64,000 bases of DNA from Pseudochrobactrum kiredjianiae (GTDB lineage Bacteria > Pseudomonadota > Alphaproteobacteria > Rhizobiales > Rhizobiaceae), in assembly GCF_030362795.1 (NCBI RefSeq), contig NZ_JAUCBM010000001.1, positions 682,001 to 746,000 of the forward strand, given 5' to 3'. A program made the translations under genes and the position numbers. The notes beneath the pieces are model-generated. The model saw only the letters and a list, made by a program, of their open reading frames with translations. It did no database searches and was not told the DNA's origin. Of this stretch, positions 1-64,000 are shown piece by piece (the stretch's first letter is position 1; the number at the start of each line of letters is the position of its first letter).

Positions 1-1080
1 GCAACAGAACAATATGACCAGATCATTTTTGCGGAATACAGCCATGAACCGGCGGAGCAGCTGGCACAGGAACTGATCCGTATTGTGCCGCATGGTCTGT
101 CGCATGTGTTCTATTCCGACAGTGGTTCGACTTGCGTGGAAGTGGCTCTGAAAATGGCGCTGGGCTATTTCCATAATCGTGGTGAACTGCGTGCCAGAAT
201 TGCTGTGATGGCGGGCAGCTATCACGGGGACACAATCGGCACTATGTCTGCCGGTGAGCGCGGCGTGTTCAATGCGGCCTATGGTGCATTGCTTTATGAT
301 GTGGCGACAATTCCGTTTCCCGCAGAGGGGCGTGAACAGCAAACGCTGGATGTATTTGAACAGCTTTGCCGAGGCGGGGACTTGGCTGCCTTGATTGTCG
401 AACCGCTGCTACTCGGCGCAGGCGGTATGAAAATCTATCCGGCTTTTGTGTTACGGCAGTTGAAGGCGATTGCCGAGGCGCATGGTGTTTTACTGATCTG
501 CGATGAAGTGATGACTGGTTGGGCGCGCACCGGCACATTATTTGCCAGTGAGCAGGCCGGTATTACACCGGATATTCTGTGTCTCTCTAAGGGTATTACC
601 GGCGGAGCACTGCCTCTGGCGGTGACGCTGTGTGTACCGAAAATATTCGAAGCACATCTTTCAACCGATCGAAGCCGCACTTTCTATCATTCAAGTTCCT
701 ATACGGCGAACCCGATTGCCTGTGCGGCTGGTCTTGCCAACATGCAAATCTGGCGCGATGAGCCGGTTTTGCAGCGCGTACAAGATTTGCAGGCGATGCA
801 GAGCCGTGAGTTGCTACGTTTCAAACATGATCCGCGTTTTGAGAATGTCCGGCAATGCGGAACCATTACAGCACTGGATGTTAAAGCGCAAAGTAGCGGG
901 TATCTCTCGGATATCGCTTTACGGCTGAAAGCATTTTTCCGCTCTCATGATGTGCTGCTGCGACCACTTGGTAATGTGCTGTATCTGATGCCGCCTTATT
1001 GCGTCACCGAGCAGGAATTGCAGCGCTCTTATCAGCTGATTGATGAGGCGGCAGACCTGCTGCAAAGCGGCAAATTATGA
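1..1080 (+). CDS. bioA: BioA, adenosylmethionine-8-amino-7-oxononanoate aminotransferase (5' end missing)
   Basis: This is a class III PLP-dependent aminotransferase that makes 7,8-diaminopelargonate in the cytoplasmic biotin pathway, using S-adenosylmethionine as amino donor. The reading frame is open from base 1, so the true start lies upstream; 359 codons remain, against about 420-430 for the family. Family marks are YSDSGST near residue 37, the SYHGDT stretch, the aspartate of ICDEVMTGWARTG, and the PLP lysine in LSKGITGG (codon at 589-591). The stop overlaps the first codon of bioZ (ATGA at 1077-1080), which indicates translational coupling in a biotin operon whose other genes would lie to the left. 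The main alternative is another omega-aminotransferase, but the bioZ neighbour argues for BioA. Confidence 0.92.
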   Translation, partial: ATEQYDQIIFAEYSHEPAEQLAQELIRIVPHGLSHVFYSDSGSTCVEVALKMALGYFHNRGELRARIAVMAGSYHGDTIGTMSAGERGVFNAAYGALLYDVATIPFPAEGREQQTLDVFEQLCRGGDLAALIVEPLLLGAGGMKIYPAFVLRQLKAIAEAHGVLLICDEVMTGWARTGTLFASEQAGITPDILCLSKGITGGALPLAVTLCVPKIFEAHLSTDRSRTFYHSSSYTANPIACAAGLANMQIWRDEPVLQRVQDLQAMQSRELLRFKHDPRFENVRQCGTITALDVKAQSSGYLSDIALRLKAFFRSHDVLLRPLGNVLYLMPPYCVTEQELQRSYQLIDEAADLLQSGKL

Positions 1081-2027
1081 GCGGCTCTTATCCGTCTTCC
1101 ATCATCGGCTTTGGCCATGCCGTGCCAAAGCGTTAGGTTTTCAATGCAGAGATTGAAGCTGCGCTTGGGCTAGAAAGTGGCTGGATTGAACGCCGCACCG
1201 GTATCCGCAGTCGTTATTGGGTTGAGGATGGTGAGACGCTGACTGATCTTGCAACTGAAGCAGGGCGCATGGCGCTGGCAAATGCTGGTATAGCTCAATC
1301 TGAAATCGGCATGGTGCTGCTGGCAACATCAACGCCGGATCATCTTTTGCCACCTTCTGCGCCTTTGTTGGCGCATAAGTTAGGGCTCACAGGTGCTGGT
1401 GCGGTTGATCTTGCCGGTGCCTGTTCCGGTTTTCTCTATGCGCTGGTGATGGGGGATGCATTGGTACGCACGCAGGGGCGGGCAGTGCTGATTGTTGCGG
1501 CGAATATTCTCTCGCGCCGTATCAACCGGCAGGAGCGGGCGTCTGCCGTGATGTTTGGCGACGCGGCTGGTGCTGTTGTTTTGGCGCCATCCCAAAACGG
1601 GATTGGCAGTCTGGTCAGTTCCACACTCACCAGTGATGGCAGTCATTATGATCTGATCGGCATTCCGACAGGTGAAACATTGATGACAATGCGCGATGGC
1701 CGTTCCATGTTTGCACAGGCGGTGAAGACCATGATGGATTGCGGCAAAACCGTTTTACAACAAGCCAATGTTGAACCCACTGCGATTGGTCATTTTGTGC
1801 CGCATCAGGCCAATGCACGGATTTTTGATGCAGTGGCAGAGCAGTTGCAACTGAACAATGCAGTGACTGCCTGCACGATTGCGGATTATGGCAACTCATC
1901 GGCGGCGACTATTCCGCTCAGCCTGTCTCTGGGGCAGAGTACCTATCGTAAAGATGATCTGATCCTGCTGACAGCCGCAGGTGCTGGACTGACAGGCGGC
2001 GCGGCGCTGCTCAATTACACGGGATAA
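1077..2027 (+). pseudogene. bioZ: BioZ-type 3-oxoacyl-ACP synthase III, interrupted by an in-frame amber codon
   Basis: The frame starts with an ATG overlapping the bioA stop and encodes a KAS III-like protein of 316 codons. Codon 20 is TAG (1134-1136), directly after VPKR and before [12 protein letters not shown]; both sides align with the normal N-terminus of the family, so the frame is otherwise intact. The catalytic Cys (AGACSGFLY), His (PHQANARI) and Asn (YGNSSA) are all present downstream. The first start codon after the amber is ATG 1269, which would remove the first 64 residues of the thiolase fold. In alphaproteobacteria BioZ condenses glutaryl-CoA with malonyl-ACP to begin pimeloyl-ACP synthesis, replacing BioC/BioH. 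One C-to-T change in a CAG codon would explain the stop; a sequencing error or read-through is also possible. Confidence 0.85.
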
Positions 2028-2118
2028 TTCGGTAAACTTTATAGCCTGATTGCCGTATCACTATTTCACAAGGCATGACGCGGTTTCTTATTCTTGTCTC
2101 CGGTATGGAGGAATTGGA

Positions 2119-3312
2119 ATGGTGAAGCAGCAGAAGCCTTTTGCGGGTATTACGGTGCTGGATTTTTCCCGCGTTTTGGCAGGGCCGTTTTGCTCTGCCA
2201 TTCTGGCGGATCAGGGCGCGCAGATCATTAAAGTTGAACCGCCGCAGGGCGACGATCAGCGCTATATGGGCGCGGTGCGTAACAATCAGAGTATCAATTT
2301 CCAGCTGTTTAACCGCAGTAAACGCAGCCTGAAACTCGACCTGCGCCAGCCGGAAGCTGTGAAGATCGCACAGGAACTGGCGCTGAAAGCTGACGTGGTA
2401 CTGGAAAATTTCCGCCCCGGTGTGGCTGATCGTTTGGGGATCGGCGCTGAGCAGTTGCAGGCGCTGAAGCCTGATCTGGTCTATTGCTCCGTTTCCGGTT
2501 TTGGCCAGCATGGGCCGATGGCCGCTATGCCTAGTTATGATGTGGTGGCGCAGGCGCTGTCCGGCATGATGAGTGTGACCGGCGAGGCATCGGGGGGGCC
2601 GACACTGGTTGGCGACTCCATTGGCGATATTGTTTCCGGTATTTATGCCGCGCAGGCGATTTCTGCTGCACTTTACCGTCGCTCGGTCACCGGACAGGGC
2701 GCACGGATTGATGTTGCGATGTTTGATGCGCTGTTCAGCCTGCTACCGACGGTGCTCGCCGGATGGCAGGGCAGCGGCAACCGGCCTGCACGCTTTGGCA
2801 ATCAGCATCCGCTGTCTGCGCCTTTTGGTGCCTTTGCTGCATCGGATGCGCCTTTCATTCTTGCTGTGGCCAACAAGGCGCTTTTTGCCCGTCTCGCAGA
2901 GGCGCTGGGCAAGCCGCATCTGGCAGATGATCCGCGCTTTGCTTCCGATCAGTTACGCAGTCAGAATCGTGATGCTTTGCAGGCAGAGATCGAAGACTGG
3001 TCACGGCACTACACTGCCGCTGAAGTGGTGGAGAAGCTCGGCAAAGCCGGCTTGCCGGTGTCGGAAATCTGGGCGGTGGATGACGCCGCACGAAGCGCTC
3101 ATGCGCAGCATCGCCAGTTATTGCATGAAGTTGAACATCCGCAATTGGGCAAACTTCTGGTGCCGGAGCAGCCGGTACATTTCGACGGCTTGCCACGCGG
3201 TGACATCCGGCAGGCACCGGAGCTTGGTGCTGACGGCGCGGATATTTTGCGGGAATTTCTGAATATGGATGAGACACAGATCAGTGCGCTAATAAGCGCC
3301 GGAATTGTCTGA
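2119..3312 (+). CDS. CaiB/BaiF family III CoA-transferase
   Basis: A 397-residue cytoplasmic CoA-transferase that would move CoA between an acyl-CoA donor and a carboxylic acid. Family features are the N-terminal LDFSRVLAGPF, the Rossmann-like ADQGAQIIKVEPP, the LDLRQPEA segment, ENFRPGV, and the SVSGFGQHGP stretch before the conserved aspartate in PSYDVVAQA. I chose ATG 2119 because GGAGGA (2107-2112) lies six bases upstream; an earlier in-frame start at 2050 adds residues unlike the family. It begins about 90 bases after bioZ and precedes two acyl-CoA dehydrogenases, so it probably activates a carboxylate that they oxidise. A glutarate or other dicarboxylate substrate feeding BioZ is an inference. 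Confidence 0.9.
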   Translation: MVKQQKPFAGITVLDFSRVLAGPFCSAILADQGAQIIKVEPPQGDDQRYMGAVRNNQSINFQLFNRSKRSLKLDLRQPEAVKIAQELALKADVVLENFRPGVADRLGIGAEQLQALKPDLVYCSVSGFGQHGPMAAMPSYDVVAQALSGMMSVTGEASGGPTLVGDSIGDIVSGIYAAQAISAALYRRSVTGQGARIDVAMFDALFSLLPTVLAGWQGSGNRPARFGNQHPLSAPFGAFAASDAPFILAVANKALFARLAEALGKPHLADDPRFASDQLRSQNRDALQAEIEDWSRHYTAAEVVEKLGKAGLPVSEIWAVDDAARSAHAQHRQLLHEVEHPQLGKLLVPEQPVHFDGLPRGDIRQAPELGADGADILREFLNMDETQISALISAGIV

Positions 3313-3345
3313 TTATCCTTGTGGTTTAAGGTACGGAGTACAAGA

Positions 3346-4521
3346 ATGGGATTACAGATTACGGATGCCGACCGCGCATTCGCAGCGGATGCAAGTGCTT
3401 ATTTGCGTGCCAATCTGCCGGAAGCGCTGGCCTATAAGGTGCGGCACAATATTCGCCTGACCAACGAAGATCTGACCGGTTGGCAGGAAGTGCTGGCAGC
3501 GCGCAACTGGTATGCAATCGGCTGGAGCAAAGAGATGGGCGGTGCCGGTCTGACGCCGGTGCAGCGCTATTTGTTTGAGCAGGAATATGGTGCGATTTGT
3601 GCACCGCATCCGTGTCAGTTCGGCATTGCTATGGCAGGGCCTGTTATTCACTCCTTTGGGAATGAGGAACAGCGGGCACGCTTTCTGCCGGACATTCGCG
3701 AGAACCGGACATTCTGGTGTCAGGGCTATTCCGAACCGGGGGCAGGTTCCGATCTGGCATCGCTGACCACTTCAGCCATGCGGGATGGTGATCATTATGT
3801 GGTCAATGGGCAGAAAATCTGGACGACATGGGCGCAATGGGCAGACTGGATTTTCTGTCTGGTACGCACGCATAAAGGCGAACGTCCGCAGCAGGGCATT
3901 TCCTTCCTGCTGATTGATATGCGTACCTCCGGTATTACAGTTCGCCCGATCCGTACACTGGATGGTGAGGCCGAGTTTAACGAGGTGTTTTTCAATGATG
4001 TGCGTGTGCCGGTTGAAAACCTGATCGGTACTGAGGGCGAAGGCTGGGGCTATGGCAAATATCTGCTCGAATATGAGCGTTTTTCCATGTCCGGTGCTGC
4101 GCGTTCCAAGCGTATTCTTGGTGAGTTGAAGGAAGATGCCGCACGCCTTGGTGTAGCGACTGATCCGCTGTTGCAGGATCGCATGACGCGGATTGAAATC
4201 CAGCGTCTGGCGCTGGAGCATATGGAGCTGAAACTGCTGTCGCAGAGTGAAGCGGGTGAAAATCCGGGCCCTGAAGCCTCGAAACTCAAAATCCGCGGTA
4301 CAGAAATTGCACAGGCATTGGCGCAATTGCGTCTGGATATTTTTGGTTCGCAGGTGCTGCCTTACAGTGAAGCATTTCTTGATGGTGAGGCGGATGCGGA
4401 AAATCCTGCGGCTGCCGGTGCGGCTGCTGCATGGCTCAATTTGCGCAAGCTGACGATCTGGGGCGGATCAAATGAAATTCAGCGCATGATCCTTGCCAAG
4501 CAGGTTCTGGGTTTAAGGTGA
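3346..4521 (+). CDS. Acyl-CoA dehydrogenase, large-subunit type (PimC-like)
   Basis: A 391-residue FAD flavoprotein of the acyl-CoA dehydrogenase family. It has the N-terminal helical part, the middle beta domain with YSEPGAGSDLASL and GQKIWTTWAQ, and a C-terminal helical domain ending in WGGSNEIQRMILAKQVLG. The glutamate of the usual C-terminal YEGT motif is a glycine here, as in partners of heteromeric dehydrogenases; a glutamate in LLEYERF could be the base. Start 3346 has CGGAG (3334-3338) upstream. It is followed after 11 bases by a shorter dehydrogenase, the large/small arrangement seen for pimeloyl-CoA dehydrogenase PimC/PimD. The substrate cannot be read from the sequence; a dicarboxylyl-CoA is plausible next to bioZ and the CoA-transferase. 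Confidence 0.88.
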   Translation: MGLQITDADRAFAADASAYLRANLPEALAYKVRHNIRLTNEDLTGWQEVLAARNWYAIGWSKEMGGAGLTPVQRYLFEQEYGAICAPHPCQFGIAMAGPVIHSFGNEEQRARFLPDIRENRTFWCQGYSEPGAGSDLASLTTSAMRDGDHYVVNGQKIWTTWAQWADWIFCLVRTHKGERPQQGISFLLIDMRTSGITVRPIRTLDGEAEFNEVFFNDVRVPVENLIGTEGEGWGYGKYLLEYERFSMSGAARSKRILGELKEDAARLGVATDPLLQDRMTRIEIQRLALEHMELKLLSQSEAGENPGPEASKLKIRGTEIAQALAQLRLDIFGSQVLPYSEAFLDGEADAENPAAAGAAAAWLNLRKLTIWGGSNEIQRMILAKQVLGLR

Positions 4522-4532
4522 GGAGAGCGGAT

Positions 4533-5621
4533 ATGCAGAAAACACGTGAAGAAAAAGCAGACGAATTGCGAATGCTGACGGATTTTGTGACCCGCTTTGC
4601 TGCCGATCACACGCCGGAAAACGGTTTGCCGCAGACTGATCTCGATCTGTGGCCTCAGATTGCGGAAATGGGGCTGATTGGTCTTGCACTGCCGGAAACA
4701 TCAGGCGGTGCGGAGCTGGGCGCAGAAGGTCTGGCAGCGGTGGCACAAGCTCTGGGAAGCGTTGCCTTGCCTGTGGATTTTGCCTGCGGCGCGGCACTGA
4801 CCGCAAGTCTGTTATGTGAAGCGCAGAAGAGCAATCCGGATGTTGCGCCATTGCTGGAAAGTTTTCTCGCAGGTGAGATGCGCATAGGCATTGCCGGTCA
4901 GTTGGTAATAGCTGCACAGGGGATTAAACCTGTGAACCTGCCGGAACTGATCGGCACTGGTCTGGCACTCACAAAGCTTCAGGTCTTTGGTGCACGGGAA
5001 CCGGAAAAGCTGTTATGTCTCGTGCAACAAGGCGGTGACGTTGCTCTGTGTCTGATCTCTCCGGAAACGGCGCAGTTTCGTCAATTATCAATGATTGACG
5101 GCCGGATGATGAGTGAAATCACGGTAGATATTGCACCAACGAATATTCAGGTGCTGCTATCCGGCGGTGATGCACAACAGCGCATTGAGGCTTGCGCCGC
5201 CGATATTCTGATTGCCGTTGCCGCAGACAGTCTTGGCGCGATGGATAATCTTTATCGCCAAACGCTGGATTATATGCGGATGCGCAAGCAATTCGGCAAA
5301 GCGCTTGGCTCTTTCCAGACCATTCAGTTTCGTCTTGTGGATATGTCTGTGGCGCTGGATGAGGCAAAAGCCTTGGTCGAAGCCGCAGCGGAAGCGCAGG
5401 ATAATGTTGCGGAAGATGTCCGCGCTTTGACCATCGCCGCATGGGTGCAGACATTGTGGTCAGCGCGTCATATTGCACAGGAGGCAGTCCAGCTTCACGG
5501 CGGTATCGGCATGACAGAGGAATGTGCGATTTCTCCGCTGGTCAAGCGCCTGCTGGTGAATGAGCATAGTTTCGGTCAGGCGGAGGCCTATATGGCAGCC
5601 TATCGTCAGTTGGCTGCCTGA
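4533..5621 (+). CDS. Acyl-CoA dehydrogenase, small-subunit type (PimD-like)
   Basis: A 362-residue member of the acyl-CoA dehydrogenase family, more divergent than its upstream neighbour. The C-terminal FAD-binding helices are recognisable (RMRKQFGKALGSFQTIQFRL, then AVQLHGGIGMTEE), but the middle domain is weakly conserved and lacks a clear SEPxAGSD motif. This fits a structural or non-catalytic subunit that pairs with the 3346-4521 product. Start 4533 follows GAGGAGAG; an alternative GTG at 4518 overlaps the previous stop. The last 16 bases overlap the 3' end of the convergent LysR gene, so the two transcripts meet tail to tail with no room for a separate terminator. Confidence 0.85.
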   Translation: MQKTREEKADELRMLTDFVTRFAADHTPENGLPQTDLDLWPQIAEMGLIGLALPETSGGAELGAEGLAAVAQALGSVALPVDFACGAALTASLLCEAQKSNPDVAPLLESFLAGEMRIGIAGQLVIAAQGIKPVNLPELIGTGLALTKLQVFGAREPEKLLCLVQQGGDVALCLISPETAQFRQLSMIDGRMMSEITVDIAPTNIQVLLSGGDAQQRIEACAADILIAVAADSLGAMDNLYRQTLDYMRMRKQFGKALGSFQTIQFRLVDMSVALDEAKALVEAAAEAQDNVAEDVRALTIAAWVQTLWSARHIAQEAVQLHGGIGMTEECAISPLVKRLLVNEHSFGQAEAYMAAYRQLAA

Positions 5622-7369
5622 AACGCCTTACGCAAACAAGCGAGCAGAATATGCTCAGGCTCATTGAGATTGCGGGTGCCGCTGGTGCCCGCAGTCAGAT
5701 AGAAATGCGGTGCATCCGGTAAATTGTGCTGTAACAAAGGTTTAGCTGAGCTGATAATATCGGCCAAAGCAGCGGGCATAATTGTGCTATAGCCGTTACC
5801 AGCCAGCATCAGGCAGAGTTTCAGCGATTGGGTTTCCAGCACCGGCTGATAATGCGCCGCTTCCGGCAATTGCATAATAGCATTGCGAACACTGTCAGCA
5901 GGGGCAGGCAGGGCAAGCGGTGCATTCGCCGCATCAATATCCGAGATATATTGCAGCGGTCCCATATCCATCAGCAATGTGGCGCTTGCAGGGAGCGCAA
6001 CACTCTCATGAATGGCAATGGAATATTCTCCCTGCCGTAAATGTTCGTCCAGAAATTGTGCAGGCGCTTCACCAACCTTGAGCACAACATGCGGGCAAAG
6101 CTGCTGCCATTCGCTAATGGCACGGCTGATCGCTGTGGCACTCACCGGGCTCAGCATAGCCATCGGGCTGAGGCCCAAATAAATCACCGGCTCGTCCATC
6201 ACCGCAATTTGCTGTGCACCCTGACGAATTGCATCAGCCAGATTGAGCACGCTTTGCAGCAAAGGCGCTTTATGCACCGCAGTCGGCAGCGGGTGCAGGC
6301 CTTTATAGTGGCGGGCAAACAGTGCCGTGCCCATCAGTTGCTCTGTCTTGCGCAATTGTGCGGACAAAGCAGGCTGGGTCTGATTGAGCCTGCGGGCGGC
6401 TTCGCTCATATTGCGGCACTGATAGAGAGTCAGAATGCTCTGAATATCGCGCAGGGAGACCGGCGGATTATAGAGCGTTACGGTTTGCCGGTTCAGTTCT
6501 TCGCGCACCAGCCTGATGAAATCCTGAGCAGCGACAGTTAGCCTTTCATCTTTCGTGGTGATCTGCGCTGTGACAGGGCTATGCAGCGGTATCTGTAGTT
6601 GTAGTACGGCAAGATCATTACGGCTGATGCCGCTGGCAAGCAAGCTATGTGGTGCCAGCAGAAGCACCGGCTGTTTGGCCTGTTTCAGGCGGGTGAAAAT
6701 CCCTACATCTTCCGATGTCATCTCCGGCGCAGGCAGGTCATGCTGGCGGCAATAGGCGCGGATGCGTGCTTCTTCGGCAGGTAAGAGCGGTGGCAGCCAC
6801 AGGCTGTAATTGCGCAAATCCTCCGGGCTGAGCGGAGCCTGATCTTCATCGGGCACAAGGCCGCCTGCAACGGCAATCCATTCATCGTCAAACAGAAATT
6901 GTTCCTGCGCGCTGCCGTTCTGCGAGGCATAGCCCATCAGAATATCTGTATTCTCTGCATTGCTGGTGTCGAAGGCGCTGATCAATGGTGAGCGGAAATG
7001 CACCTGCGCATAATATTCAGGATGGGAAAGCCGGAAAGGGCGCACGGCAGCGGTTGCCGCGCGGGACAATTTGCCGAACATGAAATGCAGCGGCGAGCTG
7101 ACTTTCAGCGCGGTTGAAATGGCTTTACCGGAGAAAGCGGTTTCTACTGCCTGCAAGATGGCGGTCGCCTGCTGAAATAGCCAACGTCCGGCTTCACTCG
7201 GCACCAGACCTTTGGGGCCACGCACAAAAAGTTCCAGCCCCAATTCCGTCTCAAGCGCAGAAATTGCGGTGCTGAGTGTGGAGGGCGAAATCTGCTCGGC
7301 TTTGGCTGCTTCGGCATGATTATAATACTGGCAGGCCAGAACAAAATAGGCGAGGGAGCGAAGTTCCAT
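5606..7369 (-). CDS. Tandem (double-length) LysR-family transcriptional regulator
   Basis: A 587-residue protein, twice the usual LysR length. Residues 1-60 form a LysR winged HTH (LAYFVLACQYYNHAEAAKAE, then PSTLSTAISALE), followed by a substrate-binding-like domain to about residue 290. A second LysR HTH starts near residue 303 (ILTLYQCRNMSEAARRLN, then QPALSAQLRKTEQ) and is followed by a second effector-like domain to the C-terminus. There is no stop or obvious internal start between the halves, so it reads as a true fusion. It converges on the CoA-transferase/acyl-CoA dehydrogenase genes and is a reasonable candidate regulator of them. The effector is unknown. The ATG at 7367-7369 begins MELRSLAYF, a normal LysR N-terminus. 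Confidence 0.85.
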   Translation of the reverse strand: MELRSLAYFVLACQYYNHAEAAKAEQISPSTLSTAISALETELGLELFVRGPKGLVPSEAGRWLFQQATAILQAVETAFSGKAISTALKVSSPLHFMFGKLSRAATAAVRPFRLSHPEYYAQVHFRSPLISAFDTSNAENTDILMGYASQNGSAQEQFLFDDEWIAVAGGLVPDEDQAPLSPEDLRNYSLWLPPLLPAEEARIRAYCRQHDLPAPEMTSEDVGIFTRLKQAKQPVLLLAPHSLLASGISRNDLAVLQLQIPLHSPVTAQITTKDERLTVAAQDFIRLVREELNRQTVTLYNPPVSLRDIQSILTLYQCRNMSEAARRLNQTQPALSAQLRKTEQLMGTALFARHYKGLHPLPTAVHKAPLLQSVLNLADAIRQGAQQIAVMDEPVIYLGLSPMAMLSPVSATAISRAISEWQQLCPHVVLKVGEAPAQFLDEHLRQGEYSIAIHESVALPASATLLMDMGPLQYISDIDAANAPLALPAPADSVRNAIMQLPEAAHYQPVLETQSLKLCLMLAGNGYSTIMPAALADIISSAKPLLQHNLPDAPHFYLTAGTSGTRNLNEPEHILLACLRKAFQAAN

Positions 7370-7463
7370 GGTCTGTGCAGCTTTATGTTTTTACAGGACA
7401 GTTTTCTATAGCTTTTCCTTGGTACAAATGGCCAGCTTTAAAACGGAAGTGAAAAAGACAAAA

Positions 7464-7496
7464 CAAAACCGGCTCTGCAAGGCAAAGCCGGTTTTG
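7464..7496 (-). terminator. Rho-independent terminator of the M81 peptidase gene
   Basis: Arms CAAAACCGGCT (7464-7474) and AGCCGGTTTTG (7486-7496) form a perfect 11-bp stem. Read on the minus strand the stem is followed by a T-rich tract, so it ends the leftward transcript from 7517-9028. Confidence 0.8.
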
Positions 7497-7516
7497 TGCG
7501 GATATATGTTTGCTGG

Positions 7517-9028
7517 TCAGGTGGGGAATGTTGTTTCCGTATTCAACGGATAGATCGGGCGGCGCAGTTTTTTATAATCGCGGGCGCTGAGATTGGCCGT
7601 GCTTAGGCCATCGGCATCCACTTCGATAATCGCCGAGGCAATCGGGCCGAACGCCGCGCGGAAATGCTGCTGCGATTTTACCACCACAATATCGTACTCA
7701 GCAGGTTCAATCCCGACACTGCGGAACAGGTTCTTATCCAGCATTTGCTGGCGCTCGGATGAAATCAGCATGTCAGTATTGCCGACACGAAAACACACGC
7801 TCAGCCCAAGAGAAGCAGGCAGCCCCTGAAACATCGGGCCTTCGAATGTGATATTACCGTCTGAAAGTGCAATGACTTCACCGGTCAGAGTAATCGCGCC
7901 GCCACCAATTTTCGGGTCAACTTTTCCGCCAAGGCTGACAGTGCATTGCGCACCGATGCCTGCTGTTACCAGTTCCTCAACCGCTTGCGGATCGCAGAAA
8001 GCACCGAAGGCCGCACGCCCGACATTGGTTTTGAGCAATCCGCTCAGCACGGTTGTTGCATCGCTATAGGCACCGCAGCCGGGATTGTCGGAAAAGTCGG
8101 CAATCACTAGCGAGCCTTGTTTGGTGTTACTGGCAAAATGTGCACGAATTGCCTCGGGCATATCCGGTGCCTGTAAGCGGCTGTCTTCGTCTTCACGGCG
8201 CTGCCAGATTTCCTGACACAGTTGTTCGGCGTGACTGACAGCCTGAGCTTCATTCACCTTATTGCGGTCATAGCAAATTACAGCAGAAGGTCCTGTATTA
8301 AACACATCGGCATCATAGAAGCCTGCATTGATGGAGGGGGCAAGAATGCCGTCTTGTGTTGCAATCTGATCAGCGATTTCCAGAATTTCTGTCATCGCGC
8401 AGGCATGCGTGGTGCGGCCGTCATTACAGCCGTTGAGCATTGGCGGCTGGCGAATAGCAATGGCCGGATTAATATCGCCGCGCATGGCGGCTTCCAGTAA
8501 TTGCCCCGCCTTGCGGCCACATTCTGCCATATCCACATGCGGATAGGTGCGGAAAGAAACAGCAATATCCAGCAGTTCACTCATTTGCGGCGCGCTGTTG
8601 GCGTGCAGATCAAATGTACCGGCAATGGGTATATCATGGCCAACGATGCTGCGGATGAATTGCAGCAATTCGATCTGGGCATCATCCGCGCTTTCCGAGC
8701 ACATGGCACCATGAAAAACAATAAACACGCCGTCCGGCTTCTGCCCCTCAAGGGTTTCGGTGACATCGCGCATGAATTGCTCAATCATGGATTTCTCAAC
8801 CAGACCACCGGGCTCGGCACGGGCGGCAACCGTATAAACTGGCTCCCAGCCATAGGTCTCACAACAGTCGATAAAACCACCGATCTCCGAATTGGTGCCA
8901 CGGCAATGGGTTTCGATCTCCTGACCTTTAAAATAATGGCAGAGGTGAAAGTCCTTCAAAGTGGTTTTCAGCTTGGAAAAAGTATTGGTTTCCTGATTGA
9001 GTTCAAGAACAGCAACTTTGAAGCGCAT
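7517..9028 (-). CDS. M81 family metallopeptidase (MlrC-like)
   Basis: A 503-residue protein of the MlrC (linear microcystinase) family, which includes metal-dependent hydrolases of small peptides. The start VAVLELNQETNTFS matches the family N-terminus; FHGAMCSESADD and GTFDLHANSA carry likely metal ligands, and the C-terminal MlrC domain covers about residues 300-480. No signal peptide is visible, so it should be cytoplasmic. I chose ATG 9026-9028; ATG 9043 adds five residues and the GTG at 9097 overlaps a stem-loop. It is co-directional with the binding-protein gene upstream, so it probably processes what that protein helps import. The real substrate is unknown; most bacteria with this family never meet microcystin. 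Confidence 0.85.
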   Translation of the reverse strand: MRFKVAVLELNQETNTFSKLKTTLKDFHLCHYFKGQEIETHCRGTNSEIGGFIDCCETYGWEPVYTVAARAEPGGLVEKSMIEQFMRDVTETLEGQKPDGVFIVFHGAMCSESADDAQIELLQFIRSIVGHDIPIAGTFDLHANSAPQMSELLDIAVSFRTYPHVDMAECGRKAGQLLEAAMRGDINPAIAIRQPPMLNGCNDGRTTHACAMTEILEIADQIATQDGILAPSINAGFYDADVFNTGPSAVICYDRNKVNEAQAVSHAEQLCQEIWQRREDEDSRLQAPDMPEAIRAHFASNTKQGSLVIADFSDNPGCGAYSDATTVLSGLLKTNVGRAAFGAFCDPQAVEELVTAGIGAQCTVSLGGKVDPKIGGGAITLTGEVIALSDGNITFEGPMFQGLPASLGLSVCFRVGNTDMLISSERQQMLDKNLFRSVGIEPAEYDIVVVKSQQHFRAAFGPIASAIIEVDADGLSTANLSARDYKKLRRPIYPLNTETTFPT

Positions 9029-9079
9029 CGGAGCATCTTTCATTTCTACGGCAATGAGTTTGGCAAGCGAACAGGTAAT

Positions 9080-9108
9080 CTGTCCTGCCGAAAACACCGG
9101 CAGGACAG
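9080..9108 (-). repeat. Perfect stem-loop between binding-protein gene and peptidase gene
   Basis: CTGTCCTGCCG (9080-9090) and CGGCAGGACAG (9098-9108) form an 11-bp stem with a 7-base loop and no T-run after it. It sits in the leftward transcript just after the solute-binding gene. It resembles the 3' stabilising or partial-termination hairpins that let a binding protein be made in excess. Confidence 0.7.
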
Positions 9109-9160
9109 AGGGATAGAGCCTGTAACGGAACGTTGTTTCAGGCTGCGGGGGAGGCGGGGA

Positions 9161-9955
9161 TTATTTTAAATAAGCGCTGGCATTGACCGGACGCACCATG
9201 ATATCGAAGTCAAAATATTGCTGACGGATCTTGTCATAAGTGCCGTTTTTCATAATCGTTTCAAGGGCGGTATTGAGGCGCTTTGTCAGATCAGTGCTAT
9301 CTGTGCGAAGTGCCATGGCGTTGCCCTGCGCTGTATCAAGAATGAAAGGCTTACCGGCAAATTCGCAACAAGCACCGCTGTCCTGTGCCAGCCAGTCGCT
9401 CAGAGCCATCTGGCTTTCAAGCACCATATCGAGGCGACCGCTGTCCATATCGAGAAAAGCCTCGCTCAGTGAAGGGTAGAGCTTCACTTCATTGTCGGGG
9501 AAATATTCTTTGAGCGTTTCCACAGCGACAGAACCGGATTGGGTGCCGATAATTTTGCCCTCTAAGGCTGCTTTGGAAACGTCCTTAATGCCAAGGTCTT
9601 TGCGGGCGATGAAATGCATGGCATTGAAATAATAGGGATTAGTAAAGCTGACTTGCTTTTTGCGTTCATCATTGATCGCCATGGAAGCGATCATAATGTC
9701 AAATTTTCCGGATTGCAGCGCCGGAATGATCCCTGACCATTCATGGGTGCTCCATTCGCATTCGGCTTTCAACTCCGCGCAGACAGCTTGTCCGATATCA
9801 TAATCGAAGCCTTTGATCTCGCCGCTGCCGGTCACATAATTGAAAGGCTTATAGTCCCCTTCGGTGCCGATGCGCAGTTTTTCAGTTGCCATTGTTTGTG
9901 AGGTGAGCAGACCGAGCAGCAGACAGCCTGCTGCAGTCATTGATAATACTTTCAT
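9161..9955 (-). CDS. Periplasmic amino-acid-type ABC substrate-binding protein (family 3)
   Basis: A 264-residue HisJ/ArgT-type binding protein. It has an N-terminal signal peptide (hydrophobic core at residues 6-20, then MATEKLRIGT), the family mark GFDYDIGQAVC, and the FDIMIASMAINDERKKQVSFT stretch. Four cysteines lie in the mature part. ATG 9953-9955 has GGGGAA about ten bases upstream; the open frame to 10033 adds residues without signal character. No permease or ATPase gene adjoins it, so it must use a transporter encoded elsewhere. Next downstream is the M81 peptidase. The divergent LysR at 10203 is the likely regulator. Confidence 0.88.
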   Translation of the reverse strand: MKVLSMTAAGCLLLGLLTSQTMATEKLRIGTEGDYKPFNYVTGSGEIKGFDYDIGQAVCAELKAECEWSTHEWSGIIPALQSGKFDIMIASMAINDERKKQVSFTNPYYFNAMHFIARKDLGIKDVSKAALEGKIIGTQSGSVAVETLKEYFPDNEVKLYPSLSEAFLDMDSGRLDMVLESQMALSDWLAQDSGACCEFAGKPFILDTAQGNAMALRTDSTDLTKRLNTALETIMKNGTYDKIRQQYFDFDIMVRPVNASAYLK

Positions 9956-10053
9956 GCGAATTTCCCCGATTATATTCTTTATTCTTTTAATATCTGATGC
10001 GGTTGTGAAGTGGTAATTCCTGCGCTTCCCCACGCAGAAATATCCCGCATATA

Positions 10054-10085
10054 AATAATCAATCTATTGATATTTATTGATTATT
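10054..10085. promoter_or_regulatory. Inverted repeat in the divergent promoter region (candidate LysR site)
   Basis: AATAATCAA (10054-10062) and TTGATTATT (10077-10085) form perfect 9-bp arms 14 bases apart. They lie in the 247-base AT-rich gap between the leftward binding-protein gene and the rightward LysR gene. The position suits a regulator site, but no protein assignment can be proven here. Confidence 0.4.
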
Positions 10086-10202
10086 TTAATTTTACGATTG
10101 GCTTTCCCGAGGAGCATGATGGATTTTTACCCTGTATGCAATGTGAAAGAATTGACGTAAGATATCGAAATAATTCATAGCTGAATATGAAATGGGGAAG
10201 AT

Positions 10203-11111
10203 ATGCGTGATTTGCCGGGGCTGAAATCATTGCGGGCATTTGAGGCGGCGGCGCGCTGTGGCAGCCTGACCGCTGCGGCAGATGAATTATGCGTCGGGCA
10301 AGGTGCGATCAGTCATCAAATCCGGTTGCTGGAAGATTATCTGGGCTTACGGGTTTTTATCCGCAGACAGCATGGTGTGGAGCTGACGCAGGAAGGCACT
10401 TTGCTTTTCAATTCATGCCAGCGGGCATTTGATGATCTTGCCGGTACCATCCGGCATATTAGCCCGCGCACAGTGCAGAAGGTGTTACGCGTCAAAGTCG
10501 GACCATTCTTCTCGATGAAGATTATCGCGCCGCGTATTTCAGAATTTCTGGCGCAGCATCCGGGTTTGCAACTGCATCTGTCCCATCTCGATACCAATGT
10601 TCCGGCGTCCGGCCAGCCGGATATTGTGATTGATTATCGTCTGGGGGCAGTTACAGGTAAATTCTCCCGTCAATTGTTGCGTGAAAGGCTGGTGCCCGTT
10701 TGCGGGGCATCAATCCGCAATCAATACAACAGTGCGACTGAGTTGTTATGCAGTAACCGGCTGCATTATCGTTCTGTGTCTGAATGGCAAAGCTGGATTA
10801 CCACATCCGGCCTGATGCTTGGCCACAGCCAGCAGGATCTGATTTTTGACGATCAGCATATCATTCTGGAGGCCGTGAAAGAGGGGCAGGGCGTGGCACT
10901 GATCGATCAGGCGCTGGTCGAGCAGGAATTGCGAAATGGCCAGATGTTTCTGGTGTCGGAACATAGTTTCGAGCCGCAGGAAACCTATCAGTTTGTCTGT
11001 CAGGAAGAGCTGTTTCGCGCCAAACCTGTGACGAAAGATTTTCTCGATTGGCTAATCAGAGAGATTGCTTTGCGGCGTAAACAACAGGATGTAGCGGAGC
11101 TTTTCAGCTGA
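10203..11111 (+). CDS. LysR-family transcriptional regulator (GcvA-like)
   Basis: A 302-residue LysR regulator. Residues 1-65 carry the HTH (LRAFEAAARCGSLTAAADEL, then GAISHQIRLLEDYLGLRVF), which is close to the GcvA/AmpR branch, and an effector-binding domain follows. It is transcribed away from the binding-protein/M81 peptidase pair, and the usual LysR arrangement suggests that it controls them. It begins with ATG 10203 after GGGGAAG. The effector is unknown. Confidence 0.88.
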   Translation: MRDLPGLKSLRAFEAAARCGSLTAAADELCVGQGAISHQIRLLEDYLGLRVFIRRQHGVELTQEGTLLFNSCQRAFDDLAGTIRHISPRTVQKVLRVKVGPFFSMKIIAPRISEFLAQHPGLQLHLSHLDTNVPASGQPDIVIDYRLGAVTGKFSRQLLRERLVPVCGASIRNQYNSATELLCSNRLHYRSVSEWQSWITTSGLMLGHSQQDLIFDDQHIILEAVKEGQGVALIDQALVEQELRNGQMFLVSEHSFEPQETYQFVCQEELFRAKPVTKDFLDWLIREIALRRKQQDVAELFS

Positions 11112-11163
11112 GCAACCATTTGTCTGAGGGATCGCCCGACAGACAATGCTTTTAAATTTTACT

Positions 11164-11191
11164 AAACATTCAAATAATATATTGAATGTTT
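11164..11191. repeat. Perfect AT-rich inverted repeat upstream of DUF2938 gene
   Basis: AAACATTCAA (11164-11173) and TTGAATGTTT (11182-11191) are perfect 10-bp arms separated by 8 bases. It could be an operator for the DUF2938 gene, which starts 76 bases downstream, or a weak terminator of the LysR gene that ends at 11111. Confidence 0.4.
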
Positions 11192-11266
11192 TATACGATA
11201 TGATAATTGCATATTGTATAAGGCGAGAATGAAGCCGTTTAGCGATCGTGGTAAAAGGGTGAAGAT

Positions 11267-11761
11267 ATGTTGCTCAATGATGGCGTTGCGCTCATAAGAG
11301 ATGCAATTATTCTCGGCATTGGTGCAACAGTTTTTATGGATATCTGGGCGCTGGTGCTGTGGCACGTGTTTGGCGTGCCGTCACTGGATTATGCGCTTGT
11401 CGGTCGTTGGATCGGGCATTTACGTCATGGCACATGGATCCATCCATCCATTATACGTGCAGAACCGCTGCGCTATGAAAGGTCTGCTGGATGGATTGCC
11501 CATTATCTGATCGGGATTGTTTTCGCAGGCGGTTTGCTGCTGATATGCGGTAGAGAGTGGTTGCTGCAACCCGATTTTCCGACGGCTTTAATCACCGGAC
11601 TGGTCACGCTTGTGGCGCCGTTTTTTATTCTGCAACCCGGAATGGGCGCGGGAATAGCAGCCAGTAAAACTCCGCATCCGAATAAAGCCCTTATGCGCAG
11701 CTTGCTGGCGCATACGGGGTTTGGTGTCGGGCTTTATATTGCCGCGCTACTATTGTCTTGA
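11267..11761 (+). CDS. DUF2938 family integral membrane protein
   Basis: A 164-residue inner membrane protein with about four hydrophobic segments (near residues 10-35, 75-95, 107-127 and 145-163). The family-like parts are GATVFMDIWALVLWHVFGVPSLDYALVGRWIGH split across the first helix and loop, and LQPGMGAGIAASKTPHP near residue 125. No function is established for the family. It stands alone between a LysR gene and a convergent IclR gene, so its context says little. Confidence 0.8.
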   Translation: MLLNDGVALIRDAIILGIGATVFMDIWALVLWHVFGVPSLDYALVGRWIGHLRHGTWIHPSIIRAEPLRYERSAGWIAHYLIGIVFAGGLLLICGREWLLQPDFPTALITGLVTLVAPFFILQPGMGAGIAASKTPHPNKALMRSLLAHTGFGVGLYIAALLLS

Positions 11762-11762
11762 T

Positions 11763-11804
11763 TAGAGCGCCGTGTGCCAGACTTGGCACACAAAGGTCGC
11801 TCTA
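11763..11804. terminator. Nested hairpin between convergent genes
   Basis: TAGAGCG (11763-11769) pairs with CGCTCTA (11798-11804), and inside it GTGTGCC (11772-11778) pairs with GGCACAC (11785-11791). It fills the gap between the DUF2938 and IclR genes and may end both transcripts, although no T-run follows. The outer TAGAGCG/CGCTCTA arms recur at other sites in the window. Confidence 0.5.
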
Positions 11805-11813
11805 GCTTGTGAT

Positions 11814-12629
11814 TTAGCGTGACAGTGCCTGACTTGGATAACGCAATGTCGCATCAAACGGATTGAGTTTGCTGGAAATCAGCGCGGCTTCCTTTTTCAA
11901 AAGATCGGCAATAGTGCGCTGGCGTTGTTCTGTCAGACGCGAGGCCAGTGTGCCGATACTCAGCGCCGCAACTGCCACGCCGTTTTGATCCAGCACCGGT
12001 ACGCCCAGTCCTGCCATGCCTTCAATCAACTCGAAATTCATATGGGCGGCACCAGTCTGGCGAATAGTGTCGATCATGATACGCAAATCCACCTCATCAA
12101 TGGCTGCGCGGTCGAGAATACGTGGCATGTTGAAACGGATAATCGCCTCGCGCTCTTCTTCCGGCAGAAAGGCGAGTATGGCGATGCTGCCCTGACCAAT
12201 GCCGAGCGGAACCTTACCGCCAATATCGCCGGTAAAAGAGCGGATCGGAAACGGGCCTTCAACGCGATCAAGACACACGACATCAAAGCCGTTCCGCACC
12301 AGCAAAAACACCGTGTCATTAAATGTGGCAGACAGGCGCAGCAGTGCCGGACGCGCGAAATCCAATATGCCGTCGCGCTGACGAGTTTGCGCGGCCATGC
12401 AGAAAAAATCAAGCGACAGGCGATAGGATTTCGTATCGCTGATCTGCTCTACCAATCCTTCGCTGATCAGGCTTTTGAGTAGACGGTGGGCAGAAGGCTG
12501 GCTGAGCTCCAGCTCACGAGCCAGATCAATCAGCCGCATTCCGTCCCGTGAATTTTCTGCCAGACCTTTCAATATCTGGATCGCTTTGGTGAGGCTAGTA
12601 TTCACAGGGGATTTCGTATTTTCACTCAT
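11814..12629 (-). CDS. IclR-family transcriptional regulator
   Basis: A 271-residue IclR regulator. An N-terminal winged HTH (SLTKAIQILKGLAENS, then LSQPSAHRLLKSLISEGLVE) is followed by a GAF-like effector domain with VFLLVRNGFDVVCLDRVEG and the C-terminal LDQNGVAVAALSI segment typical of the family. It is divergent from the polyamine-type ABC transporter and flavoenzyme genes that start at 12876, and it is their most likely local regulator. The effector is unknown. Confidence 0.88.
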   Translation of the reverse strand: MSENTKSPVNTSLTKAIQILKGLAENSRDGMRLIDLARELELSQPSAHRLLKSLISEGLVEQISDTKSYRLSLDFFCMAAQTRQRDGILDFARPALLRLSATFNDTVFLLVRNGFDVVCLDRVEGPFPIRSFTGDIGGKVPLGIGQGSIAILAFLPEEEREAIIRFNMPRILDRAAIDEVDLRIMIDTIRQTGAAHMNFELIEGMAGLGVPVLDQNGVAVAALSIGTLASRLTEQRQRTIADLLKKEAALISSKLNPFDATLRYPSQALSR

Positions 12630-12681
12630 TGCCCGACTCTTGAATGCTATAATTCCGTATTTTGGATTAAACTATATAAAT

Positions 12682-12720
12682 TATTTCGTAATAGAAAATA
12701 GAATTTGTCTAATTCACAAA
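12682..12720. promoter_or_regulatory. Two imperfect palindromes in the IclR/transporter gap
   Basis: TATTTC (12682-12687) faces GAAAATA (12694-12700), and TTTGT (12704-12708) faces ACAAA (12716-12720). Both are in the 246-base divergent region and are plausible IclR operator candidates; neither is strong alone. Confidence 0.3.
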
Positions 12721-12875
12721 ATTTCTGTCAATAAATGGATAAATTCCGCTTTAAGTGAAATCTGTCTGCATGTCCTTGTTACAGGGCTGCCATGAAACAG
12801 GCCGGCGAAAAGAGCGGCGAACCACCAGATAACCCGCAATATTTATAAATGCGGGGGCTGCTCAGGGAGATATGC

Positions 12876-13925
12876 ATGAGCTTTTTAAGCCTGAAACAGG
12901 TTTCCAAAATTTATGGAAAATTCTCAGCCGTGAAAGATTTCGATCTGGCCGTGGAAAAAGGTGAGTTTATCTCTCTGCTCGGCCCTTCCGGTTGCGGTAA
13001 GACCACCACATTGCAGATGATTGCCGGTCTGGTAACGCCAAGCGCCGGTTCTGTGACGCTGGATGGCCGCGATATTACCTATACAGCGCCTGCACAGCGC
13101 CAGCTTGGTGTCGTCTTCCAGAGCTATGCATTGTTTCCGCATATGACGGTTGCGCAGAATGTCAGTTTTGGTCTGGAAATGCGTAAAGTGCCGAAAGCAG
13201 AGCGTGACGAGCGCGTGAAAGAAACGCTGGGTCTCGTGCATCTCTCCGCATTGGCAGACCGCTACCCGCGTGAAATGTCCGGTGGTCAGCGTCAGCGTGT
13301 GGCGATTGCCCGTGCGCTGGTGATCAATCCGCCGGTGCTGTTGCTTGATGAGCCGCTGTCCAATCTCGATGCGCAGCTGCGTGAAGAAATGCAGTTTGAA
13401 CTGCGCCGTATTCAGCGCGCGGTTGGCATTACCACAATTATGGTCACGCATGATCAGGCAGAGGCGCTGTCGATCAGTGACCGTATTGTGGTGATGGAAA
13501 AGGGCAATATCACACAGGTTGATGCCCCTTATAAGCTCTATGAACATCCGCGGAATGACTTCATTTCCAACTTTGTCGGCAAATCCAATTTCCTGACTGC
13601 AGAGGTTGAAGCCGGAAATGTACTGGCGATCGAAAACACATCAGTTCGCTTTACACCGGAACAGCCTGTGAGCGGCAAGAAAGTCTCGCTGTTCATCCGT
13701 CCGGAAAAACTGAACCTCACCAATGCCGGTGCCGGTCATGTTGATGGCACTGTGACCACTCGTTATTTCATGGGCAGCCAGTGGTTTGTGACAGTCACAA
13801 CGCCTGCCGGACAATTGTCCGTGTCGCTACCGAATGTTGGTACACCGCCACCAGCAGAGGGTGAAACCGTTGGTCTGATCTGGCAGCATGAAGATTGCCG
13901 GATGCTTGCAGGCGGAGCGGCCTGA
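12876..13925 (+). CDS. ABC transporter ATP-binding protein (PotA/spermidine-putrescine type)
   Basis: A 349-residue ATPase that would power import. It shows Walker A GPSGCGKTT, the Q-loop, the signature MSGGQRQRVAIARAL, Walker B VLLLDEPLSNLD and the switch His in MVTHDQAEALS. A C-terminal TOBE domain follows from about residue 270 (IRPEKLNL). ATG 12876 is preceded by CAGGGAGA. It is the first gene of a run ending at 19589 that holds two permeases, three redox subunits and a binding protein. PotA-type ATPases also serve many other small cationic or amine substrates, so polyamine is not certain. Confidence 0.92.
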   Translation: MSFLSLKQVSKIYGKFSAVKDFDLAVEKGEFISLLGPSGCGKTTTLQMIAGLVTPSAGSVTLDGRDITYTAPAQRQLGVVFQSYALFPHMTVAQNVSFGLEMRKVPKAERDERVKETLGLVHLSALADRYPREMSGGQRQRVAIARALVINPPVLLLDEPLSNLDAQLREEMQFELRRIQRAVGITTIMVTHDQAEALSISDRIVVMEKGNITQVDAPYKLYEHPRNDFISNFVGKSNFLTAEVEAGNVLAIENTSVRFTPEQPVSGKKVSLFIRPEKLNLTNAGAGHVDGTVTTRYFMGSQWFVTVTTPAGQLSVSLPNVGTPPPAEGETVGLIWQHEDCRMLAGGAA

Positions 13926-13927
13926 CC

Positions 13928-14809
13928 ATGAGCGCAACCACTGCTGACACAAAAATCAAGGAAAAGCGCAGCCGCGCACCGCTGTTTCTGGCGGGGCCTG
14001 CGACACTGCTTTTCATCGGGCTGGTACTACTGCCATTGGCACTGACAGTTATCCTGTCATTCAACAGCTATAATTACGACACAGGTATCGAAAACACCTT
14101 CACACTGCATAATTATATGCAGGTTCTTCAGGATGATTATTACCTGTCGATTTTCTGGCGCACTTTGCGTCTCGCATTACTCACCACAGTGATCGCTGTG
14201 GTGATCGGCGTGCCTGAAGCCTATATTCTCTCGAATATGCGTGCGCCGTGGCGCTCGATCTTCCTGCTGGTGATTATCGGCCCGCTGCTGGTTTCCGTTG
14301 TTGTGCGTACCTTCGGCTGGAGCATGATCCTTGGCCGCAACGGTTTCGTCAACGGCGCGCTGGGTATGGTCGGGCTGGAGCCGGTGCAGCTGCTTTACAC
14401 CGAAACTGCAATTGTCGTTGGTCTGGTGCATATTATGCTGCCATTCATGGTTATTCCGGTCTGGACAGTGCTGCAGAAGCTTGATCCGACTGTGGAAGCT
14501 GCTGCACTGACCCTTGGTGCGTCCCGCTTTACGGCGTTGCGACGTATCGTGTTTCCGCAGGCGATGCTTGGCATTCTCTCCGGCAGCCTGATTGTTTTTG
14601 CCTTGTCGGCCAGTTCTTTTGCGATCCCGGGTCTGCTTGGTGGCCGTCGTTTGAAAATGGCTGCAACCGTTGTCTATGACGAGTTCATGATTGAGCTGAA
14701 CTGGCCGCTCGGTGCTGCCATCGCCATCATTGTTCTGGTCGCTAACCTTGTCATCATGATTGCCTATAATCGCATGATTGAGGGACAGGCCAAACGGAAG
14801 CTGGGTTAA
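13928..14809 (+). CDS. ABC transporter permease (PotB type)
   Basis: A 293-residue inner membrane permease with about six transmembrane segments and the binding-protein-dependent transport motif (AAALTLGASRFTALRRIVFPQ). It starts two bases after the ATPase gene. The N-terminal 30 residues are charged and cytoplasmic. It forms the channel with the next permease, and the substrate is expected to match the flavoenzyme downstream. Confidence 0.9.
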   Translation: MSATTADTKIKEKRSRAPLFLAGPATLLFIGLVLLPLALTVILSFNSYNYDTGIENTFTLHNYMQVLQDDYYLSIFWRTLRLALLTTVIAVVIGVPEAYILSNMRAPWRSIFLLVIIGPLLVSVVVRTFGWSMILGRNGFVNGALGMVGLEPVQLLYTETAIVVGLVHIMLPFMVIPVWTVLQKLDPTVEAAALTLGASRFTALRRIVFPQAMLGILSGSLIVFALSASSFAIPGLLGGRRLKMAATVVYDEFMIELNWPLGAAIAIIVLVANLVIMIAYNRMIEGQAKRKLG

Positions 14810-14813
14810 TATC

Positions 14814-15608
14814 ATGCAGAAAAATGGTCCTGGTGCTCTGATTTTTCATAGCCTCGTTGTCATCTTCATGCTGGCGCCGATGGTGGTGGTCTGTCTCGTT
14901 GCTTTCACACCCGAAAACACACTGACAATGCCGTGGAACGGTCTGTCTCTGCGCTGGTTTGTGGCCGTGTTCCAACATAATGATTTCATGACCTCCTTCG
15001 GGAATAGTCTGAAACTGGCTTTTATAGCGGCAACAATTTCCACCCTGCTGGCTGTACCGTCCGCACTGGCAATTACACGTTATAATTTTGCCGGACGCGA
15101 TGCACTGAACGCGCTGTTTCTGTCACCGCTCATTATCCCGCATCTGGTGCTCGGCGTTGCTTTCCTGCGTCTATTCTCGCTGATGGGCATGAGCGGCTCG
15201 TTCCTCTGGCTGGTAGCAACCCACGCGATTATCATCACGCCTTATGCGCTGCGTCTGGTGCTGGCCTCATTAAGCAGCATGGATCAAAACGCGGAAAATG
15301 CTGCGCGCACGTTGGGTGCCGGTGAGTGGACTGTGTTCAAGCGCATCACCCTGCCATTGTTGTTGCCGGGTGTGAGCGGTGGCTGGTTGCTGGCTTTCAT
15401 CAATAGCTTTGATGAACTGACCATGTCGATCTTCGTGACATCGCCTTCAACAGTCACGCTGCCGGTACGCATGTATATGTATGCCAGTGAATCGATTGAC
15501 CCGATGATGGCTGCGGTCTCTGCGCTGATGATCCTTGTGGCAACGATTGCGATGATCATTCTTGATCGCCTGTTTGGTCTGGATCGTATTCTGGTCGGAA
15601 AAGGCTGA
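14814..15608 (+). CDS. ABC transporter permease (PotC type)
   Basis: A 264-residue inner membrane permease with about six transmembrane segments. The EAA-like loop reads AARTLGAGEWTVFKRITLP. It starts four bases after the PotB-type gene, which is typical of a translationally coupled pair. It supplies the second half of the channel. Confidence 0.9.
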   Translation: MQKNGPGALIFHSLVVIFMLAPMVVVCLVAFTPENTLTMPWNGLSLRWFVAVFQHNDFMTSFGNSLKLAFIAATISTLLAVPSALAITRYNFAGRDALNALFLSPLIIPHLVLGVAFLRLFSLMGMSGSFLWLVATHAIIITPYALRLVLASLSSMDQNAENAARTLGAGEWTVFKRITLPLLLPGVSGGWLLAFINSFDELTMSIFVTSPSTVTLPVRMYMYASESIDPMMAAVSALMILVATIAMIILDRLFGLDRILVGKG

Positions 15609-15613
15609 CCGGA

Positions 15614-15940
15614 GTGAGCGCACAAACTTCAAATCAATCTGGTGGCGGTCAGTTTTACCGCCGCTACCGTCAGGATGAAAAGCCGGTCGGCTTTTCACTG
15701 AACGGCGTTGCTCAGACCGGCCGTCATGGCGATACGGTGCTGACTGCTATTATGGCGGTGAGTTCTCATGTGCGTCATACGGAATTTACCGGTGAGAACC
15801 GCGCCGGTTTCTGCCTGATCGGTGCCTGTCAGGATTGTTATGTCATGACAGAAGAAGGGCAGCGTATCCGTGCCTGCACAACGCCGTTGCAGGAAGGCAT
15901 GCGCTTTGTAACCACTATGCCTATGGGCGCCGGAGTGTGA
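15614..15940 (+). CDS. (2Fe-2S)-binding subunit, HcnA/opine-oxidase gamma type
   Basis: A 108-residue small iron-sulfur subunit. The cluster ligands are visible as CLIGACQDC plus a later cysteine in RIRACTT, the plant-type ferredoxin pattern of HcnA and of the N-terminal domain of sarcosine oxidase alpha. It begins with GTG at 15614, five bases after the permease stop, with GGAG nearby. Its stop overlaps the start of the next FAD subunit. In this family the small subunit passes electrons from a flavoprotein pair to the respiratory chain. Confidence 0.85.
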   Translation: MSAQTSNQSGGGQFYRRYRQDEKPVGFSLNGVAQTGRHGDTVLTAIMAVSSHVRHTEFTGENRAGFCLIGACQDCYVMTEEGQRIRACTTPLQEGMRFVTTMPMGAGV

Positions 15941-15942
15941 TG

Positions 15943-17364
15943 ATGGCCAAAGCCGATTTACAGCCGGTGATTATCGGTGCGGGGCCTGCGGGTATCCGTG
16001 CAGCGCAAGTGCTGGTGAAGGCTGGTTTGCGCCCTATAGTGCTGGATGAAGGTTTGCGGGCAGGCGGGCAGATTTATCGCCAGCCGCTGATTGATGACGG
16101 CCGCTCCTATGCCAAGCGCTACGGTTCGGAAGCGTCAAAAGCCAAAGCGCTGCATGAGACCTTTGAAGCGCTGCGACCGGCAATTGATTATCATCCGGAA
16201 AGTCTGGTGTGGAATATATCACCAAGCGGTGACACACGTTTTCTCGATGTGATGTCCAATGGCCATTATCGCCGGATTGAATGTTCTGAGCTGATTGTTG
16301 CAAGCGGTGCAACCGATCGCGTTTTGCCCTTTGCATGCTGGACAACACCCGGTGTCTATACGCTCGGTGCATCACAGACAGCCTTGAAAGCACAAGGCGT
16401 TACAATTGGTAACAAGCTGGTTTTCATGGGTTCAGGGCCGCTGCTTTATCTGGTGGCATGGCAATATATGAAAGCTGGTGCCAAGGTTGTGGCGGTGCTG
16501 GATACGGCACCCTTCAAAGCCAAATGGCATCTGGCGCAGCTGGCATTACATGCACCGCGCATTGTGGCATTGGGTATGTTCTATGCCATGCAATTGCGTC
16601 TTGCCGGTGTGAAAACCATCTATAATGCACGGCCTGACAGCATTGTCGGGAAAGACCACGTTGAGGGCATCCGCTACCATATTCAGGGCAAATCCGGTGT
16701 CAAAACGCTGACCTGCGATGCATTGGCCTATGGATTTGCATTGCGTCCGGAAACACAATTGGCGGATCTCGCCGGTTGCGACTTTGAATTTAACAGCCGT
16801 GACAGAGCATGGCTGCCGGTGCGTGATACACAGGGGCAGAGTAGCGAACAGGGCGTCTATCTTGCCGGTGACGGCAGTGGCATTGCCGGTGCCGATGCGG
16901 CGGAAATCTCCGGTGAACTGGCCGCACTGGCTTTGCTGCAAAAGCGTGGTCTGGCAACAGATAGCAACCGGATCACAGCACTGCAAAAAGCCCATCAGAA
17001 GATCGTCACCGAGCGCGATCTGCTGGAAAAAGCCTTTCCGTTTCCGCGTGACTGGTTTGAGACTGTCAGCCCTGATGTCACGTTGTGCCGCTGCGAGGAA
17101 GTCACTGTTGGCGAGGCACTCAATGCGATCAGTGGCGGCAGCATCCGCGAAATCAATCGTCTGAAAGCGCTGAGCCGTGTTGGTATGGGGCGTTGTCAGG
17201 GGCGGATGTGTACTGCTGCCGCAACAGAACTTCTGTCATCACAGTTGCAGATCGATGCGCTTGAGCTCGGACGGTTACGTGCGCAGGCGCCGGTGAAGCC
17301 GGTGCCCCTTGGCTTTGGCGCGATGCAGCAGGCTGATGAGCCAGCGGGCAAGGTGGTGTCATGA
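15943..17364 (+). CDS. FAD/NAD-binding subunit, HcnB/opine-oxidase A type
   Basis: A 473-residue flavoprotein. The N-terminal FAD site is VIIGAGPAGIRAAQV, and a second nucleotide-binding fold starts near residue 160. A C-terminal BFD-like [2Fe-2S] domain has CRCEEVT and GRCQGRMC. It overlaps the stop of the small subunit; ATG 15940 is also possible, but CGGAG is better spaced for 15943. It forms a three-part enzyme with its neighbours, as in hydrogen cyanide synthase, opine oxidases and D-hydroxyproline dehydrogenase. Confidence 0.87.
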   Translation: MAKADLQPVIIGAGPAGIRAAQVLVKAGLRPIVLDEGLRAGGQIYRQPLIDDGRSYAKRYGSEASKAKALHETFEALRPAIDYHPESLVWNISPSGDTRFLDVMSNGHYRRIECSELIVASGATDRVLPFACWTTPGVYTLGASQTALKAQGVTIGNKLVFMGSGPLLYLVAWQYMKAGAKVVAVLDTAPFKAKWHLAQLALHAPRIVALGMFYAMQLRLAGVKTIYNARPDSIVGKDHVEGIRYHIQGKSGVKTLTCDALAYGFALRPETQLADLAGCDFEFNSRDRAWLPVRDTQGQSSEQGVYLAGDGSGIAGADAAEISGELAALALLQKRGLATDSNRITALQKAHQKIVTERDLLEKAFPFPRDWFETVSPDVTLCRCEEVTVGEALNAISGGSIREINRLKALSRVGMGRCQGRMCTAAATELLSSQLQIDALELGRLRAQAPVKPVPLGFGAMQQADEPAGKVVS

Positions 17365-18488
17365 CCAGGCATTTGGATGCAGATGTTGCGATTATTGGCG
17401 GCGGTCTGGTTGGCAGTTCTGCGGCCTTGGCGATACGCAAGGCCGGTCTGTCGGTTATTCTGCTGGATAAAGGGTTTTGCGGTGCGCAGGCCAGCGGTGT
17501 CAATTATGGCGGTGTACGCCGTCAGGGGCGCGGCGTTGAGCAACTGCCACTGGCTGAACTGTCCCATGAAATCTGGGGGCGTTTGCCCGAACTGATCGGC
17601 ATTGATGGTGAATATCAGCGCAGTGGTCATCTGAAACTGGCGCGCACCGAAGAAGATTTCGCCAAACTCGAAGCCTATGCCGCCCGTGTTCGTCCGCAAG
17701 GGCTTGAGCTTGAGCTGATCAGCGGCAAGGCTGTCAAAACGCGTTTTCCGTGGCTGACGGGGGATGTGGCAGGGGCATCGCTCTGTCATGATGATGGCCA
17801 TGCCAATCCGCGTCTGGTATCTCCGGCTTTTGCCCATGCAGCCAAAGCGGCGGGAGCAACCGTGCTGGAACATATGCCGGTGCATGAGGCTCTCACGACC
17901 GGTAATGGCTTTGCCCTGTTTGCCGGTGAAGATACGGAAATCCGTTGCCGCCAATTGGTCAATGCGGCGGGCGCCTGGTCAGATCAGTTTGCCGCGCAAT
18001 TTGGCGAGAGCGTTCCGCTCAAGAAAATCTATCCGTCAATGGTGGTGACTGAGCCGCTGCCATATCTTCTGCCGATGAGTATGGGCGAAGAGGGCGGCAG
18101 TTTTTACGGCCGTCAGGTGGCACGTGGAAATTATGTTATGGGCGGCGGGCGCGGTGTCGTGCTGAATAATCCGGATTATTCACGGCCTTCTGTGACCGCA
18201 GCTTCATCAGTGATGCAGCGGGCGATTGCACTTTTTCCGCATTTGCAGCACGCGCATGTTATCCGCTTCTGGTCCGGCACAGAGGCGGAGATGCCCGATG
18301 GTAATCCTGTCATCAGTGCCAGTTCTAAAGTGAACGGGTTGTTCCACGCTTTCGGTTTTTGCGGCGCTGGTTTCCAGACAGCACCGGCGGTGGGCTCAGT
18401 GCTGTGCGATCTGGTCACTCAAGGCCGCAGTTCAATTCCGGTTGAGGCTTTTAGCATCGACCGTTTCCATGATTTTCAGGCGCCTTGA
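17361..18488 (+). CDS. FAD-dependent amine/D-amino acid oxidase subunit (HcnC/DAO type)
   Basis: A 375-residue oxidoreductase of the DAO family. It has DVAIIGGGLVGSSAALAIRKAG at the N-terminus and a C-terminal GFCGAGFQTAPAVG flavin contact. The start overlaps the previous stop (ATGA, 17361-17364). It is expected to hold the catalytic flavin that oxidises a C-N bond in a secondary amine, opine or D-amino acid. Candidate functions are an opine oxidase B subunit, D-hydroxyproline dehydrogenase beta, or HcnC. The uptake system in the same operon makes catabolism far more likely than cyanide production. Confidence 0.87.
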   Translation: MTRHLDADVAIIGGGLVGSSAALAIRKAGLSVILLDKGFCGAQASGVNYGGVRRQGRGVEQLPLAELSHEIWGRLPELIGIDGEYQRSGHLKLARTEEDFAKLEAYAARVRPQGLELELISGKAVKTRFPWLTGDVAGASLCHDDGHANPRLVSPAFAHAAKAAGATVLEHMPVHEALTTGNGFALFAGEDTEIRCRQLVNAAGAWSDQFAAQFGESVPLKKIYPSMVVTEPLPYLLPMSMGEEGGSFYGRQVARGNYVMGGGRGVVLNNPDYSRPSVTAASSVMQRAIALFPHLQHAHVIRFWSGTEAEMPDGNPVISASSKVNGLFHAFGFCGAGFQTAPAVGSVLCDLVTQGRSSIPVEAFSIDRFHDFQAP

Positions 18489-18530
18489 TTTGCCTGAAAT
18501 TCAGTTCTTTGTCTTCATAATGGGAGTAGC

Positions 18531-19589
18531 ATGAAAATGAATTTTCGACTGACTATGGTTTCCGCTCTGGCACTTGGTGCTGTGGCTGTTGCATCCGGTG
18601 CTGCGCAGGCAGAAACCAAAACGCTGTATATTGGCATGAATGGCGGTAACTTTGAACGCGCCTATACCGAGCATGTTCTGCCGCCTTTTGAAAAAGCCAA
18701 TAATGTTAAAGTGGTTATTGTTCCGGGCACTTCGGCTGATATTTTGGCTAAGGCAACGGCTTCAAAAGACAATCCGCAGATGCATGTTATGCTGCTGGAT
18801 GACGGCGTAATGGTTCGCGCTATCGGCGGCGGCCTGTGCCAACCGATTTCTGATAACGCAGTGCTGAAAGAAATTCAGCCGGCAGCCCGTATGAAAGATG
18901 ATATGGCAATCGGCGTTGATATGGGCATGACCGGTCTTGCTTATAACAAGAAGCTGTTTGATGAAAAAGGCTGGGCAGCACCAACTTCATGGATGGATAT
19001 GGCTGATCCTAAATTCGCTAATGCGGTGGTGTTCCAGTCCGCTTCGGCTTCCAGCTTCGGTCTGCATGCTTTCCTGATGTTCAACCGTATTCAGGGCGGT
19101 GATGAAAACAATGTCGAGCCGGGTTTTGAGAAATTCTCTGATACGATCGGCAAGAATGTAATCGAGTTCATCCCAAGCTCTGCCAAGATTTCTGAAATGG
19201 TACAGACCGGTGAAGCTGCGATTTTCCCACTCACACCAACCGCAGTGAACAATCTGAAAGATAAGGGTATTCCGGTAGAATATGCCCAGCCTAAAGAAGG
19301 TTCCGTTGTATTGGCTGTTACCCAGTGTGTGATTGCCAACAATAGCGAACCGGAGCTGAGCCAGAAACTGGCGCATTATCTGTTGTCTGCTGATGCGCAG
19401 AGCCTTGCGTTGGATAATGGTAATATCATTCCGTCTAACGTGAATGCCAAGGCCGGCAATGAAGACGCCAATGCCAAACTGACCGCTTTCCGTGGTTATA
19501 TGGAAACGGCAAATGTTCTGGACTGGGATGCGGTTAATAAAAACCGTCAGGCATGGAACAGCCGCTGGAATCGCACAATCGAACGTTAA
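18531..19589 (+). CDS. Periplasmic ABC substrate-binding protein (PotD-like)
   Basis: A 352-residue extracellular binding protein. The signal peptide spans about residues 1-27 and ends ...GAAQA before ETKTLYIGMNGG. The fold matches PotD/family 1 proteins. It is the last gene of the transporter/flavoenzyme run and is followed by a strong terminator. Its C-terminal half is typical (PKEGSVVLAVTQ, then ALDNGNIIPSN). It should capture the amine substrate for the permeases at 13928-15608. Confidence 0.88.
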   Translation: MKMNFRLTMVSALALGAVAVASGAAQAETKTLYIGMNGGNFERAYTEHVLPPFEKANNVKVVIVPGTSADILAKATASKDNPQMHVMLLDDGVMVRAIGGGLCQPISDNAVLKEIQPAARMKDDMAIGVDMGMTGLAYNKKLFDEKGWAAPTSWMDMADPKFANAVVFQSASASSFGLHAFLMFNRIQGGDENNVEPGFEKFSDTIGKNVIEFIPSSAKISEMVQTGEAAIFPLTPTAVNNLKDKGIPVEYAQPKEGSVVLAVTQCVIANNSEPELSQKLAHYLLSADAQSLALDNGNIIPSNVNAKAGNEDANAKLTAFRGYMETANVLDWDAVNKNRQAWNSRWNRTIER

Positions 19590-19632
19590 GAGCGTTAACA
19601 TTGTCGCAATGAATGACAGAAATGTCGTAGAG

Positions 19633-19659
19633 GCCCGTGATCTTTGATCGCGGGCTTTT
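19633..19659 (+). terminator. Rho-independent terminator
   Basis: GCCCGTGATC (19633-19642) pairs with GATCGCGGGC (19646-19655) around a TTT loop, and TTTTATTTT follows. It ends the amine transporter/oxidase operon. Confidence 0.85.
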
Positions 19660-19722
19660 ATTTTGCCTGATTGATCTTTACAACGCACGCACAGACATTC
19701 AGACTTGAAATCCAGAACAATC

Positions 19723-19735
19723 ATGTCGACATTTC
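19723..19735. promoter_or_regulatory. GntR operator candidate, autoregulatory (site A)
   Basis: ATGTCGACAT (19723-19732) is a perfect 10-bp palindrome 76 bases before the GntR start. It matches the TGTCGACA core seen at the other three sites. A weaker 12-bp copy may lie just upstream (AACAATCA, 19716-19723). Confidence 0.55.
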
Positions 19736-19807
19736 TTGGAAAATATTTAAACAGGGATGCGAATGTGTCCTGATGTATGAATGAGAATTGAGATTAACGG
19801 AGCTTCC

Positions 19808-20494
19808 ATGTCCAAGGCAGAAAATGCGCAGGCAACGCCGGCAGGTCAGATATTTGACAGGATATGGCTCTCTATCGCCGAGCGGCGTTTGAAGCCCGGC
19901 ACACGTCTCAAAGAAGAAGAACTGGCTGAGATTTTTGATGTCAGCCGCGCCCGCATCCGGCAGGCTTTGGCTACGCTGGAACGCGAAGGACTGGTAACAA
20001 TTCAGGCCAATCGCGGCGCGTTCGTCTCCGAGCCTTCTGTGGAAGAAGCGCGGGACGTGTTCTATGCCCGCCGTGCGATTGAACATCGTGTGGTTGAACG
20101 TCTGTGCGAGCGTATCAATAAAGAGCATGTCGCACGTCTCAATGCCCATGTAGAAGAAGAGCGCACAGCCGACCGTCAGGGCAATCGTACAGATATTATT
20201 CGCCTGTCCGGCGGGTTCCATTTGTTGCTGGCAGAGCTTGCAGGGTCTTCCTTCCTTTACGGTATCGTCAAAGATCTGATCTCACGCACATCGCTGATTA
20301 CGGCGGTTTATCGTTCGCGTCATTTGCATAATTGCGGGCCGGATGAGCATCAGGCGATTGTTGAACATATTGCGCGTGGCGATACGGAAATTGCCATCAA
20401 AGCTGTGCTCGAACATCTGGACCGTGTGGAATGTGAACTGGAATTAGAGGACGAAAAAGATCAGTCCTATAATTTACGTGCTGCATTGCTCTGA
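19808..20494 (+). CDS. GntR-family transcriptional regulator with FCD domain
   Basis: A 228-residue regulator of the FadR/FCD branch. The HTH is at residues 15-75 (LKEEELAEIFDVSRARIRQAL, here split as LKEEELAEIF and SRARIRQAL). The all-helical FCD effector domain has FHLLLAELAGS and HQAIVEHIARGD, with histidines that bind metal in this family. ATG 19808 (MSKAENAQ) is preferred to 19781. Similar 12-bp operator-like repeats precede this gene, both binding-protein genes downstream and the flavin reductase/M24 peptidase pair, so I take it as the regulator of the 20-34 kb catabolic block. Confidence 0.9.
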   Translation: MSKAENAQATPAGQIFDRIWLSIAERRLKPGTRLKEEELAEIFDVSRARIRQALATLEREGLVTIQANRGAFVSEPSVEEARDVFYARRAIEHRVVERLCERINKEHVARLNAHVEEERTADRQGNRTDIIRLSGGFHLLLAELAGSSFLYGIVKDLISRTSLITAVYRSRHLHNCGPDEHQAIVEHIARGDTEIAIKAVLEHLDRVECELELEDEKDQSYNLRAALL

Positions 20495-20521
20495 GTTTAT
20501 TTTTTGTAACTTCGAAATTCC

Positions 20522-20556
20522 AACTCCGGAAACCTTCAGGTTTGCCGGAGTTTTTT
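20522..20556 (+). terminator. Rho-independent terminator of the GntR gene
   Basis: AACTCCGG (20522-20529) pairs with CCGGAGTT (20545-20552), the stem continues inward with AAACC and GGTTT, and six T follow. Confidence 0.88.
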
Positions 20557-20573
20557 GTGTCCTCTGAAATATT

Positions 20574-20609
20574 TGATGACAAATATGTTGACAATTATGG
20601 CGACATAAA
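20574..20609. promoter_or_regulatory. Three 12-bp direct repeats, GntR operator candidate (site B)
   Basis: TGATGACAAATA (20574-20585), TGTTGACAATTA (20586-20597) and TGGCGACATAAA (20598-20609) are contiguous. The GACA cores are exactly 12 bases apart. The array ends about 80 bases before the start of the first binding-protein gene. Confidence 0.6.
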
Positions 20610-20687
20610 ACATCGTCAGACACTATTCTGCGCCTTCCGGCTTGAGGAAGAGGAAGGCGGTTTACCGTGTCGGCGAGAGGGACGACT

Positions 20688-22253
20688 ATGACTTCACTAT
20701 TGAAAAAACTGTTATTCTGTACGGTTGCTACTTGCATTAGCACCGCATCTTTTGCGGAAACGCTGCGCTGGGGCGGCGCGCGGGATATTTTCTCGCTGGA
20801 TCCATATTCATATGGCAGCACATCCAATCTGGCATTCCTGAACCATATTTATGAAGGTCTGGTACGCTATACGCCTGAATTCGTAGTGGAGCCTGCACTG
20901 GCAACCAGCTGGGAGCTGATTGACAATAAAGTCTGGCGTTTCAAGCTGCGTGAAGGCGTTAAATTTCAGGACGGTTCTGACTTCACTTCGGCAGATGTTG
21001 TCGCTTCAATGAAGCGCGTCAGCCATCCGTCTTCACCGTTGCGCGGGAATATTCCGTTGTTTGTCGGCGCGACTGCTGTCGATGATTATACGGTTGATAT
21101 TGAAGTCTCATCACCGAGCCCGTTGTTCCTCAACGATATGACCAATATTTTCATGTTCGATGCGGATTGGCTGGTTAAAAATAACTCTGAAATGCCAACC
21201 GATGTTGGCGGTCAGGTTGAAGGCTATACGACTTTCCATACCAATGGTACGGGCCCGTTCACGCTGGAAAGCCGTGTGCCGGACAGCAAGACCATTCTGG
21301 TTAAATATGACGGCTGGTGGGATGATGCGAAGCACAATCTCGACCGTATTGAATTCACGCCAATTGCTTCGCCTGCAACGCGTGTAGCTGCGCTCCTTTC
21401 CGGCGAGATTGATCTGGTGGATGGCGTGCCGTTGCAGGATGTGAAGCGTCTGGAAAGCACGCCGAATATTCGTGTTGAACAGCGCCCTGATCTGCGCACC
21501 ATCAATCTGGTATTCAACCGTAAGGAAAAGCTCAACGACGGACGCGACAACTTCTTCAATGATTTGCGCGTGCGTCAGGCGATCGATCATGCAATCGACC
21601 GCGATCTGCTGGCGAAGCGCGTGATGCGCGGCATGACTCATACAGCGGGAACTGTGGTTGCGCCGGAAATTCCGGGCTATACAAAAGAGCTGGATATTCC
21701 GACAAAATATGATCCTGAACTGTCCAAAAAACTGCTTGAAGAAGCCGGTGCCGTCGGTTCTGAATTCACTTATCTCTGCATGAATGACGAGAGCGTGAAT
21801 GAAGAGGATGTCTGCTCGGTTATCGTCACGATGTTGAGCCGGGTCGGTCTGAAGCCGAAGCTGGATATTGCCCCGCGTGCCGTGCAGGCACCGAAACGTT
21901 CCAGCGGTAAATCCGATATGTTTATGATCGGCTGGGCGAATGAGCCGACACTGGATGCTTATTCCATTCTGGTGCAGGTTCTCTCCACGCGTAAGGGTGC
22001 AGCTGGTGTTGCGAATTACGGCGGCTGGTCCTATCCGGAGCTGGATGCGCTGACTGAAAAGGCGGCTTTGGAAATGGATCGTGATAAACGTCTGGCACTC
22101 GAATCCGAGGCGCTTGGAATTGTGAAGTCCGAGGTCATTATGGTGCCTTTGCATCAGCAGCCGATGGCATGGGGTATGACCAAGAAAGTTGAAGATGTCA
22201 CCATTCGTGCGGACAATAAGCCGCGGCATTGGTTGACACGTATCGCTAAATAA
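20688..22253 (+). CDS. Family 5 (oligopeptide-type) ABC substrate-binding protein, paralogue 1
   Basis: A 521-residue periplasmic binding protein of the DppA/OppA type. The signal peptide covers about residues 1-22 and ends ...STASFA before ETLRWGG. Family features are IYEGLVRY, ALATSWE, the NGTGPFTLESR segment and APEIPGYTKELD. ATG 20688 follows GAGAGGGA. It is clearly a duplicate of the 22659-24230 protein, with long shared blocks along the whole length. A terminator follows directly, so it is probably a single-gene transcript that feeds the same permeases. Ligands of family 5 range from peptides to nickel and opines, so the ligand here is open. Confidence 0.9.
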   Translation: MTSLLKKLLFCTVATCISTASFAETLRWGGARDIFSLDPYSYGSTSNLAFLNHIYEGLVRYTPEFVVEPALATSWELIDNKVWRFKLREGVKFQDGSDFTSADVVASMKRVSHPSSPLRGNIPLFVGATAVDDYTVDIEVSSPSPLFLNDMTNIFMFDADWLVKNNSEMPTDVGGQVEGYTTFHTNGTGPFTLESRVPDSKTILVKYDGWWDDAKHNLDRIEFTPIASPATRVAALLSGEIDLVDGVPLQDVKRLESTPNIRVEQRPDLRTINLVFNRKEKLNDGRDNFFNDLRVRQAIDHAIDRDLLAKRVMRGMTHTAGTVVAPEIPGYTKELDIPTKYDPELSKKLLEEAGAVGSEFTYLCMNDESVNEEDVCSVIVTMLSRVGLKPKLDIAPRAVQAPKRSSGKSDMFMIGWANEPTLDAYSILVQVLSTRKGAAGVANYGGWSYPELDALTEKAALEMDRDKRLALESEALGIVKSEVIMVPLHQQPMAWGMTKKVEDVTIRADNKPRHWLTRIAK

Positions 22254-22274
22254 TTGAGTGAACGACTGATTTAC

Positions 22275-22303
22275 AGCGCCGGTATGGGCTACATACCGGC
22301 GCT
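22275..22303 (+). terminator. Terminator of binding-protein gene 1
   Basis: AGCGCCGGTATG (22275-22286) and CATACCGGCGCT (22292-22303) form a perfect 12-bp stem with loop GGCTA, followed by ATTGTTATTTC. Confidence 0.75.
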
Positions 22304-22312
22304 ATTGTTATT

Positions 22313-22420
22313 TCTAGAGCATTTCACAGTCAAGTTGGATCAACTTGACGACGGGATAATGCGACAAACTAAAGAAACTAGAGCGAGCACTGCGATCCAA
22401 CATGAACGTAAATCGCTCTA
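22313..22420. repeat. Dispersed palindromic repeat elements (TAGAGC family)
   Basis: The first element begins TCTAGAGCATTTCA and contains the perfect palindrome GTCAAGTTG-gat-CAACTTGAC (22329-22349). The second has arms TAGAGCGA (22379-22386) and TCGCTCTA (22413-22420). Similar arms occur at 11763 and 48604. They look like the short intergenic repeats of Brucella relatives. Confidence 0.6.
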
Positions 22421-22433
22421 ACACTATGTATTT

Positions 22434-22481
22434 ACAGCATAATTTTACTGATTCTGATTCATGTTTAAGGAATTATGCTGT
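22434..22481. repeat. Inverted repeat
   Basis: ACAGCATAATT (22434-22444) and AATTATGCTGT (22471-22481) are perfect 11-bp arms with a 26-base spacer. It lies between the TAGAGC elements and operator site C and is probably another dispersed repeat. Confidence 0.5.
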
Positions 22482-22554
22482 AGCGCTGTTTTTCTGTGTT
22501 TTTCTGTGTTTTTAACGTAGCGTTAATTGCATCGTTAAATTTCGCTGATAATTA

Positions 22555-22578
22555 TGTCGACAATTTAGTTGACAATTA
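22555..22578. promoter_or_regulatory. Two 12-bp direct repeats, GntR operator candidate (site C)
   Basis: TGTCGACAATTT (22555-22566) and AGTTGACAATTA (22567-22578) place GACA cores 12 bases apart, as at site B. The pair lies 80 bases before the second binding-protein gene. Confidence 0.6.
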
Positions 22579-22658
22579 AATCTGAATTCAACAAACTCCC
22601 TGCACGGACAAACACCATCAAGAGTGAAGAGCCGGTTATCGTTTTGGGGAACTTAATC

Positions 22659-24230
22659 ATGAAATTCAGAAAATCGATCCTTGCGGGTCTGATGGCTTTC
22701 GCATTGAGCCATACCGCCAATATTGCATCTGCTGAAACACTGCGTTGGGGAGCTGCGCACGATGTTTATTCGCTTGATCCGTACTCCTATGGTGACAGCT
22801 ATACGATTGCGTTTCTCAATCACGTTTACGAAGGCCTTGTGCGCTACAATGCCGATCTGAAGATCGAGCCTGCGCTGGCTACCAGCTGGGAAGTTGTGGG
22901 CGAAAACACATGGCGCTTTAATTTACGCAAAGATGTGAAATTTCATAATGGCGCGGATTTTACTGCCAATGACGTGCTGGCCTCGCTCACCCGTGTGAGC
23001 CATCCGACATCACCGCTGCGCGGTAACCTGCCAGCCTATAAATCAGCGAAGATTGTTGACGATCATACCATCGATATCGAGCTGACCGGCCCTTATCCGC
23101 TGCTGCTCAATGACCTGACCAATATTTTCATTTTTGATGAGAAATGGCTGGTTGATAATGATTCTCTGCTGCCGACCGATGTAGGCGGGCAGAAAGAAGG
23201 CTATGCCACCTATAACACCAATGGCACGGGTCCGTTTAAGCTGGAAAGCCGCGTACCGGACAGCAAAACCGTTCTGCTGAAATTTGACGGCTGGTGGGAT
23301 AAGCCGCAGCATAATATCGACAAGATTGAATTCACGCCGATCATTTCCTCGGCAACCCGTGTTGCAGCCCTTCTTGGCGGTGATGTGGATTATACCGATT
23401 CCGCGCCGACACAGGATATGGCGCGTCTGGCAGCGGCACCGGGATTGCGTCTGCTGGAACGCACAGATTTGCGTACTGTCTTTGTCGGCTTCCAGCGTCG
23501 TGAAAAACTGCACAATGGTGCGGAAAATCACTTCAATAAACTGGGTGTCCGTCAGGCCGTTGCTCATGCGCTGGATATGGATCTGATCAAAAAGCGTATC
23601 ATGCGCGACAAGTCCCGCAATGCCGGTACGATTATTGCGCCGGAAATTCCGGGTTACACAAAAGAGCTGGATACTCTCTATGGCTATGATCTGGATAAAG
23701 CCAAAGCGCTTTTGAAGGAAAACGGTGCCGAGGGCTTCCCGTTCACACTGGTCTGCACCTATGAAAACTACCTGAATGAAGAAGAGTTGTGCAATGGCAT
23801 GATCTCCATGCTGACCCGTGCCGGTTTCAAGCCGTCGCTGGATATCGGGCCGACAGCTGTTCAGGCACCAAAACGCACTGCCGGTCAGGCTGATGCCTAT
23901 GTGCTCGGTTGGGCGAATGAGCCGATGCTCGACAGCTATTCCATTCTGATGCAGGTCATTCAGACCAAGTCCGGTGTTGCGGGTGTGTTTAACTGGGGCG
24001 GCTGGTCCTATCCGGAGCTGGATGAACTGGTCACCAAGGCCTCCACGGAAATGGATCGCGAGAAGCGTCTGGCTTTGCAGACCAAAGCTCTGGAAATCGT
24101 GAAAAAGGAAATCATCCAGCTGCCGTTGCATCAGCAACCGATTGCCTGGGTGCTGACCGATAAGGTGGAAAGCGTTGTGCAGCAGGCTGATAACAAGCCG
24201 CGTCACTGGCTGACAGTCCTTAAAAAATAA
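22659..24230 (+). CDS. Family 5 (oligopeptide-type) ABC substrate-binding protein, paralogue 2
   Basis: A 523-residue periplasmic binding protein, first gene of the transporter operon running to 30962. The signal peptide covers about residues 1-25 (ILAGLMAFALSH core) and the mature protein begins ETLRWGAAHD. It shares long blocks with the 20688-22253 protein, including DVGGQ.EGY, NGTGPF.LESRVPDSKT and APEIPGYTKELD. ATG 22659 has GGGGAA upstream; the longer frame from 22569 has no signal character at its N-terminus. A perfect T-less stem-loop follows it before the first permease. Confidence 0.9.
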   Translation: MKFRKSILAGLMAFALSHTANIASAETLRWGAAHDVYSLDPYSYGDSYTIAFLNHVYEGLVRYNADLKIEPALATSWEVVGENTWRFNLRKDVKFHNGADFTANDVLASLTRVSHPTSPLRGNLPAYKSAKIVDDHTIDIELTGPYPLLLNDLTNIFIFDEKWLVDNDSLLPTDVGGQKEGYATYNTNGTGPFKLESRVPDSKTVLLKFDGWWDKPQHNIDKIEFTPIISSATRVAALLGGDVDYTDSAPTQDMARLAAAPGLRLLERTDLRTVFVGFQRREKLHNGAENHFNKLGVRQAVAHALDMDLIKKRIMRDKSRNAGTIIAPEIPGYTKELDTLYGYDLDKAKALLKENGAEGFPFTLVCTYENYLNEEELCNGMISMLTRAGFKPSLDIGPTAVQAPKRTAGQADAYVLGWANEPMLDSYSILMQVIQTKSGVAGVFNWGGWSYPELDELVTKASTEMDREKRLALQTKALEIVKKEIIQLPLHQQPIAWVLTDKVESVVQQADNKPRHWLTVLKK

Positions 24231-24238
24231 CAAGATTG

Positions 24239-24271
24239 GCCGTGCCGCAAGGGAAGAAGTTGCGGCACGGC
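24239..24271 (+). repeat. Perfect stem-loop between binding-protein and permease genes
   Basis: GCCGTGCCGCAA (24239-24250) and TTGCGGCACGGC (24260-24271) form a 12-bp stem with a 9-base loop and no T-run. It probably limits read-through or protects the 3' end of the binding-protein message. Confidence 0.7.
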
Positions 24272-24345
24272 CTGATGATTATTGAAGTAAAAGAGCGGTG
24301 AATAGGTGCGGTAACGCGCAAATTGCCCTTGGGAGAGACAACTGA

Positions 24346-25317
24346 ATGCTTGTATTTATTATCAAGCGACTGGCAAACGCAGCCATGGTTATGCTTGCTG
24401 TGGCATTGCTGGCTTTCATGATTTTCCGTTTTGCGGGCGATCCTGTGGAACTGATGGCCAATGAGCAAATGAGCCAGATCGACCGCGATGCTTTGCGCGA
24501 CCGGCTCGGGCTGAATGACGGCTTTGTCACGCAATATGCGCGCTTTGTCAGCGATGCGGTGCAGGGCAATTTCGGTATTTCTTACCGTAATGGTCAGGAA
24601 GTGCTGGGGCTGATTGCCGAGAGCTTTCCGGCCACGATGGAGCTGGTCATTGTCGCCACATTGCTTTCCCTGATTATCGGTATTCCGATGGGGGTTATTA
24701 CCGCAATTCATCGCGGCAAATGGTATACTGAATTATTCCAGTTCACCTCAATTATCGGGGTGTCATTACCAAGCTTTGTCGTTGGTATTCTGCTTATCCT
24801 GCTGTTCTCTGTCACACTTGGCTGGTTGCCGGCATTCGGACGGGGTGATGTGGTGCAACTTGGCTGGTGGTCAACCGGATTTCTCACCCATTCCGGGCGT
24901 CTGGCGCTGATCCTGCCATCCATTGCGCTGTCGCTCTATCAGATCACGCTGATTATGCGTCTGGTGCGTGCGGAAATGCTGGAAACATTGCGCTCTGATT
25001 TCGTGAAATTTGCCCGTGCCCGTGGTATTCCGCGCTATCGGATTTATTTCCGCCATGCGCTGCGCAACTGCCTGATGCCGGTTGTCACCATGACGGCGAT
25101 GAATATCGGTTCTCTAATCGCCTTTGCGCTGATCACCGAGACTGTGTTCCAGTGGCCGGGTATGGGGATGCTGTTTATTCAGGCGGTAACATTCATCGAT
25201 ATTCCGGTGATGGCGGCCTATCTCTGCATCGTTTCTTTCATCTTTGTTGCGCTGAACACGCTGGTTGATATCACCTACGCTGTGATTGATCCGCGCCTGC
25301 GCGCTGCTACACGCTAA
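24346..25317 (+). CDS. ABC transporter permease (DppB/OppB type)
   Basis: A 323-residue inner membrane permease with about six transmembrane segments. It has the DppB N-terminus (IIKRLANAAMVM) and the ATPase-contact loop FVKFARARGIPRYRIYFRHALRN, here split at RARG. GGGAGAG precedes ATG 24346. It pairs with the DppC-type permease that follows after 10 bases, and it serves the two binding proteins upstream. Confidence 0.92.
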   Translation: MLVFIIKRLANAAMVMLAVALLAFMIFRFAGDPVELMANEQMSQIDRDALRDRLGLNDGFVTQYARFVSDAVQGNFGISYRNGQEVLGLIAESFPATMELVIVATLLSLIIGIPMGVITAIHRGKWYTELFQFTSIIGVSLPSFVVGILLILLFSVTLGWLPAFGRGDVVQLGWWSTGFLTHSGRLALILPSIALSLYQITLIMRLVRAEMLETLRSDFVKFARARGIPRYRIYFRHALRNCLMPVVTMTAMNIGSLIAFALITETVFQWPGMGMLFIQAVTFIDIPVMAAYLCIVSFIFVALNTLVDITYAVIDPRLRAATR

Positions 25318-25327
25318 AGGGGCTCTC

Positions 25328-26275
25328 ATGACAGATAATATAAATGCCCCGCTTGCTAACCAAAAATCACGCTGGCAGCGTATGAAAGACAGTGATCTGT
25401 GGTGGTCATTCACCCGTAACAAACCGGCAATGATTTCTGCTGTTTTGCTGACAGTGATGATCGTCTCCGCTTTCGCTGCACCGCTGATTGCTCCGCAAAA
25501 TCCGTTTGATCCGGCGCAGCTGGACCTGTGGAACTCCGAACTGCCGCCGATCTGGAATGCGGATGGCCAATGGCCATATCTGCTGGGGACTGATACGCAG
25601 GGTCGCGATATTCTCTCAGCCATTCTCTATGGTTCGCGGATTTCCATTCTGATTGGTGTTGCCTCGGTATTCCTGTCGCTGGTCATTGGTCTGAGCTTTG
25701 GCCTGATCGCCGGTTATATGCAGGGCATTATCGACAATCTGCTGATGCGTATCGGTGACGTGCTGCTTTCGATCCCGACCATTCTGATCGCTATTCTGGT
25801 CAGCGCCGTGGTGCGCCAGATGCTGCCTGCGGATTTGCGTGATTATGCTGCTGCCGGTGTTCTGGTACTGGCAATCACTTTGTCGGGCTGGGTACAATAT
25901 GCGCGTACTGTGCGTGCACAGACGATTGTTGAGCGCTCCAAGGAATATGTGCAGGCTGCACGCCTTCTGAAAGTGCCATCCCGCCGCATTATGATGTACC
26001 ATATTCTGCCGAATACGCTGACGCCGATCCTTGTGGCCGCGACGCTTAATTTTGGTATGGCCATCCTCACCGAAGCCACGCTTTCCTTCCTTGGTATCGG
26101 TATGCCGCCGAGCCAGCCGAGCCTTGGCACGCTGATCCGTCTTGGTAATCAGTTCCTGTTCTCCGGTCTGTGGTGGATTACCGTTTTCCCTGTCTTGCAG
26201 CTCTGCCTGCTGGTTGTCGCCGTGAACGTGCTTGGTGACTGGCTGCGCGATGCTCTCAATCCAAAACTGAGGTAA
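25328..26275 (+). CDS. ABC transporter permease (DppC/OppC type)
   Basis: A 315-residue inner membrane permease. The N-terminal cytoplasmic part and first helix (FTRNKPAMISAVLLTVMI) are typical of OppC, followed by the LLGTDTQGRDILS motif and the loop QAARLLKVPSRRIMMYHILPN. It starts at ATG 25328 (MTDNINAPL). It is followed five bases later by an amidohydrolase in the same operon. Confidence 0.92.
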   Translation: MTDNINAPLANQKSRWQRMKDSDLWWSFTRNKPAMISAVLLTVMIVSAFAAPLIAPQNPFDPAQLDLWNSELPPIWNADGQWPYLLGTDTQGRDILSAILYGSRISILIGVASVFLSLVIGLSFGLIAGYMQGIIDNLLMRIGDVLLSIPTILIAILVSAVVRQMLPADLRDYAAAGVLVLAITLSGWVQYARTVRAQTIVERSKEYVQAARLLKVPSRRIMMYHILPNTLTPILVAATLNFGMAILTEATLSFLGIGMPPSQPSLGTLIRLGNQFLFSGLWWITVFPVLQLCLLVVAVNVLGDWLRDALNPKLR

Positions 26276-26280
26276 AAATT

Positions 26281-27474
26281 ATGTCTGATCTTTTGTTACG
26301 CAATGTGCGCCCTCATGCAGGTCAAGCCACAGATATTCTGATCCGTCAGGGTCGCATCGCTGAATATGGCACAAACCTCAGTGCGGATGGTGTTGCTGTT
26401 GAAGACGGTCAGGGACATATTGTTATCCCTGGTCTGATTGATGCCCATACCCATCTCGATAAAACCAATTGGGGTCTCGACTGGCATGTGAACGGCAAGC
26501 AGGCGAGTTTGCGCGAGCGTATTGATTTTGAACGTGAAAAGCGTCTTGAAATCGGTCTCGATCCGCATATCCAGTCGATGCGCCATGCGATCGGCCTGAT
26601 TGCGCATGGTTCCAGCCATATCCGCAGCCATGTGGATATTGATACGACCCATGGTCTGAAAATTCTCGAAGGCGTGTTTGAAACCCGCGAGAAACTTAAA
26701 GACCTGATCGACATCGAAATCGTTGCTTTCCCGCAATCCGGTCTGATGGTGATGCCGGGCACACTGGAATTGCTGGATGAAGCGCTGCGTCAGGGCTGTG
26801 AAGTGCTGGGCGGTATTGACCCTTGCGGTATCGACCGTGATCCGAAAGGCCAGCTGGATGCGCTGTTTGCGCTTGCAGTGAAACATGGCAAGCCGATTGA
26901 TATTCACCTGCACGAACTGGGTGAACTCGGCGCTTTCACCATGGAACTGATCTTTGAGCGTATCCGCGCCAATGGCATGCAGGGTAAGGTCGCGATTAGC
27001 CATGCTTTCACACTCGGTGCGAATGATTATCTGCGTGTCTCGAGCCTGCTGGAGCAGCTTCGCGAGCTTGATGTTGCCATTCTCACCACCGGTGCGCCTT
27101 CCGTTCCGGTGCCGTCTGTACTGCGCCTCAAAGAAGCGGGTATCCGCATGGGCGCCGGTTGTGACGGTATCCGCGACACATGGGGTCCGTGGGGACAGCC
27201 GGATATGATCGACCGTGCCAAAGTGATCGGTATGAAAAACGGCCTGCGCCGTGACGTTGATCTGGAGCATGTGCTGCATATCTGCTCGCAGGGCGGTGCG
27301 GATGTGATGCAGCTGGAAGGCTATGGTCTGGATGTTGGCTGCAAAGCTGACATGACTTTGCTCACCGGCCAGACACTGGCTCATGCCGTTGTTGATGTGG
27401 CACCACGCCCGCTGGTGATTAAAGGCGGTCGTGTTACTGCACGTAACGGTACTGCTGTGGTGGAAATGCCATGA
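26281..27474 (+). CDS. Amidohydrolase, cytosine deaminase-like
   Basis: A 397-residue TIM-barrel metal hydrolase of the amidohydrolase superfamily. The metal ligands of the family are visible: HTH in PGLIDAHTHLDKT, His in DIHLHELGELG, His in ISHAFTLG, and Asp in GAGCDGIRD. The arrangement is closest to cytosine deaminase and isopropylammelide hydrolase. It lies between the transporter permeases and a second amidohydrolase, and its stop overlaps the next start, so it probably removes or opens an amide or amidine group of the imported compound. Confidence 0.88.
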   Translation: MSDLLLRNVRPHAGQATDILIRQGRIAEYGTNLSADGVAVEDGQGHIVIPGLIDAHTHLDKTNWGLDWHVNGKQASLRERIDFEREKRLEIGLDPHIQSMRHAIGLIAHGSSHIRSHVDIDTTHGLKILEGVFETREKLKDLIDIEIVAFPQSGLMVMPGTLELLDEALRQGCEVLGGIDPCGIDRDPKGQLDALFALAVKHGKPIDIHLHELGELGAFTMELIFERIRANGMQGKVAISHAFTLGANDYLRVSSLLEQLRELDVAILTTGAPSVPVPSVLRLKEAGIRMGAGCDGIRDTWGPWGQPDMIDRAKVIGMKNGLRRDVDLEHVLHICSQGGADVMQLEGYGLDVGCKADMTLLTGQTLAHAVVDVAPRPLVIKGGRVTARNGTAVVEMP

Positions 27475-28985
27475 CGGACAAGACACAATTCACTGCACTT
27501 GAAAGCTTGAAACTGGGTGCGCGTCCTGAGGGGCGCACACTGCTCACAGCACAATGGGTGCTTGGGCATATTGATGGCCAGCATCGCCTGTATAAAAACG
27601 GTGAAGTGGTGATCGAAGATGGCACCGTGCTGTTCGTCGGTCACGATTTTGCCGGTGAGGTTGCGCGTCGTATTGATCTTGGCAATGCACTGATCAGTCC
27701 GGGTCTGATCGACCTCGATGCGCTGTCCGATCTCGACACGACGATTCTCGGTATTGACCACCATCCGGGTTGGGCGAAAGGCCGTGTCTGGCCTAAATCC
27801 TATATCGATAGCGGCCCTTATGAGATGTACAGCCAAGATGAGCTGGCATTCCAGAAGCGCTTTGCATTCGGCCAGCTGCTGCAAAACGGTATTACCACCG
27901 CAGCACCGATTGCCTCGCTGTTTTACCGCGAATGGGGCGAAACCGTAGCGGAATTTGATGCGGCAGCGGATGCTGCCGGTGATCTGGGATTGCGCGTTTA
28001 CTTGAGCCCTGCGTATCGCGCCGGTGGTATGATGCTGGAAAGCCCTGGCAAAATTGTACCGGTCTTTAACGAAGAGCGCGGCTTTGCCGGACTTAAAGAT
28101 GCTGCGGATTACATCACCCGCCAGAATGGCCGTCATGGTGATCTGGTGCGCGGTATGCTGGCGCCGGATCGTGTGGAAACCTGTACCGCTGATCTGTTGA
28201 AGCGTACGCAGGATGTGGCGCATGAGCTGGATTGTAAAATCCGCTTGCATATGGCGCAGGGTCAGATGGAAGTGGAAACAGTGCGTAGCCTGCATGGTAC
28301 CACTGCACCGGTCTGGCTCAACAATCTTGGCGTGCTCAATGACCGGATTATCGCTCCTCATGCCACCAATGCAACAGATGAGGATCTGACACTATACGCG
28401 CAAAATAATGTGTCGATCATTCATTGTCCGCTGGTTTCATCCCGTGGCGGCAGCACACTGAAGTCGTTCTCCAGTGTGAAAAAGCGCGGCATCAATATTG
28501 CTATGGGCACCGACACCACACCGCCTGATATGTTGATGAACCTGCTGATCGGGTTGATTACCTGCCGTATCAATGACGGTACACCGGAAAGCATCCGCTG
28601 TGCTGATCTGTTTGATGCAGCGACACTGGGCGGCGCCAAAGCGCTGGGACGCGACGATCTTGGCCGCCTGCAGGCAGGTGCCAAGGCTGATATCGCTGTG
28701 TTCGGTCTTGATGATACATTCATGGCACCAAGCATTGATCCGATCACCACATTGGTCACCGGCGGTTCCGGCAAAGTCACTAAAGCTGTGTTTGTGGATG
28801 GTCGTCTGTCGATGCGCCATGGTGAAGTTGCAGGCATTGATATGCAGGCAGCACGCGCACAGGCACAGGCACAATATGATGGCCTGATCGCTAAATATCC
28901 TGAGCGTTCCTACAATAATCCGCCGGTATCAGAGATTTTCCCGCCGAGCTATCCGCTGGCCGGAAAACACGGAGAGGAAGCATAA
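27471..28985 (+). CDS. Amidohydrolase family protein lacking the HxH metal motif
   Basis: A 504-residue amidohydrolase of the chlorohydrolase/guanine deaminase type. It begins inside the previous stop (ATGA, 27471-27474). Where the family has PGxxxxHxH, this protein reads PGLIDLDALSDLD (residues about 76-88), so the first two histidine ligands are absent. Later ligand positions are kept: His260 (RLHMAQG), His297 (APHATNA) and Asp348 (GTDTTPP). It may bind a single metal or use a different ligand set, or may have shifted function. The operon position links it to the same substrate as the first amidohydrolase. The C-terminal 60 residues are rich in Ala and Gln, then end in a Pro-rich tail. Confidence 0.85.
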   Translation: MTDKTQFTALESLKLGARPEGRTLLTAQWVLGHIDGQHRLYKNGEVVIEDGTVLFVGHDFAGEVARRIDLGNALISPGLIDLDALSDLDTTILGIDHHPGWAKGRVWPKSYIDSGPYEMYSQDELAFQKRFAFGQLLQNGITTAAPIASLFYREWGETVAEFDAAADAAGDLGLRVYLSPAYRAGGMMLESPGKIVPVFNEERGFAGLKDAADYITRQNGRHGDLVRGMLAPDRVETCTADLLKRTQDVAHELDCKIRLHMAQGQMEVETVRSLHGTTAPVWLNNLGVLNDRIIAPHATNATDEDLTLYAQNNVSIIHCPLVSSRGGSTLKSFSSVKKRGINIAMGTDTTPPDMLMNLLIGLITCRINDGTPESIRCADLFDAATLGGAKALGRDDLGRLQAGAKADIAVFGLDDTFMAPSIDPITTLVTGGSGKVTKAVFVDGRLSMRHGEVAGIDMQAARAQAQAQYDGLIAKYPERSYNNPPVSEIFPPSYPLAGKHGEEA

Positions 28986-28986
28986 T

Positions 28987-29979
28987 ATGGCAGAAACCTC
29001 TTCTACCAGACCGACCCTTGAGGTCAAAAATCTGCAGGTTGATTTTCCGGGACGTCGCGGCACACTGACCGCTTTGTCGGATGTCAGCCTGTCGATCATG
29101 CCGGGAGAAATTCTCGGCGTGGTTGGTGAATCCGGCGCGGGTAAATCCATGACCGGTCTGGCTGTGCAGGGCTTGCTTGAATCGCCGGGGCATATTGCCG
29201 GTGGTGAAGTTTTGCTCAATGGCCGCCGCATTGATAATCTCAGCGATAAAGAAATGCAGAAAATCCGTGGCCGTGAAATCGGCGCGATTTTTCAGGACCC
29301 GCTGACATCGCTCAATCCGCTTTTCACAATCGGGTCGCAGTTGGTTGAAACCATCACCCAGCATTTAGCCTTAAGCCGCACGCAGGCACATGAACGCGCG
29401 ATTTCGCTGTTGAAAGAAGTGGGCATTCCGGCACCGGAAGACCGCATCAATCATTATCCGCACCAGTTTTCCGGTGGTATGCGCCAGCGTGTTGTGATTG
29501 CATTGGCACTGGCCGCAGAGCCAAAGCTGATTATTGCTGATGAGCCGACAACAGCACTTGATGTGTCTATTCAGGCGCAGATTACTTCGCTGTTGCGTCG
29601 TCTTTGCAAAGAACATGGCACAGCAGTAATGCTGGTTACCCATGATATGGGCGTGATTGCCGAAACCGCTGATCGTGTGGCCGTGATGTATGCCGGTCGA
29701 TTGGTGGAAAACGGACCGGTTGAAACCGTGCTGAAAAATCCGAGCCATATGTATACCCGCGGTTTGATGAGTTCCATTCCGGCGCTGGGCAAACGAGTGG
29801 AACGGCTGAACCAGATTGACGGCTCGATGCCGCGTCTTGATGCCATTCCGACCGGTTGTGCCTTCAATCCGCGCTGCGTGAAAGCGTTTGACCGTTGCCG
29901 TAGCGAGCGTCCTGATCTGATGCCAGCGGTGGATGGTACAGGTGTCAGCGCCTGCTGGCTCAATGCGGGAGCTGCCTGA
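28987..29979 (+). CDS. ABC transporter ATP-binding protein (DppD/OppD type)
   Basis: A 330-residue ATPase. It has Walker [10 protein letters not shown], signature [15 protein letters not shown], Walker [13 protein letters not shown] and the switch His in [12 protein letters not shown]-terminal oligopeptide-transporter domain has two cysteine-containing loops (TGCAFNPRC). It overlaps the DppF-type gene by one base. Confidence 0.93.
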
Positions 29980-30962
29980 TGAGTGATATTGCTATGAAAC
30001 AGACACCTGCTGCCCTTGAAGTCAAAGATCTGAGCATTTGCTTTGATGTTTCTGCTCCATGGCTCAACCGTGTAATCGAGCGCAAACCGCGCCAGCTGCT
30101 GCATGCGGTTAATGATATCAGTTTCAGCGTGCCGCAGGGCGGGTGCTTAAGTCTTGTTGGTGAGTCCGGTTGCGGCAAGTCCACTGTGGCGCGTCTGGTG
30201 ACGGGTCTTTACCGTCCGAGCAATGGTGAAATTCGTTTTGCACCATCAAAAAGCGGCGCACCATTGTCAGCGCATATGATCTTTCAGGATCCTTATGCGA
30301 GCCTTAATCCGCGCTGGCGGGTACACAGCATTATTGCTGAACCGCTGCGTGAATTGAAATTGCGTAAGACTGAAGCCGAGATTAATGAGCGTGTGGAAGA
30401 ACTGCTGAAAATCGTTGGTCTTGCACCATCGGACGGCAAGAAGTTCCCGCATGAGTTTTCTGGTGGTCAGCGCCAGCGTATTTCGATTGCCCGCGCCCTT
30501 GCGGGTGAGCCAGAATTTCTGGTCTGCGATGAGCCGACTTCAGCGCTGGACGTCTCTGTGCAGGCACAGATTCTCAATCTGATGCGCAGGCTGCAGGATG
30601 AGCTTGGTCTGACTTTCCTGTTCATCAGTCATGATATGAGTGTTGTCCGCCATATGTCGGATCGCATCGCGGTGATGTATCTGGGACGGATTGTTGAGGA
30701 AGCAGATACAGAAACGCTGTTTGCTGATCCGAAGCATCCTTATACGCGTCTGCTTTTGGAAACGATCCCGAATATTGCTGAACCGCATCGTGATCGTGTG
30801 GTCGGAGGCGGTGAAGTGCCAAGCCCGCTGAAACCGCCTTCTGGTTGCACATTCCATCCGCGTTGTGCGTTTGCGGATAGCCGCTGCTCGGCAACAAAGC
30901 CGGAAATGAAAGCTTATGATGACGGCAGCCGCGTTGCCTGCCATCGTATCGGAGAAATTTAA
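29979..30962 (+). CDS. ABC transporter ATP-binding protein (DppF/OppF type)
   Basis: A 327-residue ATPase partner of the previous gene. It has Walker A GESGCGKST, signature FSGGQRQRISIARAL, Walker [15 protein letters not shown] and the C-terminal SGCTFHPRCAFA motif. The start overlaps the previous stop (TGATG). It is the last gene of the rightward transporter operon; two hairpins follow at 31074-31148. Confidence 0.93.
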   Translation: MSDIAMKQTPAALEVKDLSICFDVSAPWLNRVIERKPRQLLHAVNDISFSVPQGGCLSLVGESGCGKSTVARLVTGLYRPSNGEIRFAPSKSGAPLSAHMIFQDPYASLNPRWRVHSIIAEPLRELKLRKTEAEINERVEELLKIVGLAPSDGKKFPHEFSGGQRQRISIARALAGEPEFLVCDEPTSALDVSVQAQILNLMRRLQDELGLTFLFISHDMSVVRHMSDRIAVMYLGRIVEEADTETLFADPKHPYTRLLLETIPNIAEPHRDRVVGGGEVPSPLKPPSGCTFHPRCAFADSRCSATKPEMKAYDDGSRVACHRIGEI

Positions 30963-31005
30963 GCGTATCCCGAAAAGTGTGAAGCGGTTTTCGGATAAGA
31001 TACGC
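30963..31005. repeat. Rhizobial-type palindromic intergenic repeat
   Basis: Outer arms GCGTAT (30963-30968) and ATACGC (31000-31005) enclose CCGAAAA (30970-30976) and TTTTCGG (30988-30994). The CGAAAAGTG...GGTTTTCGG pattern is a well-known short repeat type in rhizobia and relatives. Confidence 0.6.
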
Positions 31006-31073
31006 GTAAAAACAAATAGATAGAGAATTTTCTGTAATTCAGGATAAACAGGAAAAGCTCTAAGGAACCCTCC

Positions 31074-31101
31074 GTGCCGGATGTCTTCGGATATCCGGCA
31101 C
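31074..31101 (+). terminator. UUCG-loop hairpin after the transporter operon
   Basis: GTGCCGGATGTC (31074-31085) and GATATCCGGCAC (31090-31101) pair with one wobble around a TTCG tetraloop. There is no T-run, so it may act with the next hairpin. Confidence 0.6.
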
Positions 31102-31114
31102 CCATCCGGCAAAA

Positions 31115-31148
31115 GGCGACAGAGTTCTCTCTGTCGTCTTTTGTTTTT
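31115..31148 (+). terminator. Rho-independent terminator of the transporter operon
   Basis: GGCGACAGAG (31115-31124) and CTCTGTCGTC (31129-31138) form the stem with loop TTCT, followed by TTTTGTTTTT. Confidence 0.85.
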
Positions 31149-31211
31149 AGAGCGCCATGCGGTCGCTTTCTGCACAAAATCAGTTTTAACAATTTATAAT
31201 GCAGGCAATAA

Positions 31212-31245
31212 AAAAGCCTCCGGACATTGCTGGCCGGAGGCTTTT
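31212..31245. terminator. Bidirectional terminator, mainly for the racemase gene
   Basis: AAAAGCCTCCGG (31212-31223) and CCGGAGGCTTTT (31234-31245) form a perfect 12-bp stem flanked by A and T runs. It ends the leftward transcript of the racemase gene. Confidence 0.85.
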
Positions 31246-31266
31246 CAAAAGCTGTGGTGCGCGTGG

Positions 31267-31965
31267 TTATTTCATACGCGGATAATCATAGGCACCGGCT
31301 TTGGAGGTGCGATATCCGGCGCTGACATAAGCTTCTGCCAGTTTGACCGCAGCGGTTACGCCGTCGATCACCGGCAGACCGCAACGCTGTTCCAGCCTTT
31401 CGCACAGTTCCGACATACCGGCACAACCGAGGACAATCGCTTCTGCATGGTCTTCGCGTTTGGCGCGTTCGATTTCCTGCACCAGCGTGTCTTCCGTATG
31501 GCAGGCGTTTTCTTCCAGTGCCAGCACCGGCATGTCGATGGAACGCACACGGCGGCAATGATGGGTAGCACCATATTCCTGCACCAGATCTTCAATGATC
31601 GGCACCGAACGGGGCAGAGTGGTGACGATGGAGAAACGCTTGGAAATGGTCATGGCAACCTGCACAGCAGCCTGACAAATACCGAAAACCGGACCACCGG
31701 CAACTTCACGGGCAGCATCCAGTCCCGGATCGTCAAAACAGGCGACAACATAGGCATCAAAGCCTTTTGTCTCTCCCTCACGGATAAGCTTCAGCATTGA
31801 CGGAACAGCCATTGCTTCGTCAGCATGGCCTTCAATACTGCGCGGTGTATCCGTCGGATTAATGGCCTCAATGACTGTGGTTGGCAGGGCTGCGCTGCGG
31901 GCGCTGCGTTCTGCCTGATCAGTCATGGATTGGGTGGAGTTCGGATTGATAAGAAGAATGCGCAA
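31267..31965 (-). CDS. Asp/Glu/hydantoin racemase family protein
   Basis: A 232-residue cytoplasmic enzyme of the Asp/Glu racemase superfamily. It starts MRILLINPNST, typical of hydantoin racemase and related decarboxylases. The two catalytic cysteines are visible in VVACFDDPGLDAA and VLGCAGMSEL. It is the second gene of a leftward pair with the flavin reductase (gap 4 bases) whose promoter region carries GntR site D. It would invert or decarboxylate a chiral intermediate released by the amidohydrolases, for example a hydantoin or N-carbamoyl compound. Substrate not proven. Confidence 0.87.
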   Translation of the reverse strand: MRILLINPNSTQSMTDQAERSARSAALPTTVIEAINPTDTPRSIEGHADEAMAVPSMLKLIREGETKGFDAYVVACFDDPGLDAAREVAGGPVFGICQAAVQVAMTISKRFSIVTTLPRSVPIIEDLVQEYGATHHCRRVRSIDMPVLALEENACHTEDTLVQEIERAKREDHAEAIVLGCAGMSELCERLEQRCGLPVIDGVTAAVKLAEAYVSAGYRTSKAGAYDYPRMK

Positions 31966-31969
31966 GGGC

Positions 31970-32605
31970 TTAGCCTTTATTGGTCAAACGATCCTGAAAC
32001 GCAGCTAATCCTGGCGATTTCAGTACAAACTGGTTATCGGAAGTGATGTAGTTATCGGCATGCAAACGAGCGATTGGCTGATAGGTCTCAGGATTGACGT
32101 AACGGCCTGCCTCATCCAGACAGTCGCGGCGCACATGCATATGCACGACCTCACCAAGCACGATGACACGGCGTTCATATTCAATCAGCCGCTCCACCCG
32201 ACATTCCATGGAGCAGGGCGATGCAGGCAGCCAGCGGGAACAAACCTGTGTTCCGGCCTCAGAAGTCAGTCCGGCCATAGCGACTTCATCAACATCAGGC
32301 TCGAAACCGATCCCGCAAACCAACATGGCATCGGATATCGCCATATCCACCATGTTGATGGTAAATTCCTGTGTCCGGCGGATATTGCCTACTGTATCCT
32401 TTTCCTGTCCGTCCGGCCTTGTTTGAATACCGAGAATGACAATTGCCGGATCATGGGAGAAGACGTTAAAAAAGCTCATAGGGGCAGCATTGTCCTGCCC
32501 GTTTTCCGCGCGGGTTGTAACCAGAGCAATCGGTCGCGGGCCGACAAAATTTGTCAGCAGCCGGTAACGGTCGAGCGGTTCCATTTGCGTGAAATCAAAA
32601 TCCAT
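31970..32605 (-). CDS. Flavin reductase-like FMN-binding protein
   Basis: A 211-residue protein of the flavin reductase-like/flavoprotein oxygenase family. The FMN-binding split-barrel begins with YRLLTNFVGPRPIALVTT and APMSFFNVFSHDPA, and continues with QEFTINMV. It may be an FMN reductase serving a monooxygenase, although no partner monooxygenase lies in this block. It is divergent from the M24 peptidase; the 174-base gap between them holds GntR site D. Confidence 0.85.
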   Translation of the reverse strand: MDFDFTQMEPLDRYRLLTNFVGPRPIALVTTRAENGQDNAAPMSFFNVFSHDPAIVILGIQTRPDGQEKDTVGNIRRTQEFTINMVDMAISDAMLVCGIGFEPDVDEVAMAGLTSEAGTQVCSRWLPASPCSMECRVERLIEYERRVIVLGEVVHMHVRRDCLDEAGRYVNPETYQPIARLHADNYITSDNQFVLKSPGLAAFQDRLTNKG

Positions 32606-32662
32606 TCATGTTCCCCCGTTATTGTTATGGAGTCGTGCTAATCTAGAAAAAATCCATATTAT

Positions 32663-32686
32663 TGTCTACAAATATGTTGCCAATAA
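32663..32686. promoter_or_regulatory. Two 12-bp direct repeats, GntR operator candidate (site D)
   Basis: TGTCTACAAATA (32663-32674) and TGTTGCCAATAA (32675-32686) are contiguous and in the same 12-bp register as sites B and C. They lie between the divergent flavin reductase and M24 peptidase genes and could control both. Confidence 0.55.
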
Positions 32687-32779
32687 TATTCATCATTGTT
32701 TGCAATGAAATTTGCTCTGTTTTCTTGAAATCACCTGATATATGAGGGTGTATCTGAAAAGAAACGGGAAGATCGTCCG

Positions 32780-33970
32780 ATGATTGGTGGCTCTGATTAC
32801 ACAACAGAACTGGCTTCTATCCGCCTTTGGGCAGATGTTGCACCGGCAATAACAATTGCTGAACGACAGGCACGGCTTGAGAAAGCCCGCAGTCTGATGG
32901 CAGCAAGCGGGGCTGGTGCGCTGATTGTTGGCGCGGGCACGAGCCTGAATTATTTTACCGGTATTGGCTGGGGCATGATTGAGCGGCTGGTGGCTATGGT
33001 GCTGCCGCTTAAAGGGGAGCCTTATCTGATCTGTCCGGCTTTTGAAGCCGGATCGCTGGAAGCCGTGCGCATTATGGATGCACGTGTGCGGTTGTGGGAA
33101 GAGCATGAAAGCCCGTCTGATCTCGTTGCACAAATCCTGAAAGATGAAAATTGCTCCGTGCTGGCCGTCGATCCGGCGCTGCCCTTTGGTATGGCAAGCG
33201 GTATCGGTAAAGCCGCCGGTAGTGTGAAACTGACAGATGCGACTGCGATTATTGACGGCTGCCGCAGTGTGAAATCACCGGCAGAAATCGCGATCATGAA
33301 ACAGGCCATGCAGATGACACTGGAAGTGCATCGCCGCGCTGCCCGTATTCTGCATGTTGGTATCAAAGCCAGCACAGTTCGCAATTTCATTCATGAAGCG
33401 CATAAGGCAATCGGCAGCAATGGCAGCACTTTTTGCGCCGTGCAATTTGGCCGCTCGACGGCTTTTCCGCATGGATTGCCGCAGGATGATGTGCTGGTTG
33501 AAAATGATGTCGTGCTGGTCGATACCGGTTGTCTGGTACAGGGCTATAATTCCGACCTGACACGTACTTATATTTTCGGCACACCGACTGCTGAGCAGCA
33601 GCGTATCTGGGATATTGAAAAAGAGGCACAGCTTGCAGCATTTGCAGTCGCTAAAATTGGCTCAACTTGTGGCTCAGTGGATGATGCAGCCCGCGCTGTG
33701 CTGGAGCGTCATGGCTTGGGGCCGGACTACCAATTGCCGGGTCTGCCGCACCGTACCGGCCACGGCATCGGGATGACCATTCATGAGGCACCTTATCTGG
33801 TGCGCGGTAACCAGACTGTGCTGCAGGCTGGCATGTGCGTTTCCAATGAGCCGATGATCGTGGTGCCGGAACAATTTGGTATCCGGTTGGAAGATCATTT
33901 TTATATGACAGAACAAGGTGCGGAGTGGTTTACCGAGCCGTCATTCAGCATGACGCAGCCATTCGGTTAG
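32780..33970 (+). CDS. M24 family metallopeptidase (Xaa-Pro peptidase/creatinase fold)
   Basis: A 396-residue pita-bread enzyme. The N-terminal creatinase-like domain spans about residues 30-160 and the catalytic domain follows. All five metal ligands can be placed: Asp in VVLVDTGC, Asp in YNSDLTRTY, His in GHGIGMTIHEAPY, Glu in CVSNEPMIV and Glu in GIRLEDHFY. GGGAAGA precedes ATG 32780. No signal peptide, so cytoplasmic. The fold covers proline peptidases, creatinase and ectoine hydrolase, so in this regulon it may cleave an amide that is not a normal peptide. Confidence 0.9.
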   Translation: MIGGSDYTTELASIRLWADVAPAITIAERQARLEKARSLMAASGAGALIVGAGTSLNYFTGIGWGMIERLVAMVLPLKGEPYLICPAFEAGSLEAVRIMDARVRLWEEHESPSDLVAQILKDENCSVLAVDPALPFGMASGIGKAAGSVKLTDATAIIDGCRSVKSPAEIAIMKQAMQMTLEVHRRAARILHVGIKASTVRNFIHEAHKAIGSNGSTFCAVQFGRSTAFPHGLPQDDVLVENDVVLVDTGCLVQGYNSDLTRTYIFGTPTAEQQRIWDIEKEAQLAAFAVAKIGSTCGSVDDAARAVLERHGLGPDYQLPGLPHRTGHGIGMTIHEAPYLVRGNQTVLQAGMCVSNEPMIVVPEQFGIRLEDHFYMTEQGAEWFTEPSFSMTQPFG

Positions 33971-33980
33971 AAAAACTGAG

Positions 33981-34006
33981 AAGCCGCTCAAAAAAATGAG
34001 CGGCTT
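33981..34006. terminator. Bidirectional terminator
   Basis: AAGCCGCTCA (33981-33990) and TGAGCGGCTT (33997-34006) form a perfect stem with an A6 loop and a T-rich right flank. It separates the M24 peptidase from the convergent TRAP operon. Confidence 0.88.
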
Positions 34007-34022
34007 TTCTTTTGCTTAAAGC

Positions 34023-35021
34023 TTAGAGGGCTTTAATCGTATTAATGCGATCTATGCCGCCAACAACCGGTGCAAAATCATCCCAGACGGTCTTTGCACC
34101 AGCCTGCCACTGGTCATACTCTTCCGGCTGCAGAACCTGTGCGCCATGTTCTTTGGCGGTGGTGATCGCTGCGGCTTCATCCTCAACAATCAGTTGATTG
34201 AAATAGGCGGTGGCCTCTTGGGATGCCTCTTGCAGCACTTGTTGCTGTTCGGCATTCAGGCCATTCCAGAAACTTGCTGAGAAATAGACTACGCCCGACG
34301 CCCAGATATGGCTGCTCTCGGTGACAAACGGCACCACCTCATAGAGTTTGAAACTCGCATAGGCTGATTTTGTCAGATCCATCGCATCGGCAACGCCGGT
34401 TTCCAGCGCATTATAGGTTTCTGTAATCGGAATACCCACCGGTGTGGTGCCGAGATTGCTCCAGAGCTTGGTATGCAACGGGCTTTGAATAACGCGGATA
34501 CGCTTGCCTTTCAGCTGTTCCGGTTTGGTCACGGCTTCTTTGGTCAGCAAATGTCGTGCGCCGTAATTGATAAAGCCGGTGGCAATGAAATTTTGCGCCT
34601 TCAGCTTTTCTTTCAGATCATTGCCGGTCTCGCCCTGTACCGTTTTCAGCACATGCTCAGCATCTTTAAACAGGAATGGCAGGTCGAGAATTTGCAGCTC
34701 CGGCACCCAGCCGGATAAAGCGGAAACCGTGGAAAGGCTGCCCTGAATGGAGCCGAGGCGGATGCCCTCAGCTACTTCTTTTTCACCACCCAAGGCACTG
34801 TCTTTGACGATGTTGAAACGGAATTGTCCTGGCAATTTTGCCTCGACGAGATCGCGGATTTTCAACCAGATTTTGGTTTCCGGTTTATCATCACCAAACA
34901 GCGAGGCAATCGTGATGGCGGTTTTGGCCTGCGCCGTGCGGATCAGGGCTGGCATGGCAAGAGCGGTGGCAGTGCCGAGCGTGGCGGTGCGCAGAAAATG
35001 GCGGCGGTTCAGCGTAATCAT
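34023..35021 (-). CDS. TRAP transporter substrate-binding protein DctP, Tat-type signal
   Basis: A 332-residue periplasmic TRAP binding protein. The N-terminus has twin arginines (LNRRHFLRTATLG) and ends ...IRTAQA, so export by the Tat system is likely. DctP family marks include LGGEKEVAEGIRLGSIQG and the GKRIRVIQSPLHTKLWSNLGTTPVG region with its carboxylate-binding arginine. ATG 35019-35021 has AAAGGA about ten bases upstream. It is the last gene of a leftward operon with the fused DctQM permease, SsuD and an SsuA-like protein. The ligand is therefore probably an organosulfonate or another sulfur compound. Confidence 0.9.
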   Translation of the reverse strand: MITLNRRHFLRTATLGTATALAMPALIRTAQAKTAITIASLFGDDKPETKIWLKIRDLVEAKLPGQFRFNIVKDSALGGEKEVAEGIRLGSIQGSLSTVSALSGWVPELQILDLPFLFKDAEHVLKTVQGETGNDLKEKLKAQNFIATGFINYGARHLLTKEAVTKPEQLKGKRIRVIQSPLHTKLWSNLGTTPVGIPITETYNALETGVADAMDLTKSAYASFKLYEVVPFVTESSHIWASGVVYFSASFWNGLNAEQQQVLQEASQEATAYFNQLIVEDEAAAITTAKEHGAQVLQPEEYDQWQAGAKTVWDDFAPVVGGIDRINTIKAL

Positions 35022-35047
35022 AGCGGATAATCCTTTATGCGGACGGG

Positions 35048-36880
35048 TCAGATGAGCAAAGCCCATGCACCGAGAATGACGAGAGAAAACACAAGAGCGA
35101 TGAAATAGGGCGTCATGGCTCTGAAAAGGGCGGTGGCGGGCAGGCGGGTTACGCCGCTGACCACAAAGACCAGCATGCCGACCGGTGGTGTCAGCCCGCC
35201 GATCATCAGATTGACCACGAGGATGACGCCGAACATGACCGGATCAATACCGGCAGCAACGGCAATCGGCAGAAAGATCGGGCCGAAAAGCAGAATGGCA
35301 GCACCGATATCCAGAACAAGACCGACGACCAGCAGCACGAGATTGATGATGATCAGGATAACAACCGGATTGGCACCGAAACCGCTGACCAGATCGGAAA
35401 TCGTGCCGGAAATGTCATCCACCGCCAGCAGGAAAGCGAAGGGACTGGCCGTGCCGATTAGCAGGCCGATCGCGGAAGCCTCTTTGCCGGATTGCTTGAA
35501 GATATCATAGAGCGAAGTGATGCCGACTTTACCGATCAGAGCCATGACCAATGTATAGATTGCGGCAATGGCGGCGGCCTCCGTGGTAGTAACAACGCCC
35601 ATGCGGATGCCGACCACAACGATAATACCAAGGCCGAAAGCCGGTATGGCACCGATGGCTGCCTGTACACGCTCCCGCCCGCTGGCACGAGGTTGTGCAA
35701 CCTGTTCGCGTACCGTCAGATGAATGGCCACGGCAAGGCAGACGGCCATGACAGCACCAGCAAAAAATCCGCCGACCAGCAGAGCACCAACAGAGAGGTT
35801 GGTGGCTGCTGCGAGAATAAGAAAGGCAATAGATGGCGGGATCACATTATCCAGCACGGAAGTCGCCGCGATAATCGCACCGGCCTGTGCAGGCGGATAA
35901 CCACGCTTCACCAGTTCCGGCTGAAAGGTTGCCGAACTGAACGCGGCATTGGCGACAGAAGAGCCGGAGGCGCCGGAAAACAACACACTGGTCAGCAGTG
36001 TGGTTTGTGCCAGTCCGGCACGGCGATGTCCGACGAGGGAGGATGCACATTGCACGATTTTCTGGGCAATACCTGCGGCGGTGAGCAGGCTTCCGGCCAG
36101 CAAAAAGAACGGGATCGCAAGCAACAGGAATTTGGAAACACCGGTGACAGTGGAGGAAACCACAGCCGGTTCCGGCAAGGTACTGCCAAAGGCAATGGCA
36201 ATATAGGCACCCGCGAGAAATGCGTGCGGCAGAGGAGCGGCAACCAGCAGCCCGATGAGCGCGATCAGACCCAGCACAATACTCGGGCTGAAATCCGTAT
36301 CAATATGGACATGGCTGACAGCGATATAGATCACGGTTGCTATAATACCGGCGATCAGGACGTCAGCGATTTTATTCTCACTGATGCGCTGTAGTCCCAG
36401 TACAATCAGAATAAAGAACCCGCCCAGCCCGAGAAAACCGAACCTGATCCATTCCGGCAGGCCGAGTGTCGGAGAAATGCCGCCAAGCAAACTGGCAATC
36501 CGCGCACTGCCGAAACTGAGGATCAGTCCGCTCATCAGTGTGAAAACATCAGCAAAAACAGCCGTCACGCGTTGACCGGTAGGGGACAGGCGCGAGGTCA
36601 CCAGATCAAGTCGCATCGCCAGCGCCGAATTGATGGCCAGCGGAGCGCCGAAGGCAATCAGAGCGACATAGAGCCATGTTGCCAGCTCTTCCGAGCCGAG
36701 AAGACCGGTATTGAACCCGTAGCGCAGCACAACGGCTGTCAACACAATGACCAGTAGTGCAGCCAGTAATATGGCGCAGATTGCACCCAGCATAGTCTCG
36801 ACGCCTGCCAGCACTATTCTGGCGAGCGACTGAACCGGCGTGGCTGCAACTGCGGGATAGGTCTTCACTGTACTCATCAT
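35048..36880 (-). CDS. TRAP transporter fused permease (DctQ-DctM)
   Basis: A 610-residue inner membrane protein. Residues 1-165 form the small DctQ part with four helices (YGFNTGLLGSEELATWLYVA). From about residue 185 the large DctM part begins, with roughly 12 helices and the motifs SGASGSSVANAAF and LGLVLDIGAA. The fused form is a known variant. It starts within the stop of the ssuD gene (TGATG overlap on the minus strand) and lies 26 bases before dctP. It would drive sodium- or proton-coupled uptake. Confidence 0.9.
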   Translation of the reverse strand: MMSTVKTYPAVAATPVQSLARIVLAGVETMLGAICAILLAALLVIVLTAVVLRYGFNTGLLGSEELATWLYVALIAFGAPLAINSALAMRLDLVTSRLSPTGQRVTAVFADVFTLMSGLILSFGSARIASLLGGISPTLGLPEWIRFGFLGLGGFFILIVLGLQRISENKIADVLIAGIIATVIYIAVSHVHIDTDFSPSIVLGLIALIGLLVAAPLPHAFLAGAYIAIAFGSTLPEPAVVSSTVTGVSKFLLLAIPFFLLAGSLLTAAGIAQKIVQCASSLVGHRRAGLAQTTLLTSVLFSGASGSSVANAAFSSATFQPELVKRGYPPAQAGAIIAATSVLDNVIPPSIAFLILAAATNLSVGALLVGGFFAGAVMAVCLAVAIHLTVREQVAQPRASGRERVQAAIGAIPAFGLGIIVVVGIRMGVVTTTEAAAIAAIYTLVMALIGKVGITSLYDIFKQSGKEASAIGLLIGTASPFAFLLAVDDISGTISDLVSGFGANPVVILIIINLVLLVVGLVLDIGAAILLFGPIFLPIAVAAGIDPVMFGVILVVNLMIGGLTPPVGMLVFVVSGVTRLPATALFRAMTPYFIALVFSLVILGAWALLI

Positions 36881-38010
36881 CAGGCCGTTTTTAGCTTGGA
36901 GAGGTCGCGGTCAAACAGAGTTGACCATGTATAATTCTTTGCTTGCTTCACTTCGGTTGAAACATCAAGGCGTGGCAGCACAGTTTCCCCGAAACGATAG
37001 GCTTCTTCCAGAAGTGGCATGCCGGAGAGGATGAATGTTTCCACACCCGCTTCACGATAGGCTTCGAGTGTGCGGATCACCGTATCCGGTGAGCCGACAA
37101 TGGCTGTGCCGGGTCCCGGACGCACAAGTCCAATACCTGCCCAGAGGTTCGGCGCAATTTCCAGATCGCGTAAGTTTTCAGGTTTAACGCCGCCATGCAA
37201 AGCGCTCATCCGCTGCTGACCAACGGAATCCGTATTGGAAACAAAGCGTTGATTAGCGGCAATGGACGCGGCATCCATCTGGGCGTAGAGATCATTCGCA
37301 GCTTCCCATGCTTTGGCGTCGGTATCGCGCACAATCACATAAAGGCGGATACCATATTGCATAGTGCGGCCGAATTGTTTGGCGCGTTCTTTAACCTTGG
37401 CGATTTTCGCGCCGATCTGCTCCGGCGTTTCACCCCACGACAAGTAAGTGTCAGTATGCTTGGCGGAAACATCGAGCGCTTTATCGGAGGAGCCGCCAAA
37501 CCAGAGCGGCGGCGGGGCAATCGTATCACCCACCGGCAGTGCCAGCTTGGCACCCGTCGTTGAGAAATATTTGCCCTGATAATCCACGCTCTCACCGGCA
37601 AACAACTTGTGCCAGATGGTCAGATATTCATCTGCCATGTCATAGCGTTCATCATGGGGAATGTTCATGCCATAGGCACCGAGCATTTTGGCATCACCCG
37701 ATACGACATTGACCAGCAGGCGACCGTTGGAAAATTCCTGAAAACTGGCTGCCATTTTGGCAAGCAAAGTTGGCGCAATCAGACCCGGATGAATAGCAAC
37801 GAGAAATTTCAGCCGTTCCGTATATGGCAGCAGTGAATTGGCCAGCCCCCATACATCATGGGCGCCGGTGGCAAAGAGTGCGCCGGTATAGCCCAGCTGA
37901 TCATAGGCCATGGCAAGCTGCTTGTAATAGCCGAGATCAACCTTACGGGAACCTTCAGGCTTCCACGGATAAGCACCGTCAGGCGCGCACATATACCAGA
38001 AAATATTCAT
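36880..38010 (-). CDS. ssuD: Alkanesulfonate monooxygenase SsuD (FMNH2-dependent)
   Basis: A 376-residue bacterial luciferase-like flavin monooxygenase that releases sulfite from alkanesulfonates using reduced FMN. It begins MNIFWYMCAPDGAYPW and has the SsuD stretches LVAIHPGLIAPTLLAKM, NVVSGDAKMLG and YLTIWHKLF. The late GMPLLEEAYRFGETVLP part is also typical. Reduced FMN would come from the MsuE/SsuE-like reductase at 40201-40761. SsuD normally travels with the SsuBC ABC permease; here a TRAP transporter takes that place. Confidence 0.92.
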   Translation of the reverse strand: MNIFWYMCAPDGAYPWKPEGSRKVDLGYYKQLAMAYDQLGYTGALFATGAHDVWGLANSLLPYTERLKFLVAIHPGLIAPTLLAKMAASFQEFSNGRLLVNVVSGDAKMLGAYGMNIPHDERYDMADEYLTIWHKLFAGESVDYQGKYFSTTGAKLALPVGDTIAPPPLWFGGSSDKALDVSAKHTDTYLSWGETPEQIGAKIAKVKERAKQFGRTMQYGIRLYVIVRDTDAKAWEAANDLYAQMDAASIAANQRFVSNTDSVGQQRMSALHGGVKPENLRDLEIAPNLWAGIGLVRPGPGTAIVGSPDTVIRTLEAYREAGVETFILSGMPLLEEAYRFGETVLPRLDVSTEVKQAKNYTWSTLFDRDLSKLKTA

Positions 38011-38049
38011 ATCATTGTCCGTATTTTTAAATTTAGGAGTTTGTGGCGA

Positions 38050-38886
38050 TCAGGCGGCCTGCGGATAAATCTGCGCAAGGCGGTCAAAGTGACCATGACG
38101 ATGCAAAACCTCTGCTTCCGTCTGCTGTTCTGTGAGAATGGTGTCGTCTGCCGGAATTACGGTGAAATCGCGTGAGGCAATTACCTTTTCCCAACCTTGC
38201 AGGCTGGCTTCCGTTGCACCGCTTTCCACCAGCCTGCGGGCAACCTGATGCGGGTCTGCTGTGATTTCGCGACCAATACGTGCCAGTTCCTGTGCAATTT
38301 TCAGGCGGGTCTCGGCATCAAGTTCGCTGTCTTCAAGCGTCCAGAACAGGGAGCGGTTAGGAATGGTTGAACCGCAGCGTGAGAGCAGACGGATATCATC
38401 GCGTTCAAGCGCATTTTCCAGCCGCGGTGCCATGGCAATCCATGCATCAACACGACCGTCGAGCAGAGCTGGCAGCGCATCATTTACCTCCGGCTCGACA
38501 CGTTCAATATCAGCGAGGTTGAGACCGGCCTCTTCAAGATTGCGTGCCAGATAATAAGTCTGGAAAGAACCGTCCACCAGCCCGATACGGTGGTGCTTCA
38601 GATCAGCAATGGATTTGATCGGGCTGTCAGCGCGTACCAATATGGCGCCATTGGCAGGGCGCGGAGCGGAGGCAGCAATATATTGTACCTTCAACCCGTC
38701 CAGTGCGGCAGTAATCGGTGGCGTTGAGCCGGTGCCGCCAAAATCAATCTTGCCTTCCGCAATCAGGCGGCCGGTGTCGCGCCCTTCACGATAGGCGACA
38801 AACTCACCATTCAGTGCGGCAAAGGCATCAGGCCAGACCTGTGCGATACGCAGATGCAGATTGCTGGGATGAACACCGATTTTCAT
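38050..38886 (-). CDS. SsuA-like aliphatic sulfonate binding protein without signal peptide
   Basis: A 278-residue protein of the SsuA/NMT1-like binding fold. It begins directly with MKIGVHPSNLHL, which is the start of the mature domain in family members. It contains GGTGSTPPITAALDG and SFQTYYLARNLEEAGL. An AAAGGGC site precedes ATG 38886, and the in-frame codons upstream show no hydrophobic signal, so the product should stay in the cytoplasm. No SsuBC genes adjoin it. It could be a cytoplasmic sensor, an enzyme-like relative, or a decayed transporter part. Confidence 0.85.
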   Translation of the reverse strand: MKIGVHPSNLHLRIAQVWPDAFAALNGEFVAYREGRDTGRLIAEGKIDFGGTGSTPPITAALDGLKVQYIAASAPRPANGAILVRADSPIKSIADLKHHRIGLVDGSFQTYYLARNLEEAGLNLADIERVEPEVNDALPALLDGRVDAWIAMAPRLENALERDDIRLLSRCGSTIPNRSLFWTLEDSELDAETRLKIAQELARIGREITADPHQVARRLVESGATEASLQGWEKVIASRDFTVIPADDTILTEQQTEAEVLHRHGHFDRLAQIYPQAA

Positions 38887-39069
38887 AAACTGCCCTTTCA
38901 GATGGCGGGCAGAAACCGGAATTCTCTGCCTGTGATGCTGAGATACAATTTACGTTTTTGTAAAATGAATGCCAAAGCGGGCTGTTCTAATTTTGAGTGG
39001 ATTTGTAACGGATTATTCTAGTTTTTGGCGCGGGTGCAGGTCATAATTTTTAACGCGTTAAATTATAAG

Positions 39070-39096
39070 ATATTGATTAATATTGGTTATCAATAT
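39070..39096. promoter_or_regulatory. Inverted repeat before the ArsR gene (operator candidate)
   Basis: ATATTGAT (39070-39077) and ATCAATAT (39089-39096) are perfect arms 11 bases apart in the 255-base divergent gap between the SsuA-like and ArsR genes. TAACGCGTTA (39050-39059) is a second palindrome nearby. Confidence 0.45.
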
Positions 39097-39141
39097 ATTT
39101 TTTCATATAATGTTTGCGCGTTGGTTATAAAGAGAGGTTTA

Positions 39142-39528
39142 ATGACCAAGCCGGTTGCAGCCCGTTTATGTCGTTCCGTCACTACAGCGAGTGATCTGCT
39201 CAAGCTGATTGCCAATGCAAACCGGCTGGCGCTGGTCTGCTATCTGATGGAGCAGGAAGCGCAGGTCGGTGAGCTGGAGGCCGAGCTGCGTATTCCGCAA
39301 CCAAGCCTGTCGCAACAATTGAGTATTTTGCGTGAGGCGGGTGCCATTGCCTGCAAGCGTGAAGGCAAGACGATGATCTATAGTGTGGCTGATCCGCGTG
39401 TTGAGCAGATTGTTCTGCGGTTGCGGGAGATTTTTGACGGGCTGGAAGATGTGACCGGACGCAATACGATAAACCGTCCATCATCCGGTGAGATGTCCGA
39501 TTTAATGCCTGACCTGATGTTTGACTGA
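39142..39528 (+). CDS. ArsR-family transcriptional regulator
   Basis: A 128-residue winged-HTH repressor. The recognition region reads LRIPQPSLSQQLSILREAGAI, here split after SLSQQ, and the wing is KREGKTMIYSV. Cysteines at about positions 10, 35 and 71 could sense thiol, sulfide or redox state, as in the BigR/SqrR type, but the pattern is not diagnostic. ATG 39142 follows AGAGAGG; an upstream in-frame start at 39025 adds residues encoded by AT-rich non-coding DNA. It heads the GST/FMN reductase operon and is divergent from the ssuD operon. Confidence 0.85.
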   Translation: MTKPVAARLCRSVTTASDLLKLIANANRLALVCYLMEQEAQVGELEAELRIPQPSLSQQLSILREAGAIACKREGKTMIYSVADPRVEQIVLRLREIFDGLEDVTGRNTINRPSSGEMSDLMPDLMFD

Positions 39529-39529
39529 T

Positions 39530-40204
39530 ATGATTGATCTTTACACCTGGATAACACCCAACGGCTTGAAAACCTCCATTGCACTGGAAGAGTTTGGCTT
39601 GCCCTATCAAGCACACGCAATCGACCTGACCAAAGATGAGCAGTTTTCGGATAGCTTTCGCAAGATTAATGCGGGTTCTAAAATTCCGGTGATTGTCGAT
39701 CATTCAAACGGGCTGACACTGCTGGAATCCGGTGCCATTCTGACCTATCTCGCAGAGAAGACCGGCAGGTTTTTGCCAGCAACAGGCGCTGAGCGCTATG
39801 CGGGGCTGGAGTGGGTGTTTTGGCAGGTAGGGGGCTTAGGGCCCACACTTGGGCATGCACATTATTTTCTGACCTATCATCCGGATGCGGCACCGGCAGC
39901 ATCAACGCTCTTCGCACAGGAAACCAAGCGGCTTTACGAGAAGCTGGAGCTGCATCTCACAGACAAAGACTATCTGGCAGGGGATTATTCCATTGCCGAT
40001 ATGTCGGTCTGGCCGTGGGTGTCACGTTTTGAACGCCATAAAATCAATCTCAATGATTATCCCGCCGTGCGGCGCTGGTATCTGCAGATCGCGCAGCGTG
40101 AGGCTGTGCAGCGCGGTTACCGCGTACCGTTTTTTACGGGAGACATCCCTTTGCCTCTCCCGCTGACACATGACACATCTGAAAATTCTGAGGAAAGACT
40201 ATGA
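39530..40204 (+). CDS. Glutathione S-transferase, YfcG/nu-class type
   Basis: A 224-residue GST. The N-terminal thioredoxin-like domain has the TPNGLKTSIALEE start that marks the YfcG/YghU (nu) class, then NAGSKIPVIVD and ESGAILTYLAE for glutathione contacts. The C-terminal helical domain includes YLAGDYSIADMSVWPWV. It starts one base after the ArsR stop and overlaps the FMN reductase start. Nu-class enzymes reduce disulfides; here it may process a glutathione adduct or disulfide arising from organosulfur use. Confidence 0.9.
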   Translation: MIDLYTWITPNGLKTSIALEEFGLPYQAHAIDLTKDEQFSDSFRKINAGSKIPVIVDHSNGLTLLESGAILTYLAEKTGRFLPATGAERYAGLEWVFWQVGGLGPTLGHAHYFLTYHPDAAPAASTLFAQETKRLYEKLELHLTDKDYLAGDYSIADMSVWPWVSRFERHKINLNDYPAVRRWYLQIAQREAVQRGYRVPFFTGDIPLPLPLTHDTSENSEERL

Positions 40205-40761
40205 CTGCGCCCCGCATAACCGGATTTTCCGGCAATCTCACCAGCCCGTCTAAAACCCGCGGTTTTGTTGAACATATTGCCGGACAGGCAGCTTTGTCAC
40301 TCGGTGGTGTATCATCCGTTTATGATGTTGCCGATCTGGGGGCATCTTTTCCGGCTGCACGCTGGCCTTCACAACTAGACAAGCAGGCTTCGGATATTGT
40401 GGATGAAATCGCAGCGGCTGATCTGCTGGTTGTCGGTACGCCGACCTATAAAGGCAGCTATACGGGATTGTTTAAACATTTCTTCGATCTGCTTGATCCG
40501 AAATTACTGCGTGGCAAACCGGTCATTCTGGCGGCAACCGGCGGCGGTGACCGTCATTCACTGATCGTCGAGCATCAGTTGCGTCCGCTGTTTGGCTTTT
40601 TCGAAGCTTTTGCCCTGCCGACAGCGATTTATGTTTCAGATCGTGATTTCACCGATGGGCAACTCAGCAATCCGCTGATTGAGAGCCGTATTACACAGGC
40701 GGTTTCCGAAGCCGTGCGTGTCGTTTCCGGTCATAGCTACCAGCAGCTGGCGGCTGAGTGA
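40201..40761 (+). CDS. NADPH-dependent FMN reductase (SsuE/MsuE-like)
   Basis: A 186-residue flavodoxin-like reductase. It has GFSGNLTSPSKTR at the phosphate site, VVGTPTYKGSYTGLFKHFFDL, and AATGGGDRHSLIVEHQLRPLFGFF, as in MsuE and SsuE. The start overlaps the GST stop (ATGA). It would supply reduced FMN to SsuD encoded on the opposite strand, which ties the two halves of this cluster together. Confidence 0.9.
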   Translation: MTAPRITGFSGNLTSPSKTRGFVEHIAGQAALSLGGVSSVYDVADLGASFPAARWPSQLDKQASDIVDEIAAADLLVVGTPTYKGSYTGLFKHFFDLLDPKLLRGKPVILAATGGGDRHSLIVEHQLRPLFGFFEAFALPTAIYVSDRDFTDGQLSNPLIESRITQAVSEAVRVVSGHSYQQLAAE

Positions 40762-40770
40762 GTATTGCAC

Positions 40771-41664
40771 TTAGCGCAGCATAATCAGCGCCATTCCGGC
40801 GACGACCAGCAGCGCACCAAGCCATGCGCCATTGGCGGGGCGCTCACCGGTGCGCAGCCATAGCAGCGGCAGAATGATCACCGGTGTTGTCGCCGAGATG
40901 GTGGAGACAATACCGACTTTGCCGCCGGAAAGTGCAAAGAGCAGCAAAGTCATGCCAAGTGCCAGCGAGAGAAAGCCGGTCAAAGCGGTGAGGAACGCAA
41001 TCTTCAGCGTAAAAGGCTTTTTCGGTTTGAGTGCCGGAAACGGCAATTGTGTCAGCACAGTCAGACAACAGGCGGCAATACCCACACGCAGCAGGGAGGC
41101 CAGTGCCGGATCAATGCCGCTGGCCATTACAGGGCGTGCGATGATCGAGCCAATGGCCTGACCCGTTGCCGCTGCCAATCCCAGCCCGACACCAATCCAC
41201 AGCGGGCCTTTGATTTTTTCCCATTCATGGATTTGGGCACGACGCTTGCCAAACAGAATGGCAAGCAAAACGCCGGAAATGGTGATGGCAATGCCAAGCA
41301 CACCCATAGGCGATAATGTTTCATCCAGTAGCAGCCAGCCAAGCACGGCGGCAATCGGCGCATTGAGCGCAAACAGAATACCGGAGCGGCGGGGACCAAG
41401 ACGGTTCAGAGCGGTGAACAGCAAAGAGTCACCGACAAAAATACCGATAAGGCCGGAGAGCAGCAGCGGCACAGCACTGTCCCAGCTGAGGTCGCGCCAT
41501 GTACCGGAGATCAGCACATAGACCAGCAATAATCCGGTGACGAAAACCTGCCTGCCGCGATTAAAAGCCAGTGCGCCGACATGGCCTGCGGGAATAGCGG
41601 AGATAATACCTGTGAACGCCCAGCAAGTCGCGGCTCCAAGTGCGGCGAGTTCATAAACAGGCAT
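40771..41664 (-). CDS. DMT-superfamily transporter (EamA domains)
   Basis: A 297-residue inner membrane protein with about ten transmembrane segments arranged as two EamA repeats (second repeat from about residue 150). LNRLGPRRSGILFALNAPIAAVLGWLLL, in part, is typical of the family. It converges closely on the FMN reductase (9-base gap). Members export amino acids and metabolites; the substrate cannot be told here. Confidence 0.87.
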   Translation of the reverse strand: MPVYELAALGAATCWAFTGIISAIPAGHVGALAFNRGRQVFVTGLLLVYVLISGTWRDLSWDSAVPLLLSGLIGIFVGDSLLFTALNRLGPRRSGILFALNAPIAAVLGWLLLDETLSPMGVLGIAITISGVLLAILFGKRRAQIHEWEKIKGPLWIGVGLGLAAATGQAIGSIIARPVMASGIDPALASLLRVGIAACCLTVLTQLPFPALKPKKPFTLKIAFLTALTGFLSLALGMTLLLFALSGGKVGIVSTISATTPVIILPLLWLRTGERPANGAWLGALLVVAGMALIMLR

Positions 41665-41771
41665 GTGACTGATCCATATGCAGGATGATAACTACTGAAT
41701 AATAAAGGCTTTTACAGCGATATTGCTTTGTCGTCCAATCATATTACAGGGAGAGGATCATCAGCATTGCG

Positions 41772-41804
41772 GATCAGATCATGCGGTTGCGCGATGATCT
41801 GATC
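41772..41804. repeat. Inverted repeat
   Basis: GATCAGATCAT (41772-41782) and ATGATCTGATC (41794-41804) are perfect 11-bp arms with an 11-base loop, in the 218-base gap between the DMT and ChaN-like genes. Confidence 0.5.
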
Positions 41805-41824
41805 TGAAGTCATAAAGGGATGCA

Positions 41825-41873
41825 GGATATTGCGTTGTCTCAAGGAGTTCAGACTTAAAGCATTGCAATATCC
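41825..41873 (-). repeat. Inverted repeat after the haem operon
   Basis: GGATATTGC (41825-41833) and GCAATATCC (41865-41873) are perfect arms 31 bases apart, just past the stop of the ChaN-like gene. It may help to end that transcript, but there is no T-run. Confidence 0.4.
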
Positions 41874-41882
41874 CGCACTCGC

Positions 41883-42740
41883 TCAGGCTTGTGAAGGAGC
41901 CGGAGTGAAATTTTGCGGCAGGCGATAGACGGACTTCGCGTAATTCTGCACTAATTTTGCTTCATCAAGCGGCTTGTCGCAGGTCAGCAAAACAGCCTGT
42001 TTCTCGATGCCTAAATCCCGCAACTGAAACGGTGTGCCATGGCCATATTCAAGGTGACCTTGGCCGATAATGCCGACAATCAGTCCGGCTTTATTATCGT
42101 GCAGAGCATTGGCGATATTACAGGCAAACGCTCTGTCCCAGACCTGTTGCGCCCGCACAAAGCGGTCAAACTCCGGTGAGGCAGCGGACTTGTCTTTCAT
42201 CCATGGCGGCCCGCCATTGGTAATGGCAAAGAGATAGTCCCGATAGGCCATGGTCGCATCTTTGGCGGGTGTCAGCCCGTCGTGTTCTTCAACAGGCACA
42301 GCGTCCCAGCCTTCTTTGCCGACGCGTGTAACAAGCGGACGGTGGCAGTTGAGTGCGAGCATCGGCACACCTGCCTCACGGCAGAACCGGAAAATCGGCA
42401 TGTAAAGCGCGCTGTCAAAACCCCAGACCGTGCCCCATTCGGCCTTTTCCAGAAACAGCGGCTCATCCATCTCACCGGTAATCCATGCATCCAGCACCGG
42501 TTGCAAACGACGCGGAAACATCTCAAAGCCAACAGCAATATCCTGACGATGCGCCAGCAGACCGCTGCAGATTTGCAATTGCCAGCGGTGAATATCATAG
42601 CGGTCGTGATATTCCCCCAGCATCACAACCTGCTGTTGCGCCAGTTCCTGCATCAGTTGCGGGTAATCTGTCAGTTGTTTTTGCGCCGGATCAAGCCATG
42701 TCGTTTGCGGGTGAAATACGGTGTCAGTGCTTTTAGTCAT
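41883..42740 (-). CDS. ChaN-family haem-binding-like protein
   Basis: A 285-residue protein of the ChaN/Tiki-like haem-binding uptake family. The mark VVMLGEYHDRYDIHRWQ and the following VGFEMFPRRLQPVLDAW match the family start; GIIGQGHLEYGHGTPFQL holds later conserved histidines. ChaN itself is a lipoprotein, but this N-terminus has neither a hydrophobic segment nor a lipobox, so the product may be cytoplasmic. Its start overlaps the stop of the HemS-like gene by four bases. It is the last gene of the haem operon. Confidence 0.85.
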   Translation of the reverse strand: MTKSTDTVFHPQTTWLDPAQKQLTDYPQLMQELAQQQVVMLGEYHDRYDIHRWQLQICSGLLAHRQDIAVGFEMFPRRLQPVLDAWITGEMDEPLFLEKAEWGTVWGFDSALYMPIFRFCREAGVPMLALNCHRPLVTRVGKEGWDAVPVEEHDGLTPAKDATMAYRDYLFAITNGGPPWMKDKSAASPEFDRFVRAQQVWDRAFACNIANALHDNKAGLIVGIIGQGHLEYGHGTPFQLRDLGIEKQAVLLTCDKPLDEAKLVQNYAKSVYRLPQNFTPAPSQA

Positions 42741-43453
42741 GCTGCGGCACCGTCTTGTTTCAGCAGGGTAACAACCAGACCCAGCGGTTTTTGTGCTGCA
42801 TTATAGGCAGCATAGCTTGTGCCTTCATGCGTTTCCTGCTGCTGCCAGCTATCAACGCTGTCGCCTTTGAGGTGGAGGTGAAAATCGCTGACCATAACAT
42901 TGATAAAACCCATTGTTGACCGAATTTCAGGCATAGAACCCTGCCATTGCTGATGAAAATGCGGCAGATCCAGTTCAATACGAATGTCGGCTTTGTCGGT
43001 TTCAGCCTGTTTAAAAGGCTGTAAACCACCATCATTTTCACGGATTTCTTTGCGCTCGGCTGCTGTTTCGTCTTTGGTTTTTTCTTCAAGTGCCGTTCCT
43101 GCACCAAATTCTGCCAGCGCCGCATCGAAAGGTTCAATCCCGTCAAAACCGATAACACTGGCGACGACTTCACCATCCTTATCCAGCATATCAATACGCG
43201 GATAACATTTATCACGCATGACACTGGTGCGGTCGATAATGATCTGAGTAACGGCAAACGGATCAAGGCTTCTGTGATGTTCGGCACCAGTGATGGCAAT
43301 GCGGCCATTGGCAAAATATACGCGCTCTACGGTGCCGATGCGCTCATGCGTGGCGCCAAGATTTTTGGAATTGACCATCAGTTTGCCAATGTCCGGCAGC
43401 TTTTGCAGCAGAGTGAAAAGGTCAACATTGAGTTGTTCGCGGCGGTTTTGCAT
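42737..43453 (-). CDS. HemS/HmuS-like haem utilisation protein (short form)
   Basis: A 238-residue protein resembling one repeat of HemS/ChuS haem-degrading proteins. Residues 8-110 match the N-terminal pattern (LLQKLPDIGKLMVNSKN, ATHERIGTVE, then PRIDMLDKDGEVVASVIGFD and FDAALAEF). A charged Glu/Lys-rich linker (about 115-145) is followed by a second, poorly matching part starting IELDLPHFHQQWQG. Full HemS proteins are about 340-350 residues. It sits in an iron-regulated haem operon. Roles such as haem trafficking or breakdown are possible; I cannot place the haem-ligand histidine with certainty. Confidence 0.65.
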   Translation of the reverse strand: MQNRREQLNVDLFTLLQKLPDIGKLMVNSKNLGATHERIGTVERVYFANGRIAITGAEHHRSLDPFAVTQIIIDRTSVMRDKCYPRIDMLDKDGEVVASVIGFDGIEPFDAALAEFGAGTALEEKTKDETAAERKEIRENDGGLQPFKQAETDKADIRIELDLPHFHQQWQGSMPEIRSTMGFINVMVSDFHLHLKGDSVDSWQQQETHEGTSYAAYNAAQKPLGLVVTLLKQDGAAA

Positions 43454-43477
43454 GGCGTATAGGTCCTGTTTTGCCCA

Positions 43478-45199
43478 TCAGGCTGCCGCACTGGCAGGCA
43501 CTGAGAGAATATTCAAATCGATGATGCGTGGTTTGATGCTGGTTTCCATCGCGGAATGCGCAATGATGATGATGGCGGTCTCCGGCAAACGGCTGCGCAG
43601 CAATTGCAGCAGTTGCGCTTCGGCCTGTTTATCCAGCGAGGAGGTTGCCTCATCAAGAAACAGCCATTGCGGTTTTTGGATCAATGCACGCGCAAGCGAC
43701 AGGCGTTGCAACTCGCCGCCGGACAGGCCGGAGATCATCAGCGGATGGCCTTGTGCCTCTTGTTCAAGTGACATTGCGGAACTGTTACCCAAGCCGACAT
43801 CATTAATCGCTTGCTGCAAATCAGCCTTGTCAAAATCCGTCACAGGATGCGGGTAGCTCACCGCAGCATAGAGATCGTTTTGCGGGAAATAGGGTTTCTG
43901 CGGCAGAAACAGCGCATTATGCAAATTGGTGCTGATCGTGCCTGTCCCATGCGGCCAGAAGCCCGCAACAGCGCGATAGAAAGTTGATTTCCCAAAACCG
44001 GACGGTGCGCGTAGCCAGACTGTCTCGCCTTTTTTAACGGTAAGCTGATCAAGATGCAGCAATGTCTGGCCGTTTGGTGTGGTCAGGTGCAAATCTTTGA
44101 TATGCAACATTTCATCCGTATCAGCTGAGTGTTCAATGGCGATACGGCGCTGTGCTGCGTCCTGTGCGGCGTTGAGGAAAACATCCAGACGTCCGGCCGT
44201 GGCGGCGAGATCAGCCAGTTTTTTATAATAAAAAACAAACCATGACAGAGTTGTTGCCACATTGCTGAAAGCACCGGCAACCTGCATCAATCCGCCAAGT
44301 GTTACGCTTTTTGCCAGATAGGCCGGTAGTGCAACAAATAACGGGATGCGCAAAATGGTGAACTGATAAGGCGTGGTAAAACAACCGAGCCAGAATTCAC
44401 GGATAATCAGATTGCGCCAATTGGCACGGACATTCTCAAAACGGCGATCAAGCAGATCGCGTTCGGCATTTTCGCCGCGCAACAGGGCAATTTCTTCCGT
44501 TGACTGACGCAGTCTTGCCAGTGAGTAGCGGAAATCCGCCTCGCGCTTTTGCTGGGCTTCAAAGAGCTTTTTCAAAGGTTTACCGAGCACGAAGGTCAGC
44601 ATGGTCGACAGACCGACATAGATAAAGACTGCCCAAACCATATAGCGCGGAATGGTGATGTCGAACCCCAGTAAGGTGAAACTCAGCGCAAAGGTCGAGA
44701 GGCTCCATAGCAAAACGAGATAGGAAAACAGGCCGACAACACGGCCGATCAGTTCAATACCTTCACTCAGAAAACCGCGCACAAACAGCTTGCAGTCATC
44801 AGCAATACGCTGATCCGGATTGTCGACGTCGCGGCTACATTCACCCTGTGTCAGGTGCCAATAGGCTTTGTTGGTGAACCACAGATCAAGTGCCTTGCCG
44901 GTCAGCACTTCACGCCAGCGAATTTCGAGTATTTTTTGATAATAGCTGCCGATCAGGCTGCGCAGCGAATTACTGCCGACAATCAGTGCAAACAGGCCGA
45001 TCTGGGTAATGACGGTTTCAGTATCGATTTTCTCAAGTGCATTGTAGAAATCGGCTGTCCAGCTAATCATACGTATAGAAAACCAGACGCCTGCCAGATC
45101 GAGGGCGATAACCAAACCCAGCAGAAGCAAGCTAAGTTTGGCACCTTTGCCCGCGATACACAGGCGGGCAAGACGGTATATTTGCCGCAGAACATGCAT
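43478..45199 (-). CDS. ABC transporter with fused membrane and ATPase domains (SbmA/BacA/YddA-like)
   Basis: A 573-residue half-transporter. The N-terminal 330 residues form an SbmA/BacA-like membrane domain with about six helices (motifs WREVLTGKALDLWFTNKAYW, in part, and NPDQRIADDC). The C-terminal ATPase has RAPSGFGKST as Walker A, signature LSGGELQRLSLARAL, and Walker B WLFLDEATSSLD. In Walker A the usual first glycine is alanine. It lies between the haem receptor and the HemS-like gene, where a BhuTUV-type importer would be expected, so it may move haem or a haem-related peptide or cofactor. Related proteins carry peptides, cobalamin and very-long-chain lipids. Confidence 0.87.
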   Translation of the reverse strand: MHVLRQIYRLARLCIAGKGAKLSLLLLGLVIALDLAGVWFSIRMISWTADFYNALEKIDTETVITQIGLFALIVGSNSLRSLIGSYYQKILEIRWREVLTGKALDLWFTNKAYWHLTQGECSRDVDNPDQRIADDCKLFVRGFLSEGIELIGRVVGLFSYLVLLWSLSTFALSFTLLGFDITIPRYMVWAVFIYVGLSTMLTFVLGKPLKKLFEAQQKREADFRYSLARLRQSTEEIALLRGENAERDLLDRRFENVRANWRNLIIREFWLGCFTTPYQFTILRIPLFVALPAYLAKSVTLGGLMQVAGAFSNVATTLSWFVFYYKKLADLAATAGRLDVFLNAAQDAAQRRIAIEHSADTDEMLHIKDLHLTTPNGQTLLHLDQLTVKKGETVWLRAPSGFGKSTFYRAVAGFWPHGTGTISTNLHNALFLPQKPYFPQNDLYAAVSYPHPVTDFDKADLQQAINDVGLGNSSAMSLEQEAQGHPLMISGLSGGELQRLSLARALIQKPQWLFLDEATSSLDKQAEAQLLQLLRSRLPETAIIIIAHSAMETSIKPRIIDLNILSVPASAAA

Positions 45200-45218
45200 A
45201 ATCTGAAGTCTCCGCTAC

Positions 45219-47525
45219 TCAGAAGCGCATTGTCGCGCCGAGTTTGTAGGTGCGCCCCGGAGCGACCTGCATTTCCAGCGGGTTCTGATTGGCGACACTG
45301 CTTGATGCAGGAGTGTTCAGATAAGTGCCGGCCAGCGTATTCGGGAAATAACGCTTGTCGAAAATGTTCTGTACGCCGAAATTGACATCAATCATCTCGG
45401 TCGGTTTCCATTTGCCATAGACATCAAACACGGCATAACCGGCTGGCTTATAGGCATCCGGATCGGCGCGACGGGTTACACCTTTGGCAAATGTGGCGAC
45501 CAATTCGGTTTCCAGTTTCCATTCCGGTATCAGATAACGCAGACCGGTAACGACGGTCAGCGGAACGGCACCGTCAAAGGCAGTCTTGTCAGAACCTGCA
45601 TTCACACGCTGATTACCGCGCTGATAGGAGAGGGCAGCATTGGCAAAGAGGTTATCATAGACCTCATATTCACCGCCGAGTTCAAAACCCCAGATCTGCA
45701 CACTGTCAACATTGTCAGACGTATAGCGCTCGGCAGTGCCCGGCACCCGCTGGAAGCCGCGAATGAAGTCTTTATAATCAGCATAGAAACCGGTGAAGCT
45801 GAAATGGCCGCGATCCAGTTCGCCACGTAAACCGGCTTCATAACTGCGCACAAATTCCGGTTTCAGGTTCGGGTTTGGAATGGTCTCAACCATGCCGGTG
45901 GAACCGATAGAGAGCGAAGAGACGAAAAGCTGCTGTGACGTCGGCATTTTAAAGCCTTCACCATAGGAGGCGTAGAGCGAATAAGTATCATCAAGCTTGT
46001 AAGTGCCGCTGAGACGCTTGATCAGGCGGGTCTTGTCGATTTTATGCGGCTCATAGCCTGGTAACGACACATAGTTGTCATCCTTGGTCGGGTCGATTGA
46101 ATAGGTCGCAAGACGCAATCCCGATGTAATGGTCAGGCGCTCATCGAGCAGTTTGATCTCATCCTGCAGGTAAAAATCTGCGCGTGTTGTATCAACACGC
46201 GGGAAGTTGAAACCTTTATTGATGCCGGTGGTTGTGGTTCCGGTCGTCAGGTTGCGGGTAATATCTGTGCCTTCATAGGTGGTCTTGGTCAGATCGCCGT
46301 CAAAACCATAGATCAATGTATGATCCGTTGCACCAAGGCTGAAGGAGGAGGTCAGCTGCAGATCGGCTTCAATAAATTCTTCGCCGTAATTGCGGATTTG
46401 AATGCGCTGTTCTTTACGCGCAGGATAGGTGCGGAACTGGTTACTAAGCGTGTCGCGCTTTTGCGGTGAATAGGAGACTTTCCATTTCACAGCATCGAGC
46501 CATGGTGCATCGACCTGCCATTCATGTTCCAGTGCAATGCGATAGCGCTGCATCTTCAGATCACGATCCCAGCTGTCGGATTTATAGCCCATCATTGCAG
46601 AAGAGGAGTCATAAACCTGATCGATGGAAGTTTTGCGATCAAACCATTCGCCGGTCAGCATAAACTGATTATCGCTGTTCGGGTTCCATTGCAGTTTCAT
46701 CAGGCCGTTATAGGCATCGGTATCTGCCGGAAATGCTTTGTTACAAGCAAGAATATTCTGGCGCGGACAACCCCAGATGCCACCATCGGCATAGCCCTTA
46801 CGGTTTTTGATTTCGGAGGAGCCGACATGGCCGAAAGACCCGAGCACTTTGAAATCACCAGCCTGTGCTGCTCCGGTAATCTGCTTGCGGAAACTGTTGT
46901 CATAGGAGTCATAGCCGAGCTTGATCTCTCCGCCCCATGCTCTGTCGCCCTTGAGAATATCGTCTGGATCGATCGTGCGGAAGGAAACAACGCCGCCCAG
47001 TGCATCGGCACCGGAAAGTACAGAGTTTGGCCCGCGGATGATTTCGACAGCCTTCATGTTGAACGGGTCGACAAAGTCACGGCTGCCGTCGGTGATCTGT
47101 TCCTGAATACGCGAGCCGTCAACCAGCATCTGCACACGATTGCCGCCAACACCGCGGATGGAGAAGCTGGAAAGCTGACCAAAAGGATTTGTCATAGAGG
47201 TGAGGCGGTTAACGCTGACGCCCGGCTCATAGCGCACCATATCCTGAATGTCGCGCACCACACGCCGTTCCAGATCTGCACCGCTGATAACATTCACGGT
47301 CATTGGCAGGTCAAGAATAGTGCCGGAAGTACGGGCAGCGGTGATGGTGATCTGTTTTAACTGAATCTGCTGCTGTTCGGTGAGGGGGGCAGTCTGCAGC
47401 GTATTTTTATCTGCTGCTGGCTGCTGCGCCGGCACCTGAGCCTGTGCAGCTTGCGTGAGCGCAAGAGCGTACGTGCTGAGCAAGATAAGCGTTAGTCCGG
47501 TTGCTGTCGGAGAATGTCTGTTCAT
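45219..47525 (-). CDS. TonB-dependent haem/haemoglobin receptor
   Basis: A 768-residue outer membrane receptor. The signal peptide ends near residue 29 (ALALTQAAQA). A TonB box-like stretch (LKQITITAARTSG) precedes the plug with DMVRYEPGVSVNRLT and the NRVQMLVDGSRIQEQI segment. The barrel has the haem receptor pattern YASYGEGFKMPTSQQLF and NPNLKPEFVRSYEAGLRG, here cited in part, and ends in phenylalanine (GATMRF) as outer membrane proteins do. It is the first gene of the haem operon, behind a TGA-N9-TCA iron operator at 47561. Confidence 0.9.
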   Translation of the reverse strand: MNRHSPTATGLTLILLSTYALALTQAAQAQVPAQQPAADKNTLQTAPLTEQQQIQLKQITITAARTSGTILDLPMTVNVISGADLERRVVRDIQDMVRYEPGVSVNRLTSMTNPFGQLSSFSIRGVGGNRVQMLVDGSRIQEQITDGSRDFVDPFNMKAVEIIRGPNSVLSGADALGGVVSFRTIDPDDILKGDRAWGGEIKLGYDSYDNSFRKQITGAAQAGDFKVLGSFGHVGSSEIKNRKGYADGGIWGCPRQNILACNKAFPADTDAYNGLMKLQWNPNSDNQFMLTGEWFDRKTSIDQVYDSSSAMMGYKSDSWDRDLKMQRYRIALEHEWQVDAPWLDAVKWKVSYSPQKRDTLSNQFRTYPARKEQRIQIRNYGEEFIEADLQLTSSFSLGATDHTLIYGFDGDLTKTTYEGTDITRNLTTGTTTTGINKGFNFPRVDTTRADFYLQDEIKLLDERLTITSGLRLATYSIDPTKDDNYVSLPGYEPHKIDKTRLIKRLSGTYKLDDTYSLYASYGEGFKMPTSQQLFVSSLSIGSTGMVETIPNPNLKPEFVRSYEAGLRGELDRGHFSFTGFYADYKDFIRGFQRVPGTAERYTSDNVDSVQIWGFELGGEYEVYDNLFANAALSYQRGNQRVNAGSDKTAFDGAVPLTVVTGLRYLIPEWKLETELVATFAKGVTRRADPDAYKPAGYAVFDVYGKWKPTEMIDVNFGVQNIFDKRYFPNTLAGTYLNTPASSSVANQNPLEMQVAPGRTYKLGATMRF

Positions 47526-47560
47526 GTCTGAAGCCGCCCGCCTGAAAAGAAGTTTTAATA

Positions 47561-47575
47561 TGACTCATTGACTCA
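47561..47575 (-). promoter_or_regulatory. Iron-responsive operator (TGA-N9-TCA, RirA type)
   Basis: TGACTCATTGACTCA (47561-47575) fits the TGA-N9-TCA iron-responsive operator of Hyphomicrobiales exactly. It lies in a longer near-palindrome (ATATGACTCA ... TGACTCATAT) 36 bases before the haem receptor start. It predicts repression by RirA when iron is plentiful. Confidence 0.65.
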
Positions 47576-47642
47576 TATTTATTCTTTTGCGATAATCTAC
47601 GTGCGACAATCTGTCAAGCAGGCTTCTTTCGTATAACAGGCA

Positions 47643-47676
47643 TAAAAAAATGTGGCCGCGAAAAACGCAGCCACAT
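47643..47676 (-). terminator. Rho-independent terminator of the amino acid ABC operon
   Basis: ATGTGGC (47650-47656) plus GCG pairs with CGC plus GCCACAT (47670-47676), with an A5 loop on the plus strand. On the minus strand the stem is followed by seven T. Confidence 0.78.
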
Positions 47677-47704
47677 CATAAAATTTATTAATTTTATCAG
47701 TAGT

Positions 47705-48568
47705 TTATGGAGTTACGTCGAAGCCGAACCATTTTTCGGACAGCTTCTTGATTGTGCCGTCAGCTTTGGCAGTTTCAATCGCATCGCTGAACATTTTCTG
47801 CAGTTCAGGCTCGTTCTTACGCAGGCCTACAGCAACACCGCGACCCAACACGCCGCCTTTAAAGTAAGGGCCGGTCAGAACCATATCTTCATTGCCCGGC
47901 TTCTTGGCTGCATCGGCCAGATAGGCCAGCGAGGCAACAACCAGATCAACGCGACCGGACTTCAGATCCAGATCATGCTGTTCAGTTGTCTTATATTCGC
48001 GGATATCAGCGGAATCTTTGAAATAGGTGTTAAGAAGTGTCAGGCCGAGCGAAGCAGTCTGAACGCCAACGGTACGGCCTTCAATCGAAGTCGAAAATTC
48101 GCTGATGGCTTTTTTCGTGGCTTCGTCGTCATTGGCAAGAAACAGAGTTTCGCCGGTATGTGGCAGTTTGGCGAACGGGCTGTCTTTCAATGTTGCGAAA
48201 GTCTGTGGTGTCAGGCCGTAGGAAACCGAGAAATCAATGGTTTCTTCGCGCTTTGCAGTGGCAGTCAGACCAGCCATGATCGCATCGAATTTACCGGCGT
48301 TCAGGGCAGGGATCATGCTGTCGAAAGGTGTTGCAACGATGGTGCATTCCACTTTCATCTGCTCGCAGAGATGCTTGCTCAGCTCGATTTCATAACCGTC
48401 GAGTGTGCCGTCTGGTTTAGTGAAGTTGTACGGACGATAAGCACCTTCAGTTGCGATGGTGATTTTCGTCCATTTCTTTGTCTCAGCCTGTGCAGTGACG
48501 CTGGCCGATACGGCGCCGAGCAGCATTGCAGAAGCAAGAAGGTATTTGGTAATGAGGCTGGTTTTCAT
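47705..48568 (-). CDS. Periplasmic amino acid ABC substrate-binding protein (HisJ/ArgT type)
   Basis: A 287-residue family 3 binding protein. Signal peptide over about residues 1-28 (LLASAMLLGAVSASV core, then TAQAE). GTLDGYEIELSKHLCEQ and FDAIMAGLTATAKREETIDFS match the amino-acid-binding fold. ATG 48566-48568 is preferred because it places the signal at the N-terminus with AGGG upstream; ATG 48601 is possible. It is last in the leftward transporter operon, separated from the ATPase gene by 135 bases that contain a palindromic repeat. Confidence 0.9.
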   Translation of the reverse strand: MKTSLITKYLLASAMLLGAVSASVTAQAETKKWTKITIATEGAYRPYNFTKPDGTLDGYEIELSKHLCEQMKVECTIVATPFDSMIPALNAGKFDAIMAGLTATAKREETIDFSVSYGLTPQTFATLKDSPFAKLPHTGETLFLANDDEATKKAISEFSTSIEGRTVGVQTASLGLTLLNTYFKDSADIREYKTTEQHDLDLKSGRVDLVVASLAYLADAAKKPGNEDMVLTGPYFKGGVLGRGVAVGLRKNEPELQKMFSDAIETAKADGTIKKLSEKWFGFDVTP

Positions 48569-48603
48569 GGAAGCACCCTGTTTCATATTATTTTTATTCA
48601 CTT

Positions 48604-48642
48604 AGAGCGGTTCATTTTAAGATTGAACTTTTGAACCGCTCT
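48604..48642. repeat. Palindromic repeat (TAGAGCGGTTC type)
   Basis: AGAGCGGTTCA (48604-48614) and TGAACCGCTCT (48632-48642) form 11-bp arms. A further repeat-like segment with CAAAACTGCTTCGCA (about 48670-48685) follows. It lies inside the transporter operon between the ATPase and binding-protein genes. Confidence 0.65.
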
Positions 48643-48703
48643 GTCTCTTTGTCGTACGCATTATCCTACACAAAACTGCTTCGCATTTTTGCTGGAAATG
48701 CTT

Positions 48704-49498
48704 TTAAGCCGCACTATCGTGGCTGATGAATTTGCGGAAACGCTCTGATTTGGAATTGGTGAAGACCTCAGACGGTGCACCGTCTTCTTCAACCTGACCC
48801 TGATGTACAAAGATAACGCGGTTGGACACATCGCGGGCAAAGCCCATTTCGTGGGTCACGACGAGCATGGTACGGCCTTCTTCAGCAAGACCGCGCATCA
48901 CGCGCAGTACTTCGCCAACCAGTTCCGGATCGAGCGCGGACGTCGGTTCGTCAAACAGCATAACCTTTGGCTTCATCGCCAACGCGCGGGCAATGGCTGC
49001 ACGCTGTTGCTGACCGCCGGAAAGATGTGACGGGTAATAATTGCGCTTGTCAGCAATGCCAACTTTTGCCAGCAATGCTTCTGCCTCTTCGATGGCTTCA
49101 GCGCGTTTGCGCCCTTGCACATAGATCGGTGCTTCGATCACATTTTCCAGAATGGTTTTATGCGACCAGAGATTAAAGCTCTGGAACACCATGCCAAGCT
49201 CGGAGCGAATACGCGAGACCTGTTTTTTGTCTGTCGGGTAGTTTTCACCCTTGGAGTTCTGCGCCATTTTGATGGTTTCACCGGAAATGGTGACCTTGCC
49301 GGAGGTCGGAATTTCCAGCAGGTTGATGCAGCGCAGCAGTGTGGATTTACCGGAACCGGAGGAACCGAGAATGGAAATCACTTCACCTTCACGGGCTTCG
49401 AGCGAAATACCTTTCAGCACTTCGACCTGACCGAAGTTCTTGCGCAGGTCTTCAACTTTCAGCGCGACCGGTTTGGATGCGGATACTGTGTTGCTCAC
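48704..49498 (-). CDS. Amino acid ABC transporter ATP-binding protein (HisP type)
   Basis: A 264-residue ATPase. Walker [10 protein letters not shown], signature [15 protein letters not shown], Walker [15 protein letters not shown], switch His in [11 protein letters not shown]. This is the polar amino acid uptake branch. It overlaps the HisM-type gene by four bases. Confidence 0.93.
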
Positions 49499-50250
49499 GA
49501 GGATTTTCCTTCTGTAGGAACTTGGCCGCCAGAATTTGCAGTGCTGGCAGAGAGGCTGACAGGAACAGGCTGACGCAGATACGGGGTCAGACGATATTCA
49601 GCCAGCAGCAGAAGACGGGTCAGAATGAAGTTGATGGCAAGATAGATCGCACCGGCAACAATGAAGACTTCAATGGCGCGGTAGCTTTCTGCAATCAGCT
49701 TGGCTGCAATACCGGTTACTTCCATCAGCGTGATGATCGAGGCCAGCGATGTGGCTTTGACCATGGAGATCATTTCATTGCCGTAAGCAGGCAGCGCCTG
49801 ACGGATAGCCAGTGGCATCACAATACGGCGGAAGGTGGTGAAACGCGACATGCCCGAGGCTTTAGCCGCTTCAACCTGACCATGCGGCACGGAAAGCAGA
49901 CCGCCACGGATGATTTCACCGGCATAGGCTGCGGTATTCATCGTCAGGGCAATCACCGCACACCAATAAGGCTCACGCAGGATCGGCCACAGGAAGGAAT
50001 AGCGAACCGCTGGGAACTGGCTGAGGCCATAATAGATGATGAAGATCTGCACCAGCAGCGGCGTGCCGCGGAATACAAACACATAAATACGTGCAATCCA
50101 GTCGAGAATGGGATTGCCGGACAGGCGCATCATCGCAATCAGAAGAGCAAGACAGGCGCCAAGAGCGATAGCAGTGGCAGCCAGCTTGAGGGTCAGCGGC
50201 AGACCTGCCAGCATCGCCACGAAAGATTCAGCGAAAAATTCAAAACTCAT
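49495..50250 (-). CDS. Amino acid ABC transporter permease (HisM type)
   Basis: A 251-residue inner membrane permease with about five helices. The His/Glu/Gln/Arg permease motif is [20 protein letters not shown] (residues about 50-70), and the ATPase-contact loop is [20 protein letters not shown]. Four-base overlaps with both neighbours show one transcript. Confidence 0.92.
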
Positions 50251-50969
50251 TGGGCTCTCCTCACACCGCGCGAGAAATAGCGCTCAGCTGATTGCAAAAT
50301 GCCGCCTGAAACAGACGAAATCAGCAGATAGAGGGCACCGGCAATCAGGAAGAAGTTGAATGGCAGGCCGGTTGAACCAGCACCGATCTGTGCCTGACGC
50401 AGCAATTCCACAACGCCGGTTACCGAAACCAGAGCGGATTCCTTCAAGGAAACCTGCCACACATTACCAAGACCCGGCAAAGCGTGACGCAATGACAGAG
50501 GCGCAATAATACGGCGGAACTTCATCCAGCGACCCATACCGCAGGCTGTTGCTGCTTCCAGCTCGCCTTTGGCAACGGCTTTAAATGCACCACGGAAAAC
50601 TTCCGTATGATGCGCGCCGCAGGAAATAGCGATCGCCAGCATACCGGCGAGGAAGCCCGGAAAACCGAGGAAACCCTCAGCACCAAACAGCTTGCCGATT
50701 GCGGTAATCGCTGCACTGCCGCCGAAATAAAACAGATAGATGATCAGCAGATCGGGAATGCCACGGATGATCGTTGTATAGCCGTCCGCAATGGTACGGG
50801 TCACACGTCCGCCGGAGATTTTAGCCCATGCGCCGAACACGCCGATGACAGCGCCGAGCAAAAAGCCGGTCACAGCAAGGGCAACACTCATCAATGCGCC
50901 GGTGAGCAAAACATGCCCCCAGCCGTCAGGCCCGAAGCTGAGGATTTCAAAAAAGCTGAGTTGCTTCAT
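50247..50969 (-). CDS. Amino acid ABC transporter permease (HisQ type)
   Basis: A 240-residue inner membrane permease. It has YTTIIRGIPDLLIIYLFYFG, and the loop EAATACGMGRWMKFRRIIAP. It is the first gene of the leftward polar amino acid transporter operon (HisQ, HisM, HisP, HisJ order). Upstream is a palindromic repeat at 50990-51033. Confidence 0.92.
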   Translation of the reverse strand: MKQLSFFEILSFGPDGWGHVLLTGALMSVALAVTGFLLGAVIGVFGAWAKISGGRVTRTIADGYTTIIRGIPDLLIIYLFYFGGSAAITAIGKLFGAEGFLGFPGFLAGMLAIAISCGAHHTEVFRGAFKAVAKGELEAATACGMGRWMKFRRIIAPLSLRHALPGLGNVWQVSLKESALVSVTGVVELLRQAQIGAGSTGLPFNFFLIAGALYLLISSVSGGILQSAERYFSRGVRRAQ

Positions 50970-50989
50970 AATGTCCTTGGCCTGTCAGA

Positions 50990-51033
50990 GCAGTTTCGCA
51001 GCAAAAGTGGGATGGTTTTGCGTCCGAAACTGC
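50990..51033. repeat. Palindromic intergenic repeat (GCAGTTTCG type)
   Basis: GCAGTTTCG (50990-50998) and CGAAACTGC (51025-51033) enclose GCAAAA (51001-51006) and TTTTGC (51016-51021). It resembles short repeats common in Brucella relatives, and parts of it recur near 48670. Confidence 0.6.
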
Positions 51034-51081
51034 GTTTGAATTAAAAGAGAGAAAGTCATAGTCATATCCTGAAGTCAGCCC

Positions 51082-51321
51082 TTAACAAAATTGATTTGTC
51101 CGGGCTGGCTGAACATCATCCGGTGCCGGATTGATGGAAATTATTCCGGTGATGCGCTTTATATGGTCAGCAGGTGCAGCAGGTAATTTATCCCGCGCAA
51201 TCAGGTGCCATGAATGCAGCATTGTACCGGTTGTACGGCTAACATCAGTGGTATCAATGAGGTCGAAATAAGCAGGGCTTTTCTCTTCCATGATATCCCA
51301 GATATCAGAATGGTTTTTCAT
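51082..51321 (-). CDS. Small putative helix-turn-helix protein (YdaS/Cro-like)
   Basis: A 79-residue open frame with CGGAG before ATG 51319-51321. The segment SRTTGTMLHSWHLIARDKLP followed by HIKRITGI resembles the second half of YdaS/CII-type HTH proteins, in which a Trp after His-Ser and an I..ITG helix are typical. No toxin partner or phage gene is seen nearby. A longer start at 51381 is possible but lacks a good ribosome site. It may be a stand-alone regulator; assignment by eye only. Confidence 0.5.
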   Translation of the reverse strand: MKNHSDIWDIMEEKSPAYFDLIDTTDVSRTTGTMLHSWHLIARDKLPAAPADHIKRITGIISINPAPDDVQPARTNQFC

Positions 51322-51760
51322 TACTGCTCCGACCGACCCTGCTGTTCCGCAGGGTATTTGTATTATAGCACTTTCGCACATAATTACCTGTCAGGCTGGG
51401 AACCTTAACCGGTAATACAACTTATTATTGCGTTCTGATAAAATTCCTTGGCTCTGCATACAAGTGCTGATTTGCACAAAATGCCTGTATTCAACATAGT
51501 TTGATGCTGAACCTGCTTATGCAAAGACGTTTTGCGAGTCAGGAAATATCCTCCCTTGCAGATAACCTCCACCTTCTGCAGCGCAGATATCTACAGTGAC
51601 GAAATGGCAGAGTATAGGCACAATAATGCTCAAAGGGGCATATTTGCCGAGCAAATTGCACACTGATTATTGCCGTTTTGGCTGATTTTGCCTTTACTTA
51701 GTTGTGTTCTGCACGCGACATGGTAAGTCGCAGTTGCATCCATACCAAAACATGGCTCGT
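51322..51760. other. Intergenic region, no feature recognised
   Basis: 439 bases between the small HTH gene and the DUF922 gene. I see no credible open frame, RNA gene or strong hairpin. Composition is more AT-rich than the flanking genes. Confidence 0.5.
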
Positions 51761-52354
51761 TTACTGGCTATTGACCAGACCAAGGATCAATTGGTGGACG
51801 TTGCCGCCCTGTGCCATTTCTACACGGTCAAAATCACGACCACGCTGGCGTTGTTCCTGAAACAGTTCTGAGAGAACTTTATTCAGCTCTGTTTTGAATT
51901 TGACGCATTTCGGGTCTTTGGCAACGGACATGCCGACAGTCGCAGCTTCAATTTTCTGCACCATCTCTTTGATGTAATCACCATGAATATGTTCATGTTT
52001 TTCAATGCCTGCATAAAACTCTGCCCAGAGTGCAGCACTTTGCGGTGGCAGTTTCTGTGCAGGCTTCGGCAATGTATAAGTGATGGTCAGTTTTGGTTTG
52101 GCAGATACCAATGTGCAATTGCCGTCGTCGGTTTTATATTTACGCGACCACAATAGCGTGAAATTGGTATGGGCAATGGTGCGGATATTCTTTCCGATGA
52201 GTGGGCCTTTTTCGCCAATTGCAGCATAAAGCGCAGGGCCTGTGGTGCCGGAAATCGCATAGGTTTCTACTTTTTCAATTGTTTCAGCCAGAGCGTGGCC
52301 TGCCCAGAGTGTGCTGCCTGCGAGCAGGGTATAAAAAATGCTTTTCAATGACAT
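51761..52354 (-). CDS. DUF922 family secreted protein (putative metallopeptidase)
   Basis: A 197-residue protein with a signal peptide (LLAGSTLWAGHALA, residues about 10-23). The DUF922 domain has GIEKHEHIHGDYIKEM, whose His-Glu-His-Ile-His pattern suggests a metal site, and two cysteines (Cys in DGNCTLV and DPKCVKF) that could form a disulfide. Function of the family is not established. It stands alone, leftward, divergent from a dipeptide-type binding protein. Confidence 0.82.
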   Translation of the reverse strand: MSLKSIFYTLLAGSTLWAGHALAETIEKVETYAISGTTGPALYAAIGEKGPLIGKNIRTIAHTNFTLLWSRKYKTDDGNCTLVSAKPKLTITYTLPKPAQKLPPQSAALWAEFYAGIEKHEHIHGDYIKEMVQKIEAATVGMSVAKDPKCVKFKTELNKVLSELFQEQRQRGRDFDRVEMAQGGNVHQLILGLVNSQ

Positions 52355-52589
52355 TGATAATTTCCGGTTTGACCAACATTACACAGGGTTGCCGTAACCG
52401 GCTGACTATCTCTAAAACATTTCTTCGTTGAATGAAAACTCTTGCCTGCCGGCAGGTCGTCCCATTTTTGTTGGGATCATTGTTGTTTTATATAAAATAA
52501 TCAATGGAACTCAAACTGAGATCGTTCCACTATTACTGTACGGAATCACCTGATCTGCTCAGGCACCGGATGGAATTGGGGAATACCAT

Positions 52590-54188
52590 ATGAATATTTA
52601 TACGAAGGCCCTTTCAGCCACTGCGCTTGCATTGGTGCTTGGCGGGCTGGCTTCTGCGCAGGCTTCGGCTAAAACACTGATCTATTGCTCGGAAGCAGCG
52701 CCGGACAATTTTGATGCGGCAACCACCACATCAGGCGCAACTTATGACGCCTCGGCGCGTAATGTGTCCAACGGTCTGATCAAGATCAAGCGCGGATCGA
52801 CAGAACTGGAACCGGGTCTGGCGACAAGCTGGGAGATTTCGGCTGACGGTAAAGAATATACGTTTCATCTGCGTAAAGGCGTGAAGTTCCAGACGACCAG
52901 CTATTTCACACCGACCCGTGAATTCAACGCGGATGACGTGATTTTCAGCTTTGATCGTCAGGGCAATAAAGAAAATCCGTTTTACGGTAAAGGAACCTGG
53001 CCGCAATATGGTGCCTATTCTTTCCCGTCATTGATTAAAGAAATTCAGAAGATCGACGATCATACGGTTAAATTCTTGCTCAACCGTCCGGAAGCAACCA
53101 TGATTGCTTCGCTGTCGCTGACCTTCGCTGTGATCCAGTCGAAAGAATATGCGGATCAGCTGGTTGCTGAGGGTAAAACCGATCAGCTGAGCCAGTTGCC
53201 GGTTGGTACAGGCCCGTATCAATATGTAGACTATCAGGCAAACAGCGCTGTGCGTTTTCAGGCCAACCCTGATTATTGGGGCGGCAAACAGAAAATCGAC
53301 AATCTGATTTTCGCAATCACGCCAGACGCATCGGTACGCTATCAGAAGCTGAAAGCGGGTGAATGCCATATCATCGCTTATCCGAACCCTGCGGATATTG
53401 ATGAGATGAAAGCGGACAGCTCACTTGAAGTGCAGCGTAAAGAAGGCCTGAATATTGCGTTCATGGCCTATAATACTGTTGTTGCACCTTTTGATGATGT
53501 GCGTGTGCGTAAAGCCCTGAACATGGCGATCAACAAGCCTGCGATTATTGAAGCCGTCTTTGGCTCAACCGGTATGGTTGCAGTCAACGCAATGCCTCCG
53601 GGCGTTTGGGGCTATAATAAAGACGTCAAAGACGACGCCTATGATGTTGAAGCATCACGCAAACTTCTTGAAGAAGCTGGCGTTAAAGATCTTTCGATGA
53701 AAATCTGGGCAATGCCCGTACAGCGCCCTTACATGCCGAATGCCCGCCGTGCGGCAGAACTGATGCAGGCTGATCTGGCGAAGGTTGGCGTGAAAGCTGA
53801 GATCGTCTCCTATGACTGGAGCGAATATCTCAAGCGCTCGCTCGAAAAAGACCATGACGGTGCGGTGATGCTTGGCTGGACCGGTGGTATGGCTGATCCG
53901 GATAACTTCCTCGCAGCACTGCTGGGCTGTGAAGCAGTCGGCAGCAGTAACCGCGCTAACTGGTGTAATGCTGATTTCGAAAAGCTTATTCAGGCGGCTA
54001 AGCTGACAACTGATCAGGCAGAACGCACCAAGTTTTATGAACAGGCTCAGGTGATCTTTAAAGAACAGGCGCCTTGGCTGACGATTGCCCATCAGGTGAT
54101 GGAACAGCCGGTCAGCAAGAAAGTCAAAGATTTCCGTGTTGATCCTTTTGGCGGTTATCTCTTTGAAGATGTTGATATCGAAGAATAA
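52590..54188 (+). CDS. Family 5 (dipeptide-type) ABC substrate-binding protein
   Basis: A 532-residue periplasmic binding protein close to DppA. The signal peptide covers about residues 1-27 and the mature protein begins KTLIYCSEAAPDNFDAATTTSG, the DppA start, with its cysteine; later cysteines occur in LLGCEAVG and RANWCNA. It is separated from the pepT gene by 113 bases with a perfect stem-loop. No permeases adjoin, so it must share a transporter elsewhere. Pairing with peptidase T suggests uptake and use of di- or tripeptides. Confidence 0.9.
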   Translation: MNIYTKALSATALALVLGGLASAQASAKTLIYCSEAAPDNFDAATTTSGATYDASARNVSNGLIKIKRGSTELEPGLATSWEISADGKEYTFHLRKGVKFQTTSYFTPTREFNADDVIFSFDRQGNKENPFYGKGTWPQYGAYSFPSLIKEIQKIDDHTVKFLLNRPEATMIASLSLTFAVIQSKEYADQLVAEGKTDQLSQLPVGTGPYQYVDYQANSAVRFQANPDYWGGKQKIDNLIFAITPDASVRYQKLKAGECHIIAYPNPADIDEMKADSSLEVQRKEGLNIAFMAYNTVVAPFDDVRVRKALNMAINKPAIIEAVFGSTGMVAVNAMPPGVWGYNKDVKDDAYDVEASRKLLEEAGVKDLSMKIWAMPVQRPYMPNARRAAELMQADLAKVGVKAEIVSYDWSEYLKRSLEKDHDGAVMLGWTGGMADPDNFLAALLGCEAVGSSNRANWCNADFEKLIQAAKLTTDQAERTKFYEQAQVIFKEQAPWLTIAHQVMEQPVSKKVKDFRVDPFGGYLFEDVDIEE

Positions 54189-54233
54189 GCGACACGACCT
54201 TACCCGTTTTTGGTGAGCACTTGTTTCAAAATC

Positions 54234-54257
54234 AATGGCGCCGTCACCGGCGCCATT
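54234..54257 (+). repeat. Perfect stem-loop between binding-protein gene and pepT
   Basis: AATGGCGCC (54234-54242) and GGCGCCATT (54249-54257) form a 9-bp stem with loop GTCACC. Only TTTCTG follows, so it is a weak terminator or a 3' stabilising hairpin. Confidence 0.65.
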
Positions 54258-54301
54258 TCTGCAAGATGAAATGAAACTGTAAGCTGAGTTGAAAGAAGCC
54301 G

Positions 54302-55540
54302 ATGGATATTGTTGAACGTTTTCTGAACTACACCCGTATCAATACAACAGCCGTATCCGATGCGGGAAAACTCCCGTCCAGCAGCGGCCAGACCGAACTT
54401 GCCAATCTGTTGGCAGGAGAGCTGCGTGATCTGGGACTGTCCGTTGAAATGAGAGATCATTCCATCGTGGTTGGTACATTACCGTCCAATATCAAAGATG
54501 CCAGCCGTCAGGCACCGGTGATCGCATGGGTCGCCCATATGGATACCAGCGGTGAATATGACACCGATACCAAGGCGCATGTGGTGGAGTATCAGGGCGG
54601 AGATATCGTGCTCAACAAGGCGCTTGATATCGTGATGCGTGTTGAGGAATTTCCGGAGCTGAAACATTATGAAGGTGACCGTATTATCGTCACTGACGGC
54701 ACCAGCCTGCTGGGTGCGGATAATAAATCGGCGATTGCTGAAGTGATGCATGCCATGCAGGTATTGCAGGACAATCCGCAGATTGAACATGGCGAGGTTA
54801 AAGTCGTGTTTGTGCCGGATGAGGAGATTGGTCTGCTTGGTGCGAAAGCACTGGATGTGCCAAGCCTCAATGCGGATTTCGCCTATACGCTGGACTGCTG
54901 TGCTGTGGGTGAAATTGTCTATGAAAACTGGAATGCCGGTGAGTTTCACATCACTTTCCGCGGTCAGCCTGCCCATCCGATGTCAGCTAAGGGCAAGTTG
55001 CGCAATGCAATTCTCTATGCCCAGCAATATATGGGTATGTTGCCAGCCGGTGAGCGGCCGGAACATACGGAAAATCGTGAAGGCTATTACTGGGTCAAGG
55101 GTATTCAGGGCAGCGTGGCATCGGCCAAAATCGTGGTTGATATCCGTGATTTTACGGTAGAGGGTTATGATAAACGCCGTAATTTCATTGATACACTGGC
55201 TGCAAGCTTTAACCGGTTGCATGGTGAGGGCACAGTCTCGGTTGAATATCGTCCGATGTATCGCAATGCTGCCGAAGGACTGAAGGGTGATAATTTCTAT
55301 CCGGTTGAGCTGGCTCTGGAAGCGATGAAGGCCATCGGTGTCGAACCTTATGCCATCCCGATGCGTGGTGGCTATGACGGTGCTGTTCTGTCAGAAAAAG
55401 GTCTGCCTTGCCCGAACCTGTTCTGCGGTGCGCATAATTTCCATTCGATCTATGAGTTCCTGCCGGTGGCTTCATTGAACAAGGCATCGGAAATGGTGAT
55501 TGAGATTCTCAAACGTGCAGCAGCGGTTGATAAACGGTAA
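54302..55540 (+). CDS. pepT: Peptidase T (tripeptide aminopeptidase)
   Basis: A 412-residue cytoplasmic M20 family zinc peptidase that removes the N-terminal residue of tripeptides. Zinc and catalytic residues are visible in WVAHMDTSGE, TDGTSLLGADNKSAIAE, VPDEEIGLLGAK, TLDCCAVGEI and CGAHNFHSIYEF. Length matches PepT of enteric bacteria. GAAAG precedes ATG 54302. It follows the dipeptide-type binding-protein gene and is ended by a hairpin at 55581. Confidence 0.94.
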   Translation: MDIVERFLNYTRINTTAVSDAGKLPSSSGQTELANLLAGELRDLGLSVEMRDHSIVVGTLPSNIKDASRQAPVIAWVAHMDTSGEYDTDTKAHVVEYQGGDIVLNKALDIVMRVEEFPELKHYEGDRIIVTDGTSLLGADNKSAIAEVMHAMQVLQDNPQIEHGEVKVVFVPDEEIGLLGAKALDVPSLNADFAYTLDCCAVGEIVYENWNAGEFHITFRGQPAHPMSAKGKLRNAILYAQQYMGMLPAGERPEHTENREGYYWVKGIQGSVASAKIVVDIRDFTVEGYDKRRNFIDTLAASFNRLHGEGTVSVEYRPMYRNAAEGLKGDNFYPVELALEAMKAIGVEPYAIPMRGGYDGAVLSEKGLPCPNLFCGAHNFHSIYEFLPVASLNKASEMVIEILKRAAAVDKR

Positions 55541-56314
55541 TCACATACCATTCACACATTATCCGTAACGGATATTTTGGCAGGCGCGGAGAGCATTACC
55601 GCGCCTGTTCTGTTTACGACAATGCTTCAGATGATAACTCAAAGTTTCATATATTTTTGGAAAAACAGATATTTCAGAAGTTTTTGCCATCAAGTAATTG
55701 GCAGTTTACGTCAACAGTTATTTGCTGGCCTTCAGGCGATTACTGTTCACGCCTATACCTGTATTGTTTATGTTTGCTTTATTTCAAAAAAACAGTTGAT
55801 TTTTTAAAAATTGCAAAAACTTTAGTATGCTGAGCGAAGTGAAGTTTGATCGTTTCTTAATCATGCCTTGTTAAGTTTGTTCTATATTTTCTGAAAATAC
55901 GATAAACAATTTCTAATTAAATGATGTAAATTATATATTTTGATGCACTTAAAATCTCAAATTTTATAATGAAAACAGCGAATTTTACATATTTTATATC
56001 GCTTATTTAGAATTTAAGCAGTTTTGACAAAATTATCGAAATCTTAATAAATTTTATATACGGACACGATTTTTTGTTTTTAACGGTTTTTTAATTTTTG
56101 AAAATGGCCTATCAGCATGGCGAATCAGAGTCTCTTCTTTTTTGCCGCGCATCACTGTCGCGCCGAAATATAAAGATCATGACTTTTCTGTAATTGAAAA
56201 TTTAAGGGGCGAAATGCTGATGAGCGTTTCCATTCAGTCGCGGGTGTCTTCACCCGCGACCGTGAATCTATTGTCTTCATTCTGGCTCTCTTCTTGTGAG
56301 GCGAGTGCCCGCTA
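55541..56314. other. AT-rich intergenic region upstream of the giant surface protein
   Basis: 774 bases without a credible gene. The first 70 hold the pepT terminator. From about 55650 to 56100 the DNA is strongly AT-rich, unlike the genes around it. A possible promoter is TTGACA at 56024-56029 with an AT-rich -10 region about 17 bases downstream. This would leave a leader of roughly 260 bases before ATG 56315. No RNA gene could be identified. Confidence 0.5.
55581..55607 (+). terminator. Terminator of pepT
   Basis: CAGGCGCGG (55581-55589) and CCGCGCCTG (55599-55607) form a perfect 9-bp stem followed by TTCTGTTT. Confidence 0.75.
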
Positions 56315-59300
56315 ATGAAATTCCTTACATTGAAAACCATGTCGCGATTCGCACAGGTCGCAGGCTTTGTTGCGCTGTCTCTGCCGTTTTTGGCAGATCA
56401 TGCATCCGCTCAGGCGACCGGCGGCTGGACGCTGAATATTGATAACGCCAAAAATTCGGTAGCGACCGCTGGCGCAACTGTTCCCTATGAGTTTTGGATT
56501 GAAAACAATGCCAATCAGGGTACGCAGGCAACCAGCATCACCTTCACAGTGCCGGCAGGCTCTGTATTTCTTGGCGTAGATGGTCTTGCAGGTTGTAAAT
56601 CTGCGCCGGTCACACCCGAAGAAACACTGACCGCGCCTCTAGATATAACTTGTGATGTGCCTGCAATGGCACCGCAGGAAATTATCCGCCCGGTTACTGT
56701 CAATTTGCGCCCAATGACCGAAGGTTATCTCAAACTGAAGGCGAAAATGGCTGCGCCGGGTCCTGAGCAACATGGTTATACCACGGTTGAAGAAGGGGCT
56801 GATCTGGCTGTCGCACTTTCGTTTGATAAACCTGAAGTACAAGCCGGTTTTGAGGCTAAGTTTACAGCAACGGTCAAAAATAACGGCCCATATCCGTCAA
56901 GTGGCGCTACGCTCGTGCTGCCTTTGCCGGTCGGTCTGTCGCGCAATGTCAGCATGCCTGCGGGCTGCAAAATTACCGGAACCGATATTATTTGTGCGGT
57001 GCCGGGTGAAATCGCTGTCGGGAAGGAAATCCCGTATGTGTTCTCCTCTCAGGTCATCGTTGAAAACGTATCCACTATCACTATGGGTGCGAAAATTGAC
57101 CCGACTGGCAAGCCACTGGATCCGCTCAGTGACAATAACGAAGCTTCTGCAAGCGTAAGCGTTATTGCCGGTACGGATGTAAGCATTGCGAAAACACGTT
57201 CACCTTCCGGCCTGCTGTTCACAGAGGATGAAGTTACCTTCACGCTGAACCCTGCTTATGCCGGTACTGTGCCGTCGCAGGCGAGCATCACGGATGTGCT
57301 GCCGGAAAATTATCAGTTCATCGGTCTTGATGCCGGTAAAGGTTGGGTCTGTCCTGAGCAAGGGCAGACAATTCGTTGTGAATATACTGCCGGTGCCGGT
57401 ACTGACTATAAAGCGCCGATTACAATCAAAGCCAAAGCGATCAAGTCAACCGATGAAAAAGGCGTTGTAAACACTGCAACTATTGCGTCGGATGATGAAA
57501 ATCCGGGTCTTGATCGCAACAATAGCGGTCGCGATACAGTTGCTCATATTGCTGATCCGAAAGTGGATCTGGTTGCACATAAGTCCGGTCCTGCCCGCAA
57601 TCTGGTGACAGTCGGCAATAGCTATGACTTCAACCTGCATACGACCAATAAAGGCAATATCGGATTTTCCGGTGAGCTGACCATTACGGATGATCTGCCT
57701 GCCGGTTTGAAAGTGACCAAAATTGCAGCGCCTGCAAACTGGCGCTGTTCGCCGCAGCCGGAGGTAACCGGTCCTGCAAAAATTGTCTGTACTACGGATC
57801 AGTACACAAAAACTTCGCCGCTTAATCCGGGGACGGGGACGTCACCGATTACCTTGACAGCCGAAGTGACTGAAAAGGGTGCATTCGAGAACCGCATGAC
57901 GGTCTCTTTCGATGATTATTTGAATCTCGATGCAAATCCTGCTGATAACACCACATCGACCGGCCCGATCACCAGTGCGGATGATAAAAACTGGGCAGAT
58001 ATCAGTATTAAAAAAACTGTACTAAGCAGTCCGGTTCTTGCCGGTGATGAAATCACGTTCCGTCTGGAAGTAACGAACAGCGGACCTGCTGTTGCTGAAG
58101 ATGTCTACCTGCAGGACAGATTGAGTGAAATCGTTGCCGAAGCTGCCGGTGGTTCACCGAGTGATGTGAAGATCAATATCATCCCGAATAAAGCGGTGGG
58201 ACTGGCATGCAGTTCTGCGACTAGTGGCGCTTATTCGCGTGATTTGTCGTGCCGGATGCAGTCTTTGCCTGTCTGTACATTGGCAACAGATTGCCCTGTT
58301 GTTGAAGTAACAGTGCGTCCTGGTACGGAAGGCACAAAGCTGAATTCAGTGCATGCCTATTCGCTGAATACGCCGGACAACAATCTGACTAACAATCAGA
58401 GCGAAGCCCGTTATGAAGTGCTGCCACGTACAGATGTGATAGTTGCAAAATCCAGCCCGTCGGCAAGCTCCGGTGCCAAAGCCGGGCAGGAACTGCTGTA
58501 TATTCTGACCGCAAGTGTGCCGAATAATGGCCTCAGCAAAGCTGAGAAAGTTACAATCACTGATACATTGCCGGATGGCCTGATGTTTGTTGGCGCAAGT
58601 GCCAGCTCCGGTGGCATCTGCTCGACTTTGCCGGATGTTACGAAAGTGACCGGCACAGGCAATAATCAGATCGTTTGTAATCTCGGCACCATTAATAACG
58701 GCTCTCAGCAAACTGTTTCTGTGCGCGTTATTCCGACAACACCGCTAGTTGATAAGAGAATCACAAATGCTGCCAGTGTGAAAACCGATACAGAGGAAGT
58801 TAACGAGCAGAATAACACTGCGACGCTTGATGTTCTTGTTCTGGCGCCGGCATTCGATCTGCTGGTGACAAAATCTGATGGTCCTGATCCGCTCGAAATA
58901 GGAACAGATACAACTTATACTGTAACTGTCAGCAATCGCGGTCCGTCTGATGCCTATAATCTGGTGATTACGGATACATTGCCGGAGACCGGTCTTGCCA
59001 ATCCTGTGGTTACCAAGACAATCCCGACCGGAACTTATAAACTTACGAATACCAGTACAACTGTCCCTGGCGGTACGCTGGTCTATGAGCTGCCTTTCCT
59101 CAAAGCAGGAACATCCGTTAATTTCCAGATGACCATGACCGGCGTTGAGCGCGGCAAACATCTGAACATGGTTGAAGTTAAATCCGATGCCACGGATTTG
59201 TATGAAACTATCAAAGAAAACAACAAGGCTGTTCAGGATACGACTGTCCGCGTGCGCTCTGATATTTCGGTTACGAAGGTTCCGAGTGTAGAGACCGTTG

Positions 59301-62300
59301 ATCTGCGTGAAGAGTTCTCATGGGATATCACAGTCACCAATCTGACCGGTGCCGGTCTTGATATTGCTGAAAATGTGACACTGCAGGATATGCTGCCAAG
59401 CGGCATGGAACTGACAAAAGCGCCGGTGATTATTCCTGCCGGTGCCGGTCGTATCTGTCAGGGCGCTGCCAAAGGCCGTGAGATCACGTGTGAACTTGGT
59501 GATATGGCGCTTGGTGAAGTTGTAACGGTGAAACTGTTTACAAAAATCACCGATATGAAGGCCGAGGCCGCATCGAATACTGCTCAAGTCAAAACCGACT
59601 CCTTCGACAAAAATCCGACCAATGATAAGTCTACCGGCACTGTAAAAACGGTGAAGGGCAGCAGCATCAGCGGTAAAATCTACCGTGACTTCAATACGAA
59701 TGATGCTTTTGATGCAGGTCAGGATACCGGTATCAGCGGTGTTTCGGTAACCGTCATCGGTAAAGCTATCCATGACAGTGAAACTATCACCCGCACTATG
59801 ACCACAAATGCTCAGGGCGAATATGATTTCACGCAGCTGCCTCCGGGTACCTATGACGTTTCTTATGGCCGGATTTCCGAACCAAACCTGACAGACGGTA
59901 AAGCATTGCCTGCACCGAACGACACAGGTATTGCGGCTCCGGTTGCCAATGGTGTGAACCGCATTAACGGCATTATCATCAGCAATAGTTTTGCGTCGAA
60001 AAATCAGGATTTCACGCGCGTACCTCTGCCACGTATTGATCTGACAAAAGCAGCCGGAACCATTACCTATCTGGATAATGGCAGCTATGAAATTCCTTAT
60101 ACGCTGACTATTAAAAACCCGAGCCTTGAGCCGCTGAACAATATTACTGTTACTGATGTTCTGACGGGTTCTGACCAGAATTACGGTACTTATAATGCCA
60201 GTGGTAAGCCTGCTGAAGGCGAGTATAGCGTTAAGACTATTTCAGCGAGCTTTGGGACGTTGCAGTCCGGTTTTAACGGTTCGGGCAACAATATTCTTGT
60301 CTCTGACGGAAAATTGCCTGCGAATAATCTGAACGGGAGTGCGTCGGGTACAAGCGCGACTGTCGGCTTTACGATTGTGGTCAATCCTGTGATCCCGCGT
60401 GTGTTGCCGGTTGTTCCGCATCTGAATAAGGCGGACGTCAAAGGGAACGGCGAATATTCCGGCAAATTGGTCGAGAAAGCCGCAACAGCGACGATCACCC
60501 CTGTTATCACGCCGCAGATTGAGCTGAAAAAATCGCATATCTATGCGCCGAAAGACGGCATTGCCAAAATCGGTGACCGGATTGATTACAGCTTTACTGT
60601 CACCAATACCGGCAACACGCCTCTGCTGAACATCAAACTGACAGATGAACTTGTTGGTCTGGAAGGTCTGGATGCTGCCACTGTGATCAAACGTCTTGAT
60701 CCGAAACAGTCTGACAGCACAACATTCAAAGCACATTATTTCCTCACTCAGGCCGATCTCGACAGTGGCAAAGTGCCGAATAAAGCCACGGCGACCGGTG
60801 AGTGGAGCACGAAGGGCGATGCGGATAAAGTCAGTTCGACTGCCGATGATCTTGTTGAAAATCTGAGCAAGCCTGGTCTGACACTGCTGAAGGAAATTGA
60901 ACGCAACAGCGTTCAGAATCCGACAATTGTCGGCGATACAATCCGCTATAAATTTACCGTTGAGAATACCGGTAATACGATCCTCAATGATGTGAAAATC
61001 ACGGATGAGCTGGTTGGTATCGCGCCGGACCCTGCTGCTGCTTTCGCAATCGGCACATTAAATCCGGCTGAAGTTAAAACGGTCTATGCAAATTATACCG
61101 TTGCTCTGAAGGATATCGATGTTGCTGAAGTGCATAATATTGCAACGGCAGACGGCACCACAGGTCCTGCCAAGACACCGGTAACCACCGGTCCGTCTGA
61201 AGTTAAAGTTCCGCTGTTCCGTAACCCGAAGCTGGAACTGACAAAAGTTCTGGAAGGAACTGCGCCTGAAAACCCGCGCGTCGGCGATATGCTGACATGG
61301 ACTGTGACAGCGAAAAACACCGGTAACGTTACACTGAGCAATCTGGTTCTTGGTGATGATTTCGCTGATGCGTTAATCACTCCGGCGTCAGTGGCCAGTC
61401 TTGCGCCGGATGCCACAGTTGATTTCACGGTGACTGCACCGCTGAAACAGAGTGATATTGATGCCGGTGAAGCACGTAATATTGCCAAGATCGACTTCAA
61501 CGATCCTGAAAAACCACAGCCACCTGTTGATTCCAATGAAGTGGTGACACCGCTGCCGCAGAAACCTGCGATTGCGCTGAAGAAGACCGGCGATGTTTCC
61601 GACCTGTCATCTCCGCCGAAAGTCGGTGAAAAGATTACCTATACAATGGTGATCCGCAACACCGGTAACGTGGCACTGAACAACATCACGCTGACGGATG
61701 AGCTGCCGGACTTCGAGCTGGATGTTACGGATGCGGCACGTCTGCAAGCGGTTACGCTTCCGGCAAAAACACCAGCAAACAGTTTTGCTGATACAGAGAT
61801 TACTGTTCACGGCACTTATGCCCTGAAAGCAGCAGATATTGATGCCGGTAAGGTCACCAATATTGCTGAAACAACCGGTACATCTGTTGTTAAGCCTGAT
61901 GAGCAGGTCAAAGACACCAGCGGTACAGAGTTTGAGAATGACGATCCGTCGGTCACAGACCTGACCCGTGATCCGCAGATCCGTCTGATCAAGACCATTA
62001 CGGATGCTGCTCTGAGTACACCGCCGCAGGTAGGCGATATCATCACCTTTGGTTTTGAAGTCCGCAACACCGGCAATGTGACGATTGAGAACATTCGCAT
62101 TGAAGATCAGGTGGCAGGCGTTGTTGTTCACAACACCTCCGGCTGGACTGGTCCGCTTGAAGCGGGTGCTGAGAATACTGATGCCTTTACAGCGACCTAT
62201 GCGCTGACACAGGACGATATTGATAAAGGAAACTTTGCCAATACCGCCAAGGTTATCGGTAGCAGTGTCGGCGGTACGCCGGATGATGTGACGGACATTT

Positions 62301-64000
62301 CCGGTACTGATATTGATAATGACACGCCGACAGAACAGACGTTCGACAAAGTGACCGGCCTGAGCATTGTCAAATCGGAAACCCATGTTCTGAGTACACC
62401 GCCGGTGCCGGGCGACCTGATCACCTATAGTTTTGTGGTGATCAATACCGGTAACGTCACACTGACAAATGTGGTTGTGACCGATCCGCTTCCTGATCTG
62501 GATATGCCGGAAACGACAATTGCGACATTGCTGCCGGGTGCTGCCAATGCAGTCACGCTGACAGCGACCTATGCAATCAAGCAGGCTGATATCCAGAAGG
62601 GTGAAGTTAAAAACAAGGCCAGTGTAACCGGTATCTATACCGATCCGAACACCAAAGTGCCTGAGACTGTGCCGCCGGTTGAGTCCAACGAGATTGTTGT
62701 GCCTCTGGATCAAGTGCCTGCGATCGCGGTGGTGAAATCGGCTGTCTCTGCCCTGACAGAACCTGCGGAAGAAGGTCAGGAGATCACCTATACATTTACC
62801 GTCACCAATACCGGTAATATGGAACTGATCGATGTGAAGGTTGAAGACCCGCTGCTGGGCATCAATCCGTCATCGTTCGATGCCGGTGATCTGGCACCGA
62901 ATGAATCGAAAACATTCACAGCCGTTTATGCCATCACGCTTGCAGATATCGACAATGAGAAGGTTGTTAATCAGGCAACGGCGACCGGTACCTATGATGA
63001 CGGTTCAGGACCAAAAACCACGACAGATTTGTCGGGTCCGGATATTCATACGGATGAACCGCTGATCGTGCCGGTTGTGCCTCCGGTACCGGAACTGAAA
63101 ATCATCAAAACCGGTACATGGCTTGATGATAACGGCAATGGTTATCCGGAAGTCGGTGAGAAAGTTGAATTCACCTTCAACATCACCAATACCGGTAATG
63201 CAGTCCTGTTCAATGTGACGCCTGCTGATATCGGTCCGAGCTTTAACAACAAGCCTGCGACCGGCAAGCTGTCAGCGTTCACACCTGATCCGGTTGAACT
63301 GAAACCGGGGGCTTCGCAGAAGTTCGCTGCAACTTATGTTCTGTCGCAGGACGATATTGATGCAGCCGCCGGTATTGTCAGCGCTGTCACCAATATTGCG
63401 ACCGCTAAAGGTAATGTACGCAACGGCAAGGAATATGAATCGCCGGAAAGCGTGGCGAAAGTCACACTGCCTGCGACCGAGCCGAATGATGTCACCATTA
63501 CCAAGCAGGCAATGCTGCGTCAGATCAAACGTGGTGAGCGTGTGCCTTACATCATCCGCGTTGAAAACAGCTCGACCAGCAATGCCGGTCCGGTCAATGT
63601 CATCGACACCATGCCTGCAGGTTTCCGCTATGTGGAAGATTCCGCAACGCTGGACGGCAATCCGTTTGTGCCTGTGGTCAATGGTCGTCAGATCCGCTTT
63701 GACAATCTGCCGCTGGGACCAAAATCCACGCTGGAAATCCGCGTCGATCTGCTGGCACTGAGCACAGCGGGACCAGGTAAACACACCAACGTAGCCTCTG
63801 TCACCGACAGAACCGGCACACCGGTTGCCAAAGATGCAAAAGCGGTTGTCGAGATTGTTGCGGAACCTGTGTTCGACTGTGGCGATATCGTCGGCAAGGT
63901 CTTCGATGACAAAAACCGCAACGGTTATCAGGATGAAGGCGAGCCGGGTCTTGCAGGTGTGCGGATTGCCACCGTCAAAGGCTGGCTGGTGACAACCGAT
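56315..64000 (+). CDS. Giant secreted DUF11-repeat surface protein (3' end missing)
   Basis: An open frame of at least 2562 codons that runs off the right edge. ATG 56315 follows GAGGCGAG. A signal peptide covers about residues 1-34 and ends ...HASAQA. About seven DUF11-like modules (starting near residues 163, 289, 416, 561, 707, 847, 983) are followed by an SdrD-B-like domain (GKIYRDFNTNDAFDAGQD at about 1120). About ten more modules follow (near 1240, 1401, 1521, 1639, 1752, 1889, 2015, 2136, 2259, 2391), then a second SdrD-B-like start (GKVFDDKNRNGYQDEGEPG near 2524). In the second block many modules carry NTGN and end with a DIDxGxVxNxA-like motif. Both domain types are extracellular beta-sandwiches, so a cell-surface or adhesin-like role is likely. 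No membrane anchor is seen before the window ends. Confidence 0.88.
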   Translation, partial: MKFLTLKTMSRFAQVAGFVALSLPFLADHASAQATGGWTLNIDNAKNSVATAGATVPYEFWIENNANQGTQATSITFTVPAGSVFLGVDGLAGCKSAPVTPEETLTAPLDITCDVPAMAPQEIIRPVTVNLRPMTEGYLKLKAKMAAPGPEQHGYTTVEEGADLAVALSFDKPEVQAGFEAKFTATVKNNGPYPSSGATLVLPLPVGLSRNVSMPAGCKITGTDIICAVPGEIAVGKEIPYVFSSQVIVENVSTITMGAKIDPTGKPLDPLSDNNEASASVSVIAGTDVSIAKTRSPSGLLFTEDEVTFTLNPAYAGTVPSQASITDVLPENYQFIGLDAGKGWVCPEQGQTIRCEYTAGAGTDYKAPITIKAKAIKSTDEKGVVNTATIASDDENPGLDRNNSGRDTVAHIADPKVDLVAHKSGPARNLVTVGNSYDFNLHTTNKGNIGFSGELTITDDLPAGLKVTKIAAPANWRCSPQPEVTGPAKIVCTTDQYTKTSPLNPGTGTSPITLTAEVTEKGAFENRMTVSFDDYLNLDANPADNTTSTGPITSADDKNWADISIKKTVLSSPVLAGDEITFRLEVTNSGPAVAEDVYLQDRLSEIVAEAAGGSPSDVKINIIPNKAVGLACSSATSGAYSRDLSCRMQSLPVCTLATDCPVVEVTVRPGTEGTKLNSVHAYSLNTPDNNLTNNQSEARYEVLPRTDVIVAKSSPSASSGAKAGQELLYILTASVPNNGLSKAEKVTITDTLPDGLMFVGASASSGGICSTLPDVTKVTGTGNNQIVCNLGTINNGSQQTVSVRVIPTTPLVDKRITNAASVKTDTEEVNEQNNTATLDVLVLAPAFDLLVTKSDGPDPLEIGTDTTYTVTVSNRGPSDAYNLVITDTLPETGLANPVVTKTIPTGTYKLTNTSTTVPGGTLVYELPFLKAGTSVNFQMTMTGVERGKHLNMVEVKSDATDLYETIKENNKAVQDTTVRVRSDISVTKVPSVETVDLREEFSWDITVTNLTGAGLDIAENVTLQDMLPSGMELTKAPVIIPAGAGRICQGAAKGREITCELGDMALGEVVTVKLFTKITDMKAEAASNTAQVKTDSFDKNPTNDKSTGTVKTVKGSSISGKIYRDFNTNDAFDAGQDTGISGVSVTVIGKAIHDSETITRTMTTNAQGEYDFTQLPPGTYDVSYGRISEPNLTDGKALPAPNDTGIAAPVANGVNRINGIIISNSFASKNQDFTRVPLPRIDLTKAAGTITYLDNGSYEIPYTLTIKNPSLEPLNNITVTDVLTGSDQNYGTYNASGKPAEGEYSVKTISASFGTLQSGFNGSGNNILVSDGKLPANNLNGSASGTSATVGFTIVVNPVIPRVLPVVPHLNKADVKGNGEYSGKLVEKAATATITPVITPQIELKKSHIYAPKDGIAKIGDRIDYSFTVTNTGNTPLLNIKLTDELVGLEGLDAATVIKRLDPKQSDSTTFKAHYFLTQADLDSGKVPNKATATGEWSTKGDADKVSSTADDLVENLSKPGLTLLKEIERNSVQNPTIVGDTIRYKFTVENTGNTILNDVKITDELVGIAPDPAAAFAIGTLNPAEVKTVYANYTVALKDIDVAEVHNIATADGTTGPAKTPVTTGPSEVKVPLFRNPKLELTKVLEGTAPENPRVGDMLTWTVTAKNTGNVTLSNLVLGDDFADALITPASVASLAPDATVDFTVTAPLKQSDIDAGEARNIAKIDFNDPEKPQPPVDSNEVVTPLPQKPAIALKKTGDVSDLSSPPKVGEKITYTMVIRNTGNVALNNITLTDELPDFELDVTDAARLQAVTLPAKTPANSFADTEITVHGTYALKAADIDAGKVTNIAETTGTSVVKPDEQVKDTSGTEFENDDPSVTDLTRDPQIRLIKTITDAALSTPPQVGDIITFGFEVRNTGNVTIENIRIEDQVAGVVVHNTSGWTGPLEAGAENTDAFTATYALTQDDIDKGNFANTAKVIGSSVGGTPDDVTDISGTDIDNDTPTEQTFDKVTGLSIVKSETHVLSTPPVPGDLITYSFVVINTGNVTLTNVVVTDPLPDLDMPETTIATLLPGAANAVTLTATYAIKQADIQKGEVKNKASVTGIYTDPNTKVPETVPPVESNEIVVPLDQVPAIAVVKSAVSALTEPAEEGQEITYTFTVTNTGNMELIDVKVEDPLLGINPSSFDAGDLAPNESKTFTAVYAITLADIDNEKVVNQATATGTYDDGSGPKTTTDLSGPDIHTDEPLIVPVVPPVPELKIIKTGTWLDDNGNGYPEVGEKVEFTFNITNTGNAVLFNVTPADIGPSFNNKPATGKLSAFTPDPVELKPGASQKFAATYVLSQDDIDAAAGIVSAVTNIATAKGNVRNGKEYESPESVAKVTLPATEPNDVTITKQAMLRQIKRGERVPYIIRVENSSTSNAGPVNVIDTMPAGFRYVEDSATLDGNPFVPVVNGRQIRFDNLPLGPKSTLEIRVDLLALSTAGPGKHTNVASVTDRTGTPVAKDAKAVVEIVAEPVFDCGDIVGKVFDDKNRNGYQDEGEPGLAGVRIATVKGWLVTTD

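Follow-up and report, generated by a model that had tools for sequence, protein, structure and literature searches.

The window analysed here is a stretch of 64,000 nucleotides of the Pseudochrobactrum kiredjianiae genome. The region of interest within it begins with gntR (19808–20494, plus strand), which encodes an FCD-type GntR regulator of 228 amino acids; its start was taken as the ATG at 19808, and the open reading frame list starts at 19781. The protein has an N-terminal GntR winged helix (Pfam GntR, 5e-17, 61.8 bits, cut-off 27) and a C-terminal FCD domain (8.5e-22, 78.3 bits, cut-off 24.3), and so belongs to the FCD (FadR/VanR) regulators. Residues H138, H181 and H203 are invariant in 35 aligned relatives and may, as judged by eye, correspond to the metal site; three metal-binding histidines are named for HypR and TM0439 (PMC6608401). 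A terminator-like hairpin with a T-run, recognised by sequence reading (20522–20556, plus strand), separates gntR from the next gene. It is largely kept in the genus alignment and is not flagged by a consensus terminator scan.

The genes that follow are mostly for transport. The sbp1 gene (20688–22253, plus strand) encodes a family-5 solute-binding protein (Pfam SBP_bac_5, 7.7e-88, scanned from a GTG at 20667; the start at 20688 was chosen by sequence reading). After it comes an intrinsic terminator-like hairpin (22275–22303, plus strand) from the consensus scan, which gave 5 such sites in the region and 3.2 in shuffles. A second family-5 solute-binding protein gene, sbp2 (22659–24230; SBP_bac_5, 1.6e-75), is the first gene of a transport operon; behind it, also on the plus strand, lie two ABC permease genes (dppB- and dppC-like, 24346–26275), two amidohydrolase genes (26281–28985), and two ABC ATPase genes (dppD- and dppF-like, 28987–30962). 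The permeases and ATPases were placed by synteny: the first permease matches peptide/nickel-type permease models and the first ATPase oligopeptide/dipeptide ATPase models, in both cases below the cut-offs, and the second member of each pair was named by eye. The amidohydrolases match NCBIfam PRK05985 and PRK06151 above cut-off and have solved relatives; one is of the isopropylammelide hydrolase/cytosine deaminase type and the other of the chlorohydrolase/aminohydrolase type. On the minus strand are genes for a racemase-like protein (31267–31965; Pfam Asp_Glu_race, 3.6e-62), closest to hydantoin/allantoin racemases (putative hydantoin racemase 3qvj, 5.1e-61; allantoin racemase 5lfd, 2.6e-45), and for a flavin reductase-like protein (31970–32605; Flavin_Reduct, 5.9e-24). 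Divergent from the latter is an M24 peptidase/creatinase-family gene (32780–33970, plus strand; Peptidase_M24, 2.6e-54). No Rfam family reached its gathering score in 19000–33500.

Three promoter regions of this locus carry rows of a short unit, and the unit is a palindromic TGTNNACA core. The first-pass annotation had described copies of a 12-mer in strict 12-bp register at these promoters, and they are there, as three, two and two cores; all are strandless. Array 1 (20574–20605) has the cores TGATGACA, TGTTGACA and TGGCGACA at exact 12-bp steps, within the copies TGATGACAAATA (at 20574), TGTTGACAATTA (at 20586) and TGGCGACATAAA (at 20598), and ends 83 bp before the sbp1 ATG. The copy at 20598 has three mismatches to the 12-mer, and its core is in register. 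Array 2 (22555–22574) has TGTCGACA and AGTTGACA one 12-bp step apart (copies TGTCGACAATTT at 22555 and AGTTGACAATTA at 22567) and ends 85 bp before the sbp2 ATG. Array 3 (32663–32682), between the flavin reductase and M24 genes, has TGTCTACA and TGTTGCCA, again with a 12-bp step (copies TGTCTACAAATA at 32663 and TGTTGCCAATAA at 32675); a weaker strandless core, TGTTTGCA (32697–32704), lies 22 bp from its second core. The gntR promoter holds the full palindrome ATGTCGACAT (19723–19732). It had been noted before as a palindromic core ahead of gntR; it is present and is not solitary, as a weaker partner core, TTTAAACA (5/6), lies 22 bp downstream of it (19746–19753). The sites lie in promoter regions, as had been proposed, and connect gntR with both solute-binding-protein/transport units and with the divergent flavin reductase-racemase and M24 genes. 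The idea of a head-to-tail direct repeat is not supported: since the unit is a palindrome, the arrays are adjoining full operators with no polarity to claim.

In promoter alignments across the genus, bases within the arrays are more conserved than flanking bases. For array 1, 26 of 32 bases are invariant in six aligned Pseudochrobactrum promoters, compared to 53 of 161 outside it; for array 3 the numbers are 19 of 20 and 103 of 154 (five promoters, in which TGTTTGCA is also invariant); and all ten bases of the gntR-promoter palindrome are invariant, compared to 98 of 197 outside (six promoters), with TTAAACA of its partner core kept in the six. Array 2 has 13 of 20 invariant bases, a count lowered by one sbp2 promoter that is cut short, compared to 45 of 138 outside, and its 12-bp step is kept in all five other Pseudochrobactrum sbp2 promoters.

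The spacing, rather than the single copy, sets these sites apart from chance. When up to two mismatches are allowed, the window has 26 copies of the 12-mer, compared to an expectation of 15.1 (sd 3.7), and none of 100 shuffles has as many; single matches are therefore common. Same-strand pairs of the 12-mer at 12 bp occur three times, compared to a mean of 0.01 and a maximum of 1 in 300 shuffles, and no pairs were found in the window at other spacings from 8 to 40 bp. A looser and weaker test, with TGTNNACA cores matching at 5/6 or better, gives six pairs at 12 bp compared to 1.07 in 100 shuffles (sd 0.99, maximum 5), and also five pairs at 24 bp and four at 9 bp. In the first-pass annotation, frequent occurrence of the motif in unrelated DNA was to count against its role. 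For the single 12-mer this is the case: with up to one mismatch there are 62 copies genome-wide and 59 for a reversed control, so the 12-mer alone is not specific and was rejected as a genome-wide marker. The tandem form is rare, with seven matches to TGTNNACA-W4-TGTNNACA (up to one mismatch) in the 4.46 Mb genome and one for the reversed control; four of the seven are in the three array promoters and three elsewhere. A more degenerate tandem pattern was too loose (91 matches, 39 in the reversed control). One array-like match, G000:C8:105910, was put down to chance: it lies across the start of a gene that by eye resembles an autotransporter gene, and none of the matches in the other six genus genomes was recognisable as its counterpart.

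It is very improbable that the repeats are clustered promoter −35 elements and not operators. TTGACA is contained in TGTTGACA and AGTTGACA, and array 2 is spanned by one minus-strand pair (22575–22548) that a consensus scan classes as sigma-70-like, but most perfect cores (TGTCGACA, TGTCTACA, TGTCAACA) lack TTGACA and have the symmetric TGT/ACA in common. No coding-strand pair was found at arrays 1 and 2, those scanned, with a consensus that may miss alphaproteobacterial promoters.

Two spacings, 12 and 22 bp, are preferred in the promoters linked to gntR relatives. The 83 such promoters were grouped into 29 clusters by single linkage, which merged 17 promoters into one cluster; genome copies (L044, L055–L058), matches that were below 45% identity or started late, and promoters shorter than 70 bp were omitted, and a pair was defined as a perfect core and a second core of at least 5/6. 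Pairs at 12 bp are found in 16 of the 29 clusters (3 of 4 in the genus and 13 of 25 outside it), at 22 bp in seven, and at 13 and 25 bp in three each; every remaining spacing from 8 to 40 bp is found in at most two, and shuffles gave a mean of 0.0 and a maximum of 1. Several sbp2 promoters in this clustered set have no pair. A redundant set of 47 gntR promoters was scored by a half-site rule for partners of the strongest core. Such a partner lies 12 bp away in 35 of them and 22 bp away in 16, and 46 have at least one of the two. Other distances are less common: 13, 21 and 24 bp occur four times each, and 10, 11, 14, 20 and 23 bp occur 1, 1, 0, 2 and 1 times. The promoter of a paralogue (L045, 54%) has no core above 4/6.

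Among plasmid loci the longer spacing is the most frequent. Of 60 plasmid records 21 were taken, and one locus (L181), which duplicates another (L180), was removed, leaving 20; some of these resemble loci already in the set, so the test is not fully independent. A 22-bp pair is found in seven, pairs at 13, 26, 35 and 39 bp in two each, and a 12-bp pair in one (shuffle means 0.04–0.08), while 10 of the 21 have no pair at 5/6 or better. A phase statistic for the spacings at the plasmid loci, with 12 bp excluded, gave R 0.48 (99.9% null level, 0.35), which is supportive only, as it treats spacings within one promoter as independent.

These spacings bear on how the arrays would be occupied. The GntR protein might bind one dimer at a time; the weaker neighbours would then increase affinity locally by offering half-sites or alternative registers. 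As a rule the strongest unit has weaker ones beside it, which often are half-sites; weak half-sites of unassigned function lie 7–12 nt from the site centre in many GntR groups (PMC4494728), and dimers contiguous at 12 bp could conceivably clash. However, in some promoters (L050, L080, L084 and L086) two perfect cores are found at a distance of 12 or 13 bp, and overlapping alternative registers do not explain the 22-bp class, about one turn further. Binding of single dimers is thus an unlikely account of the arrays, and simultaneous occupancy of neighbouring units by dimers of the GntR protein is preferred.

The array architecture follows gntR relatives across genera. Seven genus genomes have 46 arrays at 12 bp, compared to three in the reversed control of that search; the same genomes have 10 at 11 bp and one at 13 bp. 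Six of the ten 11-bp matches are one sequence in six genomes, so the 11-bp control is not pure noise. Relatives of gntR (E <= 1e-60) were found in 12 of 151 sampled family genomes. Arrays occur in 7 of 10 gntR-bearing genomes outside the genus (13 arrays, none in the reversed control). Of the 139 genomes with no gntR match at that threshold, 31 have arrays (45 arrays, 25 in the reversed control). The difference has a Fisher p of 0.003, uncorrected for relatedness.

The arrays in genomes without gntR are one reason to ask whether they are operators of another regulator of the same motif. The host genome has 13 FCD matches, leaving 12 other candidates besides any unrelated factor, and the promoter of one of these FCD genes (L114) contains a TGTCAACA core. 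But 10 of the 13 arrays in gntR-bearing genomes outside the genus are less than 10 kb from a gntR relative, and nearly every gntR promoter, 46 of the 47, has the partner core at 12 or 22 bp. We regard another regulator as improbable, and the GntR protein itself as the likely ligand.

The predicted targets outside the window point to ureides. Pseudochrobactrum arrays precede malate synthase G (glcB) in 7 of 7 genomes and allE in 6 of 7, although the TGTCAACA core at the paralogue's own promoter means that these two sites could belong to a paralogue. No 12-bp pair was found at 23 glcB or 19 allE loci scored in other genera, gntR-bearing ones included (two partial glcB loci of genome G051, with a late-starting match, were omitted), and the glcB and allE arrays were rejected as an ancestral feature. 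In other genera the link to allE is one of gene order. The allE gene is directly behind gntR at 10 loci titled Ensifer or Sinorhizobium and at two more (L069, and L044, a copy of L064), and is near gntR in Paracoccus onubensis and Defluviimonas; none is annotated beside gntR in Sinorhizobium medicae ml29 and S. meliloti Ak57, whose gene tables are incomplete. Both the array at allE in the genus and the adjacency in Ensifer link the regulator or its predicted operators with ureide-pathway genes. The switch probably serves the uptake and breakdown of purine-derived nitrogen compounds, with the substrate (ureide or hydantoin) suggested by neighbouring genes.

Taken together, it is likely that the arrays are operators of the GntR protein encoded at 19808–20494, which would bind them as side-by-side dimers and govern an autoregulated regulon for ureide/hydantoin uptake and breakdown. 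Each unit, about ATTGTYRACAAT, would hold one dimer, and a promoter would offer two or three units next to each other, of which as a rule one is strong and the rest are weaker. Neighbouring dimers would dock 12 bp apart, about 1.5 bp more than a helical turn, or at 22 bp, which adds another turn; that the pattern is kept in related bacteria suggests several copies of one regulator docking side by side. Cooperative binding is plausible from this spacing. Such docking would give steep repression, rather than activation, lifted by a small-molecule effector. The regulator would control itself, the two solute-binding proteins, the ABC importer, the amidohydrolases, the racemase/flavin reductase pair and the M24 peptidase; in Pseudochrobactrum, allE and malate synthase G would be further targets. 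The regulon may take up ureides, hydantoins or similar products of purine breakdown and degrade them towards glyoxylate and malate, and the transporter/amidohydrolase cluster becomes testable as such a pathway. The usual picture of a GntR regulator is of a single dimer on a single palindrome. A broader reading, that a clade of FCD-type GntR proteins uses phased arrays with palindrome centres quantised to 12 or 22 bp and that their dimers oligomerise along the DNA, is put forward tentatively, as the less probable outcome. The phased rows offer a natural spacing series (12, 13 and 22 bp) for relating dimer-dimer contacts to the steepness of repression.

Among the matches listed in a search of the open-licence literature, no title or abstract opening names this locus or a 12/22-bp FCD array. 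AllR controls the allantoin and glyoxylate operons in E. coli and is compared with the IclR family (PMC11323563), whereas the regulator here is an FCD-type GntR protein. HpxS is a regulator of purine metabolism. HpxS and HypR are, like the regulator here, of the FadR subfamily with a 2-nt centre (PMC4494728), and HypR regulates hydroxyproline genes (PMC5343134). GT...AC palindromes with 2–3 nt in the middle, typical of FCD regulators, are found as TGTNNACA cores in the gntR promoter and in the target promoters, as predicted operators, and the core agrees with the 2-nt-centre version of the published consensus for the FadR subfamily (PMC4494728). The main text of that paper contains neither the word allantoin nor hydantoin.

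The first-pass annotation called tandem sites unusual for FCD-type GntR proteins, a statement that needs qualifying on two counts. Weaker boxes 7–12 nt from the site centre have been described in 13 FadR-subfamily groups, along with some double sites at a constant distance (Suvorova et al. 2015, PMC4494728). Those boxes are half-sites with no function assigned, whereas the units here are often full second or third palindromes at two preferred distances. The other count is NanR, treated below. Atu1419 of Agrobacterium fabrum, an FCD protein of the VanR group, binds a 10-bp palindrome, ATGTATACAT, in its own promoter among others (PMC7797058), and this is the core type of ATGTCGACAT at 19723. 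Atu1419 is a tetramer and loops the DNA between palindromes that lie 190 bp (and 109 bp) from each other, and the available part of that paper describes no adjoining array (PMC7797058), in contrast to the adjoining arrays here.

NanR of E. coli is a precedent for cooperative FCD regulators: three dimers bind close together and cooperatively on a (GGTATA)3 operator (PMC8012715), and both systems combine an FCD GntR protein with several operator repeats. They differ in detail. On the GGTATA repeats of NanR one DNA-binding domain contacts non-consensus sequence (PMC8012715), whereas the units here are TGTNNACA palindromes, not GGTATA repeats, at 12 or 22 bp, and the GntR protein scores 79.2 bits with the NanR family model NF003011, below the cut-off of 260. 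The N-terminal extension of NanR has 32 residues, compared to about 20 before the GntR domain here from the earlier possible start and about 11 from the ATG at 19808. If the broader reading is right, phased arrays would be a general and tunable way to build a steep GntR switch without a long N-terminal arm.

The first-pass annotation reported a repeat in three arrays and as a palindrome before gntR, which encodes an FCD-type GntR regulator, and these positions are correct. The recurring part of the repeat unit is TGTNNACA, a palindrome mostly embedded in ATTGTYRACAAT. Because the unit is symmetric, its direct and inverted orientations are identical, and the sites are therefore tandem putative operators rather than the head-to-tail direct repeats that had been described. 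Array 1 has three units (20574, 20586 and 20598) and ends 83 bp before the start codon of a family-5 solute-binding protein gene, sbp1. Array 2 has two units (22555 and 22567), ending 85 bp before the start codon of a second such gene, sbp2, and array 3 (32663 and 32675) lies between the divergent genes for a flavin reductase and an M24 peptidase. The gntR promoter has one full palindrome (19723–19732), with a weaker core at 19746, exactly 22 bp away; another weaker core, at 32697, accompanies array 3, also at exactly 22 bp. Between sbp1 and sbp2, the intergenic stretch 22316–22419 has AGAGC at its start and GCTCT at its end, and a 19-base piece of it (22388–22406) is found again near 639.7 kb of contig C1 of the same genome, G000 (L111:11687). 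The stretch may therefore be a small dispersed repeat.

A genome-wide search had been proposed for the 12-mer TGTyGACAAwTA. The single 12-mer was not special, with 62 copies at up to one mismatch in the genome versus 59 in the reversed control, but the 12-bp register was. Three 12-mer pairs in this register occur in the window, versus 0.01 on average over 300 shuffles. A looser core test found 6 pairs at 12 bp (1.07 in shuffles); further spacings also occur, e.g. 24 bp (5 pairs) and 9 bp (4 pairs). Across the seven Pseudochrobactrum genomes there are 46 two-unit arrays at 12 bp when up to one mismatch is allowed, compared with 3 in the reversed control, 10 matches at a control spacing of 11 bp and 1 at 13 bp. 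One sequence from the 11-bp search, TGTGAACAAAATGGAAACA (G000:C6:79566; L109, L110), is common to six of these genomes. Seven arrays are in the genome of the window: four in the window block, one before the malate synthase G gene (glcB), one before the (S)-ureidoglycine aminohydrolase gene (allE), and TGTCGACTATTTTGTCTACA (G000:C8:105910; L032 9911–9930), which overlaps the start of an autotransporter-like gene. The other genus genomes showed no recognisable counterpart of this last array, which is probably a chance match.

Within the genus, the bases of the arrays are more conserved than their drifting flanks. Invariant bases make up 26/32 of array 1 (flanks 53/161), 19/20 of array 3 (103/154) and 10/10 of the gntR site (98/197); the figure for array 2, 13/20 versus 45/138, is lowered by one promoter cut short in the count. 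The arrays may not be exclusive to this GntR protein, as there are other FCD proteins in the genome (13 FCD matches), and another FCD gene has the TGTCAACA core in its own promoter. Association with gntR itself is seen in the family sample, where arrays were found in 7 of the 10 genomes from other genera that carry gntR versus 31 of 139 genomes with no gntR match (p 0.003, uncorrected for relatedness). The former have 13 arrays (reversed control 0), 10 of them no more than 10 kb from a gntR relative, and the latter have 45 (reversed control 25).

Relatives of gntR were collected from Ensifer, Rhizobium, Nitratireductor, Cypionkella, Gemmobacter, Tabrizicola, Paracoccus and others, one set comprising 37 loci. 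Most of their loci keep genes for a solute-binding protein, permeases, two amidohydrolases, ATPases, a racemase and a flavin reductase. The flavin reductase–racemase pair is often divergent from gntR, with sites in between, and several loci have a second array upstream of transport genes. L045 and L051 (genomes G064 and G016) each have two gntR paralogues near each other, one of them divergent from this pair. The proteins of L055, from a record titled Bacillus subtilis strain SK6B4, are 96–99% identical to those of the window locus, and that genome is probably mislabelled.

Spacing between a perfect core and a second core matching at least 5/6 was counted in 83 promoters (29 similarity clusters). 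Such a second core is exactly 12 bp away in 16 of the 29 clusters (3/4 in the genus where the motif was found, 13/25 outside), at 22 bp in 7, and at 13 and 25 bp in 3 each; 200 shuffles gave at most 1. When gntR promoters are counted unmerged and by a looser half-site rule, a partner lies 12 bp away in 35 of 47 and 22 bp away in 16. Among 20 plasmid loci, of which 11 are distant homologues (40–48% identity) and several resemble earlier loci, the spacing is 22 bp in 7, 13 bp in 2 and 12 bp in 1; 10 of 21 fetched plasmid loci have no pair at 5/6 or better. Spacings of 12 and 22 bp are preferred and those of 16–21 bp are not, which fits helical phasing; a phase statistic is supportive, though the points that it uses are not independent.

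Among proteins of known structure, the racemase has matches to 3qvj, a putative hydantoin racemase, and to 5lfd, an allantoin racemase. One amidohydrolase resembles isopropylammelide hydrolases and cytosine deaminases of solved structure; the other has weaker matches to methylthioadenosine/adenosylhomocysteine, 8-oxoguanine and triazine aminohydrolases. Outside the window, the array TGTCGACAATATTGTATATA (G000:C1:640762–640781; L100, L111) precedes allE, whose product scores above the cut-off for (S)-ureidoglycine aminohydrolase. This array is present in six of the seven genus genomes, the seventh being 61% complete. A perfect two-unit array, TGTCTACAATTATGTAAACA (G000:C6:35113–35132; L092, L112), precedes glcB in all seven and is kept while the sequence upstream drifts. 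Independent evidence comes from other loci: an allE homologue (78–80% identity) lies directly behind gntR in 10 loci titled Ensifer or Sinorhizobium, and also in L069 and L044 (a copy of L064), while the annotation of the S. medicae ml29 and S. meliloti Ak57 loci lists none beside gntR. An allE homologue is 2.5 kb from gntR in Paracoccus onubensis and less than 4 kb away in Defluviimonas, and in Sulfitobacter a xanthine dehydrogenase-family gene adjoins gntR and an amidohydrolase gene. Together, these genes point to degradation of purine-derived ureides or hydantoins to glyoxylate. In loci scored from other genera, no 12-bp pair was found at allE (0/19) or glcB (0/23), so the regulon would be extended to these genes only in Pseudochrobactrum.

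The array architecture is well supported: its units are palindromes at preferred spacings, they lie in promoters, and they show conservation and linkage. In the mechanism that we infer from sequence, one GntR dimer would bind each unit, adjacent dimers would be in contact, GntR would act by repression, and an effector would be held in the FCD pocket. The FCD domains of the aligned relatives share three invariant histidines. In the FCD protein NanR, three dimers cooperatively bind a three-repeat operator, and spacers six nucleotides longer make binding weaker (PMC8012715); the cooperative multi-dimer binding proposed here is thus within the reach of this protein family. Atu1419 is an FCD protein that binds the same palindrome class (PMC7797058). 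Suvorova et al. described weaker neighbouring half-sites at 7–12 nt in many GntR groups, and some double sites at constant distances (PMC4494728). The GntR arrays would therefore be a new variation on known FCD/GntR behaviour.
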